A stretch of 64,000 bases of DNA from Microbacterium sp. CBA3102 (GTDB lineage Bacteria; Actinomycetota; Actinomycetes; Actinomycetales; Microbacteriaceae). Below the pieces are notes generated by a model. The model worked only from the letters and a program-made list of their open reading frames with translations, had not been told where the DNA came from and searched no databases. The position numbers and the translations under genes were made by a program. Numbering within the stretch: position 1 is the first letter of the stretch; every line of letters starts with the position of its first letter. The DNA lies in assembly GCF_007954505.1 (NCBI RefSeq), contig NZ_CP042412.1, positions 930,001 through 994,000 on the forward strand. Direction: 5' to 3'. Below are positions 1 through 64,000 of the stretch, in pieces.

Positions 1-1466
1 GCGCCGTCGCCACGCTCGCGCTCGTGGCTGGCTGCGCGTCGGGCACGAGCGACGACGCGACCGCGAGCGAAGACGCCACGATCTTCATCGGGTCGCTGTA
101 CGAGCCGACCAACCTGAGCAACACGCAGGGCGGCGGGCAGGGCGTGACCGAGGCTCTGGCCGGCAACGTCTACGAGGGCCTGTACCGGCTGACGGATGAC
201 GGTGAGGTCGAACCTCTTCTCGCCGAAGACGCCCAGGTGTCCGACGACGGCCTGACCTACACGATCACGCTCCGCGACGACGTGACCTTCCACTCGGGCG
301 ACCCGCTCACCTCCGCCGACGTGAAGTCGAGCATCGAGGCCGTCACCGCCGAAGATTCCGTGTCGGCCCGCAAGTCGAGCTTCACGACGATCGCCGACAT
401 CGCCACCCCCGACGACAGCACCGTCGTGTTCACGCTGTCGCAGCGGTCGATCTCGTTCCTGTACAACCTCAGCTACGTCTGGATCGTGAACGACGAGGCC
501 GGCGACATCACGAGCACGGAGGACGGCACCGGCCCCTACACGCTCGACGAGTGGAAGAAGGGTTCGACCCTCACCCTCCAGCGCTGGGACGACTACTGGG
601 GCGAGCCCGCCAAGAACGGCGAGGTCGTCTACACGTACTTCACCGACGCGACGGCCGAGAACAACGCGCTCCTCACGGGTGAGATCGACGTCATCACCAG
701 CGTGCAGAACCCGGACTCGCTGACGCAGTTCGACTCCGACGACTATGTCGTGAGCGAGGGCACCTCCACCACGAAGGAGCTGCTCGCCTTCAACGACCGC
801 GTCGCTCCTTTCGACGACACTCGCGTGCGCAAGGCGGTCTACTCCGCGATCGACACGAAGAAGCTGCTCGAATCGATCTGGGGTGACTACGGCACGCTGA
901 TCGGCTCGATGGTGCCGCCCACCGATCCCTGGTACGAGGACCTCACGCAGGTCAACCCCTACGACGTCGACCTCTCGAAGAAGCTGCTCGCGGAGGCGGG
1001 CTACGCCGACGGCTTCACGTTCACGCTCGACACCCCGAGCTACGACCCTCACCCCGCGGTGGCGGAGTTCCTGCAGTCGCAGCTCGCCGAGGTCGGCATC
1101 ACGGTCGAAATCAACACGATCAGCGCCGACGAGTGGTACACGAAGGTCTTCAAGGAGCAGGACTTCCAGGCCACGCTGCAGGAGCACGTGAACGACCGCG
1201 ACGTGGTCTGGTACGGCAACCCCGACTTCTACTGGGGCTACGACGACGCCGATGTGCAGCAGTGGGTCGCCGACGCCGAGCAGGCCGCGACGACCGACGA
1301 GCAGACCGCTCTTCTCAAGAAGGTCAACGAGAAGATCGCCGCCGATGCCGCGAGCGTATGGTTGTACCTGTACCCGCAGATCGTGGTCGCCTCGAGCGAC
1401 CTCAGCGGGTACCCGGTCAACGGCCTGAACTCGCAGTTCTTCGCCTACGACATCGTCAAGTCCTGA
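1..1466 (+). CDS. ABC transporter family 5 substrate-binding lipoprotein (5' partial)
   Basis: Extracellular solute-binding lipoprotein of the dipeptide/oligopeptide/nickel class (SBP_bac_5), which captures substrate for the permeases and ATPases downstream. The reading frame is open from base 3 and enters the window inside a signal peptide: ALALVAGC is a lipobox with the lipidated Cys, so the true start lies upstream. Family traits are the EGLYRLTDDGEVEPLLAE segment, FTLSQRS, a GTGPYTLDEWKKGSTLTLQRWDDYW stretch (read in parts) and the C-terminal YPQIVVA strand. About 480 residues are visible, near the family's full mature length. A strong hairpin follows the stop codon, then the permease genes in the same direction. 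The substrate cannot be told from sequence. Confidence 0.9.
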   Translation, partial: AVATLALVAGCASGTSDDATASEDATIFIGSLYEPTNLSNTQGGGQGVTEALAGNVYEGLYRLTDDGEVEPLLAEDAQVSDDGLTYTITLRDDVTFHSGDPLTSADVKSSIEAVTAEDSVSARKSSFTTIADIATPDDSTVVFTLSQRSISFLYNLSYVWIVNDEAGDITSTEDGTGPYTLDEWKKGSTLTLQRWDDYWGEPAKNGEVVYTYFTDATAENNALLTGEIDVITSVQNPDSLTQFDSDDYVVSEGTSTTKELLAFNDRVAPFDDTRVRKAVYSAIDTKKLLESIWGDYGTLIGSMVPPTDPWYEDLTQVNPYDVDLSKKLLAEAGYADGFTFTLDTPSYDPHPAVAEFLQSQLAEVGITVEINTISADEWYTKVFKEQDFQATLQEHVNDRDVVWYGNPDFYWGYDDADVQQWVADAEQAATTDEQTALLKKVNEKIAADAASVWLYLYPQIVVASSDLSGYPVNGLNSQFFAYDIVKS

Positions 1467-1471
1467 CGTGC

Positions 1472-1502
1472 GTGGGGGATGCCGCGCGTCGGCATCCCCC
1501 AC
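1472..1502 (+). terminator. Intercistronic hairpin after the SBP gene
   Basis: A perfect inverted repeat (GTGGGGGATGCCG at 1472-1484 and its complement at 1490-1502, 5-nt loop) begins six bases after the SBP stop. There is no T-tract and the permease starts 17 bases later, so it is more likely an mRNA-stabilising or attenuating element that keeps SBP mRNA in excess than an operon-ending terminator. Confidence 0.6.
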
Positions 1503-1518
1503 GTCATCCTGAGAAGCC

Positions 1519-2481
1519 ATGCTCGCCTACCTCCTGCGCCGCCTCGCGTTCCTCGCGGTGTCGCTCGTCGTCGCGATGGTCGCGATCTTCGTGCTGCTGC
1601 GTCTTCTCCCCGGCGACCCGGCCAACGCGCTGCTCTCGGTGAACGCCACCCCCGAGCAGATCGCCGCCGCGCGCGCCCAGGTCGGCTCGGACCAGCCCCT
1701 GCTGCAGCAGTTCACCACCTGGGCGGGTCAGCTGCTCCGCTTCGATCTCGGTGAATCGTTCCTGAGCTCCCGTCCGGTCGGACCCGACATCGCCGATCGG
1801 CTCGCCGTGACGCTCCCGCTCACGCTCATCGCCTTCACCCTCGCGCTCCTCGTCTCACTCGTGATCGGTATCACCGCGGCCGTCAAGTCCGACCGCTGGT
1901 ACGGGATCGCGCTGTCGGGGTTCGCGCAGCTCGGCGTCGCTGTCCCCGTGTTCTGGGTCGGCGTCGTGCTCGTCTGGGTGTTCGCGCTCGGTCTCGGCGT
2001 GCTGCCCTCCGGCGGGTTCCCCCGGAAGGACTGGGAGGATCCGGCGGATGCGCTCCGCTCGCTCGCGCTGCCCATTCTCACCATCGTGATCGTCATGAGC
2101 GCCTCTCTCAGCCGCTACGTCCGCTCGGCGACACTCGACGTGCTCGGAAGCGACTACCTGCGCACCGCGCGCGCCGGAGGTTCCGGCATGGGGGAAGCGC
2201 TGCTCCGGCACGGCGTGCGCAACGGGGCGGTGCCCGTGGTCGCGGTCCTCGGCATCGAACTGTCGACCACGCTCCTCGGCGCGGTGGTCGTCGAGAGCGT
2301 CTTCACACTTCCCGGGCTCGGCAGCCTGCTGCTCTCGGCCATCGAGCAGCACGATTTCCAGGTGATCCAGGGCGTCCTCGTCGTCAGCACGCTCTTCGTG
2401 CTGCTGGTCGGGTTCGCCGCCGACATCGTGCAGCGTCTGATCGATCCGCGCCTGCGCACGAGCGTTTCGGGGAACCGATGA
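1519..2481 (+). CDS. ABC transporter permease, DppB/NikB type
   Basis: Inner-membrane permease subunit of the peptide/nickel ABC importer, 320 residues with about six transmembrane helices. It opens with the family-typical MLAYLLRRLAFLAVSLVVAM helix and the LLPGDPA motif near residues 31-37. The cytoplasmic EAA loop that docks the ATPase is visible around residues 213-240 (DYLRTARAGG followed by LLRHGVRNG), and VESVFTLPGLGSLL is conserved near 255. The gene follows the SBP by 52 bases and overlaps the next permease by 4 bases (ATGA), so it is part of the same operon. Confidence 0.92.
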   Translation: MLAYLLRRLAFLAVSLVVAMVAIFVLLRLLPGDPANALLSVNATPEQIAAARAQVGSDQPLLQQFTTWAGQLLRFDLGESFLSSRPVGPDIADRLAVTLPLTLIAFTLALLVSLVIGITAAVKSDRWYGIALSGFAQLGVAVPVFWVGVVLVWVFALGLGVLPSGGFPRKDWEDPADALRSLALPILTIVIVMSASLSRYVRSATLDVLGSDYLRTARAGGSGMGEALLRHGVRNGAVPVVAVLGIELSTTLLGAVVVESVFTLPGLGSLLLSAIEQHDFQVIQGVLVVSTLFVLLVGFAADIVQRLIDPRLRTSVSGNR

Positions 2482-3338
2482 GCCGCGTCGCCGAACAGCT
2501 GATCACCGCCTCCGTACCCGTGCGCCGGCGGCCGAAGGCGACCCTGGTGATCGGGATCGTCCTCACCGGCGTCATCGTGCTGATCGCGCTGGTCTCCCTG
2601 TTCTGGCTGCCCTATCCGCTCGCCGACACCAGTGGAGGCCGGCTCGAGGGCCCGAGCGCACAGCACCTCCTCGGCACCGATCGACTCGGCCGCGACCTGT
2701 TCTCGCAATTGATGTGGGGCGCACGGATCGCGCTCATCGTCGGCACGGGCGCGGTCGCGATCGCCGCGGTCCTCGGGACGATCATCGGCCTTCTCGCCGC
2801 GTTCGCCCGCCCCTGGGTCGACGACACCCTCTCCGCAGGCCTCGACGTGGTGATCGCGTTCCCCGTGCTGCTGCTGGCGATGCTGGTCGTCGCGGTGCAG
2901 GGAGCGTCGCTGTGGTCTGCGGTGCTCGCGATCGGCCTGGCGATGTCGGCGGTCGTGGCGCGACTCACGCGTATCCTCGCGCGCCGCGTGCTGCAGGAGC
3001 AGTACATCACCGCCGCGCGCACGAGCGGCACCGGCGTGCTCGGGATCGTGTTCCAACACGTGCTGCCGAACATCGCACCCACCCTCGCCGTGAGCCTGGC
3101 GCTGCAGTTCGGTGCCGCCGTGCTGGCCGAGGCGAGCCTGTCGTACCTCGGGCTCGGGGCACCGCCGCCCAACGCTTCGTGGGGACGGATGCTGCAGGAG
3201 GCGCAGGGCACCGTGCTCACCGCACCCGTCGGTGCCATCGCTCCCGGAGTCGCGATCATCGCGCTCGTGCTCGGTGTGAACTTCCTCGCCGATGGTCTGC
3301 GCGACCTCGCCGACCCGACCCGAAGGAGGAGCCGATGA
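2478..3338 (+). CDS. ABC transporter permease, DppC/NikC type
   Basis: Second permease subunit, 286 residues, pairing with the DppB-type protein to form the membrane channel. The N-terminal cytoplasmic segment and first helix are followed by the family's HLLGTDRLGRDLFSQLMWGA motif (about residues 55-75). The EAA loop is at YITAARTSGTGVLGIVFQHV with LPNIAPTL (about 176-204), and LGLGAPPPNASWGRML is the conserved C-terminal signature. It is translationally coupled on both sides: it starts 4 bases before the previous stop and its TGA overlaps the ATG of the ATPase gene. Confidence 0.92.
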   Translation: MSRVAEQLITASVPVRRRPKATLVIGIVLTGVIVLIALVSLFWLPYPLADTSGGRLEGPSAQHLLGTDRLGRDLFSQLMWGARIALIVGTGAVAIAAVLGTIIGLLAAFARPWVDDTLSAGLDVVIAFPVLLLAMLVVAVQGASLWSAVLAIGLAMSAVVARLTRILARRVLQEQYITAARTSGTGVLGIVFQHVLPNIAPTLAVSLALQFGAAVLAEASLSYLGLGAPPPNASWGRMLQEAQGTVLTAPVGAIAPGVAIIALVLGVNFLADGLRDLADPTRRRSR

Positions 3339-4132
3339 GCCTCCTCGACGTCTCCGGACTCACGGTCCGCTCCGGCGCCGGCGCGCTCGTGCGCGATGTC
3401 TCGTTCTCCCTCGGGGCGGGGGAGCGCCTGGGGCTGATCGGCGAGTCCGGCTCGGGCAAGTCGCTGACCTCGATGGCTGTGACCGGCCTGCTGCCGGACG
3501 CCCTCCGCGCGTCGGGCTCGGTGCTGCTCGACGGGCACCAGGTGATCGACGCTCGCGACGCCGACCTCCGCCCGCTGCGCGGACCCGTCGCGCAGATCGT
3601 GTTCCAGGAGCCGCTCACCGCGCTCGACCCCCTGATGCGGGTGGGACGACAGATCGCCGAACCGCTGCGGCGCCACCTCGGTCTGCGCGGGGCGGAGCTG
3701 AAGAGCGCCGTCGCCACGGCCCTCGACGAGGTCTCCCTCTCCGACGCCCGCATCGCGCGCGCCTACCCGCATGAGCTCTCGGGTGGTCAGCGCCAGCGTG
3801 TCGCCATCGCCATCGCCCTCGCGGCCCGCCCGCAACTGCTCATCGCCGACGAGCCGACCACCGCACTCGACGTGACCGTGCAGGACGGCGTGCTCACGTT
3901 GCTCGAACGCCTGGTCGACGAGCGGGGCATGGCGCTGCTGTTCATCAGCCATGACCTGGCCGTGGTCTCGCGCATGGTGGATCGCATCGTCGTGTTGCGC
4001 GACGGACTCGTCGTGGAAGCGGGCGCGGTGGCGCAGGTGCTGCAGGAGCCGGCCGAGCCGTACACGTGGATGCTGGTCGACAGCGCCCGCGCGCTCGATG
4101 CCTTCCTCGATGCCGGGGAGGTCGGACGATGA
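3335..4132 (+). CDS. ABC transporter ATP-binding protein, DppD/NikD type
   Basis: Cytoplasmic ATPase of the same importer, 265 residues. Walker A is GESGSGKS (about residues 35-42), the Q-loop is at VFQEPLTALDP, the signature is LSGGQRQRVAIAIALA, Walker B is LLIADEPT and the H-loop is FISHDLAVV. The start chosen is the ATG in ATGA after GGAGGAGCC; the frame stays open far upstream but that is antisense-like noise over the permease. It lacks the long cysteine-rich C-terminal extension of DppD/OppD and is close to NikD in length, which weakly favours a small substrate such as a metal chelate or short peptide. Confidence 0.92.
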   Translation: MSLLDVSGLTVRSGAGALVRDVSFSLGAGERLGLIGESGSGKSLTSMAVTGLLPDALRASGSVLLDGHQVIDARDADLRPLRGPVAQIVFQEPLTALDPLMRVGRQIAEPLRRHLGLRGAELKSAVATALDEVSLSDARIARAYPHELSGGQRQRVAIAIALAARPQLLIADEPTTALDVTVQDGVLTLLERLVDERGMALLFISHDLAVVSRMVDRIVVLRDGLVVEAGAVAQVLQEPAEPYTWMLVDSARALDAFLDAGEVGR

Positions 4133-4884
4133 CGCTGCTCGAAGTGCGCGGAGCCGGCTTCGCCTATGGATCGCGCCGCGTTCTTCACGACGTGTCGCTG
4201 CGCATCGACGAGGGCGACTCGTTGGGCCTCGTCGGCGAGTCGGGGGCGGGCAAGTCCACGATCCTGCGGCTGATGCTCGGGCTTGATGCTCCGCGCGACG
4301 GACGGGTGCTGTTCGAGGGCGCCCCGCTCGCCCTGCGCGACCGCGCACAGATGCGACGGTTCCGCGCGAGTGTGCAGCCGGTGTTCCAAGACCCGTACTC
4401 GTCGCTCGACCCTCGCCAGCGCATCGACCGGATCGTCGGCGAACCACTCCGCTCGCTCGGCCTGGCATCCGGCGCCGACGCGCAACGCCGCATCGCCGAG
4501 GCCCTGGACTCCGTCGGGCTTCCCGCTGACACCGCCCGCCGCTATCCGCACGAGTTCTCCGGCGGGCAGCGTCAGCGCATCGCGATCGCCCGCGCCGTGG
4601 TCTCCCGCCCGCGCGTGCTTCTCGCCGATGAGCCGGTCAGCGCGCTCGACGTGACGACGCGCGTGCAGGTGCTCGAGCTGCTCGATCGCTTGCGTCGCGA
4701 GAACGGCCTGTCGCTCGTGATGGTGTCGCACGACCTCACCGCGATCGCCTCGGCGTGCGACCGCACGCTCGTGCTGCAGAACGGTCGCGTCGTCGAGCAG
4801 GGTGCCACTTCGGCCGTGCTGCACGACCCGCAGGACCCGTACACGCGAGCGCTCGTCGACGCGGTTCCGCGGCTGCCGCGCTGA
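4129..4884 (+). CDS. ABC transporter ATP-binding protein, DppF/NikE type
   Basis: Second ATPase of the importer, 251 residues. Walker A GESGAGKS, VFQDPYSSLDPRQ Q-loop, signature FSGGQRQRIAIARAVV, Walker B LLADEPVSALD and H-loop MVSHDLTAI are all intact. The end (DPQDPYTRALVDAVPRLPR) is the shortened oligopeptide-family tail. The ATG overlaps the preceding stop as ATGA, so translation is coupled. It is the last gene of the operon: the next gene is convergent and only 9 bases away, and no terminator hairpin is visible in the gap. Confidence 0.92.
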   Translation: MTLLEVRGAGFAYGSRRVLHDVSLRIDEGDSLGLVGESGAGKSTILRLMLGLDAPRDGRVLFEGAPLALRDRAQMRRFRASVQPVFQDPYSSLDPRQRIDRIVGEPLRSLGLASGADAQRRIAEALDSVGLPADTARRYPHEFSGGQRQRIAIARAVVSRPRVLLADEPVSALDVTTRVQVLELLDRLRRENGLSLVMVSHDLTAIASACDRTLVLQNGRVVEQGATSAVLHDPQDPYTRALVDAVPRLPR

Positions 4885-4893
4885 GGCGGGACG

Positions 4894-5295
4894 TCAGCTT
4901 GCCGGCGTCGCCAATCCGAAGTACGCAAGCTCCGCGTCGTCCAGCATCCGAGAGCGGATGAGGAACCGCATGCCCGTCGGTCCTTCGACGCTGAAGCCCG
5001 CACCGCGCCCCGGCACCACGTCGATGGTCAGGTGCGTGTACTTCCAGTACTCGAACTGCGACTGCGACATGTAGACCTCGACGGGGTCTGCGAGTCCGAC
5101 ATCGAGTGCGCCGAGCAGCACGTCGCCCTCGCCGATGAGGAACATACCGACCGGGAAGCACATGGGCGCGGAGCCGTCGCAGCATCCGCCCGACTGATGG
5201 AACATGAGCGGACCGTGCTGCACGGTGAGCTCCCGCACGAGAGAGGCCGCGGCCTCCGTCACATCGACCCGCTGCTGTGTGCCGCTGATGGCCAC
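4894..5295 (-). CDS. DUF779 domain protein
   Basis: Small cytoplasmic protein of 133 residues matching the DUF779 family. The conserved cysteine-rich stretch HQSGGCCDGSAPMCF (about residues 33-47) and QFEYWKYTHLTIDV near the middle are visible. Members are typically encoded beside acetaldehyde/alcohol-linked aldehyde dehydrogenases, as here, where the ALDH gene is 64 bases upstream on the same strand. The biochemical role is not established; the CC and C residues suggest metal binding or redox chemistry, which is inference. It is probably cotranscribed with the ALDH. Confidence 0.85.
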   Translation of the reverse strand: MAISGTQQRVDVTEAAASLVRELTVQHGPLMFHQSGGCCDGSAPMCFPVGMFLIGEGDVLLGALDVGLADPVEVYMSQSQFEYWKYTHLTIDVVPGRGAGFSVEGPTGMRFLIRSRMLDDAELAYFGLATPAS

Positions 5296-5359
5296 GGTTC
5301 CCCCTTCCAGAGATGGTCCGGGCGGGCGCTGAGGGAGCAGCGCCCGCCCGGGGTCGAGC

Positions 5360-6910
5360 TCAGAAGAAGCCCATGGGCCCTTCCGCGTACGAGACGAGGA
5401 GGTTCTTCGTCTGCTGGTAATGGTCGAGCATCATCTTGTGGTTCTCGCGCCCCACACCCGACTGCTTGTACCCGCCGAACGCGGCGTGGGCCGGGTACTG
5501 GTGGTAGGTGTTCGTCCATACGCGTCCGGCCTCGATCGCCCGGCCCGCGCGATAGGCCGTGTCCCCACTGCGGCTCCACACACCCGCACCCAGTCCGTAG
5601 AGCGTGTCGTTCGCGATGGAGATCGCGTCGTCGAAGTCATCGAACGACGTGACCGAGAGCACCGGACCGAAGATCTCCTCCTGGAAGATGCGCATGTCGT
5701 TCGTGCCCTCGAACACGGTCGGGGCGACGTAGAACCCCTCGCTGAGATCACCGCCGAGGTCGACCCGCTCCCCTCCGGCCAGCAGTCGCGCACCGCCCTG
5801 CGTGCCGATGTCGATGTAGCTGAGGATCTTCTCCAGCTGGTCGTTCGATGCCTGCGCACCGATCATCGTGGCGGGGTCGAGCGGGTTGCCCTGCACGACC
5901 TTGCCGACGCGCTGGAGTCCGTCGGCGAGGAATCCGTCGTAGATCGACCGCTGGATGAGTGCACGCGAGGGGCAGGTGCAGACCTCGCCCTGGTTCAGCG
6001 CGAACATCGTGAAGCCCTCGAGTGCCTTGTCGTAGAACGGGTCACTGGTCGAGCGGGCGACGTCGTCGAAGAACACGTTCGGGCTCTTGCCTCCCAGCTC
6101 CAGCGTGACCGGGATCAGGTTCTGCGAGGCGTACTGCATGATCAGACGACCGGTCGTGGTCTCTCCCGTGAAGGCGACCTTGCGGATGCGCTTGTGCTGC
6201 GCGAGCGGAGCGCCCGCCTCGATGCCGAACCCGTTGACGATGTTCACGACACCCGCCGGGAGCAGGTCACCGATGATGTCGAACAGGAACAGCAGGGATG
6301 CCGGCGTCTGCTCGGCCGGCTTGATCACGACGCAGTTGCCTGCGGCGAGCGCGGGCGCGAGCTTCCACACGGCCATCAGGATCGGGAAGTTCCAGGGGAT
6401 GATCTGCCCGACCACGCCGAGCGGCTCATGGAAGTGGTACGCGACGGTGTTCTCGTCGAGCTGGCTGATCCCGCCCTCCTGTGCCCGCAGCACACCGGCG
6501 AAGTAGCGGAAGTGGTCGACGGCGAGAGGGATGTCGGCGGCGAGGGTCTCGCGCACGGGCTTGCCGTTCTCCCACGTCTCCGCGACAGCGATCTCCTCGA
6601 GGTGCTGCTCGATCCGATCCGCGATGCGATTCAGGATGACCGAGCGCTCGGCCGGACTCGTCTTCCCCCATCCGGTGAACGCCTTCCAGGCCACGTCCAC
6701 GGCGCGGTCGATGTCTTCGCTCGTGCCACGGCCGACCTCCGTGAAGGGCTTGCCGTTGACGGGGCTGATGTTCTCGAAGTACTGACCCTTCACGGGTTCG
6801 ACGAACTCTCCGCCGATGTAGTGGCCGTATCGGGGACGATAGTTCGCGAGGGCGCCCGGCCGGCCCGGGGCCGCGTAGGCGAGGGACACGTCTTCTTCGA
6901 CGATGCTCAT
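5360..6910 (-). CDS. NAD-dependent aldehyde dehydrogenase (acetaldehyde type, ExaC/AcoD-like)
   Basis: Oxidises an aldehyde to the acid with NAD+. The protein is 516 residues, usual for the family. The catalytic Glu is in ELGGKSP (E271) and the catalytic Cys in [11 protein letters not shown] (C311); the CTC triplet is typical of the acetaldehyde dehydrogenase subgroup that travels with DUF779. The Rossmann segment [22 protein letters not shown] is near 171. The start MSIVEEDV was chosen for its GAAGGAG ribosome-binding site; longer in-frame starts lack one and run into a hairpin. Neighbours are DUF779 downstream and a GAF-domain regulator upstream, so aldehyde-induced control is likely. Confidence 0.93.
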
Positions 6911-6971
6911 GGAGTCTCCTTCGACGGGCCGCGCTTCGTGCGCGGCTGTGTTCCGAAGGTAGGTCGCGGGA

Positions 6972-7010
6972 GGTTGCACCCCGATGCGCAACGTTGCAGC
7001 GGGTTGCAGT
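6972..7010 (-). promoter_or_regulatory. Candidate operator with repeated TTGCA motifs upstream of the ALDH gene
   Basis: About 60-100 bases before the ALDH start the sequence carries four TTGCA/TGCAA-type half-sites in both orientations (GGTTGCAC, GCGCAACGTTGCAG, GGTTGCAG), including the palindrome CAACGTTG. Such clustering is what a dimeric activator binds. The adjacent GAF-domain regulator is the natural candidate, but binding is inferred from position only. Confidence 0.4.
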
Positions 7011-7021
7011 CGCGGGATCGA

Positions 7022-7090
7022 CCCCCGTGCGGGATCAGAAACGCACCGGAGAGGGGCCCGGGAGGGGCGTTTTCGATCCCGCACCGGGGG
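7022..7090 (-). terminator. Large hairpin between the GAF regulator and the ALDH gene
   Basis: Starting two bases after the regulator's stop codon (minus strand), a long imperfect stem pairs 7076-7090 with 7022-7036 (GTGCGGGATC arms with a one-base bulge). A second inner stem uses AAACGC/GCGTTT. It probably ends the regulator transcript and isolates the ALDH promoter; there is no T-tract. Confidence 0.5.
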
Positions 7091-7091
7091 A

Positions 7092-8420
7092 TCAGGTACC
7101 GAGGCGCTCGATGCGGGTGACCAGTGCCGCGCGCTTCGGCGACCGTGCGGGGAGCATCTCCAGGGCCAGGCGCAGCACCTCGGCGTCGCCCTGCCCCTCG
7201 GGGATCTCGGCGTAGGAGAGCAGAACGTCGAGGCTGGCCTCCGAGAGCATCACCTCACGCAACGCCCCGCGCACCGTCTCGCGGAACTCCTCCACCCCGG
7301 GCGAGGTCGACTCGGGCAGCACGGGCCCGCGGTACGCCGTCAGTGCGACACGGTGAGCACCGCGGTCGAGCAGCGAGAGCACGTCATGCGCGTCGGTGTC
7401 GAGGGCGACGGGCAGCCGATAGGGACGGGACTCCGGCACGAGGTCGGGGGCCGTGCGCTCGAGCACCTTGCGCAGACGCACCATCTCCGGGCGCAGCGTG
7501 TCGGGCGAGACCCCTTCGCCGTAGACAAGCTCGCACAGGCGCTCTGCCGAGAGTCCCTGACGGTGGACCGCGAGCATCAGGAGGATGGCGGCATGTCGCG
7601 CGCTCAGGTCGATCATGGCTTCGCCGTGCGCCGACTCGGTCTCCAAGCGCGCACGGTCGCGTCCGAGAACGTGCAGCGTCGCCCGGGCGGTCGCCGGGAT
7701 ACGCGCCTTCGAGGGGGTCGACCGCGAACGCGGCGTCTCGCTCCTCGCCCGGAGGCGCGAGACCATCAGCTCGGACTCCACGGCCCGAGCCGTCGCATCA
7801 ACCAGCAACCGTGCCTGCGGGGACACGACCTCGGGTCCGCCGGTGATGTCGATCACTCCGAGCACACGCTTCGTCTCCGGGTCGCGCACAGGTGCGGCGG
7901 TGCACGACCACGGATGCACGAGCCTGTTGTAGTGCTCGGCACCGCGGATCTGCACCGACTGCTCCAAGGCGAGGGCCGTGCCGGGCGCACTCGTCCCGAC
8001 CGCATCCTCCGACCAGTTCGCACCGGCGACGAAGCCCATGTCGTCCGTGAGCGAGCGCAGCTGTTCGTCGCCTTCGATCCACAGCAACCGACCCGCCTGG
8101 TCACCGACGGCGATGATCACCCCGGTGTCCTCGCTCGAGCCCGGCAACAGCAGGGCGCGGATCATGTCCATCGCGGAGGCGAGCGGGTGGGCGAGCCGAT
8201 ACTCCTCCAGTTCGTCGCTGATCAACTCCAGCGGCGGTGTGTCTTCGGGGGCGACACGGCGGCGCCACGAGCGTTCCCACGACTCGCGGACGAGCGGACG
8301 CACCCCCTGCAGCCGTCGGTCGTCGAGATTGCCGGCGAGCAGTTCCTCGTGCGCGCGCTCGACGAGAAGGCGCGATGTCGCCGGAAGGGACTCGCGGGAT
8401 ACCTGCCACGGCGCAGACAC
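7092..8420 (-). CDS. GAF-domain transcriptional regulator (AcoR-like, actinobacterial type)
   Basis: 442 residues. The N-terminal half resembles the sensory part of Aco[18 protein letters not shown] near residue 40, then a GAF domain with [41 protein letters not shown] and [11 protein letters not shown] (about 100-215). Unlike AcoR it has no sigma-54 AAA+ domain. The C-terminal half instead carries a winged-helix-like region ([30 protein letters not shown]) and a tail resembling bacterial transcriptional-activator domains. This architecture beside ALDH plus DUF779 suggests it senses an aldehyde or alcohol and activates the operon; the ligand is unknown. Confidence 0.8.
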
Positions 8421-8499
8421 AGCGATCTCCGATCATCGAAGAGGCTTCGTGGATTCAGTGTACGAGCGCGGGGCCACGCGCGGAATAGGCGGGCCGGAG

Positions 8500-9927
8500 T
8501 CAGCCGCGCGAGGCCCACCACTCGCGGAGGCGCTGCTCCGCGACGTCGGGACCGAGCACACCCTCGTCCAGGCGCAGGTCGAGCAGGAACCGGTACGCCT
8601 CGCCCACCTCACGCCCCGGTGAGATGCCGAGCACCTCCTGGATGCGGTTTCCGTCGAGTTCCGGACGGATCGAGTCGAGCTCCTCCTGCTCACGGAGGGC
8701 GACGATGCGCGATTCGATGTCGTCGTACGCAGCCGCCAGGCGACCGGCCTTGCGCTTGTTGCGCGTGGTCACATCGGCCCGGGTCAGGATGTGCAACCGC
8801 TCGAGCAGGTCGCCCGCGTCGCGCACGTAGCGTCGCACCGCGGCATCCGTCCAGGTCCCCTCGGCATAGCCGAAGAAGCGCAGGTGCAGCTCGATGAGGG
8901 TCGCGACGGCGTCGGTCGTGGCGGTGTCGAAGCGCAGAGCCTGCAGCCGCTTGCGGGCCATGCGCGCCCCGACCACGTCGTGGTGATGGAAGGTCACCAC
9001 TCCCCCGGCCTCGAGCTTGCGGGTGCGAGGCTTGCCGATGTCGTGCAGCAGGGCGGCGATGCGCAGCGGCACATCGGGGGCGGCACCGGGGTGCCGGGAG
9101 TGCTCGAGCTCGATCGCCTGACGGAGCACGGTGAGCGAGTGCTCGTAGACGTCCTTGTGATGATGGTGCTCATCGACCTCGAGGCGCAGCGCGGTGACCT
9201 CGGGGAGGAACTCGTCGATCAGGCCGGTGTCGACCAGCACGCGGATGCCGCGCACCGGATCGTCCGTCTGCATGAGGCGCACGAGCTCGGACTGGATGCG
9301 CTCGGGGCTCACGATCGTCAGGGTCTCGCGCAGCGCGGCGATCGCCTCGGTGGTGGCCTCGTCGACGCGGAAGCCGAGCTGGGCGCTGAAACGAGCCGCC
9401 CGCAGCATCCGCAACGGGTCGTCGCCGAACGAGATCTTCGGGTCGGCGGGGGTGCGCAGAACACCGGCGATGAGGTCTTCCACTCCGCCGGTCGGGTCGA
9501 CGAGCTTCACAGCCGGCACCTGGAGCGCCATCGAGTTGACTGTGAAGTCGCGGCGCACGAGGTCGCCGTCGATCGTGTCGCCGAACTCGACCGTGGGCTT
9601 GCGGGTCACGCCGTCGTAGCTGTCGGCGCGATACGTCGTGATCTCGACCTGCTCGCCCTGCACGCGCGCACCGATCGTGCCGAACTCGCGGCCGATGTCC
9701 CAGCGGGCGGTCGAGATCGGTGTGACGATCGCCAGGATGTCGTCGGGCGACGCGTCCGTGGTGAAGTCGAGATCGTGCGTCTCCCGACCGAGCAGCGCAT
9801 CGCGCACCGGACCACCGACCACGGCCAATTCGTAGCCCGCGCTCTCGAACGCCCTCGCGAGGGTGCCGACGACCGGATTCTCGGCGAGCGCACCGAGACG
9901 AGCGAGGCCGTCAGCCATGTTGAGCAT
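8500..9927 (-). CDS. cca: CCA tRNA nucleotidyltransferase
   Basis: Adds or repairs the 3' CCA of tRNAs. 475 residues: the polymerase-beta-like head has VVGGPVRDALLGRETHDLDF (about residues 36-55, with metal-binding DLD), then RRDFTVNSMAL, the RNA-binding module DPLRMLRAARFSAQLGF, and an HD domain with LLHDIGKPRTR (about 285-295). In actinobacteria this gene normally borders the DUF6049-murJ block; here about 22 kb of other genes lie between. The start at 9927 lacks a strong ribosome-binding site and an in-frame ATG three codons on (9918) is an alternative. Confidence 0.93.
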   Translation of the reverse strand: MLNMADGLARLGALAENPVVGTLARAFESAGYELAVVGGPVRDALLGRETHDLDFTTDASPDDILAIVTPISTARWDIGREFGTIGARVQGEQVEITTYRADSYDGVTRKPTVEFGDTIDGDLVRRDFTVNSMALQVPAVKLVDPTGGVEDLIAGVLRTPADPKISFGDDPLRMLRAARFSAQLGFRVDEATTEAIAALRETLTIVSPERIQSELVRLMQTDDPVRGIRVLVDTGLIDEFLPEVTALRLEVDEHHHHKDVYEHSLTVLRQAIELEHSRHPGAAPDVPLRIAALLHDIGKPRTRKLEAGGVVTFHHHDVVGARMARKRLQALRFDTATTDAVATLIELHLRFFGYAEGTWTDAAVRRYVRDAGDLLERLHILTRADVTTRNKRKAGRLAAAYDDIESRIVALREQEELDSIRPELDGNRIQEVLGISPGREVGEAYRFLLDLRLDEGVLGPDVAEQRLREWWASRG

Positions 9928-9988
9928 GGGTTCCAGCGTACCGGGGTGGGTGGGCGCATCCAGGTGGTTCCGGTGCGGTCGCCCCGCG

Positions 9989-11386
9989 CTACTGCACCGC
10001 GAACCACCCCAGCGCCTGTCCGTAGATCGGAAGCGTCACGACCGCGACGAGCTCGATCACCGCCACCGTCCCCACCACGACCCACGCCCCGATGATGAGC
10101 GGGCGTCGCCGATCCGTGCTCTGGCGCCGCTGCCAGGTCGCGATGACCACGAGCACCAGCGCCACGGGCGGCAACGGGCTCGCGAGGATCGCCAGCGCCG
10201 CGAACACCCGCCACGGATCCGATTCCCCTCGCATTTCGACCTTCTCCAACCGCGCTATCTGAGCCAGGAGGCTCGATCGTGCGACGGCGAACAGCGGGGA
10301 CGAGACTCGTCCTCGGCCGCGAGGCAACACGAGCGCCGCGACGATCACGACCGGCGGAAGCGCGATCAGCAGCCCATACGTCAGCCCGGTGAGGTACCGG
10401 CTCTGATCCTCGCCGGTGGCGAACCGCATCGCCGTGGTGGCGCCCTCGAGCACGACGACGACCGTGACCAGCGCCGGCGGCACCAGCACGATCACCGTGT
10501 CCAGGATCTTCGCCTGGAGCACGGAGGGGATCATCTGGGCGGCGGTGCCCAACGCGAACACCGACAGCGCCGTGGCGAAGAACGCATACGCGGCCGTCAA
10601 CCCCGCGTGCCCGATCATCCCGTGGACGAGAGCCGACCCGGCGCCGATCACCACGACGCCGGCAACGACCCCCTGGATGACGAGGGACCGCTTCGGGGAT
10701 TGGTCTGCCCGGCCCGGTATGCGCGACACCGCCGCGCGCGTCCGTTCGATCGCCTCTGCGGTCCGCGTCGAGGCGAGGCTCAGCCTCACGGCTTCGAGGT
10801 CCGCCTGCGTCGCCGCATCCGCAGCGATCAGCAGCGCCAGCACTGCGCCGGCGGGGACGCCGAACATCTCCACCACATCGAGAGAGTTCACGGTGACGTT
10901 GGCGACGGCCGCGTTCACGAAGGTCGAGAGGGCGACGAATGCGGAGGCCATCGCCACCACCGCCGCCATTCGTCCCCAGAACTGCCGATGCGCGACGGCA
11001 TCCTCCGGCTCGACGTTCTCGTGGTCCCGGGGCATCCGGAGGAGAACCTGGAGGGCGATCGACGAGGGGAGCAGAAGCAGCAGTGCGGCACCTCCCTGCT
11101 GCCCGTCGAGCGTCGCCGGGGAGACCACCGAGACGGCCGTCTGCTGGGCTTCGGCAGCCGTCCTCGTCAACCGCGCCAAGAGCACCTGCACGCCCACCAG
11201 GAGGGAGCCGACGAGCGCTGCCACGCCGACAGCCCGCCGAAGGGAGCGAGCGTACTTCGTCTCCGCCGCGACCACGGCCTCGCCACGGACGGGGTCGCTC
11301 CTCACCTCCGCCGGTGCTTCGACTGTCGATGCGAAGAGACGATGCAGCACCCCTCCGAACCCGCTCCTGTCATCCCGGTCCGCCAT
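9989..11386 (-). CDS. Polytopic membrane protein of unknown function
   Basis: 465 residues with a cytoplasmic N-terminus of about 45 residues and roughly ten hydrophobic segments spread to the C-terminus (for example GVAALVGSLLVGVQVLL, MAAVVAMASAFVALSTFV and IIGAWVVVGTVAVIELVAV). A charged, helix-forming stretch (about residues 205-255) splits the membrane segments into two groups. I recognise no transporter or enzyme motif. The ATG at 11386 was chosen because GGGAGGGG precedes it; a longer in-frame form would add 29 arginine-rich residues without support. It stands alone, divergent from the metallophosphatase. Confidence 0.75.
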   Translation of the reverse strand: MADRDDRSGFGGVLHRLFASTVEAPAEVRSDPVRGEAVVAAETKYARSLRRAVGVAALVGSLLVGVQVLLARLTRTAAEAQQTAVSVVSPATLDGQQGGAALLLLLPSSIALQVLLRMPRDHENVEPEDAVAHRQFWGRMAAVVAMASAFVALSTFVNAAVANVTVNSLDVVEMFGVPAGAVLALLIAADAATQADLEAVRLSLASTRTAEAIERTRAAVSRIPGRADQSPKRSLVIQGVVAGVVVIGAGSALVHGMIGHAGLTAAYAFFATALSVFALGTAAQMIPSVLQAKILDTVIVLVPPALVTVVVVLEGATTAMRFATGEDQSRYLTGLTYGLLIALPPVVIVAALVLPRGRGRVSSPLFAVARSSLLAQIARLEKVEMRGESDPWRVFAALAILASPLPPVALVLVVIATWQRRQSTDRRRPLIIGAWVVVGTVAVIELVAVVTLPIYGQALGWFAVQ

Positions 11387-11675
11387 GACACACCCCTCCC
11401 TGGTTGCCCGCTCCGCGAACCATATCGAAGGCCCGCACCGATCGATCCCAGGCGCTCGGCTCCGCGGCGCCAAGATATCGGCTTCGAATCAGCCGCCGGG
11501 GTGCGCGCAACCGCGGCCGAACGAGGGTGCGGCGCGTGTCGCGACAGCCGTTCACCTTCCGGTCTCCGCGGGGTCAGGCTCCGGCCATCCGTCTTCGGTG
11601 GAGTGGATGGGCCCCGTGCGGCTGAGCACGGAACCCCCATCCACGAAGGACTGACATGACCTCCCCCACCCTACG

Positions 11676-14201
11676 GTGCGGTGGCGACGTCACGGACTCA
11701 CCTCCGTCGCGCTCCTCGCCCTGCTCGGCGGCGCCGTCGTCGCCCCCGCGGCCCTCGCCGCACCCGATCCCGAGGTTCCGACCGGCTCGCTGATCACCGG
11801 AGACACCGCCTGGCACTATCTCGACGACGGCTCCGATCCCTCGCCCGCTCCCGCGGCGCTCCGCGACTGGACGCTGCCCGCCTATGACGACAGCGCATGG
11901 AAGACGGCCCCGGGCTCCTTCGGCGCAAAACGCGGCGAGCTCGCCCCGGTCGGCCCGCAGACGCCCCGAACACTCCTGAACCACTACCTCGACGACACCC
12001 AGGCTCCGACCGTGCCGACGTACTTCTTCCGCACGACCTTCGAGCTCGAGGCGGGTGTGGCGGAGAAGGTCGCCGTCCTGCAGAGCACGATCACCTACGA
12101 CGATGCGATCATCGTCTGGATCAACGGCGAGGAGGTCGCCCGCTACGTCGACGGCCGCATCACCGACACGACCAACGTCGAGTACGCCGGCGACAGCAAC
12201 GGCGACCCGCTGACGAGCACGTTCAGCGCCGAAGGCGACCTGCTCCACGACGGCACCAACACCATCGCCGTCTCCCTCTTCCAGGATCGCGAGACCAGCT
12301 CCGACATCTACTTCGACATGTCGTCGCTCACGCTCGTGGAGGCGTCCGACCCCGGCACGCCCGTGATCGCCCCGCCGACCCGCGTCATCCTGACACCGAC
12401 CGAGCAGCCCGAGGTCTCCCAGGCCTTCTCGTGGCTGGCGGGCGATGCCTCGCACACGGTCGGGCAGGTAGAGATCGCCCCGGCCGCCGGCGGCGAGACC
12501 CGCACGATCGACGCGTACGACGCCGGCGTCGTGAACGGCAACCCGAACAAGCACTTCTCGGCGACCGTGACCGGCCTCACCGCCGCCACCGAGTACCGCT
12601 ACCGCGTCGGTCTTCCCGGCAGCTGGAGCGAGTGGTTCACCTTCCGTACCGCGGATCCTTCGGCGACCGACTTCCAGTTCATCTACTACGGCGACGCCCA
12701 GATCGGCCTCGACACCACGTGGCCGAGTGTCGTGAAGCAGGCCGAGGCCAACGCTCCCCGGTCGATCGGCTCGGTGCACGCAGGCGACCTGATCAACACC
12801 TCGAGCAACGAGAACGAGTGGGTCAACTGGTTCAAGGGCATGAAGGACTCGGCGGTCCGCACCAACGTGATGGCAGCCCCCGGCAACCACGAGTACTCCG
12901 GCGACAAGCTCCTCACCGCCTGGAAGGCAGCCTTCGAATACCCGCACAACAACCCGTCGACCAGCTCGATCGGTGAGCTGGCAGACCTCGCGAAGGGCGA
13001 CTCGGAGGTCGCGCAGCAGTACCGCGCGTTCTTCGACCACTGGAGCTCATTCGCTGCCGAGACCGCGTACTACACCGACTACCAGGGCGTGCGCTTCATC
13101 ACGCTGAACGCGACACGCGACACCACTTTCCTCACGCCGGCCGGACTCCCCTCCTGCAGCGGCGCGGAGTGCCCATCCACGCAGATCGGCGTGCTCTGGA
13201 CCCGCTTCCAGGGCGCATGGCTCGACCTGCTGCTGCAGAACAGCCCGTCGAAGTGGAACGTCGTCACCTTCCACCAGCCGGTGTTCTCCGCATCGGCGGG
13301 CCGTGACGAGCCGGTGCTGCGCGCGGAGTGGCTGCCGGTCTTCCAGCGCAACGACATCGACCTGGTACTCATGGGCCACGACCACACCTACGCCCGCGGC
13401 TTTGTGAACACGGACGCGACCGAGACCCCCGGCCTCACCACGGGTCCCGTCTACGTCGTGTCGAACTCGGGCGCGAAGCACTACGACCTGGAATCCGCCG
13501 AGAAGAACGTCTGGACCAACAACGGCGCCACCCAGGTGCTGCGTGGTCAGGACGTGACGACGTACCAGGTGATCGACGTCTCGAAGAACCAGCTCGTCTA
13601 CCGCTCCTACCTCGCGGAGAAGCAGCCGGGAGCCACGACCGACCTCCCCGTCGGCGCCGTCTACGACACGTTCACCGTGACGAAGTCGGACGCCGGCGAG
13701 AAGTGGGTCACCGAGGAGGGCGTCACACCCCCGGTCACGCCGGAGCCCGAGGTTCCGGCCAAGATCGAGCTCGGCGCGGCCGCGGTGAAGGCCGGGGGCA
13801 CCGTCACGGTCGCGGGCAGCGGCTTCGCGGAGGGCGCCGAGCTTCGCCTCGAGCTCCGCTCTGACCCGGTGCAGCTGGGCACCGCGACCGCCGGTGCGAA
13901 CGGCTCGTTCCAGCGGACGGTCACGATCCCCGCGAACACTCCGGCCGGCGCACACACCCTCGCCGTCATCCTGCCCGATGGCACGGAGGTCACCGCGGCA
14001 CTCACCGTCGCTGCGGTCTCCGGCGGAGGGGCAGTGACCCCGGGCGCGGGGAGCTCGACCGCGGACGACCTGGCCGCGACCGGCGCCGACAGCACGCCGT
14101 ACATCGTCGCAGCCGTCGTGCTCCTGGCAGCAGGCGTCGGCCTGTTCGCAATGCGCCGTCGTCGGCAGCACACCCCGGCGGATACGACCGAAGCGGACTG
14201 A
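11676..14201 (+). CDS. Wall-anchored metallophosphatase with FN3-like domain; 5' end probably frameshifted
   Basis: About 841 residues: Sec signal peptide (SVALLALLGGAVVAPAALA), a beta-rich N-terminal domain (about 30-220), an FN3/purple-acid-phosphatase-like domain (about 230-325) and a calcineurin-type phosphoesterase with metal ligands in YYGDAQ, HAGDLIN, PGNHEYSG, VTFHQP and MGHDHTYARG (about 335-575). An Ig-like repeat and the sorting tail LAATG, hydrophobic helix, MRRRRQ follow, predicting sortase (class E-like) anchoring. The only in-frame start is GTG 11676 without a ribosome-binding site. An ATG at 11656 has a well-spaced GAAGGA but is one base out of frame; one extra C in the C5 run at 11663-11667 would join them. 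Substrate unknown. Confidence 0.85.
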   Translation: MRWRRHGLTSVALLALLGGAVVAPAALAAPDPEVPTGSLITGDTAWHYLDDGSDPSPAPAALRDWTLPAYDDSAWKTAPGSFGAKRGELAPVGPQTPRTLLNHYLDDTQAPTVPTYFFRTTFELEAGVAEKVAVLQSTITYDDAIIVWINGEEVARYVDGRITDTTNVEYAGDSNGDPLTSTFSAEGDLLHDGTNTIAVSLFQDRETSSDIYFDMSSLTLVEASDPGTPVIAPPTRVILTPTEQPEVSQAFSWLAGDASHTVGQVEIAPAAGGETRTIDAYDAGVVNGNPNKHFSATVTGLTAATEYRYRVGLPGSWSEWFTFRTADPSATDFQFIYYGDAQIGLDTTWPSVVKQAEANAPRSIGSVHAGDLINTSSNENEWVNWFKGMKDSAVRTNVMAAPGNHEYSGDKLLTAWKAAFEYPHNNPSTSSIGELADLAKGDSEVAQQYRAFFDHWSSFAAETAYYTDYQGVRFITLNATRDTTFLTPAGLPSCSGAECPSTQIGVLWTRFQGAWLDLLLQNSPSKWNVVTFHQPVFSASAGRDEPVLRAEWLPVFQRNDIDLVLMGHDHTYARGFVNTDATETPGLTTGPVYVVSNSGAKHYDLESAEKNVWTNNGATQVLRGQDVTTYQVIDVSKNQLVYRSYLAEKQPGATTDLPVGAVYDTFTVTKSDAGEKWVTEEGVTPPVTPEPEVPAKIELGAAAVKAGGTVTVAGSGFAEGAELRLELRSDPVQLGTATAGANGSFQRTVTIPANTPAGAHTLAVILPDGTEVTAALTVAAVSGGGAVTPGAGSSTADDLAATGADSTPYIVAAVVLLAAGVGLFAMRRRRQHTPADTTEAD

Positions 14202-14218
14202 TCCGCGATCGTCATCAC

Positions 14219-14254
14219 AGGACGCCGTTCGGGCTTCGGCCTGGACGGCGTCCT
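14219..14254 (+). terminator. Rho-independent-like hairpin after the metallophosphatase
   Basis: AGGACGCCG at 14219-14227 pairs with CGGCGTCCT at 14246-14254; the loop itself contains a smaller stem. It lies 17 bases past the stop and is followed by CGTTGG, a weak U-tract. Confidence 0.55.
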
Positions 14255-14428
14255 CGTTGGTGGCGCTGCTCCCGCGCGCGGATGCCGAAACCGGGACCGT
14301 CTCGCGCTCCGGTGGCAGGTCGGCTCGAGACACGCCGCAACGACCGCGTCCGGTCTCCGTTTTGGTCCCGGCGGCTCGGCGCACTGGGATAACCTTCACC
14401 CGAGTCCGTCCCCGGTGAAGGAGAGCCC

Positions 14429-15454
14429 GTGCCCACGAACGATGTGATGGCCGACGAAACCGATCGGATCGTCGCCGCGGCCCTGCAGGTGAACGGCCGT
14501 GCGTCGTGGGGGGAGATCGGCCGCGTGGTCGATCTGCCGGAACGCACCGTCGCCCGCCGTGGGCAGCGACTGCTCGACCGCGGACTGGTGCGGGTCTCCA
14601 CCTATGTCGACCCCGCCAGAGTGCTCCACGCCCGCGCGGTGCTGTTCCGCATCACGACCGAGCCGCACGCGCTCTGGCATGTGGCACGCACGCTGGCACG
14701 ACGGTCGGACGCCTCCTCCGTCTCGGTGCTCGAAGGCAGCAGCGACATCGCCGGAATGCTGCTCCCCCACGACGACGCCTCGATCCGCGAGCTGCTCTTC
14801 ACCGACTTCCCCGAGCTCGAGGGCATCGACTCGATCAACGTGACGACGGTGCTGAAGTTCTTCCGCTCGGGGCACGATTGGCGCGCGGGAGTGCTCACCG
14901 ACGAACAGGCCCGCATGCTCGACGAGTCGTCCGGCTCCGAGGTCGACCCCGCCGATTCCCTGAGCGCGGACGAGGAAGCACTGATCCGCCTGCTGCTGAA
15001 AGACGGTCGGATGCCGGTCGCGCAGCTCGCCCGGTCACTGGGACTGAACGTCACCACCACCCGGAGACGGATGGAGTCCCTGAGCCGTCGCGGCCTCATG
15101 CATCCCCGCACCGAGGTGGTGCCGAGCCTGTTCGGCCTCGGTTTGGAGGCTCTGGTGTGGCTCCGCGTCCCGATGGCGCGCCTCGAGAAGGTGGGAGCGG
15201 CTCTCGCCGCCGCGCCGGAGGTGAAGTTCATCGCCGCCACCACGGGGACCTCGCAGCTGCTCGCCAATGTGCTCGTCAAGGATGCGGATGCGTTCTACGA
15301 GTTCCTCACCGGGCCGGCCGTGGCGGGGCACGACGGACTCGAGGTCGTCGAGTCGCTGGTGGTGATCACTCCGGTGCTGCGCGGGTCCCTGATCGTCGAC
15401 GAGGCACCCGCCGCGCTGGCCAATGACATGCCCACGGGCGCGATTCGCCTCTAG
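14429..15454 (+). CDS. Double Lrp/AsnC-family transcriptional regulator
   Basis: 341 residues made of two consecutive AsnC-like units. Unit 1 has an HTH at about 15-60 (ASWGEIGRVVDLPERTVARRGQRLLDRGL read in parts) and a ligand-binding RAM-like domain to about 140. Unit 2 has HTH LIRLLLKDGRMPVAQLARSLGLNVTTTRRRMESLSRRG (in parts, about 185-222) and a second RAM domain (LEALVWLRVPMARLEKVG onward). Such fused duplicates occur in actinobacteria beside amino acid or amine catabolic genes. Start GTG 14429 follows GAAGGAG. It precedes the PuuC/PuuD operon in the same direction and is its likely regulator. Confidence 0.85.
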   Translation: MPTNDVMADETDRIVAAALQVNGRASWGEIGRVVDLPERTVARRGQRLLDRGLVRVSTYVDPARVLHARAVLFRITTEPHALWHVARTLARRSDASSVSVLEGSSDIAGMLLPHDDASIRELLFTDFPELEGIDSINVTTVLKFFRSGHDWRAGVLTDEQARMLDESSGSEVDPADSLSADEEALIRLLLKDGRMPVAQLARSLGLNVTTTRRRMESLSRRGLMHPRTEVVPSLFGLGLEALVWLRVPMARLEKVGAALAAAPEVKFIAATTGTSQLLANVLVKDADAFYEFLTGPAVAGHDGLEVVESLVVITPVLRGSLIVDEAPAALANDMPTGAIRL

Positions 15455-15463
15455 GCCGATTCT

Positions 15464-15479
15464 GTTACTGACATGTAAC
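15464..15479 (+). promoter_or_regulatory. Candidate operator GTTAC-N6-GTAAC upstream of the polyamine operon
   Basis: A small inverted repeat, GTTAC (15464-15468) and GTAAC (15475-15479), lies ten bases after the regulator gene and 90 bases before the ALDH start. AsnC-family proteins often bind such short dyads. A TTGACC at 15506 and TATCCT at 15532 nearby could be promoter elements, but their 20-base spacing is long. Confidence 0.35.
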
Positions 15480-15535
15480 GAAATGGCGAGATCGGTCTCT
15501 ATCGCTTGACCTAGTGGCGAAATAGGGCGAGTATC

Positions 15536-15562
15536 CTCTCCAGGGCCATCACCCCTGGAGAG
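15536..15562 (+). promoter_or_regulatory. Leader hairpin covering the ALDH ribosome-binding site
   Basis: CTCTCCAGG (15536-15544) pairs with CCTGGAGAG (15554-15562). The right arm contains the GGAGAGG ribosome-binding site of the gene starting at GTG 15570, so the fold would hide it. This could be translational control or a protein-binding dyad at the transcript start; sequence alone does not decide. Confidence 0.5.
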
Positions 15563-15569
15563 GACGACC

Positions 15570-17060
15570 GTGTTCACGGCTACTGGAGACGACTGGGCGG
15601 ATCGCGCGGCGACGCTGCCCCTGCACACGCGCATGTTCATCGACGGCGCGTGGGAGGAGGGCTCGGCCGAGCCCCTGTCTCCCGTGAGCCCCCGCGACGG
15701 TCGCGCGCTTCCGCAGATCAGCGCCGCCTCGCCGGCCGATGTGGACCGAGCCGTCCGCTCCGCGCGCACCGCCTTCGATTCCGGGGTCTGGTCGCGGATC
15801 GCCCCTCGTGAGCGCGGACAGCGGCTGATCGCCTTCGCGCAGAAGATCCACGACAACGCCGAAGAGCTCGCCCTCACGATCTCGCTCGAGATGGGAAAGC
15901 CCGTCCGTGAGGCTCTGCAGACCGAGCTTCGCGCCGTCGTCACCTGTTTCCGCTGGTACGGGGAGGTCGCAGACAAGATCCTCGACGAGGCCCCCGTCAC
16001 CGCGCCGAACAGTCTCGCGCTCGTCACCCGGGAGCCCGCAGGCGTCGTCGCGGCCGTGGTGCCGTGGAACTTCCCGCTGACCATGACCGCCTGGAAGCTC
16101 GCCCCGGCCCTCGCGGTCGGCAACAGCGTGGTGCTCAAGCCCGCCGAGCACACGACCTACTCGGCGCTGCGACTGGCCGAGCTCGCGCACGAGGCCGGCA
16201 TCCCCTCCGGCGTGCTCAACGTCCTCCCCGGCGCCGGACACGTCGCCGGTCGCGCTCTCGGCGAGCACCCCGATGTCGACATCGTCACCTTCACGGGATC
16301 CCCGGAGGTCGGACGGCGCTTCCTCGGCTATTCGGCGGCGTCCAACGGCAAGCGGGTCTGGCCCGAGCTCGGCGGGAAGACCGCGAGCCTGGTGCTGCCC
16401 GACGCCGACCTGGAGCGCGCGGTGCGTGCCACGGCCGACGGCTGCTTCTACAACCAGGGACAGATGTGCACGGCGTCGTCCCGCCTGCTCGTACCCCGAG
16501 CGCAGCATGATCGTGCGCTGGAGATCGCCGCCGAGGTCGCGCGGACGAGTCTGCCCGCCGACCCGTTCGACGTCACCACCTCGATGGGAGCGATCGTCAG
16601 CGAGAAGCAGCTCGCCGGCATCGCCGGTTTCGTGGAGCGCGCCCAGGCGGAAGGCGGAGAGCTCGCGGCCGGAACCCCGGAGCGTTTCGAGGCCGTCGAC
16701 GGCGGCAGTTACTTCGCCCCCGTGGTGCTCGGAGTCACACCGCAGCACGAAGTCGCCCAGCGCGAGGTCTTCGGCCCCGTCCTCTCGGTCATCGCCTATG
16801 ACGACGTGGAGGACGCCCTCGAGATCGCCAACGGCACCGAGTACGGACTCGCGGCCGCGCTGTGGAGCACCGACCTCAACGCGGTGCACACCCTGTCGCG
16901 ACGTCTGCGTGCCGGCGTCGTCTGGGTGAACTGCTTCGAGGAGGGCGACATGACGATCCCCTTCGGCGGGGTCAAGGGGTCCGGCTTCGGCCGCGACAAG
17001 AGCCTGCATGCGATCGACAAGTTCACCGATCTCAAGACCACCTGGATCGAGCTGTCATGA
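15570..17060 (+). CDS. Aldehyde dehydrogenase, PuuC-like (gamma-glutamyl-aminobutyraldehyde type)
   Basis: NAD(P)-dependent aldehyde dehydrogenase of 496 residues. The catalytic Glu is in WPELGGKTA (E266) and the catalytic Cys in NQGQMCTASSRL (C300); [22 protein letters not shown] and FTGSPEVGRRFLG form the cofactor site, and GGVKGSGFGRDKSL is the C-terminal family signature. It belongs to the PuuC/betaine-aldehyde-like branch. Its stop overlaps the start of a PuuD-type hydrolase (ATGA) and a spermidine/putrescine-type ABC importer follows, so oxidation of a polyamine-derived aldehyde is the likely job. The start codon is GTG with GGAGAGG six bases upstream. Confidence 0.88.
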   Translation: MFTATGDDWADRAATLPLHTRMFIDGAWEEGSAEPLSPVSPRDGRALPQISAASPADVDRAVRSARTAFDSGVWSRIAPRERGQRLIAFAQKIHDNAEELALTISLEMGKPVREALQTELRAVVTCFRWYGEVADKILDEAPVTAPNSLALVTREPAGVVAAVVPWNFPLTMTAWKLAPALAVGNSVVLKPAEHTTYSALRLAELAHEAGIPSGVLNVLPGAGHVAGRALGEHPDVDIVTFTGSPEVGRRFLGYSAASNGKRVWPELGGKTASLVLPDADLERAVRATADGCFYNQGQMCTASSRLLVPRAQHDRALEIAAEVARTSLPADPFDVTTSMGAIVSEKQLAGIAGFVERAQAEGGELAAGTPERFEAVDGGSYFAPVVLGVTPQHEVAQREVFGPVLSVIAYDDVEDALEIANGTEYGLAAALWSTDLNAVHTLSRRLRAGVVWVNCFEEGDMTIPFGGVKGSGFGRDKSLHAIDKFTDLKTTWIELS

Positions 17061-17813
17061 CCCGTCCGCTCATCGGCATCACGACCTGGCGTCGCTTCAT
17101 CGACACCGATCTCGGGGCGGGCCGCCCCGCACACACCCTGGGCGCCGAGTACGCCACACCCGTCGAAGCCGCCGGCGGCGCCGTCGTCCTGCTGCCCCCG
17201 ACGGCGGGCGTCAACGACGTTCTCGACCGCCTCGACGGACTCCTCCTCTCGGGGGGAGAAGACGTGCACCCGTCCCGCTACGGCGCGGAACCGCAGGAGG
17301 GCAAGTCCTACGATCCGTCGCGCGACGGGTTCGAGATCGCCCTCGCGCGGGGCGCCCGCCGACGCGGCATCCCAGTCCTCGCCGTCTGTCGCGGGCTGCA
17401 GGTGTCCAACGTCGCCTTCGGTGGCACCCTCCTCGTCGACATCCCGCACACCGAGGATCACCAGCCCGTGCGCGGAGCAGACCAGCAGCTCGCCGCCCGG
17501 CATCCGATCAGACTCGCCGACGGCAGCCGTCTCGCCGACCTCTACGGCACGCGGCACCGGATCGTGAACACCATCCACCACCAGTCCATCGCCGTCCCCC
17601 CCCGACCTGCACCCGGTCGCGTGGGCCCCGGACGGGATCGTCGAAGCCGTCGAAGCAGACGGCGACTGGCCCTTCTGGGCGGTGCAGTGGCACCCCGAGA
17701 AGATGATCGACCCCGATGAGGCCGCGGAGGAGATGCCGCTGTTCGCGGCGTTCGTCTCGGCCGCCCGCGAACGAGCAGCGGAACAACCCGCTGCGGAGAA
17801 AGGAACACGATGA
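17057..17813 (+). pseudogene. Gamma-glutamyl-GABA hydrolase (PuuD, peptidase C26), single-base frameshift
   Basis: Class I glutamine-amidotransferase-like hydrolase that would free GABA from its gamma-glutamyl form. The nucleophile Cys is at residue 111 (LAVCRGLQVSNVAFGG) and the oxyanion region is LLLSGGEDVHPSRYG. At the C8 run 17596-17603 the frame shifts. With seven Cs it would read on as VPPDLHPVAWAPDG and WAVQWHPEKMIDPDEA, which restores the catalytic His and Glu, and would stop at 17813, overlapping the next ATG as ATGA. As given, the protein ends in unrelated arginine-rich sequence and lacks its catalytic His. The operon fit suggests a homopolymer sequencing error or a very recent mutation. 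Confidence 0.85.
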
Positions 17814-18280
17814 CCAAGCAGGTCTTCCTCGAGTACGAGAACGGCGTCCGCGCCGTCGCCACCCTGTTCGAGGACCTCGCCCCTCGCACCTGCGAGGCCA
17901 TGTGGGGTGCACTGGAGAAGCCGGTCACCATGCAGGCGATGCACGCGATGTACGCCGGCCCCGAGGTCATGGTCGGCCTCCCCGAAGAGGCGCAGAACTT
18001 CGACCCGGAGAAGGTGCCGTTCGAGAACCAGCAGGTCGTACCCGCACCGGGTGATCTGCAGTGGTACTGGCAGCGTCCCATGCAGATGGGCGGTCTGCCG
18101 TTCGAGTGGTACGAGATCGGCGTCTTCTACGATCGTGGTGCCCGTACTCTCGGCCCGCTCGGATGGACACCCGTCAACATCTGGGGCGGCATCACCGAAG
18201 GACTCGCGGAGTTCGCCAAGGAAAGCGCGGCGATCCGCATCGACGGAGCGAAGCAGCTCACCATCGGACGCCTGGTCTAA
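17810..18280 (+). CDS. DUF3830 (cyclophilin-like fold) protein
   Basis: Cytoplasmic protein of 156 residues that I assign to the DUF3830 family on overall pattern: a short all-beta protein with CEAMWGALEKPVTMQAMHAMYAGPEVMVGLPE (in parts, about 27-62), LQWYWQRPMQMGGLPFEWYEIGVFYDRGARTL near 85-115 and NIWGGITEGLAEFA. Function is unknown; relatives occur beside amide hydrolases and ABC importers, as here. It starts in the ATGA junction of the puuD-like gene, so the two are translationally coupled, and the ABC substrate-binding gene follows 41 bases later. A role in processing or binding the imported amine or amide is inference. Confidence 0.7.
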   Translation: MTKQVFLEYENGVRAVATLFEDLAPRTCEAMWGALEKPVTMQAMHAMYAGPEVMVGLPEEAQNFDPEKVPFENQQVVPAPGDLQWYWQRPMQMGGLPFEWYEIGVFYDRGARTLGPLGWTPVNIWGGITEGLAEFAKESAAIRIDGAKQLTIGRLV

Positions 18281-18321
18281 GGCGTCTACTCAGTGCTGGA
18301 CCCATCCCGAAGGAGCAGTGC

Positions 18322-19401
18322 ATGAATACCCGAAGAATCCTCACCACCGGAGCGCTCGTCGCCACCGGCGCCCTCGTCCTCGCCGGCTGTGCGGCCGGCG
18401 ATGACACCGCATCGTCCGGCGACAAGGAGTTCGCCGGCGAGACCCTCGTCGTCACGTCGTTCGGCGGCGACTGGGAGAAGGCCTTCATCGAGGCCGTCGT
18501 CGATCCCTTCGAGGAGGAGACCGGCGCCAAGGTCGAACTGATCACGCTGTACAGCGCCGATGCCCTCGCGCAGGTCACCGCCCAGAAGGCCAGCCCGCAG
18601 ATCGATGTCGTGCACTTCTCCGGCGGGCAGGAGCTCACCGCCGCCGCGGACGGTCTCATCGCACCGATCGCCGCCGACGAGCTGTCCGAATCCGGTGACC
18701 TGATCGACCTCGCCACGGCGGGCCTCGAGCGCGGGGAGGGCCCTGTGATCCAGCTCGCACCGATCGGACTCGTCTACAACACCGAGGCCGATGCTCCGGC
18801 ACCGACCTCGTGGCTCGACCTGTTCGACGAGGCCTACGCCGGCCACATCGCCCTCACGGACTTCTCGAACACGTACGGCGTGCTCTCGATGCTCCGTGTC
18901 TCCGATGCGCTCGGCGGCGGTATCGAGGACCCCTCGCAGGCGATCACCGACCTCGGGGAGCTGGCTTCGTCGGGCGACGCGATCGTCGTACCCACCTCGC
19001 CCGACCTGCAGACCGCCTTCGCACAGCGCGACACCTGGCTCGCCCCGTACGCGATGGACTACGCCGGCACGCTGCAGGACGCGGGCCTTCCGGTAGAGTT
19101 CATCGTCCCGGAGGAGGGCGTCACCGCCTCCCTCATCACGGCGAACGTGGTCGAGGGCCGGGACAACCCCGACCTCGCGAAGCTCTTCATCGATTTCGAA
19201 CTGCGCCCCGAAGCGCAGGCCGTCTTCGCGGAGAACATGCGGTACTCGCCGGTCAACACCCAGACCGAACTCTCCGGCGACGCCGCGGAAGCCGTGCTCA
19301 CCGGCGACGAGTTGGAGACGGTCGTCGTCTACGCTCCGGGCGATGTCGCAGCCTCGCGGCAGTCCTGGACCGATGAGTGGAATGCGCTGATCACCAAATG
19401 A
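18322..19401 (+). CDS. ABC transporter substrate-binding lipoprotein, spermidine/putrescine (PotD) type
   Basis: 359 residues. Lipoprotein signal MNTRRILTTGALVATGALV ends in the lipobox LAGC (Cys 23). The mature part begins LVVTSFGGDWEKAFIEAVV and continues with EEETGAKVELIT, QIDVVHFSGGQEL and IGLVYNTE, as in PotD/PotF-like periplasmic binding proteins of ABC family 1. The start was chosen at the ATG after AAGGAG; the frame upstream is noise. It delivers substrate to the two permeases immediately downstream. Polyamine specificity is supported by the ALDH and PuuD neighbours rather than by binding-site residues. Confidence 0.88.
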   Translation: MNTRRILTTGALVATGALVLAGCAAGDDTASSGDKEFAGETLVVTSFGGDWEKAFIEAVVDPFEEETGAKVELITLYSADALAQVTAQKASPQIDVVHFSGGQELTAAADGLIAPIAADELSESGDLIDLATAGLERGEGPVIQLAPIGLVYNTEADAPAPTSWLDLFDEAYAGHIALTDFSNTYGVLSMLRVSDALGGGIEDPSQAITDLGELASSGDAIVVPTSPDLQTAFAQRDTWLAPYAMDYAGTLQDAGLPVEFIVPEEGVTASLITANVVEGRDNPDLAKLFIDFELRPEAQAVFAENMRYSPVNTQTELSGDAAEAVLTGDELETVVVYAPGDVAASRQSWTDEWNALITK

Positions 19402-20225
19402 GTGTCCGAACCCGTAGGGAGCCCTGGCTCCTGCTCCTGCCGGCGATCGTGCTGCTCGCGCTCGCCTTCATCACCCCGGTGGCTGGCATGCTCCTCATGA
19501 GCGTGCAATCGTCGGCAGGCGGGTTCACCCTCGACAACTTCACCCGGTTGTTCACGAGTGAATATCACCTCCAGGCGGCGCTGCGTTCGCTCCGCCTGGG
19601 GGTGATCCAGACGATCATCACGCTCGTCATCGCCATCCCGCTGTCGTACGTGATGGCTCGCGCCGGCTCCCTGGTGCGCTCCTTCCTGCTCATCGTGGTG
19701 ATCCTCCCCCTCATGACGAGCGTCGTGGTCCGCACCTTCGGCTGGGTCGTCCTGATGGGACCTGCCGGGCTGATGATGCAGATTCCCGGCATGGAGTTCC
19801 TCGTCGGCGGCACGCAGGGCTTCCTCGGCACCGAGACCGGGGTCGTGATCGCGATGGTGCAGGTGCTCCTGCCGTTCGCGGTGCTCAGCATCCTGGGTGT
19901 GATCTCCGGCATCAAGCCTCAGCTCGAAGAGGCGTCGCGCACGCTCGGCGCCGGATTCTGGCGCACGCTGTGGCACGTCGTCCTCCCGCTCGCGATCCCC
20001 GGCATCGTCGCCGGTGCCTCGCTCGTCTTCGTCCTCTCGGTGAGCTCGTTCATCACGCCGCGCTTCATCGGCGGGGCGCAGATCCCTGTTTTCGCGCAGA
20101 CCATCTACGTCGATGCGACCACCAACCTCGACTGGTCGTTCGCGGCCGCGCAGGCGGTGCTGCTCTTCGCCGGGGTCATGCTCGTGCTCGCAGCGACGTC
20201 CCGACTCGGGAAGCAGAAGGTGTGA
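19398..20225 (+). CDS. ABC transporter permease, PotB type
   Basis: 275-residue inner-membrane permease with six predicted helices, starting REPWLLLLPAIVLLALAFIT. The EAA loop is at QLEEASRTLGAGFWRTLWHVV with LPLAIPGI (about 175-203), and FVLSVSSFITPRFIGG is the PotB-type motif behind it. It starts within ATGA at the SBP stop and ends next to the second permease, so translation is coupled along the operon. Confidence 0.9.
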   Translation: MSVRTRREPWLLLLPAIVLLALAFITPVAGMLLMSVQSSAGGFTLDNFTRLFTSEYHLQAALRSLRLGVIQTIITLVIAIPLSYVMARAGSLVRSFLLIVVILPLMTSVVVRTFGWVVLMGPAGLMMQIPGMEFLVGGTQGFLGTETGVVIAMVQVLLPFAVLSILGVISGIKPQLEEASRTLGAGFWRTLWHVVLPLAIPGIVAGASLVFVLSVSSFITPRFIGGAQIPVFAQTIYVDATTNLDWSFAAAQAVLLFAGVMLVLAATSRLGKQKV

Positions 20226-20227
20226 CC

Positions 20228-21028
20228 ATGGTCCGTTCCGTTCCGATCCTCGGCAGGGTCCTCGCCATCGCCCTCGGCGTCATCGTGACGCTCTACATGC
20301 TCGTCCCGCTCCTGGTCGTCGCCGGTGCGTCCGTCGGCGAGAACCGCTTCCTCACGTTCCCCGGCCAGGGGTTCACCCTCGACTGGTACGTCGAGGCGCT
20401 CACCTCGGACACCTACCTCGAACCGTTCCGTCTGAGCCTCGTGGTCGGCGTCACCGTGGCCGTCGTGGCCGCGTCGATCGGCACCGCTGCCGCCCTCGCG
20501 CTGACCCGCTTCAACATTCCCGGCGGCGCCGCCATCCAAGCCCTGCTGATGTCGCCGCTGACCATCCCGACGATCATCCTGGCGATCGGTGCCCTGTCGA
20601 TCTCGTCGCTCACGATCGGCGCCCCGAACGTCGGTGTCCTGATCGCCGTGCACGTCGTGATCGCGATCCCGTACGTGATGCGCACCGTCACCGGCGTGAT
20701 GGCGCGGGCAGACCACTTCACGGAAGAAGCCGCGCGCACCCTCGGCGCGAGCGCCTGGAACCGCTACCGCCTCGTCGTGCTGCCCATCGCCCGCCCCGGC
20801 ATCGCGGCGGGTGCGTTCTTCGCCTTCAACATCTCCTTCGACGATGCGGTGATCGCCCTCTTCCTGCGCACACCGCAGCTCGAGACGCTCCCCATCGCCA
20901 TCTACGGCCAGCTGGAGTTCAGCACCTCGCCCACCGTGGCGGCGGTATCGACTCTCATGGTCCTGCTCACCGTCGTCCTCATGATCGTGCTCGAACGCAT
21001 CATCGGCCTGGGAAGGTTGTTCGTCTGA
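20228..21028 (+). CDS. ABC transporter permease, PotC type
   Basis: 266-residue permease with six helices. The EAA loop FTEEAARTLGASAWNRYRLVV with LPIARPGI is at about 167-195, and FNISFDDAVIALFLRTP is the PotC-type signature. ATG 20228 is taken as start; a GTG at 20222 two codons earlier would overlap the previous stop and is also possible. The stop overlaps the ATG of the ATPase gene by one base (TGATG). Confidence 0.9.
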   Translation: MVRSVPILGRVLAIALGVIVTLYMLVPLLVVAGASVGENRFLTFPGQGFTLDWYVEALTSDTYLEPFRLSLVVGVTVAVVAASIGTAAALALTRFNIPGGAAIQALLMSPLTIPTIILAIGALSISSLTIGAPNVGVLIAVHVVIAIPYVMRTVTGVMARADHFTEEAARTLGASAWNRYRLVVLPIARPGIAAGAFFAFNISFDDAVIALFLRTPQLETLPIAIYGQLEFSTSPTVAAVSTLMVLLTVVLMIVLERIIGLGRLFV

Positions 21029-22071
21029 TGACAACACTCACCATCACTGCTCTCACCAAGGACTTCAAGGGGACATCGGTGCTCAAGGGCATCGATCTCT
21101 CGATGCGGTCCGGGGAGTTCGTCTCCCTGCTCGGCCCGTCGGGGTGCGGCAAGACGACGCTCCTGCGCTGCATCGCGGGGCTCGAGTCGCCGAGCAGCGG
21201 CACCATCGAGATCGCCGGCCAGGATGTGACGAAGCTCCCTCCCGAGAAGCGTCACCTCGGCATGATGTTCCAGAGCTATGCCCTCTTCCCGCACATGAGC
21301 GTGGTCGAGAACGTGCGCTTCGGGCTGCGGATGTCGGGCGAGAAGTCCAAGACCGAGCAGAAGGAACTCGCCGTGCGGGCTCTGGAACGCGTGCAGATGG
21401 GTCACCTCGCCGACCGGATGCCGGCGCAGCTGTCGGGCGGACAACAGCAGCGTGTCGCCCTGGCCCGCGCGATCGCGTTCGAGCCGCGTGTGCTCCTGCT
21501 GGACGAGCCGCTGTCGAACCTCGATGCCCGGCTGCGGGAGGACATGCAGGTGGAGCTCAAGGAGCTGCACCGCACTCTCGGACTCACCACCGTGTTCGTC
21601 ACGCACGACCAGGAGGAGGCGATGAGCCTCTCCGACCGCATCGTCCTGATGAATGCGGGAGTGATCGAACAGGAAGGTGCGCCGGCCGAACTCTACGGTG
21701 CACCGCGCACCCCGTTCGCGGCAGACTTCATCGGCGCGGCCAACCTGCTCCCGGCCACACGTTCCGGAGCGGTCGCGACGCTCGACGGCACCGCGATCCA
21801 GGTGCCGCTGACGGGGGCGGGCCCCGATGGCACCGGTGAGGTCGTGCTCCGCCAGGAGGACCTGCGGCTCTCGCCGACGGTCGGCGCGGACACTCCGGTG
21901 AACGTCGACGTCGTCGCCCACGTCTACCGCGGGGCCGACATCGTGTACATCGTCGAGCTCGCGGGGAAGCGGATGCGCGTGGTGCGCCCGCGGCACGAAG
22001 CACCCATCCCGGAAGGCGCAGCCGGCCTCGGCTGGCGCGACGGCGCGGTGCTCTGGATCGCCGCCGCCTGA
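21028..22071 (+). CDS. ABC transporter ATP-binding protein, PotA type
   Basis: 347-residue ATPase energising the polyamine-type importer. Walker A GPSGCGKTT (about 37-45), Q-loop MFQSYALFPHM, signature LSGGQQQRVALARAIA, Walker B LLLDEPLSNLDARLRE and H-loop VTHDQEEAMSL are complete. From about residue 240 a TOBE regulatory domain follows (NLLPATRSG to the end), as in PotA and other CUT1/spermidine ATPases. Last gene of the operon; a hairpin lies 55 bases beyond the stop. Confidence 0.92.
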   Translation: MTTLTITALTKDFKGTSVLKGIDLSMRSGEFVSLLGPSGCGKTTLLRCIAGLESPSSGTIEIAGQDVTKLPPEKRHLGMMFQSYALFPHMSVVENVRFGLRMSGEKSKTEQKELAVRALERVQMGHLADRMPAQLSGGQQQRVALARAIAFEPRVLLLDEPLSNLDARLREDMQVELKELHRTLGLTTVFVTHDQEEAMSLSDRIVLMNAGVIEQEGAPAELYGAPRTPFAADFIGAANLLPATRSGAVATLDGTAIQVPLTGAGPDGTGEVVLRQEDLRLSPTVGADTPVNVDVVAHVYRGADIVYIVELAGKRMRVVRPRHEAPIPEGAAGLGWRDGAVLWIAAA

Positions 22072-22125
22072 CCTCCCCCCCTCGCCCACGGCCCCGGGGC
22101 TGAAACCCAGACGACCCCTCGCACG

Positions 22126-22154
22126 CCCGGCGTGTCCCACCCCGACACGCCGGG
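22126..22154 (+). terminator. Hairpin terminator after the polyamine-type ABC operon
   Basis: CCCGGCGTGTC at 22126-22136 pairs perfectly with GACACGCCGGG at 22144-22154 across a 7-base loop. No clear T-tract follows, common in this GC range. Confidence 0.6.
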
Positions 22155-22219
22155 TCGCGCGCATTCCGTCTCTGTTTTCGCCCCTGCGCTCGACACGGGC
22201 ACGGTCATAGGATCGGGGC

Positions 22220-23971
22220 GTGACAGACGACTCCTCCGCGCGTGCCACCTCGCGCCGCGGTTTCTTCAAGATCGGGGGCGCCGCGCTCGCGGGCGCGGCG
22301 GTCGGCGGTGCGGGCGGCGCGGCGATCGGCGCGTCGATGGCCGGCAACCCTCGCGACGGCTTCGCAGACGACCCGGATCCGTTCGCGGCCCTCACTCCGC
22401 GCAGTGAGCCGGGGTTCGATCACCTCATCGTCGTGATGGGTGAGAACCGCTCCTTCGACAACCTGCTCGGATACCTGTACTCCCGCGAGAATCTGCCGGC
22501 AGGCGAGACGTTCGAGGGCCTGGACTTCGGCTCGTACAGCAACACCTCCTCCGACGGCACGGTCGTCGATGCGCACGTGTACGAGGGCGACACCGACCGG
22601 ATCATGAGCCTTCCCGACCCGGACCCCGGCGAGGAGTACCCGCACGTCAACACGCAGATCTTCGGCACCGTGGATCCCGCGAGCAACGCCAGACTCTTCG
22701 TCGACGAGATGACCGCGCCCTTCAACGCCCCGACGCACGGCGAGAAGCCCACGATGTCAGGGTTCCTGGAGGACTACATCATCAACTTCCGGCGATTGCG
22801 CAAGGGAGCCGACCCGAAGCCCGACGAGGCGAGACACATCATGGGTTCCTTCTCTCCGGAGATGCTCCCGGTGCTGTCGACGCTCGCCTCGGAGTTCGCC
22901 GTGTTCGACCACTGGTACGCCGGGGTCCCGTCGCAGACCTTCTGCAACCGTTCCTTCTTCCACGCCTCGACGTCACACGGCTTCGTGACCAACCAGGCCG
23001 GCGGCGGATACAAGAAGTGGCTCGATGCTCCGGCAGCCCCGACGGTGTTCAATCGGCTCGAAGACGAGAAGGTGAGCTGGAAGATCTACATCGACAAGCT
23101 CCAGCTCGTGTCGTTCACCGGGATGCTGCATGCCCAGGTGCTCGAGAAGTACTGGCGCACCGAGCACTTCGGCACCATGGAGGACTTCTACGCCGAGGCG
23201 AAGGACGGGAAGCTCCCCGCCTACGCGTTCATCGAGCCCCGCATGGTCTACGACCACAACGACTTCCATCCGCCGTTCGGCCGCCCCCGCGAGGGCGAGG
23301 TCGAGGGTGAAGCCGTCTTCGACAGCGCGATCTCGGACGTGCGCGCCGGAGACCGACTCATCCATGACATCTACGAGGCCGTGCGCACGAGTGCGTCCGC
23401 GACGGGTTCGAACGCGGTCAACACCCTGCTGCTCATCACCTTCGACGAGCACGGCGGCTGCTACGACCACGTGCCCCCGCCCGCCGCCACCACGCCGACG
23501 CCCGACACCGAGGCCGGCGAGATGGGCTTCACGTTCGACCGGCTCGGATGCCGCGTCCCGGCGATCGCGGTCTCGGCGTACACGAAGCGCGGCTCGATCA
23601 TCCATGACGAGATGCACCACGGCTCGGTCATCGCCACGCTCTCCCGTCTGCACGGTTTGAAGCCGCTCAACGATCGCGACCAGTCCGCCAACACCCTGCT
23701 GAACGTCATCAATCTCGACAAACCCCGCCACCCCGCCGACTGGCCGGTGACGACCCCCGCGTACACGCCGCCGAACCCCGAGGAGTCGGCGCCGCGGCCC
23801 GGTGAGAAGGATCAGCTGAGGCCGTTGACCCCGCCTGCCCGCGGGCTTCTCGGGCTGCTGATCGCGCGCTACGGCAAGCCGGGAGAGCCCGAGCCGGAGA
23901 CGTTCGCGGATGCGTACAGGCTGCTCCACGAGCACGGCGAGGAGTTGTTCGGTCCGCCCCGACGTGGCTGA
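22220..23971 (+). CDS. Tat-exported phospholipase C / acid phosphatase-type phosphoesterase
   Basis: 583 residues. The N-terminus carries a twin-arginine signal (SRRGFFKIGGAALAGAAVGG), so the enzyme is exported folded. The phosphoesterase family (PF04185-like) is shown by HLIVVMGENRSFDNLLGY (about 71-88), VFDHWYAGVPSQTFCNRSFFHASTSHG (in parts, near 230-255), EPRMVYDHNDFHPP, LLITFDEHGGCYDHVPPP and GCRVPAIAVSAYTKRG (about 405-460). Members hydrolyse phospholipids or phosphomonoesters; the substrate here is unknown. Start GTG 22220. It is monocistronic between the ABC operon and a convergent cluster. Confidence 0.88.
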   Translation: MTDDSSARATSRRGFFKIGGAALAGAAVGGAGGAAIGASMAGNPRDGFADDPDPFAALTPRSEPGFDHLIVVMGENRSFDNLLGYLYSRENLPAGETFEGLDFGSYSNTSSDGTVVDAHVYEGDTDRIMSLPDPDPGEEYPHVNTQIFGTVDPASNARLFVDEMTAPFNAPTHGEKPTMSGFLEDYIINFRRLRKGADPKPDEARHIMGSFSPEMLPVLSTLASEFAVFDHWYAGVPSQTFCNRSFFHASTSHGFVTNQAGGGYKKWLDAPAAPTVFNRLEDEKVSWKIYIDKLQLVSFTGMLHAQVLEKYWRTEHFGTMEDFYAEAKDGKLPAYAFIEPRMVYDHNDFHPPFGRPREGEVEGEAVFDSAISDVRAGDRLIHDIYEAVRTSASATGSNAVNTLLLITFDEHGGCYDHVPPPAATTPTPDTEAGEMGFTFDRLGCRVPAIAVSAYTKRGSIIHDEMHHGSVIATLSRLHGLKPLNDRDQSANTLLNVINLDKPRHPADWPVTTPAYTPPNPEESAPRPGEKDQLRPLTPPARGLLGLLIARYGKPGEPEPETFADAYRLLHEHGEELFGPPRRG

Positions 23972-24010
23972 CGGAGGCTGCGCCCGGTTCGAGGCGGTAC
24001 GGATGAATGA

Positions 24011-24038
24011 AGAGTCAGCTGAGAGTCAGCTGAGAGTC
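24011..24038. repeat. Short tandem direct repeat, 2.5 copies of 11 bp
   Basis: AGAGTCAGCTG occurs at 24011-24021 and 24022-24032 and a half copy (AGAGTC) follows. It lies in the convergent intergenic gap; no function is apparent. Confidence 0.7.
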
Positions 24039-24099
24039 GGTTCGCGGGACGCGCGACGCGCGCACCGGGCTCTGGCGAAGTCGCCGAGAGGTCCCAGAG

Positions 24100-24146
24100 C
24101 GAAGATCGGCCCCACGCCGGAAGCTCCACTGTGGGGCCGATCTTCG
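24100..24146. terminator. Bidirectional terminator hairpin between convergent genes
   Basis: CGAAGATCGGCCCCAC (24100-24115) pairs perfectly with its complement at 24131-24146. The stem lies between the phosphoesterase gene (plus) and the 24.2 kb secreted-protein gene (minus) and can serve both. Confidence 0.7.
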
Positions 24147-24159
24147 AACGCGACAGGTA

Positions 24160-24736
24160 CTAGACGCGGGTCTTGCTCAGGTCGACCCGCTTGCCGGTGA
24201 CCTGCATCCCGATCTGGATGAGCGCCTTCGTTCCGTTGCGCTCAGGCATGCAGAACTTGGTAGTCGAGTTCCACGGGATCCAGCACAGCTTGGCGTAGTA
24301 GTCGCCTGTATAGAAGTTGCGCACAGTGTCCCATGTCCCGTTGGTAACGCCCAAGGTGAATTGGTAGTGCACGTTCCCGGGCGGGTTGTCGTGCCAGCAC
24401 GGCTTGCCGGATGCGCACCCGGTAGACCAGGAACGTGCGGAGGGTCCAGAAGGGGTCAGTGCCTCGAGCGTCGCTTCGAGCTCTGCCTCGGTTATGACCT
24501 CGACGTCTGTGACGTCGCCCGAGTACGGGTCGACGGTGACGATCTTGGGGGAGCCGGAGCGTAGCGCTTCGATCTCATCCTGCGTCAGTTGGTCCAGATC
24601 CCCGACCACCGTTGACGTGAGGGAGTCGGGTGCGGGGGATATCTCCGCGGCCACGGCGGGTGCCCCTGTCAACATGAGGCACGTCACGAAGCAGAAGCGC
24701 GCTGATCACTCCGAGCATGCCGGTCCGCGCGCTCAC
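24160..24736 (-). pseudogene. Small secreted protein of unknown function, signal peptide probably frameshifted
   Basis: The continuous frame starts at GTG 24687 and gives 175 residues beginning MTCLMLTGAPAVAAEI, only half a signal peptide. A better start is GTG 24736, in the GTGA overlap with the upstream gene's stop, reading VSARTGMLGVISALLL; one missing base near 24690 would join it to the continuous frame and complete a Sec signal. The mature part has an acidic region (about 25-75), then a Cys- and Trp-rich domain with CASGKPCWHDNP, YAKLCWIPWN and KFCMPER: four to five cysteines that could form disulphides. I do not recognise the family. Confidence 0.6.
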
Positions 24737-25062
24737 AGGGCACCCACCGCGAAGCTGGCACCGAACACAACAGCGGTGGCTACGAGCGCCCCCGTGATCA
24801 CCAGGACGGCCTTCCCAGCCTTGGGACGTGTCCTCACGCCCCAGATGATCAGCGCAGCGAGCACGAGCACCCCTGCGATCGCGGTGAGGGCCGTGGACGT
24901 GTTGTAGGTGGCCGTCTCCTGCACCGTGGCAGGCCAGGGGATATCACCGTCCACGGTGCCGCCGAGGTAGCCGGCGGCAATGCCGACGATCGCTGCCAGC
25001 GCGGCGATTGCCCAAACAGTGCGGTTTCGCTTCGACGTCGGGAGGTTGCGTGGTTCATTCAT
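24733..25062 (-). CDS. Small membrane protein with three predicted helices
   Basis: 109 residues, unknown function. Basic N-terminus (MNEPRNLPTSKRNRT), then hydrophobic segments WAIAALAAIVGIAAGYLGG, TALTAIAGVLVLAALIIWGV and a C-terminal AVLVITGALVATAVVFGAS, giving a compact three-helix protein with a short external loop (DGDIPWPATVQETATYN). ATG 25062 was chosen for its GGAG eight bases upstream. It sits 11 bases after the DUF2599 gene and overlaps the next secreted-protein gene, so the three form one operon. Confidence 0.7.
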   Translation of the reverse strand: MNEPRNLPTSKRNRTVWAIAALAAIVGIAAGYLGGTVDGDIPWPATVQETATYNTSTALTAIAGVLVLAALIIWGVRTRPKAGKAVLVITGALVATAVVFGASFAVGAL

Positions 25063-25073
25063 CGTGAGCTCCA

Positions 25074-25985
25074 TCACGGATTGCACTTCGTGATCGGGTT
25101 TCCCTGTACGGACCAGAGGACGTCCTTTCGCCAGGATTCCATGTTGTAGGTGGCGCCGCCTCCGAGCCAGCCGTACGCAACGTGGCAATAGAACTGGTTG
25201 ATGATCGTGGATGTGACCTTCGACTTGTTGGTTCCCAGATCTGCCTTGAGATCAGCGAGATGCGACTCAAGCGTCGCGATGCCACGGTAGAACTCGCCCC
25301 AAGAGGTGGGCACCGCGTTGATCACGTACTTCGAACCGCCCTGGCTGGTCACCCACGCTGCCGCCACAAGGTCATGGCCAGCCCACGGGTCCGCGACGAC
25401 GGGGTAAGCGTCCACCGGGACACTGGTCAGGTCGACATGCTGGATGAGCGTGTCACCATCGAGCTCGAACGAGGTGGGAACATCCGATCCGTTCACATCG
25501 CGCGCCCACGGTCGCGCGATGCCCGCGATGAACTCGCCCTCGGGGTTCATAATCAGGACCGATCCGTCGTCCTCCAGCGTCGCGGCCGCGGCGTCCGGCA
25601 GCTCAAGGGGCATCCGGAACGCCGTGTCAGCGACCGGCTCGTTGATGACGATCGCGACAAGCGCGCTGCCGTCTTCCATGAGAATCGGTTCAGAAAGCAC
25701 AGAGTCCGTCGACGCGGTCACGCCGAGGGACACGGTGCCTTCAGGGGTCGAAACGTGAGCACTCTCGCTGTCAACGCGTGCTGTCGCGTTGTCGCTTACG
25801 GTGACCTCGGAATCCATAACTACGGCCGATGCGATCTCATTCGGCGCCTGCGCCTGGAACACCGCTACAACCTCACTCACGTCATCATCAGCGTCGGCCG
25901 CCGTTCTCGACCAGGCATGTTCACCGTAGAGGTCCCGCGAGCCACCTGTCTGTCCCCCAAATGGCCGTCGCTCGCGTGAGCCCGT
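25074..25985 (-). pseudogene. DUF2599-type secreted protein, 5'-truncated
   Basis: About 290 residues with family character from DADDDVSEVVAVFQAQAP onward. The C-terminal domain (INQFYCHVAYGWLGGGATYN followed by MESWRKDVLW and NPITKCNP) resembles DUF2599, a Cys-containing domain of exported actinobacterial proteins; two Cys (YC and KC) could bond. Homologues should begin with a signal peptide, but upstream of about 25940 the frame becomes low-complexity arginine-rich and runs into antisense of a broken monooxygenase copy. No start with a ribosome-binding site is visible, so the 5' end was probably lost in the rearrangement at about 26.0 kb. The DUF2599 match is from memory of the motif. Confidence 0.6.
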
Positions 25986-26002
25986 GTGCGTGGTAGGTGA
26001 AA

Positions 26003-26150
26003 TTGGGCGGATGATCTCCGCGATCCGGCGCTCGGCGAGGAGATCTGTGTCAACGGGTCTTCCTCGGGGGCTACCCCGTGAAGAACCGGCTCTGCGTGTT
26101 CCTCGTCGGTCCGGACGCCGACCTTGCGACGATCCCGTGGCGGGTGGCGG
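26003..26150 (+). pseudogene. Fragment of a second FAD-monooxygenase gene
   Basis: About 148 bases closely match 27433-27577 inside the intact monooxygenase gene downstream, corresponding to its residues 196-243. Long runs are identical, for example GCTCGGCGAGGAGATCTG and TACCCCGTGAAGAACCGGCT. One deleted base (GGGTTCTTCC became GGGTCTTCC) breaks the frame and both flanks are missing. It abuts the 3' end of the TetR gene and is the remnant of a duplicated or related copy. Confidence 0.85.
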
Positions 26151-26155
26151 TGGTG

Positions 26156-26770
26156 TCACGCCGCGGAGGAGGGACGCCCCAGCAGGCCGCGCAGGAGCAT
26201 CCCCGGAACCGCGGCCTGATCCCGAGCGCGTCGCGACGCCTCCTCAGCGGTCGCGTCGAGAGCCCACTCGTCCAAGCCGCGGAGCATGCCGAACGTCGCC
26301 GCGGCGAGCGCCGCCACGGGCACGTCATCGCGCACGGCTCCGGTGCGCGCACCCACCTGCAGCACCTCGGCGACCCACGCGTGCACGGCATCGAGCAGAG
26401 TGGTCCTCGCGTCGATGCCTCCCGCTGCGGGCAGGTAGAAGATGCGCCCGAGCAGACCGAGAGCGGGATCGACCGCGGCCAGTCGACCGAGATCTGTGAG
26501 CACTCCGTCGAGGCGCGGCCAGAAGTCATCACCGGCGAACTGCGCGGGTTCCGGGGCGACCCAGTGCGCGCGCACGTCGGCGATCAGGGTCTCGACCACC
26601 GCGTCCAACAGCTCCGCCTTGGAACCGACCGCGTGATAGAAGGAGCTCTTGCTGATGCCGGCCGCCTGGATGATGCGGTTCAGCGACGCGCGCTCATATC
26701 CGACCGAGGCGAACTCCGCCACCGTCGCCTCGATGAGTCGGTCGCGGTGATTCCCCGTGAGCGCTGCCAT
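26156..26770 (-). CDS. TetR-family transcriptional repressor
   Basis: 204 residues. The N-terminal HTH spans about 8-57 (RLIEATVAEFASVGYERASLNRIIQAAGISKSSFYHAVGSKAELL, read in parts) and the C-terminal ligand domain is helical with no obvious conserved pocket. The gene is divergent from the FAD monooxygenase; two dyads with the same TGGACC-N4-GGTCCA core lie between them and are the probable operators. It is likely that it represses both genes until the monooxygenase's substrate, or a related toxic compound, is bound. Confidence 0.9.
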   Translation of the reverse strand: MAALTGNHRDRLIEATVAEFASVGYERASLNRIIQAAGISKSSFYHAVGSKAELLDAVVETLIADVRAHWVAPEPAQFAGDDFWPRLDGVLTDLGRLAAVDPALGLLGRIFYLPAAGGIDARTTLLDAVHAWVAEVLQVGARTGAVRDDVPVAALAAATFGMLRGLDEWALDATAEEASRRARDQAAVPGMLLRGLLGRPSSAA

Positions 26771-26780
26771 GCGTCCACCC

Positions 26781-26802
26781 TACTGGACCAGTCGGTCCAG
26801 TA
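26781..26802. promoter_or_regulatory. TetR operator candidate 1
   Basis: Perfect 9-base arms TACTGGACC and GGTCCAGTA separated by AGTC, 11 bases from the TetR start codon. It shares the core TGGACC-N4-GGTCCA with the second dyad. Confidence 0.7.
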
Positions 26803-26818
26803 GGCGTAGTGTGGGCAT

Positions 26819-26834
26819 TGGACCAGGTGGTCCA
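26819..26834. promoter_or_regulatory. TetR operator candidate 2
   Basis: TGGACCA and TGGTCCA arms separated by GG, the same TGGACC-N4-GGTCCA core. The dyad ends just before the AGGAGG ribosome-binding site of the monooxygenase, so binding would block its transcription start. Confidence 0.7.
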
Positions 26835-26844
26835 GAGGAGGAAC

Positions 26845-28062
26845 ATGCTCACCGACACACCACTCGACTCCCAGATCGCCGCACAACACGACGATCGCCT
26901 GAGAGTGCTCATCGTCGGTGCCGGCATCGCCGGCATCACTCTCACGCAACTGCTGCGTCGCGACGGACTGCACCCGGTTCTCGTCGATCGGATGCCCGAG
27001 ATGGACCACCCGGGCTACATGCTCGCGCTCATGCCGACCGTCGACCAAGCTCTGGTCGATCTCGGCGTGCACGAGGACTACCTCGCCGCGGGCACACCCA
27101 TGCAGCGCTATGCGTTCCGATCCCACCGCGGCAAGATGCTGCGCTCCGAGTCGATGAGCGATCTGCTGCGCGTCTACGGCGACTACAACGGCATCTCGCG
27201 TGGCGCTCTGATCGAGGTGCTCACCGAGAGCGGGTGCCCGGTGACGTTCGGCACCACCGTGCAACAGGTGACCGATCGCGCCGCGCTGTTCGTCGACCGT
27301 GACGGGACGCCCGCCGGCGAAGGTCGGTTCGATCTGATCGTCGGTGCCGACGGCATGAACTCACGCATGCGCTCCGTGCTGGGTTCGGCCGCACCGCAGG
27401 TCATCGAGACGGGGTGGTCGGGCTGGGTGGGGTGGGCGGATGATCTCAGCGATCCGACGCTCGGCGAGGAGATCTGGGGCAATGGGTTCTTCCTCGGGGC
27501 CTACCCCGTGAAGAACCGGCTGGGTGTGTTCCTCGGCGGTCCGGACGCCGACCTTGCGGACGGTCCCGTCGCGTTCGCCGCATCCGTCCGCGAGCGGGTC
27601 GATTCCCTCGGCCCTCGCCTGGAGGCATCGCTGCGCGCGATCGAGACCGCACCGGATCCGTACCTGTGGCGACTCGACGACGCCCGTGCTCCGCGATGGG
27701 TGCTACCCGCCGGCGTTCTGCTCGGGGACGCCGCCGCGGGCTTCCTGCCGACCGCAGGGATCGGGGCGGGAATGGCGATCGAGTCGGCCTGGATGCTGGG
27801 CCGCATGCTCGCGCACGCCGACCGGCAAACACTGCCGGTACTGCTTGAGGCATGGGAGCGGGTCGAGCGCCCTCGCGTCGAGGCAGCGCAGTCGAACTCA
27901 CGGATGCTCGCGCGGCTCATGTTCCGCCGCGGGCGTGTGCTCGCGTGGCTGCGTGAGACCACGCTCCGGCGCCTGAGCGTGCGAGCCGTGCTGGGCCCGA
28001 TCGTCAAGCTCGTCGCCGGACGCCCCGACCCCGATGCCGTCGCCCGCCAGGCACTGGCATGA
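26845..28062 (+). CDS. FAD-dependent monooxygenase (aromatic hydroxylase / TetX-like)
   Basis: 405-residue group A flavoprotein monooxygenase. The FAD Rossmann motif is VLIVGAGIAGITLTQLLRRDG (in parts; GxGxxG at residues 25-30), the DG motif is FDLIVGADGMNSRMR (near 168) and the second FAD site is VLLGDAAAGFLPTAGIGAGMAIE (about 290-312). It would hydroxylate an aromatic or polyketide-like substrate with NAD(P)H and O2; resistance enzymes such as TetX share this fold, but nothing here fixes the substrate. ATG 26845 follows AGGAGG. The TetR divergence suggests substrate-induced expression. A broken partial copy lies upstream. Confidence 0.88.
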   Translation: MLTDTPLDSQIAAQHDDRLRVLIVGAGIAGITLTQLLRRDGLHPVLVDRMPEMDHPGYMLALMPTVDQALVDLGVHEDYLAAGTPMQRYAFRSHRGKMLRSESMSDLLRVYGDYNGISRGALIEVLTESGCPVTFGTTVQQVTDRAALFVDRDGTPAGEGRFDLIVGADGMNSRMRSVLGSAAPQVIETGWSGWVGWADDLSDPTLGEEIWGNGFFLGAYPVKNRLGVFLGGPDADLADGPVAFAASVRERVDSLGPRLEASLRAIETAPDPYLWRLDDARAPRWVLPAGVLLGDAAAGFLPTAGIGAGMAIESAWMLGRMLAHADRQTLPVLLEAWERVERPRVEAAQSNSRMLARLMFRRGRVLAWLRETTLRRLSVRAVLGPIVKLVAGRPDPDAVARQALA

Positions 28063-28094
28063 AGTGTGACTCGCCGCTGGCCAGCTCCGCGAAA

Positions 28095-28830
28095 CCGTAT
28101 GTAGTCGACCACGGGTGGGGGAACGATCACGGCACTAGGACGGGCGGTCCAGGCGATGACACTGCTAAGGACGGCTGCTACGCGGTAGACGGTGGCCAGT
28201 TCGTCGTAGCGGATAGCGATGCCGCGCCATTGCTTGAGGGCGGCAAAGCGGCGTTCGACGACGTTTCTGGCCCGGTAGTCGTCACGGTTGCAATCGACAG
28301 GTCGTCCGCCTTTGGGCCCCGTCGGAGGCGACGGCCGATCTGGTCGGATGGTTGCGGAATGACGGCTTGGATGCCGCGGTCGCGCAGGTGCTGACGGATG
28401 GCTCGTGACGAGTACGCCTTGTCGCCGCGGACTCGATCGGGCCGGGTTCGAGGAATCCGCGGATCGAGCCGACTGATCACGCTTCGGCCGCTCCCGCGGC
28501 GGCCTCTCGACCGAGCTGCACCAGCTCGTCGATAGTCACGGTCTGTGTTGATGAGCGCGAGCGATGGTGGAGTCGACCAACACGGCCCAGTCGATGATCC
28601 CAGGTTCCGTCGGCCGCCATCCGCCGATGCCACTTCCAAACCGTCTGCCGCGGGCCGAACACCTCCGGCAGATCGCGCCATGCGATCCCTGTCCGATAGC
28701 GATAGGCGATTACCTCGACCATTGTCCGCGCGTCCGAGAACGGGCGACCCCTGGACCTGATAAGAACCCGCCAATCAGATCCCACCGGGCATCCGACAGC
28801 GATAGAAATCGCGACACAACTCCAGCATCG
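28095..28830 (-). mobile_element. Degenerate IS5-like transposase remnant
   Basis: Transposase pieces are scattered over three minus-strand frames: ARWDLIGGFLSGPG (start, near 28780), TMVEVIAYRYRTGIAWRDLP, VLVDSTIARAHQH (first catalytic Asp, near 28575), RVRGDKAYSSRAIRQHLRDRG and NVVERRFAALKQWRGIAIRYDE (catalytic Glu, near 28230). At least three frameshifts and an internal deletion after the VDST motif have destroyed the gene. I could not identify both terminal inverted repeats or a target duplication, so the borders are approximate. It lies between the monooxygenase and a small membrane-protein gene. Confidence 0.8.
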
Positions 28831-28861
28831 CCGGATCGGCCCGTCCCTTCGGCGACGCGCC

Positions 28862-29089
28862 CTAGTCAGGCTCGCCCGCTGGATTCGAGTCCTGACGGAA
28901 GACAACTCGCGCGAGGAGCGCGGCTCCGCCAAGTACGCAGAGCCACGCGACTCCCCAGGCAACGAAGCCAACCAAGGGGTTCGGATCGATCCAGGCTTGG
29001 ACCGCGCTGGTCCCCTTCAGAAGCATCCAGGCCAGGAAGATTCCGATTAGAACGATGCCGCTGACCGTGAGTCCGAGCTTCTTCCCCAT
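28862..29089 (-). CDS. Small two-helix membrane protein, unknown
   Basis: 75 residues: short basic N-terminus, helix LTVSGIVLIGIFLAWMLL, a loop with DPNPLVG, helix FVAWGVAWLCVLGGAALLARVV and an acidic tail ending GEPD. The hydrophobic pattern and codon use look genuine, but no family is recognised. It ends beside the IS5 remnant. Confidence 0.55.
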   Translation of the reverse strand: MGKKLGLTVSGIVLIGIFLAWMLLKGTSAVQAWIDPNPLVGFVAWGVAWLCVLGGAALLARVVFRQDSNPAGEPD

Positions 29090-29137
29090 GCCTCGAGGTT
29101 AGCGCTGCAGTCACCGCCGACTTTGGGAGACACGACA

Positions 29138-29308
29138 CTAGCCCTCGGGGAGCCGTAGCGCCTTCTCGGTGAAGTACCTCACCTCGCCCTCGGCGGTCTC
29201 GACCCCGAACACCCACTTGCCGGCGGGAGTTGCCCGGACGTCGATGACGGTGCCCCGTTCGCGGCCGACGATCACATCGGTTCCCGCTGAGAAAATGGAT
29301 TCGCTCAT
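29138..29308 (-). CDS. Small SH3-like basic protein, unknown
   Basis: 56 residues from MSESIFSAGTDVIVGRERG to YFTEKALRLPEG. The pattern of short beta strands (DVIVG, GTVIDV, WVFGVET, VRYFTE) resembles a KOW/SH3-like barrel, as in small proteins that read like G-T-V-hydrophobic at the third strand. A longer start at 29362 would add 18 residues, but these translate a perfect hairpin and are unlikely. The chosen ATG follows that hairpin directly, with no clear ribosome-binding site. Confidence 0.55.
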   Translation of the reverse strand: MSESIFSAGTDVIVGRERGTVIDVRATPAGKWVFGVETAEGEVRYFTEKALRLPEG

Positions 29309-29340
29309 GGATGAGAGCTTGCCCCCGCAAGCTCTCATCC
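29309..29340 (-). promoter_or_regulatory. Perfect 14-bp hairpin next to the start codon
   Basis: GGATGAGAGCTTGC (29309-29322) and its exact complement (29327-29340) flank CCCC. On the minus strand the stem ends one base before the ATG of the SH3-like gene and starts 41 bases after the end of the luciferase-like gene. It could end the upstream transcript (no T-tract) or control initiation. Confidence 0.55.
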
Positions 29341-29380
29341 GCATCCCTCGCACGACGGACATCCGCCGCGAAGCCGACTG

Positions 29381-30436
29381 TCAGACCGGGTCGCCCTGCA
29401 CCGGCCCGTCGGTGTTCGGCCTCCAGCCGAGCGCCGGTGCAACGTGTGTCGCGAAAGCTTCCAGCACATGCAGGTTGTACTCCGGGCCGAGCTGGTTGGG
29501 GATCGTGAGCAGCAGGGTGTCGGCGGCCATCACGGCCTCGTCCTGCTTCAGCTGGGCGATCAGCACGTCCGGCTCGGCGGCATACGTCTTCCCGAAGGTC
29601 GAGCGGAATCCGTCGATCACACCGATCTGGTCGGCGTTCTCCTCGCTGCGCAGCCCGAAGTAGGCCCGATCCATGTCGGACACGAGCGGGAACACGCTGC
29701 GGCTCACGGAGACCCGCGGTCGCCCGGTGTGACCGGCTTCCTTGTAGGCCGAACGGAACAGCTCGATCTGTTCGCGCTGCAGTTCGTGGAAGGGTTGGCC
29801 CGTCGCTTCAGTCACGAGGGTCGAACTCATCATGTTGAGCCCCTTGCGACCCGTCTCCACGGCGGTCGGACGAGAGCCCGATCCCCACCAGATGTGGTCA
29901 CGGAGCGTCGGCGACTGCGGTTCGATCTGCAGATACCGACCCGCTCCCACCATCCTCGGGTCACCGGGGGCGAGACCCTCGCCGTCGATCGCCCGCAGGA
30001 AGAGGTCGAACTTCTCCCGCGCCAGCACGCTGCCGCGCTCCGTGTCCTCCTCGTCGACGTAGCCGAACGTCTCGTAGCCGCGAAGCGCGGTCTCGGGTGA
30101 ACCTCGGCTCACTCCGAGCGCGATCCGTCCATCGGCGATCAGGTCGAGCGCTGCCGCTTCCTCGGCGAACTGGAACGGGTTCTCGTAGCGCATGTCGATC
30201 ACACCGGTGCCGACCTCGATGCGCTTCGTGCGCGCCGCCATCGCGGAGAGCAGCGGCATGGGGGACGCGGCCTGGCGCGCCCAGTGGTGCACGCGCACCG
30301 AGGCACCGTTCACTCCGATCTCGTCGGCGCCTTCGGCGATCTCGATCGTCTGCTTGAGCATGTCGCCCGCTGTGCGGGTCGCCGATCCGGGGACATCGGC
30401 GTAGTGACCGAAAGAGAGGAATCCGAAAGCCTTCAT
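29381..30436 (-). CDS. LLM-class flavin-dependent oxidoreductase
   Basis: 351-residue luciferase-like monooxygenase using reduced flavin. The TIM-barrel family pattern is visible: GFLSFGHYADV at the N-terminus, GVNGASVRVHHW (about 40-51), LSAMAARTKRIEVGTGVIDMRYENPFQFAEEAAALDLIADGRIALGVSRGSPE (in parts, 62-114) and DHIWWGSGSRPTAVETGRKG near 180-200. These are F420- or FMN-dependent; which one cannot be told. It starts 29 bases downstream of the methyltransferase stop on the same strand, so the two may be cotranscribed. Confidence 0.85.
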   Translation of the reverse strand: MKAFGFLSFGHYADVPGSATRTAGDMLKQTIEIAEGADEIGVNGASVRVHHWARQAASPMPLLSAMAARTKRIEVGTGVIDMRYENPFQFAEEAAALDLIADGRIALGVSRGSPETALRGYETFGYVDEEDTERGSVLAREKFDLFLRAIDGEGLAPGDPRMVGAGRYLQIEPQSPTLRDHIWWGSGSRPTAVETGRKGLNMMSSTLVTEATGQPFHELQREQIELFRSAYKEAGHTGRPRVSVSRSVFPLVSDMDRAYFGLRSEENADQIGVIDGFRSTFGKTYAAEPDVLIAQLKQDEAVMAADTLLLTIPNQLGPEYNLHVLEAFATHVAPALGWRPNTDGPVQGDPV

Positions 30437-30464
30437 GATCTATTCCAACGCATGTATTCGGGGT

Positions 30465-31976
30465 CTATTCCCCCGGCAGCAGGATGCCGTCGAGGATCAG
30501 GGCACGGATGCGGGGTTCGAGGTCCGCCCACAGCTCGGCCAAAGGCACGTCGAACAGGTCCGCCAGCGCCGCCACGATCTGTCCCACGGTGAGTTCACCG
30601 TCACAGGCCCCGACGAATCCGGCGAGCGCGGGGTCGACCGCGATGGTGCGACTGAATCCCCCGCCCTGACGCAGCTCGATCACGCTCGGGTCGTCGTTGC
30701 CGGGCAGCAGGTGCCGCGCCTCGGTGACGTCGGCGGCGACCATCAGAGTCGCCGGCATCCCCTGGGTGAGCACATCGTGGGCGGCGAGCCCCGTCGCCAG
30801 TGCCGCACCGACGTTCGAGACATGCTGGCCGATCTTCTCGGTCCGTCGCAGCGGGTCGCCCGATGACCCCCGGCGCATCAGGACGTAGCCGAAGCCGATG
30901 GAGGTCACACCGCGGGCGGCGAAGTCATCGAGCCACGCGGTGAGCAGCGGGGTGAACCCGGGATCGCGCGGGGTCGTGCCACCGTCACGGATCCACAGCT
31001 CGGCGTACCCGAGGGGCGAGAGCTTTTCGCGTTCGATCACCCACAGGTCGAGCTCGGCCGGTACCCATGCCTCCAGGCGGGCGAGGCCCCCGACTCCCGC
31101 CTTGGACTCCCAGTTCCCCAGCAGCTGGACGATGCCGTTCTCCGTGAGGAATGTCGGGGCCGTGCGCACGAACTGCTCGACCAGCGCGTCTCCGACCAGT
31201 CCGCCGTCGCGGTATTCGTACGCGGGAACACCGTCGACGCGCGGGGTGATCACGAACGGCGGATTCGAGACGATCAGGTCGAACGCCTCCCCCGCGACCG
31301 GCTCGAACATGCTCCCCTGGCGGAACTCGATGTTGGCGACTCCGTTGAGGTGCGCGTTGAGCTCGGCGAAGGCGAGGGCGCGCGCGGAGATGTCGGTCGC
31401 GATGACCCTGCCCGCCCGACGCGCGACCAGGAGCGCCTGGATACCGCACCCGGTCCCGAGGTCGAGCGCGCGATCCACCTCGATCGCGACGATGGTCTCG
31501 GCGAGGGTGCGGGACGCGCCGCCGACACCGAGGACGTGATCGTCGGGCAGCGCTCCGTCGAGCGCCACCTCGTCGAGGTCGCTCGCGATCCACCACTCCC
31601 CCACACCATCCGCATCGACGAACGACTGCGGTCGCAGCAGTGCCGTGGGCGTCACGGTGTCGGCATCGACGGTCGCGAGGCGGAGGGCGACGAGCCCATC
31701 CACCCCGAGGTGCGGGAGCGCGGCGGCCACAGGCTCCCGCGGCTGGGTCATCCCGAGCACGAAGAGGCGTCCGAGAGTGGCGAGCGCACCGGTGTCGTCG
31801 GCGATCGCGCGCAGGATCGGCTCCCGCATCCCTCGCGCCAGGGCATCGTCCGCCTCTTCTCCCCAGAGTCGCCGAAGCGGCTCGGAACGGAGGTCCGCAG
31901 CATCGAGATCCGCTGCGAGAGCGGCGCTGTGGAGCGGGTCGGGAACGGGTGCGAGGGTGTCGGACACGGCCGTCAC
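30465..31976 (-). CDS. SAM-dependent methyltransferase, PrmC/RsmC-like with N-terminal extension
   Basis: 503 residues. A helical N-terminal domain of about 150 residues (actinobacterial extension) precedes a class I methyltransferase: SAM motif ALDLGTGCGIQALLVARRAG (about 168-187), VIATDISARALAF, and the catalytic NPPF in DLIVSNPPFVITP (near 237), characteristic of enzymes that methylate a planar amide or base nitrogen. The C-terminal about 200 residues include a second domain of unknown role. Target could be ribosomal or release-factor related; not determinable. Start GTG 31976 has no strong ribosome-binding site; GTG three codons on is possible. Confidence 0.8.
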   Translation of the reverse strand: MTAVSDTLAPVPDPLHSAALAADLDAADLRSEPLRRLWGEEADDALARGMREPILRAIADDTGALATLGRLFVLGMTQPREPVAAALPHLGVDGLVALRLATVDADTVTPTALLRPQSFVDADGVGEWWIASDLDEVALDGALPDDHVLGVGGASRTLAETIVAIEVDRALDLGTGCGIQALLVARRAGRVIATDISARALAFAELNAHLNGVANIEFRQGSMFEPVAGEAFDLIVSNPPFVITPRVDGVPAYEYRDGGLVGDALVEQFVRTAPTFLTENGIVQLLGNWESKAGVGGLARLEAWVPAELDLWVIEREKLSPLGYAELWIRDGGTTPRDPGFTPLLTAWLDDFAARGVTSIGFGYVLMRRGSSGDPLRRTEKIGQHVSNVGAALATGLAAHDVLTQGMPATLMVAADVTEARHLLPGNDDPSVIELRQGGGFSRTIAVDPALAGFVGACDGELTVGQIVAALADLFDVPLAELWADLEPRIRALILDGILLPGE

Positions 31977-32071
31977 TCTACGCGTCTTCAGGCTTCTCCT
32001 TCATATGGCCTCCTAGAATCAGGAGGTCAGTACTCACGGGCAGCTCTCTCCGGCGCTCGAGGAAGACCTCC

Positions 32072-34204
32072 ATGACCGCGATCACCCCCGAAACCGGCCT
32101 CCGTGCGCGCCTGCATCGGCTCGCAGGCAGGGCCGCGGTTTTCGCGATCGCAGCGGGCACCTGTGCCCTGGGTGCGCCGGGCGCCGCTTTCGCCGCGGAC
32201 CAGGCCCCGAAGGACGACGATCAGACCGTCGAGCTGCACGTCTCCGCCGGCATGCGCGGACTCATCGCTCCGGGGTCGTCGACCTCGGCGACGCTCACTC
32301 TCGACAACGGCACGGACACGAGGCTCAGCGGTGGACAGGTCGAGGTCGAGCTCAACCGCACGCCCCTGCCCGACGATGCGGCGGTGACGAGCTGGCTCGA
32401 CGACGGTGAGGCTCCCGGCGAGTTCGCTGCGATCGGGGCCGACGACACCGAGCCGATCGATGCGGGCGCCTCCGCGACGACCACGATCTTCGTGCCCGAA
32501 GACACCCTCGGCGACCTCGCCCCCGGCGTGTACCCGCTGCGCGCGGAGCTCACCGGAGCGAAGACCGGCGACGACGCGGCGGCCGAAGCGGACACGACCG
32601 CGACGACCGTCCTGATCGTGGCGGACTCGCAGACTACGCAGATCGGCGTCATCGTTCCCCTCACGGCGACGCCGGAAGGCGGTGCGCTGCTGACCGCCGA
32701 AGAGCTCGCAGAGCTCACCGCCGCCGACGGCGCACTGACCGCCCAGCTCGACGGGATCGCGGGGACGACGGCCGTGATCGCGATCGACCCATCGATCCTC
32801 ACGGCGATCCGGGTGCTCGGCACGGCCGCTCCTGACAGCGCACGGGAGTGGCTCACGCGGCTCGACGGGCTTCCGAACGCACGGTTCGCCGTGCAGTTCG
32901 GGGATGCGGATGCCACGGCGCAGGCACAGGCGGGGTTGCCCGAGCTGCTCCAGCCGACGACGTTCGCCCCCTTCTTGAACGCCGCGGACTTCCCGCAGAC
33001 GCCGGAGACGGTCGCCCCCACGGACAGCACGGGCGCAACACCCGGCCCGACTCCCCGTCCCACGGACTCCACCGCGCTCCCGACGGATGAGGAGCTCACC
33101 GCGGTCGAGGGTGCGCTGCCGCGAATCCTCTGGCCGCACGATGCGCTGACCGAGACCGACCTGGCCGCGTTCACCGGGTACCTCGGAGAGGGGACGACCA
33201 CGATCGTTCCCTCGTCGGCGGTCGGTGGACAGAGCGCTGCCCACGCGACCGCGTCGGGCCATGATCTCCTCGTCACCGATGCCACCACCTCCGAGGTGCT
33301 GTCAGAAGTGGCCGCCGAGGGTGACAGTGTCGACCGCCAGCGTCTGCTCGCCGAAGCGACGGCGCGGCTCCAGTTCGCTCAAGCCCGTTCCGCCGGCGCT
33401 CCCCTGCTCATCGGCTTGGACCGCGATGAGAATCGCCGCGCGGACGCTCTCCGCGACGCGATCTCCGCGGCGGACTCGATCGGATTCGAGTTCTCCGCGC
33501 TCCGGGCGACGACACCCGTCGCGGCGACTCTGACCGCAGAACCCGACACCGCTCGCTCGGCCGCCGTGACGACGCTCCTGGCCGACGAGGGCAAGCTCAC
33601 CGCCTTCTCGTCCATCCTCGAGGACCCGCAGGTGCTGCTGAGTCCCGAGCGCATCAGGATCCTCCGCACACTCGCCGTCGGGACCTCGGCGAACGCGTTC
33701 ACGGAGGACCTCGCCGATCATCAGGCACAGACACGGGCGACGCTGAACGCCGTGAACATCCCGCCGTCCAGCACCATCCAGCTGCTCGCGGCCAACGCCG
33801 ACCTCCCGATCGCGGTCCGTAACGACCTGCCGTGGCCGGTGACCGTGCAGCTCTTCGTCTCGCCCACTGACCCCCGTCTCGACGTCAAACCCATGACCGA
33901 GACGGTCGTGCAGCCCAACTCGTCGACGCGGGTGAAGGTTCCGGTGTCGGCACGGGTGGGCAGCGGCGAGGTCGATCTGCGCCTCAGTCTCTACAGCCCC
34001 ACGGGTGTGCAGATCCAAGGGGATCAGACCGTCCGGGTCGCGGTCCGTGCCGAGTGGGAGACGATCGGCCTCGTGATCTTCGGAGGTCTCGCGGTCCTCC
34101 TGATCGCCCTCGGCGTGATCCGCACCATCCGCCGCAAGCGCCGTGAGACAGCGGAGGAAGACGAGGAAGCCGTGGCCACGGAGCCCGAGGAGAAGCGTGA
34201 CTAG
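32072..34204 (+). CDS. DUF6049 family secreted/membrane protein upstream of murJ
   Basis: 710 residues. Signal peptide AGRAAVFAIAAGTCALGAPGAAFAAD, a large extracellular region with beta-rich start (VELHVSAGMRGLIAPGSSTSATLTL, in parts), a central alpha/beta part (VIAIDPSILTAIRVLGT; LLIGLDRDENRRADAL) and a C-terminal transmembrane helix IGLVIFGGLAVLLIALGVI followed by the basic-acidic tail RRKRRETAEEDEE. Proteins of this kind precede murJ across actinobacteria and are presumed to act in envelope assembly with it. The gene overlaps murJ by 8 bases, so expression is coupled. Start ATG 32072 was chosen for GAGGAAGACC upstream and the signal peptide that follows. Confidence 0.85.
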   Translation: MTAITPETGLRARLHRLAGRAAVFAIAAGTCALGAPGAAFAADQAPKDDDQTVELHVSAGMRGLIAPGSSTSATLTLDNGTDTRLSGGQVEVELNRTPLPDDAAVTSWLDDGEAPGEFAAIGADDTEPIDAGASATTTIFVPEDTLGDLAPGVYPLRAELTGAKTGDDAAAEADTTATTVLIVADSQTTQIGVIVPLTATPEGGALLTAEELAELTAADGALTAQLDGIAGTTAVIAIDPSILTAIRVLGTAAPDSAREWLTRLDGLPNARFAVQFGDADATAQAQAGLPELLQPTTFAPFLNAADFPQTPETVAPTDSTGATPGPTPRPTDSTALPTDEELTAVEGALPRILWPHDALTETDLAAFTGYLGEGTTTIVPSSAVGGQSAAHATASGHDLLVTDATTSEVLSEVAAEGDSVDRQRLLAEATARLQFAQARSAGAPLLIGLDRDENRRADALRDAISAADSIGFEFSALRATTPVAATLTAEPDTARSAAVTTLLADEGKLTAFSSILEDPQVLLSPERIRILRTLAVGTSANAFTEDLADHQAQTRATLNAVNIPPSSTIQLLAANADLPIAVRNDLPWPVTVQLFVSPTDPRLDVKPMTETVVQPNSSTRVKVPVSARVGSGEVDLRLSLYSPTGVQIQGDQTVRVAVRAEWETIGLVIFGGLAVLLIALGVIRTIRRKRRETAEEDEEAVATEPEEKRD

Positions 34205-35810
34205 TCTCGGACGCGCGAGCGCCATCATCGGAGCCGGCACCATGGTCTCCCGCGTCACGGGGCTGCTGCGCAGCATCGTGCTGGTCGGCGTGATCGGCTC
34301 GGTCAACTCCGAAGCGGCTGACGCCTTCGCGGTCGCCAATCAGCTTCCCAACAGTGTCTTCTCACTGATCTCCGTGGGGATCCTCACCGCCGTGATCGTG
34401 CCGCAGATCGTCAAGGCTTCGGCTGACGCCGACGGCGGAAACGCGTACATCTCGAAGCTGTTCACCCTCGGGACGGTCGTCCTCGTGGTGATCGCGGGTG
34501 CGGCGACCGTCGCCTCACCCTGGCTCGTCTGGCTCTCTGCGGACGGAGATCCCGCACAGCTGGCCCTGGCGACCGCGTTCGCCTACTGGTGCATGCCCCA
34601 GATCCTCTTCTACGGTCTCTACGCTTTGCTCGGTGAGGCGCTGAACGCCCGCCGCATCTTCGGGCCGTTCACGTGGGCACCCGTGGTCAACAACGTGATC
34701 TCCATCATCGGATTCCTCCTGATCGCCGCTTTCTTCGGGGGGCCGCTGACGGACGTTCCTGACTGGACGCCGGAGATGATCGCCGCCCTGGGCGGGACGG
34801 CGACACTGGGGATCGTGGTTCAGGCCGGAGTCCTTCTCCTGTTCTGGCGGCGGACGGGACTCTCCTTGAAGCCCGACTTCCGCTGGCGCGGTGTAGGTCT
34901 CGGCGCCACCGGCCGCCTCGCGGGTTGGACTCTCCTCATGGCAATCGCGAGCCTCACCGCGGGAACCATCCAGGGACGCATCGCCTTCGCCGCTGCCGGC
35001 GACGGGGCGTCGGTGGCCACGATGCAGTATGCCTGGCTCATCTTCATGCTGCCGTACTCCATCATCGTGCTCTCGATCGGTACGCCGTATTTCACACAGA
35101 TCAGCGAGCACGCCGCAGCGGGTCGAGATGATGAAGTCCGCGCGGACATCACGCGCAGCATCCGGACGCTCTTCCTCTTCATCGCTGTCGCCATGGCCGC
35201 GCTCATCGCGGCCATCATTCCCGCTTCTCGCGTCTTCACCGAGAACGCCGCCGATGCCGAAGCCGCCGCGCTCGTCCTCCTCTGCTATCTGGTGAGTCTG
35301 CTTCCGCTCACCGTCCTCTTCATCGTGCAACGGACCTTCTACGCATACGGCGACACACGCACGCCGTTCTGGTTCACCCTGTTTCAGAGCGTTCTCATCG
35401 TCATCACGGCTCTCGTCGCCCAAGGGCTCTACGTCGCCGACATCATCCCGGTCACGGCGTTGGCGGCCGCCATCGCGCTCGGTCAGTCGCTTGCGAGCAC
35501 GATCCAGACAATCGTCGCCAGCTGGCTCCTGCACCGGAAGATCGGTGGACTGCGAATCGGAACCTGGGTGGCAGCCATCCTGCGGTTCGCGGTCGCGGCC
35601 ATCCCCGCCGGGTTCGCGGGCTGGGGGGTGTTCCTCCTTCTCGGCGGCCCGAGCGGCTGGACCACGGACAACAAGATCTTCGGAGCCGTCGGCACCGCGA
35701 TCATCGGCCTCGCCGTGGTCGTGGTCTACGTCGCCATCCTCGCCGCCATGCGGGCCCCGGAGCTCAAGGCGGCCGGTGGCCTGGTGCGCAGGTTCCTCCC
35801 CGGACGCTGA
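34197..35810 (+). CDS. murJ: Lipid II flippase MurJ (MviN)
   Basis: 537-residue MOP-superfamily flippase that moves lipid II across the cytoplasmic membrane for peptidoglycan synthesis. Fourteen or so helices; typical motifs are AIIGAGTMVSRVTGLLRSIVL (N-terminus), DAFAVANQLPN, and ALLGEALNARRIFGPFTWAPVVNN near 145-168, plus RTFYAYGDTRTPFW (about 380-393). GTG 34197 inside the end of the DUF6049 gene (8-base overlap) is the natural start; a longer frame would add arginine-rich residues. It lacks the long kinase-like and extracellular C-terminal extensions found on mycobacterial MviN. Confidence 0.93.
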   Translation: MTSLGRASAIIGAGTMVSRVTGLLRSIVLVGVIGSVNSEAADAFAVANQLPNSVFSLISVGILTAVIVPQIVKASADADGGNAYISKLFTLGTVVLVVIAGAATVASPWLVWLSADGDPAQLALATAFAYWCMPQILFYGLYALLGEALNARRIFGPFTWAPVVNNVISIIGFLLIAAFFGGPLTDVPDWTPEMIAALGGTATLGIVVQAGVLLLFWRRTGLSLKPDFRWRGVGLGATGRLAGWTLLMAIASLTAGTIQGRIAFAAAGDGASVATMQYAWLIFMLPYSIIVLSIGTPYFTQISEHAAAGRDDEVRADITRSIRTLFLFIAVAMAALIAAIIPASRVFTENAADAEAAALVLLCYLVSLLPLTVLFIVQRTFYAYGDTRTPFWFTLFQSVLIVITALVAQGLYVADIIPVTALAAAIALGQSLASTIQTIVASWLLHRKIGGLRIGTWVAAILRFAVAAIPAGFAGWGVFLLLGGPSGWTTDNKIFGAVGTAIIGLAVVVVYVAILAAMRAPELKAAGGLVRRFLPGR

Positions 35811-35827
35811 GCCACCCGCACTGGCGG

Positions 35828-35854
35828 GGGAATGCCTCGCGGTTACCATGGGTT
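35828..35854 (+). promoter_or_regulatory. SigR/SigH-type promoter for trxB
   Basis: GGGAAT at 35828-35833, exactly 18 bases, then GTT at 35852-35854, 48 bases before trxB. This equals the thiol-oxidative-stress sigma-factor consensus (GGAAT-N18-GTT) known from Streptomyces SigR and mycobacterial SigH, whose targets include trxB. Confidence 0.75.
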
Positions 35855-35901
35855 GAAGCACTCGAAGGTCATTCGACTGCAGTTTCTAAGACGGAGAGCA
35901 C

Positions 35902-36882
35902 ATGCGTCAGGTCATCATCATCGGCTCCGGCCCCGCCGGATTCACGGCTGCCATCTACGCGGCCCGAGCGAACCTCAAGCCGCTGCTCATCGCGAGCTCG
36001 GTCGAAGTCGGCGGCGAGCTGATGAACACCACCGAGGTCGAGAACTATCCCGGGTTCCCCGAAGGCATCCAGGGCCCGGAACTGATGGCGAAGTTCCAGG
36101 AGCAGGCGGAGAAGTTCGGCACCGAGGTCGTCTACGACGACGTCACCGAGCTGCAGCTCGACGGACCCGTCAAGAAGGTCGTCCTCGGCAGCGGTGTCGA
36201 GCACGAGGCTCAGTCCGTGATCTATGCGACGGGCTCGGCGTACCGCAAGCTCGGCATCGAGGGCGAAGAGCGCCTGTCCGGTTACGGCGTCTCCTGGTGC
36301 GCCACGTGCGACGGGTTCTTCTTCCGCGAGAAGACGATCGCGGTCGTCGGCGGCGGCGACTCGGCGATGGAGGAGGCGACCTTCCTCACGCGTTTCGCGG
36401 AGAAGGTCTACGTCATCCACCGCAAGGACACGCTGCGTGCCTCGAAGATCATGCAGGAGCGCGCGTTCGCGAACGAGAAGATCGAGTTCGTGTGGAACAG
36501 CGAGGTCGCCGAAGTCCTCGGTGGCGACTCCGTCAGCGGCGTGCAGCTGCGCTCGACGGTCGACGGCACCCTGCGCGACCTGCCGATCGATGGTCTGTTC
36601 ATCGCGATCGGTAACGACCCGCGCACCCACCTCGTGCACGACAAGCTCGAGTTGACGCCCGAGGGCACGATCTGGGTCGACGGCCGCTCGTCGAAGACCT
36701 CCGTGCCCGGTGTGTTCGCCGCGGGTGACGTCATCGACCCCACGTACCGTCAGGCCATCACCGCTGCCGGCACGGGCACGGTCGCCGCCCTCGACGCGGA
36801 GCACTTCCTCGCGGACCTCGAGGACGCGTCCGTCGAGGTCCCGGCTGCGGAGGCCGCCGAGATCCTCACCGCCTCGGCATAG
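35902..36882 (+). CDS. trxB: Thioredoxin reductase
   Basis: Reduces thioredoxin with NADPH through FAD. 326 residues: FAD motif IIIGSGPAGFTAA (5-17), redox-active CATC at 133-136 (SWCATCDGFFF), NADPH motif VVGGGDSAMEEATFL (about 148-162) and C-terminal FAD motif GVFAAGDVIDPTYRQAITAAGTG (in parts, near 273-295). ATG follows GGAGAG. trxA lies 64 bases downstream with its own promoter. Confidence 0.97.
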   Translation: MRQVIIIGSGPAGFTAAIYAARANLKPLLIASSVEVGGELMNTTEVENYPGFPEGIQGPELMAKFQEQAEKFGTEVVYDDVTELQLDGPVKKVVLGSGVEHEAQSVIYATGSAYRKLGIEGEERLSGYGVSWCATCDGFFFREKTIAVVGGGDSAMEEATFLTRFAEKVYVIHRKDTLRASKIMQERAFANEKIEFVWNSEVAEVLGGDSVSGVQLRSTVDGTLRDLPIDGLFIAIGNDPRTHLVHDKLELTPEGTIWVDGRSSKTSVPGVFAAGDVIDPTYRQAITAAGTGTVAALDAEHFLADLEDASVEVPAAEAAEILTASA

Positions 36883-36885
36883 TCC

Positions 36886-36912
36886 GGGAACACTTTCCCC
36901 TCGTCGGCTGTT
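36886..36912 (+). promoter_or_regulatory. SigR/SigH-type promoter for trxA
   Basis: GGGAAC at 36886-36891, 18 bases, GTT at 36910-36912, starting three bases after the trxB stop and 34 bases before trxA. Same architecture as the trxB promoter, so trxA has independent stress-induced transcription. Confidence 0.7.
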
Positions 36913-36946
36913 GTAGCAGACGAACCTCGAATCAAGGAGATCTCTG

Positions 36947-37270
36947 ATGAGTGCAAAGGCTACGAGCCAGGCGACCTGGGAGCAGGACGTTCTGCAGGCC
37001 GACGGTCCCGTGCTGGTGGACTTCTGGGCCGAGTGGTGTGGACCGTGTCGTATGGTCGCGCCGGTCCTGGACGCGATCCAGGCGGACAACCCCGACAAGA
37101 TCACCATCCTCAAGCTCAACGTCGACGAGAACCCCCAGCTGGCCATGAAGTACCAGATCACGTCGATCCCGGCGATGAAGGTCTTCCAGGGCGGAGAGGT
37201 CAAGACGACCATCATCGGCGCCAAGCCGAAGCCCGCGCTCGAGAAGGACCTCGCCGCGTTCATCGGCTGA
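36947..37270 (+). CDS. trxA: Thioredoxin
   Basis: 107-residue cytoplasmic thiol reductant. Active site WCGPC at residues 30-34 (VDFWAEWCGPCRMVAPVLD), cis-proline in ITSIPAMKVF near 73-77, and GAKPK near the C-terminus. AAGGAGAT lies ahead of the ATG. It is the end of the trxB-trxA unit, closed by a strong terminator. Confidence 0.97.
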   Translation: MSAKATSQATWEQDVLQADGPVLVDFWAEWCGPCRMVAPVLDAIQADNPDKITILKLNVDENPQLAMKYQITSIPAMKVFQGGEVKTTIIGAKPKPALEKDLAAFIG

Positions 37271-37282
37271 CGTTCTGAGCCG

Positions 37283-37324
37283 AAAGGGCCGCACCTCCCG
37301 GGGAGGTGCGGCCCTTTCTCGTTT
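37283..37324 (+). terminator. Rho-independent terminator of trxA
   Basis: AAAGGGCCGCACCTCC (37283-37298) pairs with its complement at 37302-37317 over a 3-base loop, followed by CTCGTTTT. It may also serve the convergent RpiR gene. Confidence 0.85.
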
Positions 37325-37343
37325 TCTGCGCGCTCAGGCCGTG

Positions 37344-38210
37344 TCAGTCGATGCGGTGCTCGGTCACGGCATCGAAGGTGAGCCGCAGGTTGTCAGCGAT
37401 GCGGTCGTACTCGGCCTGCACGATCCGCGTGAACAAGAAGTCGAGCACCGTGAGCTGGGCGATGCGACTCGCCATCGCGCCGGAGCGGAACGTCGATTCC
37501 GAGACCGCTGTCAGCAACACCAGCGCGGAGGCCTGGGCGAGGGGCGAGCGGGGGTTGTTCGTGATGGCGATCGTGAGCGCACCGGCACGCGCCGCCGTCT
37601 CCACAGACTGCACGATCTCGAGCGTGCGCCCCGAGTGGGAGATGGCGATCGCGACGTCGCGATCGTCCAGGAGAGCCGCGCCCGTGAGCGCCAGGTGGAG
37701 ATCGGTGCGCGCTTGCGCCCAGAATCCCCCTCGATGCAGCTTCTGTTCGAGATCCATCGCGGCGAGCCCGCTGGAGGCCGCGCCGTAGATGTCGATCCGC
37801 CGTGCCTCGCGGATCGCGGAGACGCAGCGCTCCAGTTCCTCGACGTCGATCTGTCGGGCCGTCTGCTCGATCGCCGCAGCCTCGGAGAACGCGACTTTGC
37901 GCACCGTCGTCGTCGCATCATCGTCGCGGTCGACATCCGCTCCCGAGACGCGAAAGCGCTCGCGATCCGAAGCGCTGCGGGTCAGTTCCCCGGCGAGCGC
38001 GAGCCGCAACTCCGGGTAGCCGACGAATCCGATGCGCTGCGCGAATCGCGCGATGCTCGCCGGAGACGTGCCGCACGCGACGGCGAGCTGGGTGATGGAG
38101 GCATCGACGACCGACTGAGGGTGGGCAAGGACGTGATCGCTGATGCGGGCCTCCGTCGCTGTCAGGCCCGATCGTCGCTGGTGGATGGCTGTCACGACGC
38201 TGTTCGGCAT
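37344..38210 (-). CDS. RpiR/MurR-family regulator (HTH plus SIS domain)
   Basis: 288 residues. N-terminal HTH_6 (SGLTATEARISDHVLAHPQSVVDASITQLAVACGTSPASIARFAQRIGF, in parts, 14-62) and a C-terminal SIS sugar-phosphate-sensing domain (RIDIYGAASSGLAAMDLEQKLHRGG; VAIAISHSGRTLEIVQ, about 140-215). This family controls phosphosugar catabolism; MurR of E. coli and Bacillus senses MurNAc-6-phosphate. It is divergent from the sugar ABC operon and the locus also encodes a muramidase, which favours a MurNAc-type ligand (inference). Confidence 0.88.
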   Translation of the reverse strand: MPNSVVTAIHQRRSGLTATEARISDHVLAHPQSVVDASITQLAVACGTSPASIARFAQRIGFVGYPELRLALAGELTRSASDRERFRVSGADVDRDDDATTTVRKVAFSEAAAIEQTARQIDVEELERCVSAIREARRIDIYGAASSGLAAMDLEQKLHRGGFWAQARTDLHLALTGAALLDDRDVAIAISHSGRTLEIVQSVETAARAGALTIAITNNPRSPLAQASALVLLTAVSESTFRSGAMASRIAQLTVLDFLFTRIVQAEYDRIADNLRLTFDAVTEHRID

Positions 38211-38237
38211 CCCCTCATGATGTCAGGACTGTTTCGT

Positions 38238-38257
38238 GTTGAAAACATTTTTTCGAC
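38238..38257. promoter_or_regulatory. Candidate RpiR operator
   Basis: GTTGAAAA (38238-38245) and TTTTCGAC (38250-38257) form a nearly perfect dyad with a 4-base spacer in an unusually AT-rich patch between the divergent regulator and ABC genes. RpiR proteins typically bind such A/T-tract dyads. A further GTGAAAATTATTG follows at 38270. Confidence 0.5.
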
Positions 38258-38440
38258 GATGCTTGCGCTTGTGAAAATTATTGTCCAGAGTGGCTAGTGC
38301 GCGTCGGGCTTGTGCACGATCCGCCGAACGACAGAGGTGTCCACCGCGCCCCCGCCACACGGGCACATCCGGGTCTCCTCTGTTCCCAGCAGGGGGAGTC
38401 GCCATCGCGAGCGGCTCTCACACCATTCGAGAGGAACCTC

Positions 38441-39727
38441 ATGCGACACAAATCGACGCGCTATGCGCTCACCGCCGCCGTTCTCGCCTCGGGCCTCGCC
38501 GTGGCCGGCTGTGCTCCGGCATCCTCCGGCGCGGACGGCGGGGGCGAAGATGTCACGCTCAAGATCTGGTCCTGGCAGGCATCGTCCTCTCCCAAGTGGG
38601 AGGCCGTGTTCGACGTCTACGAGAAGTCGCACCCTGGAGTGACGGTGGAGTTCGAAGGCTTCCAGCCCACCGAGTACAACCAGATCCTGGCCACCGGTCT
38701 CGAAGGCCGCGACGGTCCCGACATCGCCATGCTCCGCGCCTACGGCGGTGTGCAGCCCGCGATCCAGTCCGAGCAGATCGTGCCCATCGACGACATCGTC
38801 GACGGGCTGGATCAGTTCGATCCGACGGTCCTGCGCGCCGCCCAGGGCAAGGACGACGGAAAGACCTACGGCGTCCCCTTCGCGTACCAGACGATGCAGA
38901 TGTTCTACAACAAGACACTGTTCGACGAGAAGGGTCTCGAGGAGCCGACCGACTGGGACGAGTTCATCGACCTTCAGGAGACGCTCCTCGACGAGGGCAT
39001 CACCCCTATGGCTCTCGGAGCCCGGGAGGACTGGGTGCTGCCGATGTTCCACGACATCGTCGGCTCTGCCCGCTACGGCGGAGCGGACTTCGAGGAGAAG
39101 GTGCTCAGCGGAGAGGCCGACTTCACCGACCCCGCCTACGTGTCTTCGCTGCAGATCGTCAAGGACATGCAGAAGTACCTCGACAAGAATGTCAACGCGA
39201 TCGCGGTCGCCGATGCAGTGCTGCAGTTCACCTCGGGTCAGGCGGCGCAGTGGCCCGGTGGTTCCTTCGACCTGCCGACCTTCCAGAACTCGGCGCCCGA
39301 CACCGAGTGGGGCGTCTACGAAGTCCCGCCGGCACCGGACAGCGCGCTCGATCACGCCGTGACGCCCGGCTACGCGGACGGAAGCTTCGGGATCAACGCC
39401 TCCAGCGACAACCAGGAGGCGGCGACGGAGTTGCTCAACTGGATGACCACCGAGGAGTTCGGTCAGCTCGTCGCCGACGAGGTCGACCAGTTCTCGGCGC
39501 TTCCGGGGGTCACCTACTCCGACCCGCTCATGCAGGAGATGAACGAGCAGTACACGGCCAACCCGGCCCCGTACCTGCTCCTCGTCGACTTCCGCTACGG
39601 CGACCCCACCGGAACGGCGGTGCTCGGACCGGACATCCAGGCGATGTTCCTCGGAGAGAAGACGCCCGAGCAGCTCGGTAATGACCTGCAGTCCGGCGTC
39701 TCCACCTGGTTCACGCCCGCTTCCTGA
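38441..39727 (+). CDS. Sugar ABC transporter substrate-binding lipoprotein (CUT1)
   Basis: 428 residues; lipobox LAVAGC (Cys 24) after a Sec signal. SBP_bac_1 family: LKIWSWQASSSPKWEAVFDVYEK, then HPGVTVEFEGFQPTEYNQIL, DGPDIAMLRAYGG and VPFAYQTMQMFYNKTLFDEKGL (in parts). It binds a mono- or oligosaccharide outside the cell and passes it to the two permeases downstream. No ATPase gene is in the operon, normal for CUT1 systems sharing an MsiK-type ATPase elsewhere. With NamZ and an AmiE-like enzyme next door, MurNAc or a GlcNAc-MurNAc fragment is the likely ligand. ATG follows GAGAGGA. Confidence 0.88.
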   Translation: MRHKSTRYALTAAVLASGLAVAGCAPASSGADGGGEDVTLKIWSWQASSSPKWEAVFDVYEKSHPGVTVEFEGFQPTEYNQILATGLEGRDGPDIAMLRAYGGVQPAIQSEQIVPIDDIVDGLDQFDPTVLRAAQGKDDGKTYGVPFAYQTMQMFYNKTLFDEKGLEEPTDWDEFIDLQETLLDEGITPMALGAREDWVLPMFHDIVGSARYGGADFEEKVLSGEADFTDPAYVSSLQIVKDMQKYLDKNVNAIAVADAVLQFTSGQAAQWPGGSFDLPTFQNSAPDTEWGVYEVPPAPDSALDHAVTPGYADGSFGINASSDNQEAATELLNWMTTEEFGQLVADEVDQFSALPGVTYSDPLMQEMNEQYTANPAPYLLLVDFRYGDPTGTAVLGPDIQAMFLGEKTPEQLGNDLQSGVSTWFTPAS

Positions 39728-39734
39728 TCCCCAC

Positions 39735-39767
39735 GTGGTGGGGGTGCCACTCCGGCACCCCCACCAC
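39735..39767 (+). terminator. Intercistronic hairpin after the sugar SBP gene
   Basis: GTGGTGGGGGTGCC (39735-39748) and its exact complement (39754-39767) with a 5-base loop sit 8 bases after the SBP stop and 18 before the permease. It matches the arrangement in the first ABC operon and likely favours SBP mRNA. Confidence 0.6.
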
Positions 39768-39785
39768 AGAGCGAAGGACACTCCC

Positions 39786-40745
39786 ATGGCTCTGACCCTC
39801 TCCCTCCGGCGCCGGAAGACTACGCGCCGCCCCCGCACGGGCATCGCACTGACCACTCCCACCGCGGCGCTGTTCGTACTCCCTGCCGCCGTGTTGTTCG
39901 CGGTGCTGATCCTGTATCCGATGCTCGCCGCCCTCAGCTACTCCTTCTTCGACTGGCAGGGAACCCGGCAGGGCGGCTTCGCGGGAGTCGGCAACTACAT
40001 CACGCTCCTCACGACGGAGCCCTACGCTTCTGAGCTGTGGAACGCGTTCGGCCACAATCTGCTGCTGTTCGGCGGTGCCCTCGTGTTCCAGAACTCCCTT
40101 GGCCTCGGCATCGCGACGCTGCTGCACCGGCGCAAACGCACCAAGCGGTTCTTCCAGACGATCTTCGCTCTGCCCTACCTGGTCAGCCCCATGGTCATCG
40201 GCTACCTGTGGTCGCTCATGCTGTCGCCACTGTTCGGGCCGGTGAACGCCATCCTCCGGGGCGTGGGACTCGAAAGCCTCGCCCTGCCGTGGCTCGGTGA
40301 TCCCCAGCTGGCGATCTGGGTCATCGTGCTCGTGAGCGCCTGGCAGTGGATCGGTTTCCCGATCCTGCTCTACGGTGCAGCGCTGGGCGGCATTCCGGAG
40401 GAGATCGAAGAGGCGGCGTCTCTCGACGGCGCCACCGCCGGCAAGCGCTTCCGCTACATCACCTTGCCGATGCTGACTCCGACGATCGGCATCATCACCG
40501 TGCTCACCTTCATCGGGAGCATGGAAGCGATGGCGATCCCGTTCGCCCTGGCCGGATCGAATGGCGCGCCGGCGGGATCCACCGATGTGATGATGCTGCT
40601 CTTCTACCGCACGGCCTTCGAGTCGGGGAATCCGAACTCGATCGGCGTCTCCTCCGCGCTCGCCACCGTCCTGTTCATCTTCATCATGGTCATCTCGGTC
40701 GTGATCACCTCGACCATGCGTCGCGCCGAACGAAAGCTGTTCTGA
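39786..40745 (+). CDS. Sugar ABC transporter permease (MalF/LacF-type, CUT1)
   Basis: 319-residue permease; basic N-terminus then TAALFVLPAAVLFAVLILYPMLAALSYSFFDW. The EAA loop is EEIEEAASLDGATAGKRFRYITLPML (in parts, about 214-240), typical of the first CUT1 permease. ATG 39786 follows GAAGGACACTCC. Its stop overlaps the ATG of the next permease by one base (TGATG). Confidence 0.92.
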   Translation: MALTLSLRRRKTTRRPRTGIALTTPTAALFVLPAAVLFAVLILYPMLAALSYSFFDWQGTRQGGFAGVGNYITLLTTEPYASELWNAFGHNLLLFGGALVFQNSLGLGIATLLHRRKRTKRFFQTIFALPYLVSPMVIGYLWSLMLSPLFGPVNAILRGVGLESLALPWLGDPQLAIWVIVLVSAWQWIGFPILLYGAALGGIPEEIEEAASLDGATAGKRFRYITLPMLTPTIGIITVLTFIGSMEAMAIPFALAGSNGAPAGSTDVMMLLFYRTAFESGNPNSIGVSSALATVLFIFIMVISVVITSTMRRAERKLF

Positions 40746-41662
40746 TGAGCACTGTCCTCGATACCCGCCCCGAGCCCACCACCGAGGCGATCGTCTCCGG
40801 CCGTCCCACAGTTCCACGCCGTCGGTCGCAACGCACCTCCGACACCCCTTTCATCGGGAGACTGTTCGCGAACGTCTTCCTGTGGGGCTATGCGCTGATC
40901 GCCATCGGTCCGCTGCTGCTGATGGTCAACAACTCGCTGCGCACACAGCAGCAGATCGCGACCGAGCCGCTCGGACTCCCGGTTCCTCCGACGTTCACGA
41001 GTTTCCAGAGCGCGTGGATCACGGCGTCCTTCGACACCTACTTCGTCAACTCGATCACCGTCACCGTGGGCTCTGTCATCGTGACCACCGTCGTCTCCGT
41101 GCTCGCGGCCTACGCGTTCGCGCGAGCCCGCGCGAAGTTCTTCCGAGGCATCGAGGCGGTGTTCCTGTCGGGTCTGATGCTTCCGGTACACCTCGCGATC
41201 CTGCCGCTGTTCTACCTCCTCGATTCACTCAGGATGACCAGCAACGTCTTCAGCCTGATCCTGGTCTACGGAGCTCTCGGCATCCCGTTCACGACGTTCG
41301 TCCTCACGGTGTTCTTCCGCGCGCTGCCGATCGAGCTCGAGGAAGCAGCTCGTATCGACGGTGCGGGTCCGTTCCGGACCTTTGTGCAGATTCTGCTTCC
41401 GCTCGTCCGGCCCGCTCTCGCCACGGTCATCGTGTTCCGCTTCGTGCCGGTGTGGAACGACTTCTTCTACCCGCTGATCCTTCTGCGCGACCGCGACTCG
41501 TACACACTGCCCGTGGGGCTCACACGATTCTTCGGCGAGTACTCGACGGACTGGCCGCAGCTCTTCGCCGGCCTGACGATCGCGACGATCCCGCTGGTGG
41601 TGCTGTTCTTGCTGGCCACGAAGCAGATCATCAGCGGTCTCACTTCGGGCATGAGCAAGTGA
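40745..41662 (+). CDS. Sugar ABC transporter permease (MalG/LacG-type, CUT1)
   Basis: 305-residue second permease. After a proline- and arginine-rich cytoplasmic N-terminus, six helices follow; FQSAWITASFDTYFVNSITVT and the EAA loop IELEEAARIDGAGPFRTFVQILLPLVRPAL (in parts, about 198-228) are CUT1 signatures. Translationally coupled to the first permease and 7 bases from the serine hydrolase, so all belong to one operon. Confidence 0.92.
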   Translation: MSTVLDTRPEPTTEAIVSGRPTVPRRRSQRTSDTPFIGRLFANVFLWGYALIAIGPLLLMVNNSLRTQQQIATEPLGLPVPPTFTSFQSAWITASFDTYFVNSITVTVGSVIVTTVVSVLAAYAFARARAKFFRGIEAVFLSGLMLPVHLAILPLFYLLDSLRMTSNVFSLILVYGALGIPFTTFVLTVFFRALPIELEEAARIDGAGPFRTFVQILLPLVRPALATVIVFRFVPVWNDFFYPLILLRDRDSYTLPVGLTRFFGEYSTDWPQLFAGLTIATIPLVVLFLLATKQIISGLTSGMSK

Positions 41663-41669
41663 TCCCTCG

Positions 41670-42686
41670 ATGGTGAACGGTGCCCCGGGTTCCGCCTGGG
41701 CCGCACTGCGGAGCATGGCGGGCGTCGATACGCTCGAGCTGCTCGGCACGCTGTCCGCCGACGATCCGACGCCCGTCAGCGAGGAGAGCCTGTTCGACCT
41801 CGCCTCGGTCACCAAGGTGTTCACCGCTGTCGCCGCATTGCGTCTGGTCGATGCCGGGCTCATCGCGCTCGACGAGCCGTGCGCCGCTGTGCTGTCGATC
41901 GGTTCCGGTCCGGGCTCCGGAGCGATCACGCTCCGACAGCTGCTCCTGCACACCTCCGGACTACCTGCGGAAGGCGGGATGTGGCGCTCGGGACTGCGTG
42001 GCGCAGCGCTCCAGCGTGCGGTCGTGGCAGCAGATCTCGTGAGCGGACCTGGTACCGAACACCGATACTCGGACGTGGGATTCATCGCCGTCGGCACGCT
42101 TCTCGAACGTGTATCGGGCCGCCCGCTCGCACAGCTCATCGCCGAAGTCGCGGCGCTGCTCGGCGCCGACACTCTCACGTGGAGTCCGGATCCTCGCCAT
42201 AGTGTCGCCACCGAGATCCAGCCGCACCGTGGTCTCGTCCGCGCCGAGGTGCACGATGAGCTCGCTTCAGCGCTTGGTCGGCCCGCGGGGCACGCCGGGC
42301 TGTTCGGCACCGTGCACGATGTCGCCGCGCTGGCGCGCATGATCCGTGACGACGGCGGCGGCCCGCGCCGACGTGTGCTCTCCGCCGCGTCCGCCCGGAT
42401 GCTCACGGTTCCCGCGGTCCGGGCCGACGGGTTCGAGCAGGCGCTGGGATTGCGTGTGCGCCAGCGGTCGTGGATGGGTGACGGCGAAGCGGTCGGTCAT
42501 ACCGGATTCACTGGGACGGCATTCGCCGTGAATCCGCACACGGGGGACTTCGGCGTGCTGCTCCTCAACCGTGTGCATCCCACGCGGGAGGACGCGGACG
42601 TCACCGGCGTACGGAGGGAGTTCTTCGCCTTCCTGTCCCCCGACAAGGCTTCGGATCCTCTGGATGGCGACCCTCAGCGCGGATAG
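41670..42686 (+). CDS. Beta-lactamase-fold serine hydrolase (class C/AmiE-like)
   Basis: 338 residues without a signal peptide, so probably cytoplasmic. The catalytic SxxK is SVTK in FDLASVTKVFTAVAALRL (Ser 46), the second motif is YSD in GTEHRYSDVGFIAVGTLLE, and the third is HTG in EAVGHTGFTGTAFAVNP (near 274). The fold covers penicillin-binding proteins and esterases; AmiE of the Bacillus mur operon, an N-acetylmuramyl-L-alanine amidase, is of this type. Cytoplasmic location after the importer suggests removing peptide from imported muropeptides (inference). It overlaps the convergent NamZ gene by 13 bases. Confidence 0.8.
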   Translation: MVNGAPGSAWAALRSMAGVDTLELLGTLSADDPTPVSEESLFDLASVTKVFTAVAALRLVDAGLIALDEPCAAVLSIGSGPGSGAITLRQLLLHTSGLPAEGGMWRSGLRGAALQRAVVAADLVSGPGTEHRYSDVGFIAVGTLLERVSGRPLAQLIAEVAALLGADTLTWSPDPRHSVATEIQPHRGLVRAEVHDELASALGRPAGHAGLFGTVHDVAALARMIRDDGGGPRRRVLSAASARMLTVPAVRADGFEQALGLRVRQRSWMGDGEAVGHTGFTGTAFAVNPHTGDFGVLLLNRVHPTREDADVTGVRREFFAFLSPDKASDPLDGDPQRG

Positions 42687-43861
42687 AGCAGCACGTCGTC
42701 ACCGTAGAACTCGTCGACGCGTTGGGGCGCGCTGTGGAGACGGTCGAACGCGCGCTCCCCGTTGATCGCCTCGCGAAGCGAGGACGAGCCCCAGAGTCGG
42801 TCTAGCGCATAGCCGACGTCTCCGGGGTCCAGTCGTTCGCCGGCATTCAGGCTGCGCACGTGTTCTGGAGCGGCGGCCCGGGCGCACTGGAGAATCGCGA
42901 GTGCAGTCCCCACAGGGTCATAGGTGCGGTAGTCGGAGATGTGCAGCTGAATGCCGCGCGCGGTTTCACCTGCGTGCTTGTGGAACACGGGCTGGAACGC
43001 GATCTCCCGGATCTGCACGCCGGGGAGGTCCCGTTCTCGAAGCGCTGCTGCGAACTCGGCGGGGAGGAAGGGCGCCCCGATCGTCTCGAAGGGGCGCGTC
43101 GTTCCGCGTCCTTCGCTCAGGGTCGTCCCCTCCACCAGTCCCGTGCCGGCGAAGGCATAGACGGAATCGAGCGTGGGGATGTTCGGCGACGGCGGTACCC
43201 AGGCCAAACCCGTCTCCGTCCAGTCGGCGGCGGGGTTCCAGTTCTCCAGAGTGATCACGCGCAGGTCGATGCTCAACCCCTCCTCCGCGAGGTCTCGGAC
43301 CGCGAACAGACGTGCGAGCTCGCCTGCTGTCAGGCCGTGTCGCTGGTGGATGTCGCTGCGTCCGACGAAACTCGTGAACCGGGATTCGCTCACACCGGGG
43401 CCGCTGAGCACCGCACCGCCGAGGGGATTGGGGCGGTCGAGGACGGTGAAGGGGAGCCCGAGGCGCGCCGCACTGCGCATGGCGTCGTACATGGTCCAGA
43501 TGTAGGTGTAGAAGCGCACCCCGATGTCCTGCATGTCGAAGACGAGCGCATCGACGCCGGACTCGAGGATCATCTCGTCGAGACGGTCTCCCTCGGCCAG
43601 ATAGGTGTCGCTGAAGGGAAGCCCTGAGCGTGCGTCTCGCTCGATGGATGTGCTCTCCCCCGCTTGGACGGAGCCGTCCAAGCCGTGTTCAGGACCGAAC
43701 AGATGCTGGAGGGGGACACCAGCACTCTGGAGGGCGTCTATGTTGCGGGAGAGGTCAGGCATCGTTCCCGTGAAGTTCGTGAGGAGGCCGATGCGCGACC
43801 CGGCGAGGAGTTGCGGCTCGCTGCTCGCACGCTCGGCTCCGATACGCGTGCGTTGTGCCAT
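42674..43861 (-). CDS. namZ: Exo-beta-N-acetylmuramidase NamZ (DUF1343 / YbbC family)
   Basis: 395 residues covering both DUF1343 parts: GSRIGLLTNFTGTMPDLSRNIDAL near the start, LFGPEHGLDGSVQAGE (about 53-68), GVDALVFDMQDIGVRFYTYIWTMYDAM (in parts, 101-128), LDRPNPLGG, WVPPSPNIPTLDSVYAFAGTGLVEGTTLSEGRGTTRPFE (in parts, 216-254) and IQLHISD. NamZ releases MurNAc from the non-reducing end of glycan strands. No signal peptide is visible, so it may act on imported disaccharides inside the cell, unlike the secreted Bacillus protein. It has its own promoter and faces the ABC operon. Confidence 0.87.
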   Translation of the reverse strand: MAQRTRIGAERASSEPQLLAGSRIGLLTNFTGTMPDLSRNIDALQSAGVPLQHLFGPEHGLDGSVQAGESTSIERDARSGLPFSDTYLAEGDRLDEMILESGVDALVFDMQDIGVRFYTYIWTMYDAMRSAARLGLPFTVLDRPNPLGGAVLSGPGVSESRFTSFVGRSDIHQRHGLTAGELARLFAVRDLAEEGLSIDLRVITLENWNPAADWTETGLAWVPPSPNIPTLDSVYAFAGTGLVEGTTLSEGRGTTRPFETIGAPFLPAEFAAALRERDLPGVQIREIAFQPVFHKHAGETARGIQLHISDYRTYDPVGTALAILQCARAAAPEHVRSLNAGERLDPGDVGYALDRLWGSSSLREAINGERAFDRLHSAPQRVDEFYGDDVLLYPR

Positions 43862-43921
43862 GAGGAACTCCCCCGTGTCGACGAGCGGTTATCTTTTTAC
43901 CAGTCTGGCACAGGCGATGAA

Positions 43922-43949
43922 TATTATGTGCAGAATCCGAAAAGGCAAG
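43922..43949 (-). promoter_or_regulatory. Sigma-70-type promoter for namZ
   Basis: On the minus strand TTGCCT (43949-43944), a 16-base spacer, and TAATAT (43927-43922) precede the namZ start by about 60 bases. The -10 lies in an AT-rich patch that stands out locally. Confidence 0.55.
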
Positions 43950-43973
43950 GCCCGCCCGTGACCACCCGCGCGC

Positions 43974-44309
43974 TCAGGAAGCGTCGGCGACGGTGGGGTC
44001 CCAGCGACGGTGGCGCTGGGTCTCGTCCAGCAGGCCCCACACGGCAGAGGTCAGCTCGGGGTACTCCAGGGCGATCTGTCGCAGCACCCGATAGTGCCGG
44101 GCGGCATTGGGTCGCACGCCGTCGTTCGCGTTGATGTTGTCGGCCCGGAGGAGGTACACGACGAGCTCGTCGATGCTCGGCAGGTCTTCCATGAACTCCC
44201 AGGGGTCTTCGCCCCCGAGAAGACGCTCCTGGATGAGAACCGCGAGTTCGTCAGCCGCCTCGGCGCGCAGCACTTCCAGGCTGGCACGGCGCTGTACGGA
44301 CTCGGACAT
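43974..44309 (-). CDS. Small acidic conserved-looking protein, unknown
   Basis: 111 residues, soluble, mostly helical, rich in Glu/Asp and Leu: RASLEVLRAEAADELAVLIQERLLGGEDPWEFMEDLPSIDELVVYLLRADN (in parts) followed by RHYRVLRQIALEYPELTSAVWGLLDE. I do not recognise a domain. It begins 9 bases after the MFS gene ends on the same strand and is probably cotranscribed. Its real coding nature is supported by regular codon use and a clear start. Confidence 0.65.
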   Translation of the reverse strand: MSESVQRRASLEVLRAEAADELAVLIQERLLGGEDPWEFMEDLPSIDELVVYLLRADNINANDGVRPNAARHYRVLRQIALEYPELTSAVWGLLDETQRHRRWDPTVADAS

Positions 44310-44318
44310 GCGTCAAGC

Positions 44319-45767
44319 CTACGTCTCCCGTACGACCTTCCGGCGCCGTACGGCCAGTTCATCGCTCATCTCCTCGAGCTCCTTGCCCTTCGTCTCCGGC
44401 ACCTTGAAGAACACGAAGAAGAACGAGAGGAGAGCGAAGAACGCATAGAACCCGTAGGCGAACGTGAGTCCGATCTCCGCAAACGCGGGGAACGTCGTCG
44501 AGATGAAGAAGTTGGCCACCCACTGGGCCGCGGCGGCGACGGCGAGAGCTCCCGCGCGGATCGAATTGGGGAAGATCTCGCCGAGGAGGACCCACACCAA
44601 CGGACCCCAGCTCGCCCCGAAGAAGACCACGAAACCGTTCGCGCAGATCAAGGCGATGGTCGCCCAGGGGTCAGGGAGGGTCGCCGTCCCCTGCGCATCG
44701 AGTGTCCCGAACGAGAACGCGAGCGCCATGAGTCCCAGCGTCACGGTCATACCGACCGAGCCGACGAGCAGCATGATGCGCCGGCCGACCCTGTCGACGA
44801 GGAGGATGGCGACGATGGTCACCACGATGTTCGTGACCGACGTGATCACCGACGTGAGCAATGCGCTGGATTCGTCGAAGCCGACCGACTGCCACAGGGT
44901 TGTCGAGTAGTAGAAGATCACGTTGATGCCCACGAACTGCTGGAACACCGAGAGCAGGATCCCCACCCAGACGATCGGCTTGAGGCCGAGACGGCTTCCG
45001 CGCAGGTCGCGCAGCGACTCCGAGCGTTCGGTGTCGATCGTGCCGGTGATCTCCGTGATCTTCGCATCGACGTCGATCGTCCCCGTGACGGTCTCCAGCA
45101 CCTCTGCGGCACGCTTCAACTCGCCCTTGCGCACCAGGTAGCGCGGTGATTCCGGCAGACGCAGCGACATGATGCCGTAGACCAGCGCGGGGATGGCCTC
45201 GACGATGAACATCCAGCGCCACGCGGTGAGTCCCCACAGCGGCTGATCCGCGGCCCCGGCGAGGCCCGCGAGCAGAGCATCGGAGAGCAGCGCGGCGAAG
45301 ATACCGGTCACGATCGCGAGTTGCTGCAGTGACCCCAGACGACCACGAATCGCGGCCGGCGATACCTCGGCGATGTAGGCCGGGGCGATGACGGATGCCG
45401 CACCCACCCCGATTCCGCCGATCACACGCCAGACGATCAGGTCGACGACACTGAACGCGAGCCCGGAACCGATCGCGGAGACGAAGAACAGCGTCGCAGC
45501 GCCCACCATCACCGGGATGCGTCCGTACTTGTTGGACACCGGTCCGGCGAACCATGCACCGACCGCACAGCCGATCAACGCCGACGACACCGCGAAGCCC
45601 TTGAGAGCCGTTCCGAGATCGAATCCCGAGACGTCACCCGCGAGCGCGTCGACGGCGCCGTTGATCACCGCGGTATCGAAACCGAACAGGAATCCGCCCA
45701 ACGCCGCGGCGATACTGACCGCGATCACACGGCGTTGGACGCTTGCGGAACCCTCTGCTGCGGACAT
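44319..45767 (-). CDS. MFS sugar porter (proton symporter)
   Basis: 482-residue sugar-porter family transporter with twelve helices. Signatures: AAALGGFLFGFDTAVINGAVDAL (helix 1), the helix-5 region GRLGSLQQLAIVTGIFAALL, PESPRYLVRKG in the central loop (about 220-230), QQFVGINVIFYYSTTLWQSVG after helix 7 and VPETKGKELEEM at the C-terminus. It would import a hexose, pentose or inositol. ATG 45767 was chosen over a longer frame because the family's N-terminus begins just after it. Confidence 0.93.
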   Translation of the reverse strand: MSAAEGSASVQRRVIAVSIAAALGGFLFGFDTAVINGAVDALAGDVSGFDLGTALKGFAVSSALIGCAVGAWFAGPVSNKYGRIPVMVGAATLFFVSAIGSGLAFSVVDLIVWRVIGGIGVGAASVIAPAYIAEVSPAAIRGRLGSLQQLAIVTGIFAALLSDALLAGLAGAADQPLWGLTAWRWMFIVEAIPALVYGIMSLRLPESPRYLVRKGELKRAAEVLETVTGTIDVDAKITEITGTIDTERSESLRDLRGSRLGLKPIVWVGILLSVFQQFVGINVIFYYSTTLWQSVGFDESSALLTSVITSVTNIVVTIVAILLVDRVGRRIMLLVGSVGMTVTLGLMALAFSFGTLDAQGTATLPDPWATIALICANGFVVFFGASWGPLVWVLLGEIFPNSIRAGALAVAAAAQWVANFFISTTFPAFAEIGLTFAYGFYAFFALLSFFFVFFKVPETKGKELEEMSDELAVRRRKVVRET

Positions 45768-45829
45768 GACATTCCCCCCTCGTCGTCGAGATGACGCGAG
45801 TCTAAGGGACCGAAACGGCCCCGGGGATG

Positions 45830-46804
45830 TCATCGCGCCGAGCCGTAGCCGCTTTCGCCGAGCTCCTCGAGGATCCGATTGAGGTCCTGGATGGAAGCGA
45901 AATCAATCGTGACCTGGCCTTTACGAGCGCCGAGGGCGATCTTGACCCGTGTGTTCAGTCGGTCGCCGAGTTTGCCGGCCACCTCGTCGAGATACGCGCG
46001 GCGCGCCCCCGGGGTCGCCTTCGCCGACTTGCCGGCGGCCGGCTGCGCCTTCGCCGCCTCCTCCGTCGCGCGCACCGAAAGGTCTTCGTTCACGACCTTG
46101 TCGGCGAGGCGCTGCATCGACTCCGGAGTCTCGAGGCTGAGGATCGCGCGGGCATGTCCAGCCGTGAGCACTCCGGCTGCGACCCTCTGCTGCACGGGGA
46201 CGGGCAGCTTGAGCAGACGGATGGTGTTGCTGATCTGCGGACGCGAGCGACCGATCCGTGTGGCGAGCTCTTCCTGGGTGATGCCGAAGTCATCGAGCAG
46301 TTGCTGGTATGCCGACGCTTCTTCCAGCGGATTCAGCTCGGAGCGGTGCAGGTTCTCCAGGAGGGCGTCGCGCAAAAGGTCTTCATCGGCGGTGTCGCGG
46401 ACGATCGCGGGGATGACGTCGAGACCGGCCTCACGTGCGGCACGGGTACGCCGCTCCCCCATGATGAGCTCGTAGTCGCCTGTCGCGTTCTTGCGGACGA
46501 CCACGGGCTGCAGCACACCGAACTCGCGGACGCTGTGCACGAGTTCCGCCAGGTCATCGGCATCGAAATGCGTACGCGGCTGTCGGGGGTTCGCGACGAT
46601 CGAGTTCGGATCCACCTGGATCAGGTGGATTCCGGGCACCTCTTCGAGCTCAGGAGTCTCGGAATCCGGACCGATCGTCGCCTCCGTCTCCGCCGGTCGC
46701 AGACTGGATCCGGGGAAGAAGACGTCGACGGGACGCTCCGCCTGATCTGCGGTGGGGATCAGCGCCCCGATTCCCCGACCCAGCCCTGTGCGCTTCGCCA
46801 TCAT
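45830..46804 (-). CDS. parB: Chromosome-partitioning protein ParB
   Basis: 324-residue CTPase/DNA-binding protein that loads on parS and spreads. N-terminal MAKRTGLGRGIGALIP, CTP-binding box NPRQPR and GERRTRAAREAGL (about 130-165), HTH LATRIGRSRPQISNTIRLLKLP (about 205-226), GHARAIL and a C-terminal dimerisation end. ATG 46804 overlaps the parA stop (ATGA); a second ATG follows directly. Its targets are the eight parS sites just upstream of parA. Confidence 0.95.
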   Translation of the reverse strand: MMAKRTGLGRGIGALIPTADQAERPVDVFFPGSSLRPAETEATIGPDSETPELEEVPGIHLIQVDPNSIVANPRQPRTHFDADDLAELVHSVREFGVLQPVVVRKNATGDYELIMGERRTRAAREAGLDVIPAIVRDTADEDLLRDALLENLHRSELNPLEEASAYQQLLDDFGITQEELATRIGRSRPQISNTIRLLKLPVPVQQRVAAGVLTAGHARAILSLETPESMQRLADKVVNEDLSVRATEEAAKAQPAAGKSAKATPGARRAYLDEVAGKLGDRLNTRVKIALGARKGQVTIDFASIQDLNRILEELGESGYGSAR

Positions 46805-47727
46805 TTCTCCTTGCTCTGCGTCGCGATGCGCGACGCGATCTCGACGGCAGCCTCGCGGTAGGCGATCGCGCCGGCGGACTGCCCATCGTAGGCGATCACC
46901 GTCTGGCCGAAACTCGGGGCCTCCGATACTCGGACGGACCGAGGGATCACCGTCTCCAGCACCTGATCCGGGAAGTGTGTGCGCACTTCTTCCGCGACCT
47001 GCTGCGCGAGGCGCGTCCGTCCGTCGAACATGGTCAGCAGGATCGTCGAGAGGTGAAGAGCCGGGTTCAGGTGCTTCTGGATCATCTGGATGCTCCCGAG
47101 GAGCTGGCTCAGACCCTCCAGCGCGTAGTACTCGCATTGGATCGGGATGAAGACCTCGGATGCGGCCGTGAACGCATTGATGGTGAGCAGTCCGAGCGAA
47201 GGAGGGCAGTCGATGATGACGAAATCCATCGCGTTCTCGAGGAGGTAGTCCTCCAGTGCTCGACGAAGGCGGTGCTCCCTCGCCACCTGGGCGACCAACT
47301 CGATCTCCGCGCCCGCCAAGTGGATGGTGCTGGGTGCGCAGAAGAGGTTGGGGTCTTCCGGGCTCGGCTGCACGATCTCCGCGAGAGGGAACTCGTCGAT
47401 CAGGACGTCATAGACACTGGGGGTGTCCGCGCTATGGGGAACCCCCAGGGCAGTGGAGGCGTTTCCCTGCGGGTCGAGGTCGATGACCAGCACCTTCGCC
47501 CCCAGGCCAGCAAGCGCCGAGGCGATGTTGACAGCCGACGTGGTCTTGCCGACGCCGCCCTTCTGGTTGGAGACGGTCAGGACTCGGGTGTCCCCCGTGA
47601 ACTCCACCTTCGCTGCCTCAAGCGCGCGCCTCCGGGCAGAGAGGTCGGCGAGTTCCCGCGCGAGCGGTGTGTCCATCCCGAACGATTCGTTCGCCGATGT
47701 CTTCTCGGACTGTTTCACGTGAAACAT
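46801..47727 (-). CDS. parA: Chromosome-partitioning ATPase ParA (Soj)
   Basis: 308-residue Walker-type ATPase that segregates origins with ParB. Deviant Walker A KGGVGKTT at 56-63, Walker A' VLVIDLDPQGNASTALG, and Walker B IIDCPPSLGLLTINA are present. Remarkably its first codons ATG TTT CAC GTG AAA CAG form a full parS site, so the N-terminus reads MFHVKQ. If that N-terminal extension is unwanted, an in-frame Met at residue 18 is an alternative start. parB is coupled downstream. Confidence 0.94.
   Translation of the reverse strand: MFHVKQSEKTSANESFGMDTPLARELADLSARRRALEAAKVEFTGDTRVLTVSNQKGGVGKTTSAVNIASALAGLGAKVLVIDLDPQGNASTALGVPHSADTPSVYDVLIDEFPLAEIVQPSPEDPNLFCAPSTIHLAGAEIELVAQVAREHRLRRALEDYLLENAMDFVIIDCPPSLGLLTINAFTAASEVFIPIQCEYYALEGLSQLLGSIQMIQKHLNPALHLSTILLTMFDGRTRLAQQVAEEVRTHFPDQVLETVIPRSVRVSEAPSFGQTVIAYDGQSAGAIAYREAAVEIASRIATQSKEK
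47711..47726. other. parS site 1 (inside parA start)
   Basis: Exact 16-mer TGTTTCACGTGAAACA overlapping codons 1-6 of parA. Confidence 0.9.
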
Positions 47728-47833
47728 CCACTCCTTTCGGGGCCGCGTTCCACTCTAATCGCACGGGGCGACGTTCGACGACGACGAGGCTCTCCCGCCC
47801 TCGTCACGGCTCTTCGGAGAAGGTCCCGACGGT

Positions 47834-47849
47834 CGTTTCACGTGAAACA
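47834..47849. other. parS site 2
   Basis: CGTTTCACGTGAAACA, one base different from the 16-mer consensus at the outer position. Confidence 0.85.
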
Positions 47850-48044
47850 TCGCGCGTCGACATATCGATAGGAGTGGCCCTCCCCCAGGGCAATCTCCTC
47901 GATGATCCGATGTTTCACCCGCTTTCCGCGCACTGACCGTCACCCGCCCCGTTCGCGTCCCACGTCGGATCGAACTCCGTCTTCTCGCCCCCTCTCGCCC
48001 GAGCGCGCCGGCAGCGTCAGGACTCGGACAGTCGCATCAGTGGA

Positions 48045-48060
48045 TGTTTCACGTGAAGCG
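48045..48060. other. parS site 3 (degenerate)
   Basis: TGTTTCACGTGAAGCG, two mismatches in the right arm; the weakest of the set. Confidence 0.65.
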
Positions 48061-48303
48061 TTGTTCTGAACCGGGGATAGAGGGCCACCGACGGGCGAGC
48101 ACCCCGACGCCTGCGAGGAATGAGAGGTCAGCGTGCACGCGACCACGAGCGCACCGATGCGCCCCAGGGATGGCACACGACGAACACAGATGCCCCGGAC
48201 GGCCTTCCCGAGCTGCACGGAAGCGCAGTCCCAACGATGGAGCGGGCGGGATACGCCTACATGCGACCAGCGGCAGAGGAAACGCACTCAGCTCGTCAGG
48301 CAC

Positions 48304-48319
48304 AGTTTCACGTGAAACA
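48304..48319. other. parS site 4
   Basis: AGTTTCACGTGAAACA, one outer mismatch to consensus. Confidence 0.85.
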
Positions 48320-48557
48320 TCCTCCCGCCCAGCCGTGGATACCGCACATGGAGACCACGGAAGCCCACAAGAAGGCGAGAGGGGGTCGTCATGCAGCACA
48401 AGCCTCTCAGTGCATGGCAGAGTGAATCTCCCAACGAACCACGAAGATCGGATCAGGCGTCCCCGACCACAGGGAGGGAAGTATCGAAACGGTGCGTGCC
48501 GCCACGATCTCCTACTGTGCGGCGATACCGAGAATGTGGGGCCGCTCTGCCGGGCGC

Positions 48558-48573
48558 CGTTTCACGTGAAACA
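48558..48573. other. parS site 5
   Basis: CGTTTCACGTGAAACA, one outer mismatch to consensus. Confidence 0.85.
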
Positions 48574-48748
48574 TCATCAAGCGGCACCGCTCTGTGAGCT
48601 GAGCACCGACGACTCCTCGCAAGAATCGCCGCGGTCTTCAGTGCCCAGGAGCAGACCACGCCCCTACGCAGACGTCACGTTCCGTTCTCAGCCCTCCCCT
48701 AGACGGGCGCCGGCACCACAGCACCCCGGTCCGAGGGACTGGCGTCTC

Positions 48749-48764
48749 CGTTTCACGTGAAACA
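48749..48764. other. parS site 6
   Basis: CGTTTCACGTGAAACA, one outer mismatch to consensus. Confidence 0.85.
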
Positions 48765-49021
48765 TCGTCGCAAAGCAAGCACTCCGACAGTGTCGCCTCA
48801 GCGGCTCGAATCGCAACGACACCGGAGCATCCACGACGATGCCTGCCTGAACGGCTCGCCTGGTCCACACCGACAGCTGAACGCGACATTCACACCGTCC
48901 GCTCCTCCGCGATGCCGCGTCGACGCGGATCCCTCAAGCGCAGGTCGGTGCTCTATCCGAGAGACCCTCCACCGGAACCAGAAGGCCCAAGGCCTCGTGA
49001 CCGCGAACTCCACCGCAGACA

Positions 49022-49055
49022 AAGGCGGGGTGTTTCACGTGAAACACCCCGCCTT
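49022..49055 (-). terminator. rsmG terminator hairpin fused to parS
   Basis: A perfect 34-base palindrome (17-base arms, centre at 49038/49039) begins 14 bases after the rsmG stop on the minus strand and is followed by TTTGTC. As RNA it would form a strong terminator-like stem; as DNA its core is parS site 7. Confidence 0.65.
49031..49046. other. parS site 7 (centre of a 34-bp palindrome)
   Basis: Exact TGTTTCACGTGAAACA, extended on both sides by AAGGCGGGG/CCCCGCCTT into a perfect palindrome. Confidence 0.9.
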
Positions 49056-49069
49056 GAAATCAGGAGGAA

Positions 49070-49693
49070 CTACCGAACGCGGGCGCGAACCACGCGGGTC
49101 GTCTCGGTGAGAACACCCTCACCCAGCACTTCCACTCGCACGTCCGACAGACGGAACTTCTTGATCTGCTTCTGGGCCGCTTCGATCTCGTTCGCGGCGT
49201 TCATCCCCTTGAGCAAGGCAAGCTCTCCGCCGTCGCGCACGAGTGGGGCAGTGAGAGGGATGAGCGTACGCAAAGCGCTGACCGCCCTCGCCGTGACGAC
49301 ATCGAAACCCTCGGCGGGATGAACATCCTCGGCACGCGCACGCTGCACCACGACATTGGCCAGTCCCAGCGCCTCCACCTGCTCGGTGAGCCACGTGACC
49401 CGACGCTCCATCGGTTCGACGAGAGTCCACTTCACATCAGGACGCGCGATCGCGAGCACAATGCCCGGGAGGCCGGCCCCGGATCCGATGTCAGCGACCG
49501 AACCGTGGAAGAGCGGAGCAGCGATCACACTGTTGAGGATGTGCCGCGTCCACAGGCGCGGAAGCTCGAGCGGTCCGATCAGACCCCTCTCCTCACCCTC
49601 ACGTGCGAGCGAAGCCGTGAAAGCTCGAGCGAGATCGATGCGGTCACCGAAGAGTTCCGCGGCGACCGCAGGCTCGCTTTCGATCTCAGTCAT
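49070..49693 (-). CDS. rsmG: 16S rRNA (guanine527-N7)-methyltransferase RsmG (GidB)
   Basis: 207-residue SAM methyltransferase acting on 16S rRNA. ELPRLWTRHILNSV (44-57) and the SAM motif VADIGSGAGLPGIVLA (66-81) are the family signature, with VEPMERRVTWLTE and VTARAVSALRTLIPL after it. Loss of this enzyme in other bacteria gives low-level streptomycin resistance. It lies downstream of khpB with a parS site in the gap. Confidence 0.95.
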   Translation of the reverse strand: MTEIESEPAVAAELFGDRIDLARAFTASLAREGEERGLIGPLELPRLWTRHILNSVIAAPLFHGSVADIGSGAGLPGIVLAIARPDVKWTLVEPMERRVTWLTEQVEALGLANVVVQRARAEDVHPAEGFDVVTARAVSALRTLIPLTAPLVRDGGELALLKGMNAANEIEAAQKQIKKFRLSDVRVEVLGEGVLTETTRVVRARVR

Positions 49694-49710
49694 CTTCAGT
49701 TTCCGAACGA

Positions 49711-49726
49711 TGTTTCACGTGAAACA
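49711..49726. other. parS site 8 (between rsmG and khpB)
   Basis: Exact TGTTTCACGTGAAACA filling most of the 33-base gap between the rsmG start and the khpB stop. Confidence 0.9.
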
Positions 49727-50218
49727 TCAACGACGACGAAGGACCGTGTGGCGGTCAGCGCCCTCACCGTACGACTCCGACACCAAGCCACGCTCAGCCG
49801 CGATATCGTGCACCAGCTTGCGCTCATAGCTCGACATCGACGGCAGTGAAGCCTGCGAGGAGCCTTCATCGAGCTTCGCGGCCGCTGCATCGACCAGTGT
49901 CTCGAGCTGCCGACGGCGCGTGTCACGCGAGCCGGCGATGTCGAGGATCAAGCGGGAGAATGACCCCGTCTTGCTCTGCACCGCGAGGCGGGTGAGCTCC
50001 TGAAGCGCCTGCACCGTGTCCGGGGCAGAGAGAAGAGCGAGGCCATCGCCCTCCGCCTCCACCGAGACATACGCGCGCCCCTGACGCACGTCGAGGTTCA
50101 GGTCACCGTCGATGTCCGCGATGTCGAGGAGTTCCTCGAGGTAGTCCGCGGCGACGTCGCCTTCGTTCTCGAGCTGAGCCACGGTGGGCTCGGAGCTCTC
50201 GGTCATGGTTTCACTCAT
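49727..50218 (-). CDS. khpB: RNA-binding protein KhpB (Jag), KH plus R3H domains
   Basis: 163 residues. An acidic N-terminus precedes the KH-like part (ADYLEELLDIADIDGDLNLDV onward, about 24-95: LSAPDTVQALQELTRLAV) and the R3H domain SFSRLILDIAGSRDTRRRQLETLV then MSSYERKLVHDIAAERGLVSESYGEGADRHTVLRR (in parts). It lacks the Jag N-terminal domain. Start ATG overlaps the yidC stop (ATGA). Its RNA-binding role in cell-wall and division control is known from firmicutes. Confidence 0.92.
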   Translation of the reverse strand: MSETMTESSEPTVAQLENEGDVAADYLEELLDIADIDGDLNLDVRQGRAYVSVEAEGDGLALLSAPDTVQALQELTRLAVQSKTGSFSRLILDIAGSRDTRRRQLETLVDAAAAKLDEGSSQASLPSMSSYERKLVHDIAAERGLVSESYGEGADRHTVLRRR

Positions 50219-51285
50219 GAACCGTTCCCCTTCTTCTTCGCACGCTTCTTGCCCACGGGCTGCTGACGCTTGGGCGCCTGAGCCTTCGCCTTCTCCGCCT
50301 CCTCGAGCAGACGCTGCTGCTCGGCCTCGTACGCAGCCATCGGGACGACCTTGCCGGAGGAATCGATCGCCTTGCCCTTGCGAGCGAGTCGCTCCTCACG
50401 GGCCTTGGCGGCTTCCGATCCGGGAGTCGGCATCTCTCGGATGACGAGGAACTGCTGTCCCATGGTCCAGAGGTTGGAGATGAACCAGTACACGACCACG
50501 CCGAGCGGGAAGAAGACACCGGAGAAGATGAATCCCAGCGGCAGCACGTAGAGCATGATCTTCTGCATCTGGTACGCCTGGCCGGTCTTGGCCTCCGGCG
50601 ACAGGTTCTTCGAGATGATCTGCAACTGCGTGAAGAACTGCGAGGCGATCATGAGCACGACGAGCGTGACCAAGATGATGATCGCCGTGGTGTTGTTGGC
50701 GTCGACCGCGTCGCCGAGGGTCTCGTGCAGGGACGCGACCCCGAAGAGCTTGGCGTCGTAGAACTCCTTGGTGAGCTCGGGGTTGAGCAATCCCACACCG
50801 CCGAGGCTTTGCTCCGCATGCTTCTTGACATCGCTCAGCACGCTGTACAGCGAGAAGAAGATCGGCATCTGCACAAGAAGGGGCAGGCAGCTCGACATCG
50901 GTGTCGTGCCGTGCTTCTTGTAGAGCGCCATCGTCTCGCGGCTCATGGCCTCGCGAGACAGCTGATCCTTCTTGCCCTTGTACTTCTCCTGAACTTTCCG
51001 CAGTTCAGGAGCGATTTCCATCATCTTTCGCTGGCTCTTGATCTGCTTCACGAAGAGCGGGATCAGCGCAGCGCGGACGACGACGACGAGGCCGACGATG
51101 GACAGTACCCAGGTCAGACCCGATGCGGAAGGAAGACCGACGGTGGTCAGAAGCCAATGCCAGGCGACGAGGATCAGCTCGACGACCCACTTCAGCGGCC
51201 AGAGGATGGTGCCGAGCAGGTCGAATCCCCCCGCCGCAGGTTCGGGGCTGGGAGTCGCGCTGGCGAGCAGAAGGTCAAGACCCAC
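50215..51285 (-). CDS. yidC: Membrane protein insertase YidC (Oxa1 family)
   Basis: 356-residue insertase. The conserved helix SIVGLVVVVRAALIPLFVKQIKSQRKM carries the functional Arg in the groove; the cytoplasmic hairpin EIAPELRKVQEKYKGKKDQLSREAMSRETMALYKKHGTTPMSSCLPLLVQMPIFFSLYSVL (in parts, about 90-150) is classic. A lysine-rich C-terminal tail (KRQQPVGKKRAKKKGNGS) probably contacts ribosomes. It has no long extracellular domain, as in Gram-positives. Three bases separate it from yidD. Confidence 0.95.
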   Translation of the reverse strand: MGLDLLLASATPSPEPAAGGFDLLGTILWPLKWVVELILVAWHWLLTTVGLPSASGLTWVLSIVGLVVVVRAALIPLFVKQIKSQRKMMEIAPELRKVQEKYKGKKDQLSREAMSRETMALYKKHGTTPMSSCLPLLVQMPIFFSLYSVLSDVKKHAEQSLGGVGLLNPELTKEFYDAKLFGVASLHETLGDAVDANNTTAIIILVTLVVLMIASQFFTQLQIISKNLSPEAKTGQAYQMQKIMLYVLPLGFIFSGVFFPLGVVVYWFISNLWTMGQQFLVIREMPTPGSEAAKAREERLARKGKAIDSSGKVVPMAAYEAEQQRLLEEAEKAKAQAPKRQQPVGKKRAKKKGNGS

Positions 51286-51288
51286 CGA

Positions 51289-51639
51289 TCAGTCCTTTCG
51301 GGAAGGGACGACGAAACCGTGTGTGGTCAAGTCGTAACGGAAGTGGTCGTGCGGCCGGACGTCATCCACGCCGCCGCTGGTCCAGGGATTGCAGCGGAGG
51401 ATGCGCCACGCCGAGAGCGCCGCTCCCTTCACTGCACCATGCTGCTGCACCGCACCTACAGCGTAAGCCGAACAGCTGGGGTAGTACGCACAGACATCTC
51501 CATACATCGGGGAGATCACCTTGCGGTACGCCGTGAGGAACCCCAGCACGAGGTTCCGGGGGATCACCGGGATGGTTCGCACCAGGTCACGCGCATGCCA
51601 TCGCGCCGTTCCCACAGAAGACGCCGGTAGCGCGGTCAT
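51289..51639 (-). CDS. yidD: Membrane protein insertion efficiency factor YidD
   Basis: 116 residues, longer than most YidD through an N-terminal extension of about 25 residues. The family core is LTAYRKVISPMYGDVCAYYPSCSAYAVGAVQQHG and LSAWRILRCNPWTSGGVDDV (in parts, about 35-95), with conserved Cys in YYPSCS and RCNPW. It starts in the ATGA overlap with rnpA. Confidence 0.93.
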   Translation of the reverse strand: MTALPASSVGTARWHARDLVRTIPVIPRNLVLGFLTAYRKVISPMYGDVCAYYPSCSAYAVGAVQQHGAVKGAALSAWRILRCNPWTSGGVDDVRPHDHFRYDLTTHGFVVPSRKD

Positions 51640-51986
51640 GCCGACACCGTGGCGGCCACGAGTCTGCTCAGGCAGCGATCGACGTCGGCGCGAAGATCCG
51701 CGAAAGTCGCGCTGGAGGACGCAGGAAGGGCACGGATGACGACATCCGTGCCCTCAGGGACGCGCGGGAGCGCCTCCGCGCACACGGCTTTGAGTCGCCG
51801 ACGCACGGTATTGCGCACCACAGCGGTGCCCACCTGCTTGCTGATGATGAATCCGAACCTCGCGGCCCTGTTCTCGCCCGTCGCCAGCACCGAGGTGATG
51901 ACGCGCGCCCCACCACAACGGGATCCGCGTCGAACGACCAGACGGTAGTCGCTCCCGCGGGTCAGTCGATACGGGCGGGCGAGCAC
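51636..51986 (-). CDS. rnpA: Ribonuclease P protein component
   Basis: 116-residue basic protein that assists RNase P RNA in 5' tRNA maturation. The RNR signature is VVRNTVRRRLKAVCAEAL (about 57-74), with FGFIISKQVGTAV before it. GTG 51986 lies 6 bases after the rpmH stop, the usual tight rpmH-rnpA coupling. Confidence 0.94.
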   Translation of the reverse strand: MLARPYRLTRGSDYRLVVRRGSRCGGARVITSVLATGENRAARFGFIISKQVGTAVVRNTVRRRLKAVCAEALPRVPEGTDVVIRALPASSSATFADLRADVDRCLSRLVAATVSA

Positions 51987-51992
51987 AGCGGA

Positions 51993-52130
51993 CTACGCAG
52001 AGAGCTCGGTGCGGCCCTTCGCGCGGCGTGCAGCGAGGATGCCGCGGCCGGCACGCGTACGCATGCGGGCACGGAAGCCGTGCTTCTTGGCGCGACGACG
52101 GTTGTTGGGCTGGAAAGTGCGCTTGCTCAT
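51993..52130 (-). CDS. rpmH: 50S ribosomal protein L34
   Basis: 45 residues: [18 protein letters not shown] through [18 protein letters not shown], almost invariant in actinobacteria. It is the first gene of the minus-strand rpmH-rnpA-yidD-yidC-khpB-rsmG run and is divergent from dnaA. Confidence 0.98.
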
Positions 52131-52215
52131 GGAATCACTCCGGGAATGCTGCCACCGGATTCACTTCGACCGGAGACATGGGGAACTGCCAAAAATGGCA
52201 TAAGTCAACCGACTT

Positions 52216-52244
52216 AGGGTACGTCCTACCGGCGCGCAGAGCAA
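52216..52244 (-). promoter_or_regulatory. Candidate promoter for rpmH
   Basis: On the minus strand TTGCTC (52244-52239), 17 bases, TACCCT (52221-52216), 85 bases before rpmH. A second TTGACT downstream at about 52206 lacks a matching -10. Moderately supported by motif and spacing only. Confidence 0.4.
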
Positions 52245-52290
52245 ATCTGCGCGCTTCCGCGAGGGCGGCCCGGCGGGCACCGCACAGCCA

Positions 52291-52299
52291 TTATCCACA
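52291..52299 (+). other. DnaA box upstream of dnaA
   Basis: Exact consensus TTATCCACA in the 316-base rpmH-dnaA gap. Apart from the two promoters and two DnaA boxes I see nothing else in that gap. Confidence 0.85.
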
Positions 52300-52350
52300 A
52301 CCGTGGCGCGCCCGGCAGGCACAACACGCGCGCGTGTTTTCAAGGGCAGG

Positions 52351-52379
52351 TTGCCGTTCACAGCCGGGATGACTACCGT
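52351..52379 (+). promoter_or_regulatory. Candidate dnaA promoter
   Basis: TTGCCG at 52351-52356, 17 bases, TACCGT at 52374-52379, 68 bases before dnaA. A DnaA box 12 bases downstream fits DnaA autoregulation. Confidence 0.5.
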
Positions 52380-52390
52380 GGCATCCTAAG

Positions 52391-52399
52391 TTATCCACA
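52391..52399 (+). other. DnaA box next to the dnaA promoter
   Basis: Exact TTATCCACA between the proposed -10 and the start codon; probably autoregulatory. Confidence 0.85.
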
Positions 52400-52446
52400 G
52401 GGGGCACGGCACGTCGACCCCGCCTCGATTCCTCGTCCGGAGCGTC

Positions 52447-53838
52447 ATGACATCACCTGCCCAGCCCGACGTCCCGATCTGGACCACGGTGCAGGAGCTG
52501 CTGGCCGACGACGATCGCGTCACCCCCCAGCTGCAGGGCTTCCTCAGCCTCGCCGTCCCGGCCGGCGTCATGTCCGCGACGCTGTACCTGGAAGTCCCCA
52601 ACGATCTGACCGCAGCGCAGATCAACAAGCGTCTCCGACTCCCGATCATGGAGGCCCTTTCGCACATCGGCGAAGAGGTCACGTCCTACCGCGTCGTCGT
52701 GAACCACGAACTGGCGGAGCAGCAGACGGCCCCCATCGCCGTCGGAGACTTCGGACGCACCGAGCAGAGCCGCGTCGAGTCCCCGATGGAACAGCCCACA
52801 CAGCTGCGTCACGAATCCCGACTGAACCCGAAGTACACCTTCGACAACTTCGTCATCGGCCAGTCCAACCGATTCGCACACGCTGCGGCGGTCGCCGTGG
52901 CCGAGGCGCCGGCCAAGGCGTACAACCCGTTGTTCATCTACGGCGACTCCGGACTCGGCAAGACACACCTCCTCCACGCGATCGGTGACTACGCGCAGTC
53001 GCTCTACGCCGGAGTCAAGGTCCGCTATGTCTCGAGCGAGGAGTTCACGAACGACTTCATCAACTCGATCGCGAACAACCGCGGTGCCGCGTTCCAGGCC
53101 AGGTACCGCGACGTCGACATCCTCCTCATCGACGACATCCAGTTCCTGCAGGGTCGCGCCGAGACCCAGGAAGCGTTCTTCCACACGTTCAACACGCTGC
53201 ACGATCACAACAAGCAGGTCGTCATCACCAGTGATGTCGCGCCGAAGCACTTGACGGGCTTCGAGGATCGGATGCGGAGCCGCTTCGAGTGGGGCCTCAT
53301 CACCGATGTGCAGGCACCGGACCTCGAAACCCGCATCGCGATCCTCCGCAAGAAGGCGCAGAGCGAGGCCCTCCACATCCCCGACGAGGTGCTCGAGTAC
53401 ATCGCGACCGTCGTCTCCTCGAACATCCGCGAGCTCGAGGGTGCACTCATCCGCGTCTCCGCGTTCGCGAGCCTGAACCGCTCTTCCCTCGACATCTCCC
53501 TCGCGCAGACCGTGCTCCGCGACATCATCGACACGGCGGAGGACAACATCATCTCGCCGACCGACATCATCACGGCCACGGCGCAGTACTTCAAGCTCAC
53601 CGTGGACGATCTCTACGGTTCGAGCCGATCGCAGCAGATCGCCACGTCACGACAGATCGCCATGTATCTGTGCAGGGAGCGAACGAGCCTGTCCCTGCCG
53701 AAGATCGGTCAGCTGTTCGGCAACCGCGACCACACCACGGTCATGTACGCCTACAAGAAGATCAGTGAGCTCATGAAGGAGCGTCGCTCCATCTACAACC
53801 AGGTCACCGAGATCACGACGCAGCTCGGCCGACGCTGA
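52447..53838 (+). CDS. dnaA: Replication initiator DnaA
   Basis: 463 residues, AAA+ initiator. N-terminal domain I (about 1-85), short linker, then NPKYTFDNFVIGQSNRFAHAAA, Walker A GDSGLGKT (166-173), Walker B LLIDDIQFLQGR, sensor regions, and domain IV with RQIAMYLCRERTSLSLPKIGQLFGNRDHTTVMYAYKKI (in parts, 400-440) that reads DnaA boxes. The linker domain II is short compared with Streptomyces. GGAGCGTC precedes the ATG. Confidence 0.98.
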   Translation: MTSPAQPDVPIWTTVQELLADDDRVTPQLQGFLSLAVPAGVMSATLYLEVPNDLTAAQINKRLRLPIMEALSHIGEEVTSYRVVVNHELAEQQTAPIAVGDFGRTEQSRVESPMEQPTQLRHESRLNPKYTFDNFVIGQSNRFAHAAAVAVAEAPAKAYNPLFIYGDSGLGKTHLLHAIGDYAQSLYAGVKVRYVSSEEFTNDFINSIANNRGAAFQARYRDVDILLIDDIQFLQGRAETQEAFFHTFNTLHDHNKQVVITSDVAPKHLTGFEDRMRSRFEWGLITDVQAPDLETRIAILRKKAQSEALHIPDEVLEYIATVVSSNIRELEGALIRVSAFASLNRSSLDISLAQTVLRDIIDTAEDNIISPTDIITATAQYFKLTVDDLYGSSRSQQIATSRQIAMYLCRERTSLSLPKIGQLFGNRDHTTVMYAYKKISELMKERRSIYNQVTEITTQLGRR

Positions 53839-53853
53839 CACGCCGCACCTCCG

Positions 53854-53900
53854 AAAAAGTGGAGGACCGCACCCGAATGGATGCGGTCCTCCACTTTTTT
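53854..53900 (+). terminator. Rho-independent terminator of dnaA
   Basis: AAAAAGTGGAGGACCGCA (53854-53871) pairs perfectly with 53882-53899, ending in TTTTTT. The flanking A and T tracts make it the most canonical terminator in the window. Confidence 0.92.
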
Positions 53901-53948
53901 GTGTGCCCGACAGGGATTCTGATCTCTCGATAGATGCCTCTATGCACA

Positions 53949-53957
53949 TGTGGATAA
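53949..53957 (-). other. DnaA box (oriC)
   Basis: Exact TGTGGATAA, the complement of TTATCCACA. Confidence 0.9.
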
Positions 53958-54011
53958 CTTGTGGATGATCGTGGATTCCATCGGGACGAATGTGAGCTGA
54001 ACACCCAAACC

Positions 54012-54020
54012 TGTGGATAA
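54012..54020 (-). other. DnaA box (oriC)
   Basis: Exact TGTGGATAA, the complement of TTATCCACA. Confidence 0.9.
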
Positions 54021-54127
54021 CTCGGACAACACCTCGGTTGTCCCCAGGACCGGGATCCCGCGGATTCCTCAGGGTTTCCACAACTGACAAGCGTGTAGTT
54101 CCCTACTCGCTCCTGATATCCACCGAC

Positions 54128-54145
54128 TTATCCACAGTATCCACA
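54128..54145 (+). other. Tandem DnaA boxes (oriC)
   Basis: TTATCCACA directly followed by GTATCCACA, head to tail with no spacer, next to the AT-richer patch. Confidence 0.88.
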
Positions 54146-54334
54146 GCTGTTAACACCGTTAAGGAGTTAAGTCATTCAAGGCGCGATCCGATCACCAGAC
54201 GGTGGGGAGAACCGACGAACGGATGACAGGAAACCTCGGCGTAGGGATACGCAGGACTGTGGGGCTAGCATGGGAAGCCCTGCACCGGCAGGGCCGACGA
54301 CGACGCGTCACAGTTCGACGACAAGGGAGCACCC

Positions 54335-55477
54335 GTGAGGTTTCAGGTCAACCGCGATGTCTTCAGCGAGGCTGTCTCGTTCGTCGTCAAGCTTCTGCCG
54401 CAGCGCAATCCGCAGCCGATCCTCGCCGGAGTCCTGATCGAAGCGGACGGATCCAGCCTCACGCTCTCCGCCTTCGACTACGAGGCCTCCGCTCGGACGA
54501 CCATCGAAGCCACGGTCGAGACCCCCGGAACGATCCTCGTCCACGGCCGTCTTCTCTCCGACATCGCCAGCCGCCTCCCGAACGCTCCGATCGAGATCGC
54601 CGTCGAGGAAGACGGCGGGATCGCCGTCACCTGTGGTTCGGCCCGATTCACACTCGCCGCCATGCCGGTCGAGGAATATCCGTCCATCCCCGAGGTGAAC
54701 GGATCCTCTGGCGTCGTTCCGGCTGAGGAATTCGGCACGGCGATCGCACAGGTCGGTTTCGCCGCGTCACGCGACGACGTCACTCCCGTCCTCACCGGTG
54801 TGCAGCTCGAAGTCTCCGGACACACTCTGAGCCTGGTCGCCACGGACCGCTATCGGGTATCGCTCCGCGATGTGCCGTGGGACGGCGAGTCCGTCGAGGC
54901 GACAGCGCTGGTGCCGGCACGCACCCTGCTCGAGGTCGGGAAGACCTTCGGTCACGCCGGGAACATCCAGGTGGCCTTCTCCGGCGCGGGCGATCGCGAG
55001 ATCATCGCCTTCACCGCCGGCAACAAGACCGTGACCTCGCTGCTCATCAAGGGCAACTTCCCCCCGGTCCGACGCCTTTTCCCCGAGCAGACCGACCACT
55101 ACGCGGTCGTCAACACGGCCGACCTCGTCGAAGCCGTCCGCCGTGTCTCGCTCGTCCTCGATCGTGCGGCGCCGCTGCGATTCACGTTCTCGAGCGACAG
55201 CGTGACCATGGATGCCTCCGGTGGAGACCACGCTCGCGCATCCGAGTCGGTCGATGCGATCCTGTCCGGCGGCGACGAGGTCACGCTCGGCCTCAACCCC
55301 CAGTACCTGATCGAGGCTCTCGGAGCGGTCAAGAGCGAGTTCGTCCGCGTGACGTTCACGTCGAGCGACAACGCCAACAAGCTCAGCCCCGTGCTGATCA
55401 CGAGCCAGACCTCGGTCGACCAGGCGGGCCTCGACTCCTTCAAGTACCTGCTGCAGCCGAACCTCCTCCTTCGCTGA
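54335..55477 (+). CDS. dnaN: DNA polymerase III sliding clamp, beta subunit
   Basis: 380 residues in three repeated clamp domains. Start MRFQVNRDVFSEAVSFVVKLLPQRNPQPILAGVLIEA (in parts) with GTG initiation, NIQVAFSG and LLIKGNFPPVRRLFPEQTDH mid-protein, and the C-terminal VLITSQTSVDQAGLDSFKYLLQPNLLLR end. The clamp tethers polymerase and repair proteins to DNA. First gene of the dnaN-recF-DUF721 run. Confidence 0.97.
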   Translation: MRFQVNRDVFSEAVSFVVKLLPQRNPQPILAGVLIEADGSSLTLSAFDYEASARTTIEATVETPGTILVHGRLLSDIASRLPNAPIEIAVEEDGGIAVTCGSARFTLAAMPVEEYPSIPEVNGSSGVVPAEEFGTAIAQVGFAASRDDVTPVLTGVQLEVSGHTLSLVATDRYRVSLRDVPWDGESVEATALVPARTLLEVGKTFGHAGNIQVAFSGAGDREIIAFTAGNKTVTSLLIKGNFPPVRRLFPEQTDHYAVVNTADLVEAVRRVSLVLDRAAPLRFTFSSDSVTMDASGGDHARASESVDAILSGGDEVTLGLNPQYLIEALGAVKSEFVRVTFTSSDNANKLSPVLITSQTSVDQAGLDSFKYLLQPNLLLR

Positions 55478-55529
55478 TCCCGCGCCTCATCCCGCATCCG
55501 TTGTCAGACCTCGAAGGTAGGCTGACTCC

Positions 55530-56714
55530 GTGATTGTGGAGCACCTGAGCCTGGTCGATTTCCGCAACTACGCGACCGCGGAACTCACTCTCCACCGGGG
55601 CCCGAACGTGCTCGTCGGACGCAACGGGCAGGGAAAGACGAACCTGGCGGAAGCGGTCGTGTTCCTGGCCACGCTCGGTTCACATCGCGTGTCGTCCGAT
55701 GCACCCATGGTGCGCGACGGGCAGGAGTTCGCGGTTATCCGGGCACGGCTCTCGCACGGCGAGCGTCGAGTGCTCGCCGAAGTGCAGGTGAACAGGCAGG
55801 GGTCGAACAAGGCACGCATCAACGGCTCTCCGTCCAAGCCGAACGAGCTGCCCCGCTACGCGCACGTCGTCCTCTTCGCGCCGGAGGACCTGCAGATCGT
55901 CCGGGGAGACCCGTCCGCCCGCCGTCGGTTCAGCGACCAGCTCCTCATCCAGCGCACTCCACGGATGGCGGGCGTGCTCGCCGACTACGACCGTGTGCTC
56001 AAGCAGCGCAATGCCCTGCTGAAGTCGGCGCGTGCCCGCGGCATCCGGGGCGAAGGTCTGAGCACCCTCGATGTATGGGACGACAAGCTGGTCTCCCTGG
56101 GGTCCGAGATCATCACGGCTCGACAGCGGTTGGCCGTCGATCTCCAGCAACCCGTCGCCGATGCATATGAAGCGATCGCCGGTGCAGATCATCGTCCGCA
56201 GTTGGAATGGGCGCTCTCGGTCGGTGGCGGCGACCCCGAAGAGGATGAGGGCGGACCCGAAGAGGTCTCCCCCGCTGACAGGCTCAGCGATCCGAACCGC
56301 ATCGCGGACCTCTTCCGGGCCTCTCTCGCGGCGAAGCGTTCCAACGAACTCGACCGCGGCCTCACACTCACCGGACCGCATCGAGACGATCTCGTGCTCC
56401 GTGTCCGTGACCTTCCGGTGAAGGGGTACGCCTCGCACGGGGAGTCCTGGTCGGTCGCGCTCGCGCTCCGGCTGGCGTCGGCGGAGCTGTTGCGCAGTGA
56501 ATCCCCCGCCGGCGATCCGGTCCTGATCCTCGACGACGTGTTCGCCGAGCTCGATGCGGACCGGCGTCGACGACTCGCAGCCCTCACCGCAGGGTACGAA
56601 CAGGTCGTGGTGACCGCGGCGGTGGAGGAAGATATCCCTGAGGTGCTGCACGCGCATGTGGTGCGCATCAGCGCCGGGACGATCAGTGATGAACGGGAGG
56701 CAGCCGATGACTGA
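55530..56714 (+). CDS. recF: DNA replication and repair protein RecF
   Basis: 394-residue SMC-like ATPase for gap repair. Walker A GRNGQGKT (30-37), signature YASHGESWSVALALRLAS (about 305-322) and Walker B VLILDDVFAELDADRRRRL. A Glu/Pro/Gly-rich insertion (GGGDPEEDEGGPEEVSPADR, about 232-250) interrupts the lobe, found in some actinobacteria. GTG start. The last 8 bases overlap the next gene. Confidence 0.95.
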   Translation: MIVEHLSLVDFRNYATAELTLHRGPNVLVGRNGQGKTNLAEAVVFLATLGSHRVSSDAPMVRDGQEFAVIRARLSHGERRVLAEVQVNRQGSNKARINGSPSKPNELPRYAHVVLFAPEDLQIVRGDPSARRRFSDQLLIQRTPRMAGVLADYDRVLKQRNALLKSARARGIRGEGLSTLDVWDDKLVSLGSEIITARQRLAVDLQQPVADAYEAIAGADHRPQLEWALSVGGGDPEEDEGGPEEVSPADRLSDPNRIADLFRASLAAKRSNELDRGLTLTGPHRDDLVLRVRDLPVKGYASHGESWSVALALRLASAELLRSESPAGDPVLILDDVFAELDADRRRRLAALTAGYEQVVVTAAVEEDIPEVLHAHVVRISAGTISDEREAADD

Positions 56715-57210
56715 CGCCGCACCGACTCCCGCTGCCGATGTCCCCGAGACGGTCGGCACCTACCTGCGTCTGCGCGGTCTGCAGCCGAGCTCGAAGAGCT
56801 GGAAGCGCAAGCGTCGCATCACGACCGATGACGACAACGCGCCGTTCACACCCGGGCGGGACCCCGGGACCCTCGGCGCGGTCCTGGACAAGCTGAGCCG
56901 CGACTCGGGGTGGCAGATCACTCTGGCCAGGGAAGACCTCGTCCGTCAGTGGGCGGATCTCGCGGGCGCCGACACGGCGAAGCACTCCGAACCCGTCTCC
57001 CTGGAGCGAGGATTGCTCACCGTGAAGTGCGACTCGACGGCATGGGCGAAGAACCTGCAGTTCATGCGCGCGACGATTCTCACCGAGATCGGTCGCCGCT
57101 ATCCGGAGGCCGGCGTGGAGAACCTGCGCTTCATCGGACCGGACGTCCCCTCGTGGAAATGGGGTCCCAGAGCCGTTCCAGGGCGGGGCCCGCGCGATAC
57201 CTACGGGTAG
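56707..57210 (+). CDS. DUF721 (DciA-like) protein
   Basis: 167 residues. Basic N-terminal region (SSKSWKRKRRITTDD) and the DUF721 core LGAVLDKLSRDSGWQITLAREDLVRQWADLAGADTAKHSEPVSLERGLLTVKCDSTAWAKNLQFMRATIL (in parts, 58-125). The family is related to DciA, a helicase-operator that loads DnaB in bacteria lacking DnaC. ATG 56707 overlaps recF by 8 bases. Confidence 0.9.
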   Translation: MTDAAPTPAADVPETVGTYLRLRGLQPSSKSWKRKRRITTDDDNAPFTPGRDPGTLGAVLDKLSRDSGWQITLAREDLVRQWADLAGADTAKHSEPVSLERGLLTVKCDSTAWAKNLQFMRATILTEIGRRYPEAGVENLRFIGPDVPSWKWGPRAVPGRGPRDTYG

Positions 57211-57286
57211 GACACCACGCAAGGGGTCAGAAACGCTCAGAGGGCCACACACGGCCGTAGAGCGGTGTTTCCCCACGAAACTCCGC

Positions 57287-57292
57287 TAGAAT
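57287..57292 (+). promoter_or_regulatory. Candidate -10 element of gyrB
   Basis: TAGAAT 37 bases before the gyrB start; the -35 region (GGTGTT at 57264, 17-base spacer) is poor. A promoter is expected because this gap separates gyrB from DUF721. Confidence 0.4.
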
Positions 57293-57304
57293 GGCAGTTC
57301 GTGA

Positions 57305-59398
<2,094 letters not shown>

Positions 59399-59441
59399 TG
59401 CCCGCGGGCTCAGACCAGATGTGTGACAGAGAGATTGATTC

Positions 59442-61993
<2,552 letters not shown>

Positions 61994-61997
<4 letters not shown>

Positions 61998-62398
61998 GTA
62001 CAGTGGCCGACAAGCTGGCGAAGAAGTCGACACGCAAGACAGGCGGCAAGCAGGTCCGGCTTCGTCTGGTCTACGTCGACTTCTGGTCGGCGGTGAAGCT
62101 GTCGTTCCTCGGAGCCGTGGCCCTCGCGGTCGTCACGATGGTGTCGTTCTTCCTCATCTTCCTGGTGCTCCAGGCGACGAACGTCATGACGACGGCCGAG
62201 AGCTTCCTGGTCGGCATCACCGACAACGCTTTCGTGCTGTCCGAGGTCGTCGGACTGCCGCAGGTCATGGCCTTCGCGGCGGTCGTCGCCATCCTGAATC
62301 TCATCGTCTTCACGGTGCTCGGCGCCGTGGTCGCCGGCATCTACAACCTCGCCGTGAAGGTGACGGGCGGATTGCTCGTCGGGTTCATGTCGAACTGA
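61994..62398 (+). CDS. DUF3566 membrane protein
   Basis: 134 residues. Basic N-terminus ([14 protein letters not shown]), then [39 protein letters not shown] (in parts) and a second long hydrophobic helix [28 protein letters not shown]. The family sits directly behind gyrA throughout actinobacteria; its function is unknown. Translationally coupled to gyrA. A terminator follows. Confidence 0.92.
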
Positions 62399-62414
62399 TC
62401 CCTCACACGGACAC

Positions 62415-62448
62415 ACGAAGGGCGGATGCTGCGGCATCCGCCCTTCGT
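62415..62448 (+). terminator. Terminator of the gyrB-gyrA-DUF3566 operon
   Basis: ACGAAGGGCGGATGC (62415-62429) pairs perfectly with 62434-62448 over TGCG; followed by CGTTCC. Confidence 0.8.
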
Positions 62449-62597
62449 CGTTCCCTCGAGCGGTTGCTACACGACGCCGGTGGTGCCGAGCAGCGTGCCG
62501 CATGCGGGCGATCCGGAGCGCGCGTTACGGAAAACCCGAAACAGAGTGTCCGGGTGACTCGGTGCCGCGCGCAACGGCCCCGCCGTACCGTGGAAGC

Positions 62598-63866
62598 ATG
62601 ACCACTCAGACTGCGACCCCGGCTTCCGCAACCGCGGTGAAGCCGCCGTTGCGCATCTTCCTCACGATCTTGCATCTGGCAGGCGTCGGCGTCCTCGGCG
62701 GCGTCATCTTCGGCATGCTCGGCGGCCTTCTCGGCACCGGCATCGGCCTCCTCTTCGCCGCCGGCATCGGCGTCGTCCTCCTGGTCGGACTCGTCTACGC
62801 CCTTTACGGACTCGGCTGGTTCGAGGTCGCTCGTGTCGGCGCGCTCTACCGCACGCCGATCCCGCCGCTGCGTTTACAGCCGCGTGATCGTCCCGGATTC
62901 GGCGGGTGGTTGCGGTCCCTCGGACCGCAGGCCATCGACGGCCGGATGTGGCGGGCAGTGGCGAACTTCGCCATCTCCGCCGTGCTCGGCTTCGTCGTCC
63001 TCCGACTCTTCTGGGGTCTGGTGTGGTCGATCATCATCTCGTTCGCCCCGCTCACGGCCGCGGACTCCGTGATCGGACCGTTCGGTGGCGGGGGGATCCC
63101 CGTGGCCTGGGCTCCGCTGATCGGCGTCCTCGGCCTCGCCGCCTGCGTCGTCGGGATGATCGGGCTGGCACTGCTGCATCGAACCCTCTCCCTCGCGATC
63201 GTGATCCGCAGCAAGGAGACCGAGCTCACCGAGCGCGTCCGCACGTCGACCGCCCAGCGTGAGGGTGCGGTGCGCGCCGCCGATGTGGAGCGCACCCGGA
63301 TCGAGCGCGATCTGCACGACGGGGTACAGCCGCGGCTGGTCTCGGTCGGGATGACGCTCGGACTCGCGCAGCAGAAGATCGACAACGATCCGGAGGCCGC
63401 CAAGGAGCTGATCAACGAGGCTCACACCTCGACCAAGGCAGCGATCACGGAACTCCGCCAACTCGCTCGCGGCATTCACGCCTCGGTGCTCGATGATCGT
63501 GGTCTCGACGCCGCCCTTTCCGCTCTTGCCGGGAGGTCGCACATTCCCGTGCACCTCGATGTCCGGATGGACGGCCGGTGCAGCCGTGAGGCCGAGGCCG
63601 CCGTGTACTTCTCGATCGCGGAGTCCCTGACCAACGCGGCCAAGCACTCGCGGGCCAGTGAAGCCCGGGTGACCGTGCGCGTGCGTGAGGGCAACACCCT
63701 CTGGGCCCGCGTGGAGGACAACGGTATCGGAGGCGCTCAGGTGCAGCCCGGTGGGGGTCTGGACGGCATCGCCAACCGCATCCTCGCCGCGGGAGGGACC
63801 TTCCGCCTCGACAGCCCGCAGGGCGGACCGACCAGCCTGGAGGTGAACGTACCGTGCGCATCCTGA
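62598..63866 (+). CDS. Sensor histidine kinase (NarL-type system)
   Basis: 422 residues. N-terminal membrane sensor domain with four hydrophobic segments (about 18-70, 120-152, 170-195; putative sensor family found in actinobacterial kinases), then a HisKA_3 dimerisation helix with phospho-accepting His 240 in ERTRIERDLHDGVQPRLV, and an HATPase domain with ESLTNAAKHSRAS (N box) and ARVEDNGIGGAQ (G1). The downstream response regulator overlaps its end by 13 bases. The signal is unknown. Confidence 0.92.
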   Translation: MTTQTATPASATAVKPPLRIFLTILHLAGVGVLGGVIFGMLGGLLGTGIGLLFAAGIGVVLLVGLVYALYGLGWFEVARVGALYRTPIPPLRLQPRDRPGFGGWLRSLGPQAIDGRMWRAVANFAISAVLGFVVLRLFWGLVWSIIISFAPLTAADSVIGPFGGGGIPVAWAPLIGVLGLAACVVGMIGLALLHRTLSLAIVIRSKETELTERVRTSTAQREGAVRAADVERTRIERDLHDGVQPRLVSVGMTLGLAQQKIDNDPEAAKELINEAHTSTKAAITELRQLARGIHASVLDDRGLDAALSALAGRSHIPVHLDVRMDGRCSREAEAAVYFSIAESLTNAAKHSRASEARVTVRVREGNTLWARVEDNGIGGAQVQPGGGLDGIANRILAAGGTFRLDSPQGGPTSLEVNVPCAS

Positions 63867-64000
63867 TCTGCGAGGACTCGGTCCTGCTGAGAGAAGGCCT
63901 CGTTCGCCTGTTGGAGGACGCAGGGCATGAGGTGGTCGCCGCTCTCGCTGACACGGTGGAGCTCGAGCAGACGGTGGCCGGTAGTGCACCGGATCTCTGC
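63854..64000 (+). CDS. Response regulator, receiver domain (3' partial)
   Basis: The first 49 residues are present: VRILICEDSVLLREGLVRLLEDAGHEVV (in parts) with the acidic pair ED near residue 7-8, followed by APDLC leading to the expected phospho-Asp just past the window edge. GTG 63854 lies inside the kinase gene, so the two are coupled. By kinase type the missing C-terminus should be a LuxR/NarL HTH. Confidence 0.9.
   Translation, partial: MRILICEDSVLLREGLVRLLEDAGHEVVAALADTVELEQTVAGSAPDLC

Follow-up and report, generated by a model that had tools for sequence, protein, structure and literature searches.

Bacterial systems that handle N-acetylmuramic acid (MurNAc) differ in how the sugar enters the cell. 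In Bacillus subtilis, the mur genes form the cluster murQ-murR-murP-amiE-nagZ-ybbC, in which MurQ acts on MurNAc-6P (PMC5061867), and a Bacillus member of the NamZ family has a signal sequence (PMC10559633). Tannerella forsythia, a MurNAc auxotroph, takes up unphosphorylated MurNAc through MurT, a transporter of the symporter or major-facilitator type rather than an ABC importer, and then employs the kinase MurK and MurQ (PMC5790795, PMC10465942). MurK of Clostridium acetobutylicum phosphorylates both MurNAc and GlcNAc (Reith et al. 2011, cited in PMC5790795), and the YejBEF-YepA system of Agrobacterium is an ABC importer of muropeptides (PMC9790009). Among actinobacteria, the Streptomyces coelicolor genes SCO4305-4308 join MurR and MurQ without MurP, and the paragraphs of the source that describe this cluster name no importer or NamZ in it (PMC5061867); for mycobacteria, a 2026 preprint still attributes the uptake of MurNAc to a transporter as yet unknown (PMC13041923). 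Our literature search on MurNAc import, with most subscription papers outside its reach, found no MurNAc ABC importer. Work on Clostridium may mention one. The ybbC gene of B. subtilis is namZ.

Here we analyze a gene cluster in a 64-kb stretch of the Microbacterium sp. CBA3102 chromosome (the window). It shares with the B. subtilis mur cluster predicted control by a MurR-family protein, NamZ and a candidate AmiE-like enzyme, and MurQ in the same pathway, as well as, in 9 of 18 related loci of other genera, a GH3 gene in the same cluster. Unlike in B. subtilis, the MurP PTS appears to be replaced by a CUT1 ABC importer and an ATP-dependent kinase, the NamZ and hydrolase of the window have no signal peptides, and another locus encodes MurQ and the kinase. 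Uptake of the unphosphorylated sugar, followed by a kinase and MurQ, would resemble the T. forsythia route; the kinase would resemble C. acetobutylicum MurK, and ABC import of cell-wall fragments the Agrobacterium system. We propose, with a probability of roughly 80%, that the cluster supplies uptake and the first processing steps in a MurNAc scavenging regulon under MurR control.

Gene content of the cluster

All six genes lie where the first-pass annotation of this DNA had placed them and span positions 37344 to 43861 of the window (Table 1); the end given in that annotation, 43949, includes part of the NamZ promoter. Every domain assignment is above its Pfam cutoff, and the positions and domains bear out the combination of a regulator, a solute-binding protein (SBP), two permeases, a hydrolase, and NamZ. 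The namZ gene is convergent with the hydrolase gene, their stop ends overlapping by 13 bp, and thus lies outside the importer operon. The SBP_bac_1 lipoprotein and two BPD_transp_1 permeases are the make-up of a CUT1 importer. Against the E. coli MurR equivalog model (NF012026), the regulator scored 138.9 bits, under the cutoff of 408; it is a member of the MurR/RpiR family only.

Table 1. Genes and predicted operators of the cluster (window positions)
Feature	Position	Strand	Details
MurR/RpiR-family regulator (HTH_6 + SIS)	37344-38210	-	Divergent from importer; Pfam HTH_6 69.3 bits, SIS 81.7 bits
Tandem operator (predicted), importer promoter	38240-38286		Palindromes 38240-38254 and 38272-38286, 32 bp apart
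CUT1 solute-binding lipoprotein (SBP)	38441-39727	+	SBP_bac_1 116.8 bits
ABC sugar permease 1, MalF/UgpA-like	39786-40745	+	BPD_transp_1 63.6 bits
ABC sugar permease 2, MalG/UgpE-like	40745-41662	+	BPD_transp_1 59.2 bits
AmiE-like beta-lactamase-fold hydrolase, candidate MurNAc-L-Ala amidase	41670-42686	+	Beta-lactamase PF00144 168.3 bits
NamZ, exo-beta-N-acetylmuramidase family	42674-43861	-	NamZ_N 219 bits, NamZ_C 128.5 bits
Weaker tandem operator (predicted), NamZ promoter	43887-43932		Palindromes 43887-43901 and 43918-43932, 31 bp apart

Complementing genes elsewhere in the genome

The cluster indeed contains no gene for MurQ, AnmK, a MurNAc-type kinase, or NagZ, and a search of the genome for these and for an MsiK-type ATPase found candidates for each elsewhere. 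MurQ is present in two copies (C1:599737-600609 and C1:2139244-2140107), and an unlinked kinase-MurQ locus occupies C1:2138250-2140122. AnmK was also found. The MurK-like kinase matches the solved MurNAc/GlcNAc kinase 8zo3, with hexokinase 2e2n scoring higher and GlcNAc kinases matched as well. A NagZ-type motif is present in two of six GH3 enzymes. The cluster itself has no ATPase gene; an MsiK/UgpC-type ATPase of the UgpC subfamily lies at C1:3824423-3825526 (468.6 bits; cutoff, 432), and no importer genes were found beside it.

The single PTS_EIIC protein found in the genome is nearest to mannitol models (583.7 bits, just under the cutoff of 589), and no MurP-type PTS permease was found there. 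Since the sole EIIC is of the mannitol type, PTS uptake was rejected, in agreement with the earlier proposal that an ABC importer takes the place of the PTS permease. A further locus of this genome, L016, is of the Opp type, with the composition SBP5-OppBC-MurQ-AnmK-epimerase-PF00144-OppDF. Agrobacterium YejBEF-YepA, a peptide-type importer, is nearer to L016 than to the window cluster.

Predicted tandem operators

A paired operator model was built on other genomes, with L058, L061, L064, L077, and the window left out of training. In the window, the importer promoter holds the best pair (33.4), followed by the NamZ promoter (12.3) and a third pair at 4.6; the best pair among 40 shuffled windows scored 15.7. 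Shuffling of 150 windows gave 5 pairs as good as the weak one of the NamZ promoter, and the promoter itself, shuffled 20,000 times, reached 12.3 in 33 cases. This promoter ranked second in the window by both the unsymmetrized first model and the paired model and was not among the top four of the symmetrized single-site model; at the same place in L071, L075, and L076 (27.4 each) and in L077 (16.8), the pair is stronger.

At the unlinked kinase-MurQ locus, the top match of the operator model is the locus promoter. In the L017 pair, a weak second palindrome accounts for 2.4 of 22.6, and the paired model found no tandem operator at the Opp-type MurQ-AnmK locus L016. In all nine clusters of other genera that combine GH3 with NamZ, the two best pairs precede MurQ and GH3. 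The spacing of the palindromes has another offset (18, 18, 20, and 30) in 4 of 30 loci.

NamZ and the hydrolase

The namZ open frame has 404 codons for a protein of 395 residues, leaving no space for a signal peptide, and close orthologues have about 20 residues ahead of the core. The hydrolase start, 7 bp past the permease stop, is the first start codon in its frame. Frame lengths, start positions, and the close NamZ orthologues thus leave no room for signal peptides, assessed by eye and with a hydropathy window rather than a trained predictor, and uphold the earlier observation that both proteins lack visible ones. A cytoplasmic NamZ would act at an unusual site, given the signal sequence of the Bacillus member (PMC10559633).

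Both NamZ domains exceed their curated cutoffs, an NCBIfam scan assigned no family, and the PDB relatives are 4k05 and 4jja. Polar residues invariant in the A-, E-, and F-type NamZ clades include E58, H59, D109, R116, E181, E244, and E250 (window numbering). NamZ is an exo-muramidase acting on MurNAc at the non-reducing end; the relevant disaccharide would therefore be MurNAc-GlcNAc rather than GlcNAc-MurNAc, which the first-pass annotation had named.

The NamZ tree kept 54 of 60 rows: L002 to L004 are the same or nearly the same records as L077, L075, and L076, and L063, L067, and L068 were removed by a length filter. The 18 A-type rows, the window NamZ among them, form a clade (support, 100/99). 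Two different clades, A and F, occur with the CUT1 importer. That a cytoplasmic NamZ arose twice is too strong a claim: the free tree splits the two clades, but their joint grouping was not rejected (AU P = 0.264), and long branches lead to L009 and L141. Among F-type proteins, 7 of 18 have no space for a signal peptide (L058, L061, L062, L064, L067, L069, and L070); in the other 11, the open frame extends upstream through the MurR gene, so that their starts are inferred, and the chosen starts lie at most 10 bp from the MurR stop in all 18. In the A clade, L129 could have a longer, partly hydrophobic start. The E-type proteins have Tat-like signals.

The hydrolase is 38% identical to the PF00144 protein of L142, a cluster with GH3, NamZ, MurR, MurQ, importer, and kinase genes. 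Its best NCBIfam model is PBP4B (73.5 bits, below the cutoff of 385). PF00144 is functionally broad, and the likeness to AmiE is drawn from this domain and from the L142 protein.

Conservation of the importer and its partners

Samples of 295 genomes from the genus, 296 from the class, and 396 from the order were drawn evenly from larger groups; of the 56 class genomes with NamZ, 20 had the place fetched. Of the 295 Microbacterium genomes, 20 have an orthologue of the SBP (80 to 100% identical), with NamZ beside it in every one; of the 275 genomes without the orthologue, 12 have NamZ (Fisher P = 4e-23, without kinship correction). Two of the 20 (L061 and L064) also have MurQ and the kinase inside the cluster, and all six Microbacterium loci whose SBP is 47 to 60% identical (L086 to L091) have MurQ and the kinase together with the importer. 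SBP relatives at 39 to 42% (L092, L093, and L184) adjoin a kinase and no MurQ. Genus-wide, and likewise uncorrected for kinship, MurQ occurs in 26/26 importer-bearing genomes versus 101/269 others and in 31/32 NamZ-bearing genomes versus 96/263 others, the exception (G163) being 76% complete; AnmK, split in two pieces in G256, occurs in 22/23 genomes with A- or F-type NamZ versus 61/272.

The ParB and epimerase queries were translated out of frame, with internal stops, and identities to ParB carry no meaning. With ParB serving as a place marker only, a GNAT-SBP-permeases-PIG-L module was seen beside the NamZ orthologue, in the same parB-trxB location, in L071 (the same species), L075, L076, and L005, and next to NamZ at another site in L006. 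NamZ could on this evidence be a neighbor by descent only, the MurR-importer-hydrolase cassette having replaced that module beside it. We regard this as improbable: the incoming cassette is linked to NamZ of another clade in 18 other genomes, and the window NamZ keeps a predicted tandem operator. The exchange of two NamZ-linked importers itself suggests a common function.

In other genera of the order, the homologous importer occurs with MurQ in 17 of 18 loci, the last being truncated by the end of its contig, and with a kinase in all 18. Nine of the clusters also include genes for GH3, NamZ, and a PF00144 protein and are, by predicted gene content, the Bacillus mur cluster with an ABC importer plus kinase instead of the PTS. 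Tat-like signals are present on GH3 and NamZ in all nine and on the PF00144 protein in three. Three further loci (L008, L137, and L143) have GH3-NamZ-PF00144-regulator-MurQ, with the importer absent from the fetched stretch; in Leifsonia (L006), a MurQ-kinase-regulator set homologous to L017 directly adjoins NamZ; and L126 to L130 combine an A-type NamZ with MurQ and an Opp importer.

NamZ is missing from 6 of 26 importer neighborhoods in Microbacterium and from 9 of 18 clusters in other genera, so disaccharide uptake is no general property of the importer. The first-pass annotation had counted homologous clusters with NamZ unlinked to the importer against its proposal; such clusters exist, but there MurQ and the kinase accompany the importer instead, and the case for MurNAc becomes stronger. 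Its suggestion of intracellular breakdown fits the signal-less NamZ and hydrolase here but does not extend to an obligatory step, since putatively secreted GH3 and NamZ surround the homologous importer in other genera; the intracellular step would be a variant.

The solute-binding protein and its ligand

The SBP has the lipobox LAVAGC, with Cys24. The closest solved fold to its AlphaFold2 model (pLDDT 78.6) is the chitin-oligosaccharide-binding NagB2 (7eho_B; VIA Z 40.0, rmsd 2.5, 378 aligned). Foldseek with VIA-align placed 1000/1000 chains at Z 8 or more and did not discriminate ligands, so the NagB2 match says only that the SBP is of the oligosaccharide type. Arg385 is invariant in 44/44 linked SBPs, with four unlinked relatives as the only controls, and sits in a loop modeled at a pLDDT below 50.

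Import of GlcNAc or chitin oligosaccharides, with the muramic-acid genes nearby by coincidence, could be read from the NagB2 fold and from the kinase's matches to GlcNAc kinases. It is nevertheless highly improbable given the repeated linkage of the importer to MurQ (6/6 and 17/18 loci), the predicted operators common to the importer, kinase-MurQ, and NamZ, and Arg385, for which NagB2 has no arginine in a HMMER alignment that is gapped there.

Less easily set aside, if still unlikely, is an importer that carries free MurNAc only, with NamZ and the hydrolase acting on other cytoplasmic material, for example fragments brought in by the Opp-type muropeptide importer of L016, a plausible second route. 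Where GH3 and NamZ have Tat-like signals (9 of 18 clusters in other genera), the homologous importer needs to carry only MurNAc, and A-type NamZ also occurs with MurQ and an Opp importer (L126 to L130). Against this, two signal-less NamZ clades are tied to the CUT1 importer (20/20 linked), the window NamZ has a related predicted operator, and the CUT1 SBPs closest in fold bind oligosaccharides. In our reading, the ligand would be a cell-wall fragment that bears MurNAc, most likely MurNAc-GlcNAc or a small MurNAc(-peptide) piece, with MurNAc itself also taken up.

A model for MurNAc scavenging

In the proposed pathway, the lipoprotein would catch a MurNAc-bearing cell-wall fragment, and the two permeases would bring it into the cell without phosphorylation, using a shared MsiK-type ATPase whose gene lies elsewhere. 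Once the fragment is in the cytoplasm, the AmiE-like hydrolase would take off L-Ala or peptide and NamZ would free MurNAc from its GlcNAc partner. At the unlinked locus, the MurK-like kinase would convert MurNAc to MurNAc-6P and MurQ would convert this to GlcNAc-6P and lactate, while MurNAc-6P would release MurR from the tandem operators. We infer the substrate, the order of steps, the inducer, the assignment of the regulator to these sites, and the ATPase pairing; the model draws on genes, domains, missing signal peptides, conserved linkage, and a common predicted operator motif as read from the genomes, with no MurP-type PTS found.

On balance, we lean slightly toward a broader interpretation, in which, across Micrococcales-type actinobacteria, the order of this genome, the place of the MurP PTS is taken by an undescribed ABC-type MurNAc import regulon marked by a tandem operator of the MurR family. 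The exo-muramidase and amidase steps would have moved into the cytoplasm in Microbacterium, with import of intact MurNAc-GlcNAc or muropeptides and recruitment of two different NamZ clades by one importer. With its ties to MurQ, a MurNAc-type kinase, NamZ, and a predicted operator, the CUT1 importer is a concrete transporter family candidate, and the cluster offers a purifiable ligand-binding protein with a candidate residue, Arg385. If true, the model would explain how MurNAc is recovered in bacteria without the usual uptake system.

Organization of the window cluster

The genome is one contig of 3.886 Mb, with the window at C1:930001-994000. The first-pass annotation had described a tight group of genes for a MurR/RpiR-like regulator, a CUT1 solute-binding protein (SBP), two permeases, a hydrolase, and NamZ, and these genes were indeed found together at that place, flanked by trxA on one side and the parA/parB region on the other. 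It had also noted that NamZ and the hydrolase lack visible signal peptides; neither reading frame has room for one, and the SBP carries a lipobox. No Pfam family was found for the 111-aa ORF near NamZ.

Features of the window cluster and of loci fetched for comparison (L numbers); C1, own-genome positions; positions without a prefix, window
Feature	Location	Strand	Remarks
MurR/RpiR-family regulator	Window cluster	-	First gene, then SBP
SBP, two permeases, beta-lactamase-fold hydrolase	Window cluster	+	Consecutive after regulator
NamZ	Window cluster	-	Convergent with hydrolase
NamZ site	34143-47727		Between murJ-trxB-trxA and parB-parA
111-aa ORF	43974-44309	-	Between XylE-like sugar porter and NamZ; also in L071, L004
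Best predicted operator pair	38240-38286		Score 33.4
Second-best predicted pair	43887-43932		NamZ promoter; score 12.3
Best predicted pair of L017	L017, starts at 8227		Between regulator and kinase-MurQ; score 22.6
L016 muropeptide cluster	C1:594171-605164 (L016:4171-15164)		Epimerase Ala-Glu-epimerase-like; no tandem operator
AnmK	C1:598616-599728		
First MurQ	C1:599737-600609		Within L016
Second MurQ	C1:2139244-2140107		Within L017
A-type NamZ beside GNAT/PIG-L CUT1 importer	L071:9323-15559		Also L075, L076, L005, L006

Pathway genes elsewhere in the genome

The pathway genes for which the first-pass annotation had proposed a search beyond the window were recovered there. Two MurQ proteins scored over the cut-off. 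The first lies in L016, where an RpiR regulator is followed by SBP5-OppB-OppC-MurQ-AnmK-epimerase-like-PF00144-OppDF; this locus is a separate, second muropeptide cluster of the peptide-importer type. The second lies in L017, where an RpiR regulator is followed by BadF-type kinase-MurQ; the genome has both an AnmK and a MurK-like candidate kinase. The best match of the importer-linked kinase of another Microbacterium locus, L086 (287 of 330 residues used as the query), was 8zo3. Six GH3 matches were obtained, two with what we take to be the NagZ-type motif. A UgpC/MsiK-type ATPase is encoded, and no importer genes were found beside it. The sole PTS EIIC found is of the mannitol type.

NamZ and the importer in Microbacterium

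NamZ was found in 32 of 295 Microbacterium genomes, in three types. E-type NamZ (9 genomes) is secreted, with a Tat-like signal, and lies beside a GH3 gene; seven of these loci additionally yielded a PF00144 gene, and L049 and L054 did not. F-type NamZ (18 genomes) starts at most 10 bp from the MurR stop, beside a MurR-SBP-permeases-hydrolase cluster. The A type, as in the window, occurs in 5 of the 32 genomes. An SBP orthologue (80-100% identical) is present in 20 of the 295 genomes, always with NamZ in its neighborhood (18 F-type; A-type in the window and in genome G252), and in two of these (L061, L064) MurQ and a kinase lie inside the cluster. Six genomes with SBPs 47-60% identical (L086-L091) keep regulator, MurQ, SBP, permeases, and kinase together, and no NamZ was found in these clusters.

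A-type NamZ also adjoins another CUT1 importer, with GNAT and PIG-L genes, in G186 (same species), G256, G160, L005, and the Leifsonia locus L006. In the Microbacterium loci this importer occupies the same parB-trxB site. Directly on the opposite side of NamZ in L006 is a MurQ-kinase-regulator set with homology to that of L017. The importer module at the parB-trxB site varies within one species (window versus G186), a difference that suggests cassette replacement. The GNAT acetyltransferase and PIG-L de-N-acetylase may, as a guess, handle N-glycolyl muramic acid.

With kinship ignored, MurQ is present in 127 of 295 Microbacterium genomes, in 31 of 32 bearing NamZ, and in 26 of 26 whose importer SBP is at least 47% identical, a threshold chosen after the data were seen and excluding a 41% SBP of G291 and a 43% second copy of G060. 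Counted in the same kinship-blind way, AnmK exceeded the cut-off in 83 of 295 genomes, in 22 of the 23 genomes whose NamZ is of the A or F type, and in 2 of 9 with the E type.

Order- and class-level context

Of 396 genomes from the order, 20 (in 10 of 109 genera) matched the SBP-clade profile. Outside Microbacterium, a kinase is adjacent at 18 of 18 loci and MurQ at 17, the other (L170) ending at a contig end just upstream of the SBP. Nine of the 18 clusters additionally contain GH3, NamZ, and PF00144 genes; in all nine both GH3 and NamZ bear Tat-like signals, and in three the PF00144 protein does too; L142, read whole, comprises nine genes head to tail. These GH3-NamZ-PF00144-MurQ-importer clusters correspond to the mur cluster of Bacillus, except that an ABC importer plus a kinase takes the place of the PTS. 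The link is weakened as a strict rule by L008, L137, and L143, where GH3-NamZ-PF00144-regulator-MurQ is present and this importer is absent from the fetched stretch, and by SBP relatives (39-42%) at L092, L093, and L184 (the second G634 match, about 40%), which have a kinase and no MurQ beside them and possibly import another amino sugar.

In the class, NamZ occurs in 56 of 296 genomes (17 of 114 genera), from which 20 places were fetched. Five (L126-L130, class-level relatives of family f23) have A-type NamZ with MurQ, a PF00144 gene, and an importer of the Opp type, yet another kind of importer found with NamZ. Another six (L131-L136) have A-type NamZ; a regulator was seen at five of these loci, and PIG-L together with GNAT also at five.

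Predicted operators

Alignment of the intergenic regions between MurR and SBP in F-type loci showed two conserved palindromes. A symmetrised 15-bp model, built from 30 sites of 15 loci with the window left out, was scored as pairs 31-32 bp apart; in 26 of the 30 loci scored, the best site has its partner at a distance of 31 or 32 bp. In the window, the third pair scored 4.6. The best pair in 40 shuffled windows reached 15.7, and among 150 further shuffled windows five pairs reached 12.3 and none 22.6. Promoter shuffles attained the observed score in 33 of 20,000 cases for NamZ and 1 of 20,000 for the L017 kinase. The predicted operator of L017 is >1 Mb from the window, and its second palindrome contributes only 2.4 of the 22.6. 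In L071, the two best pairs precede the GNAT gene of the other importer (35.4) and NamZ (27.4). All nine GH3-NamZ clusters of the order have their two highest-scoring pairs ahead of MurQ and ahead of GH3, the third best scoring at most 1.9. No tandem pair was found in L016. The window regulator is 41% identical to the L016 regulator and 40% to that of L017.

Binding protein and proposed pathway

The AlphaFold2 model of the window SBP (pLDDT, 78.6; pTM, 0.77) has chitin-, xylo-, and other oligosaccharide-binding SBPs as its nearest solved folds, with monosaccharide binders also among them. All 44 linked SBPs share one basic residue, Arg385; four unlinked relatives have Ser, Asp, Ser, and Ala at this position. 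It is a candidate for contacting the lactyl carboxylate of MurNAc. The SBP relatives of L092, L093, and L184 lack Arg385.

Published work describes the B. subtilis mur cluster, states that S. aureus and B. subtilis take up MurNAc for recycling through MurP only, and reports no MurP in S. coelicolor (PMC5061867); other papers ascribe mycobacterial MurNAc uptake to an unknown transporter (PMC13041923) and treat MurT-MurK-MurQ of Tannerella (PMC5790795, PMC10465942), the signal sequence of NamZ as employed in B. subtilis (PMC10559633), and YejBEF-YepA (PMC9790009). The literature searched on MurNAc import yielded no MurNAc ABC importer.

A role for the importer in MurNAc metabolism is well supported by gene linkage and shared predicted operators. 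NamZ acts on non-reducing-end MurNAc. The missing signal peptides and the linkage to NamZ point, with less certainty, to MurNAc-GlcNAc or muropeptides as the cargo rather than MurNAc alone. MurR would control import of MurNAc-bearing fragments through the SBP and permeases, the AmiE-like enzyme and NamZ would free MurNAc in the cytoplasm, the L017 kinase would phosphorylate it, and MurQ would carry out the etherase step.
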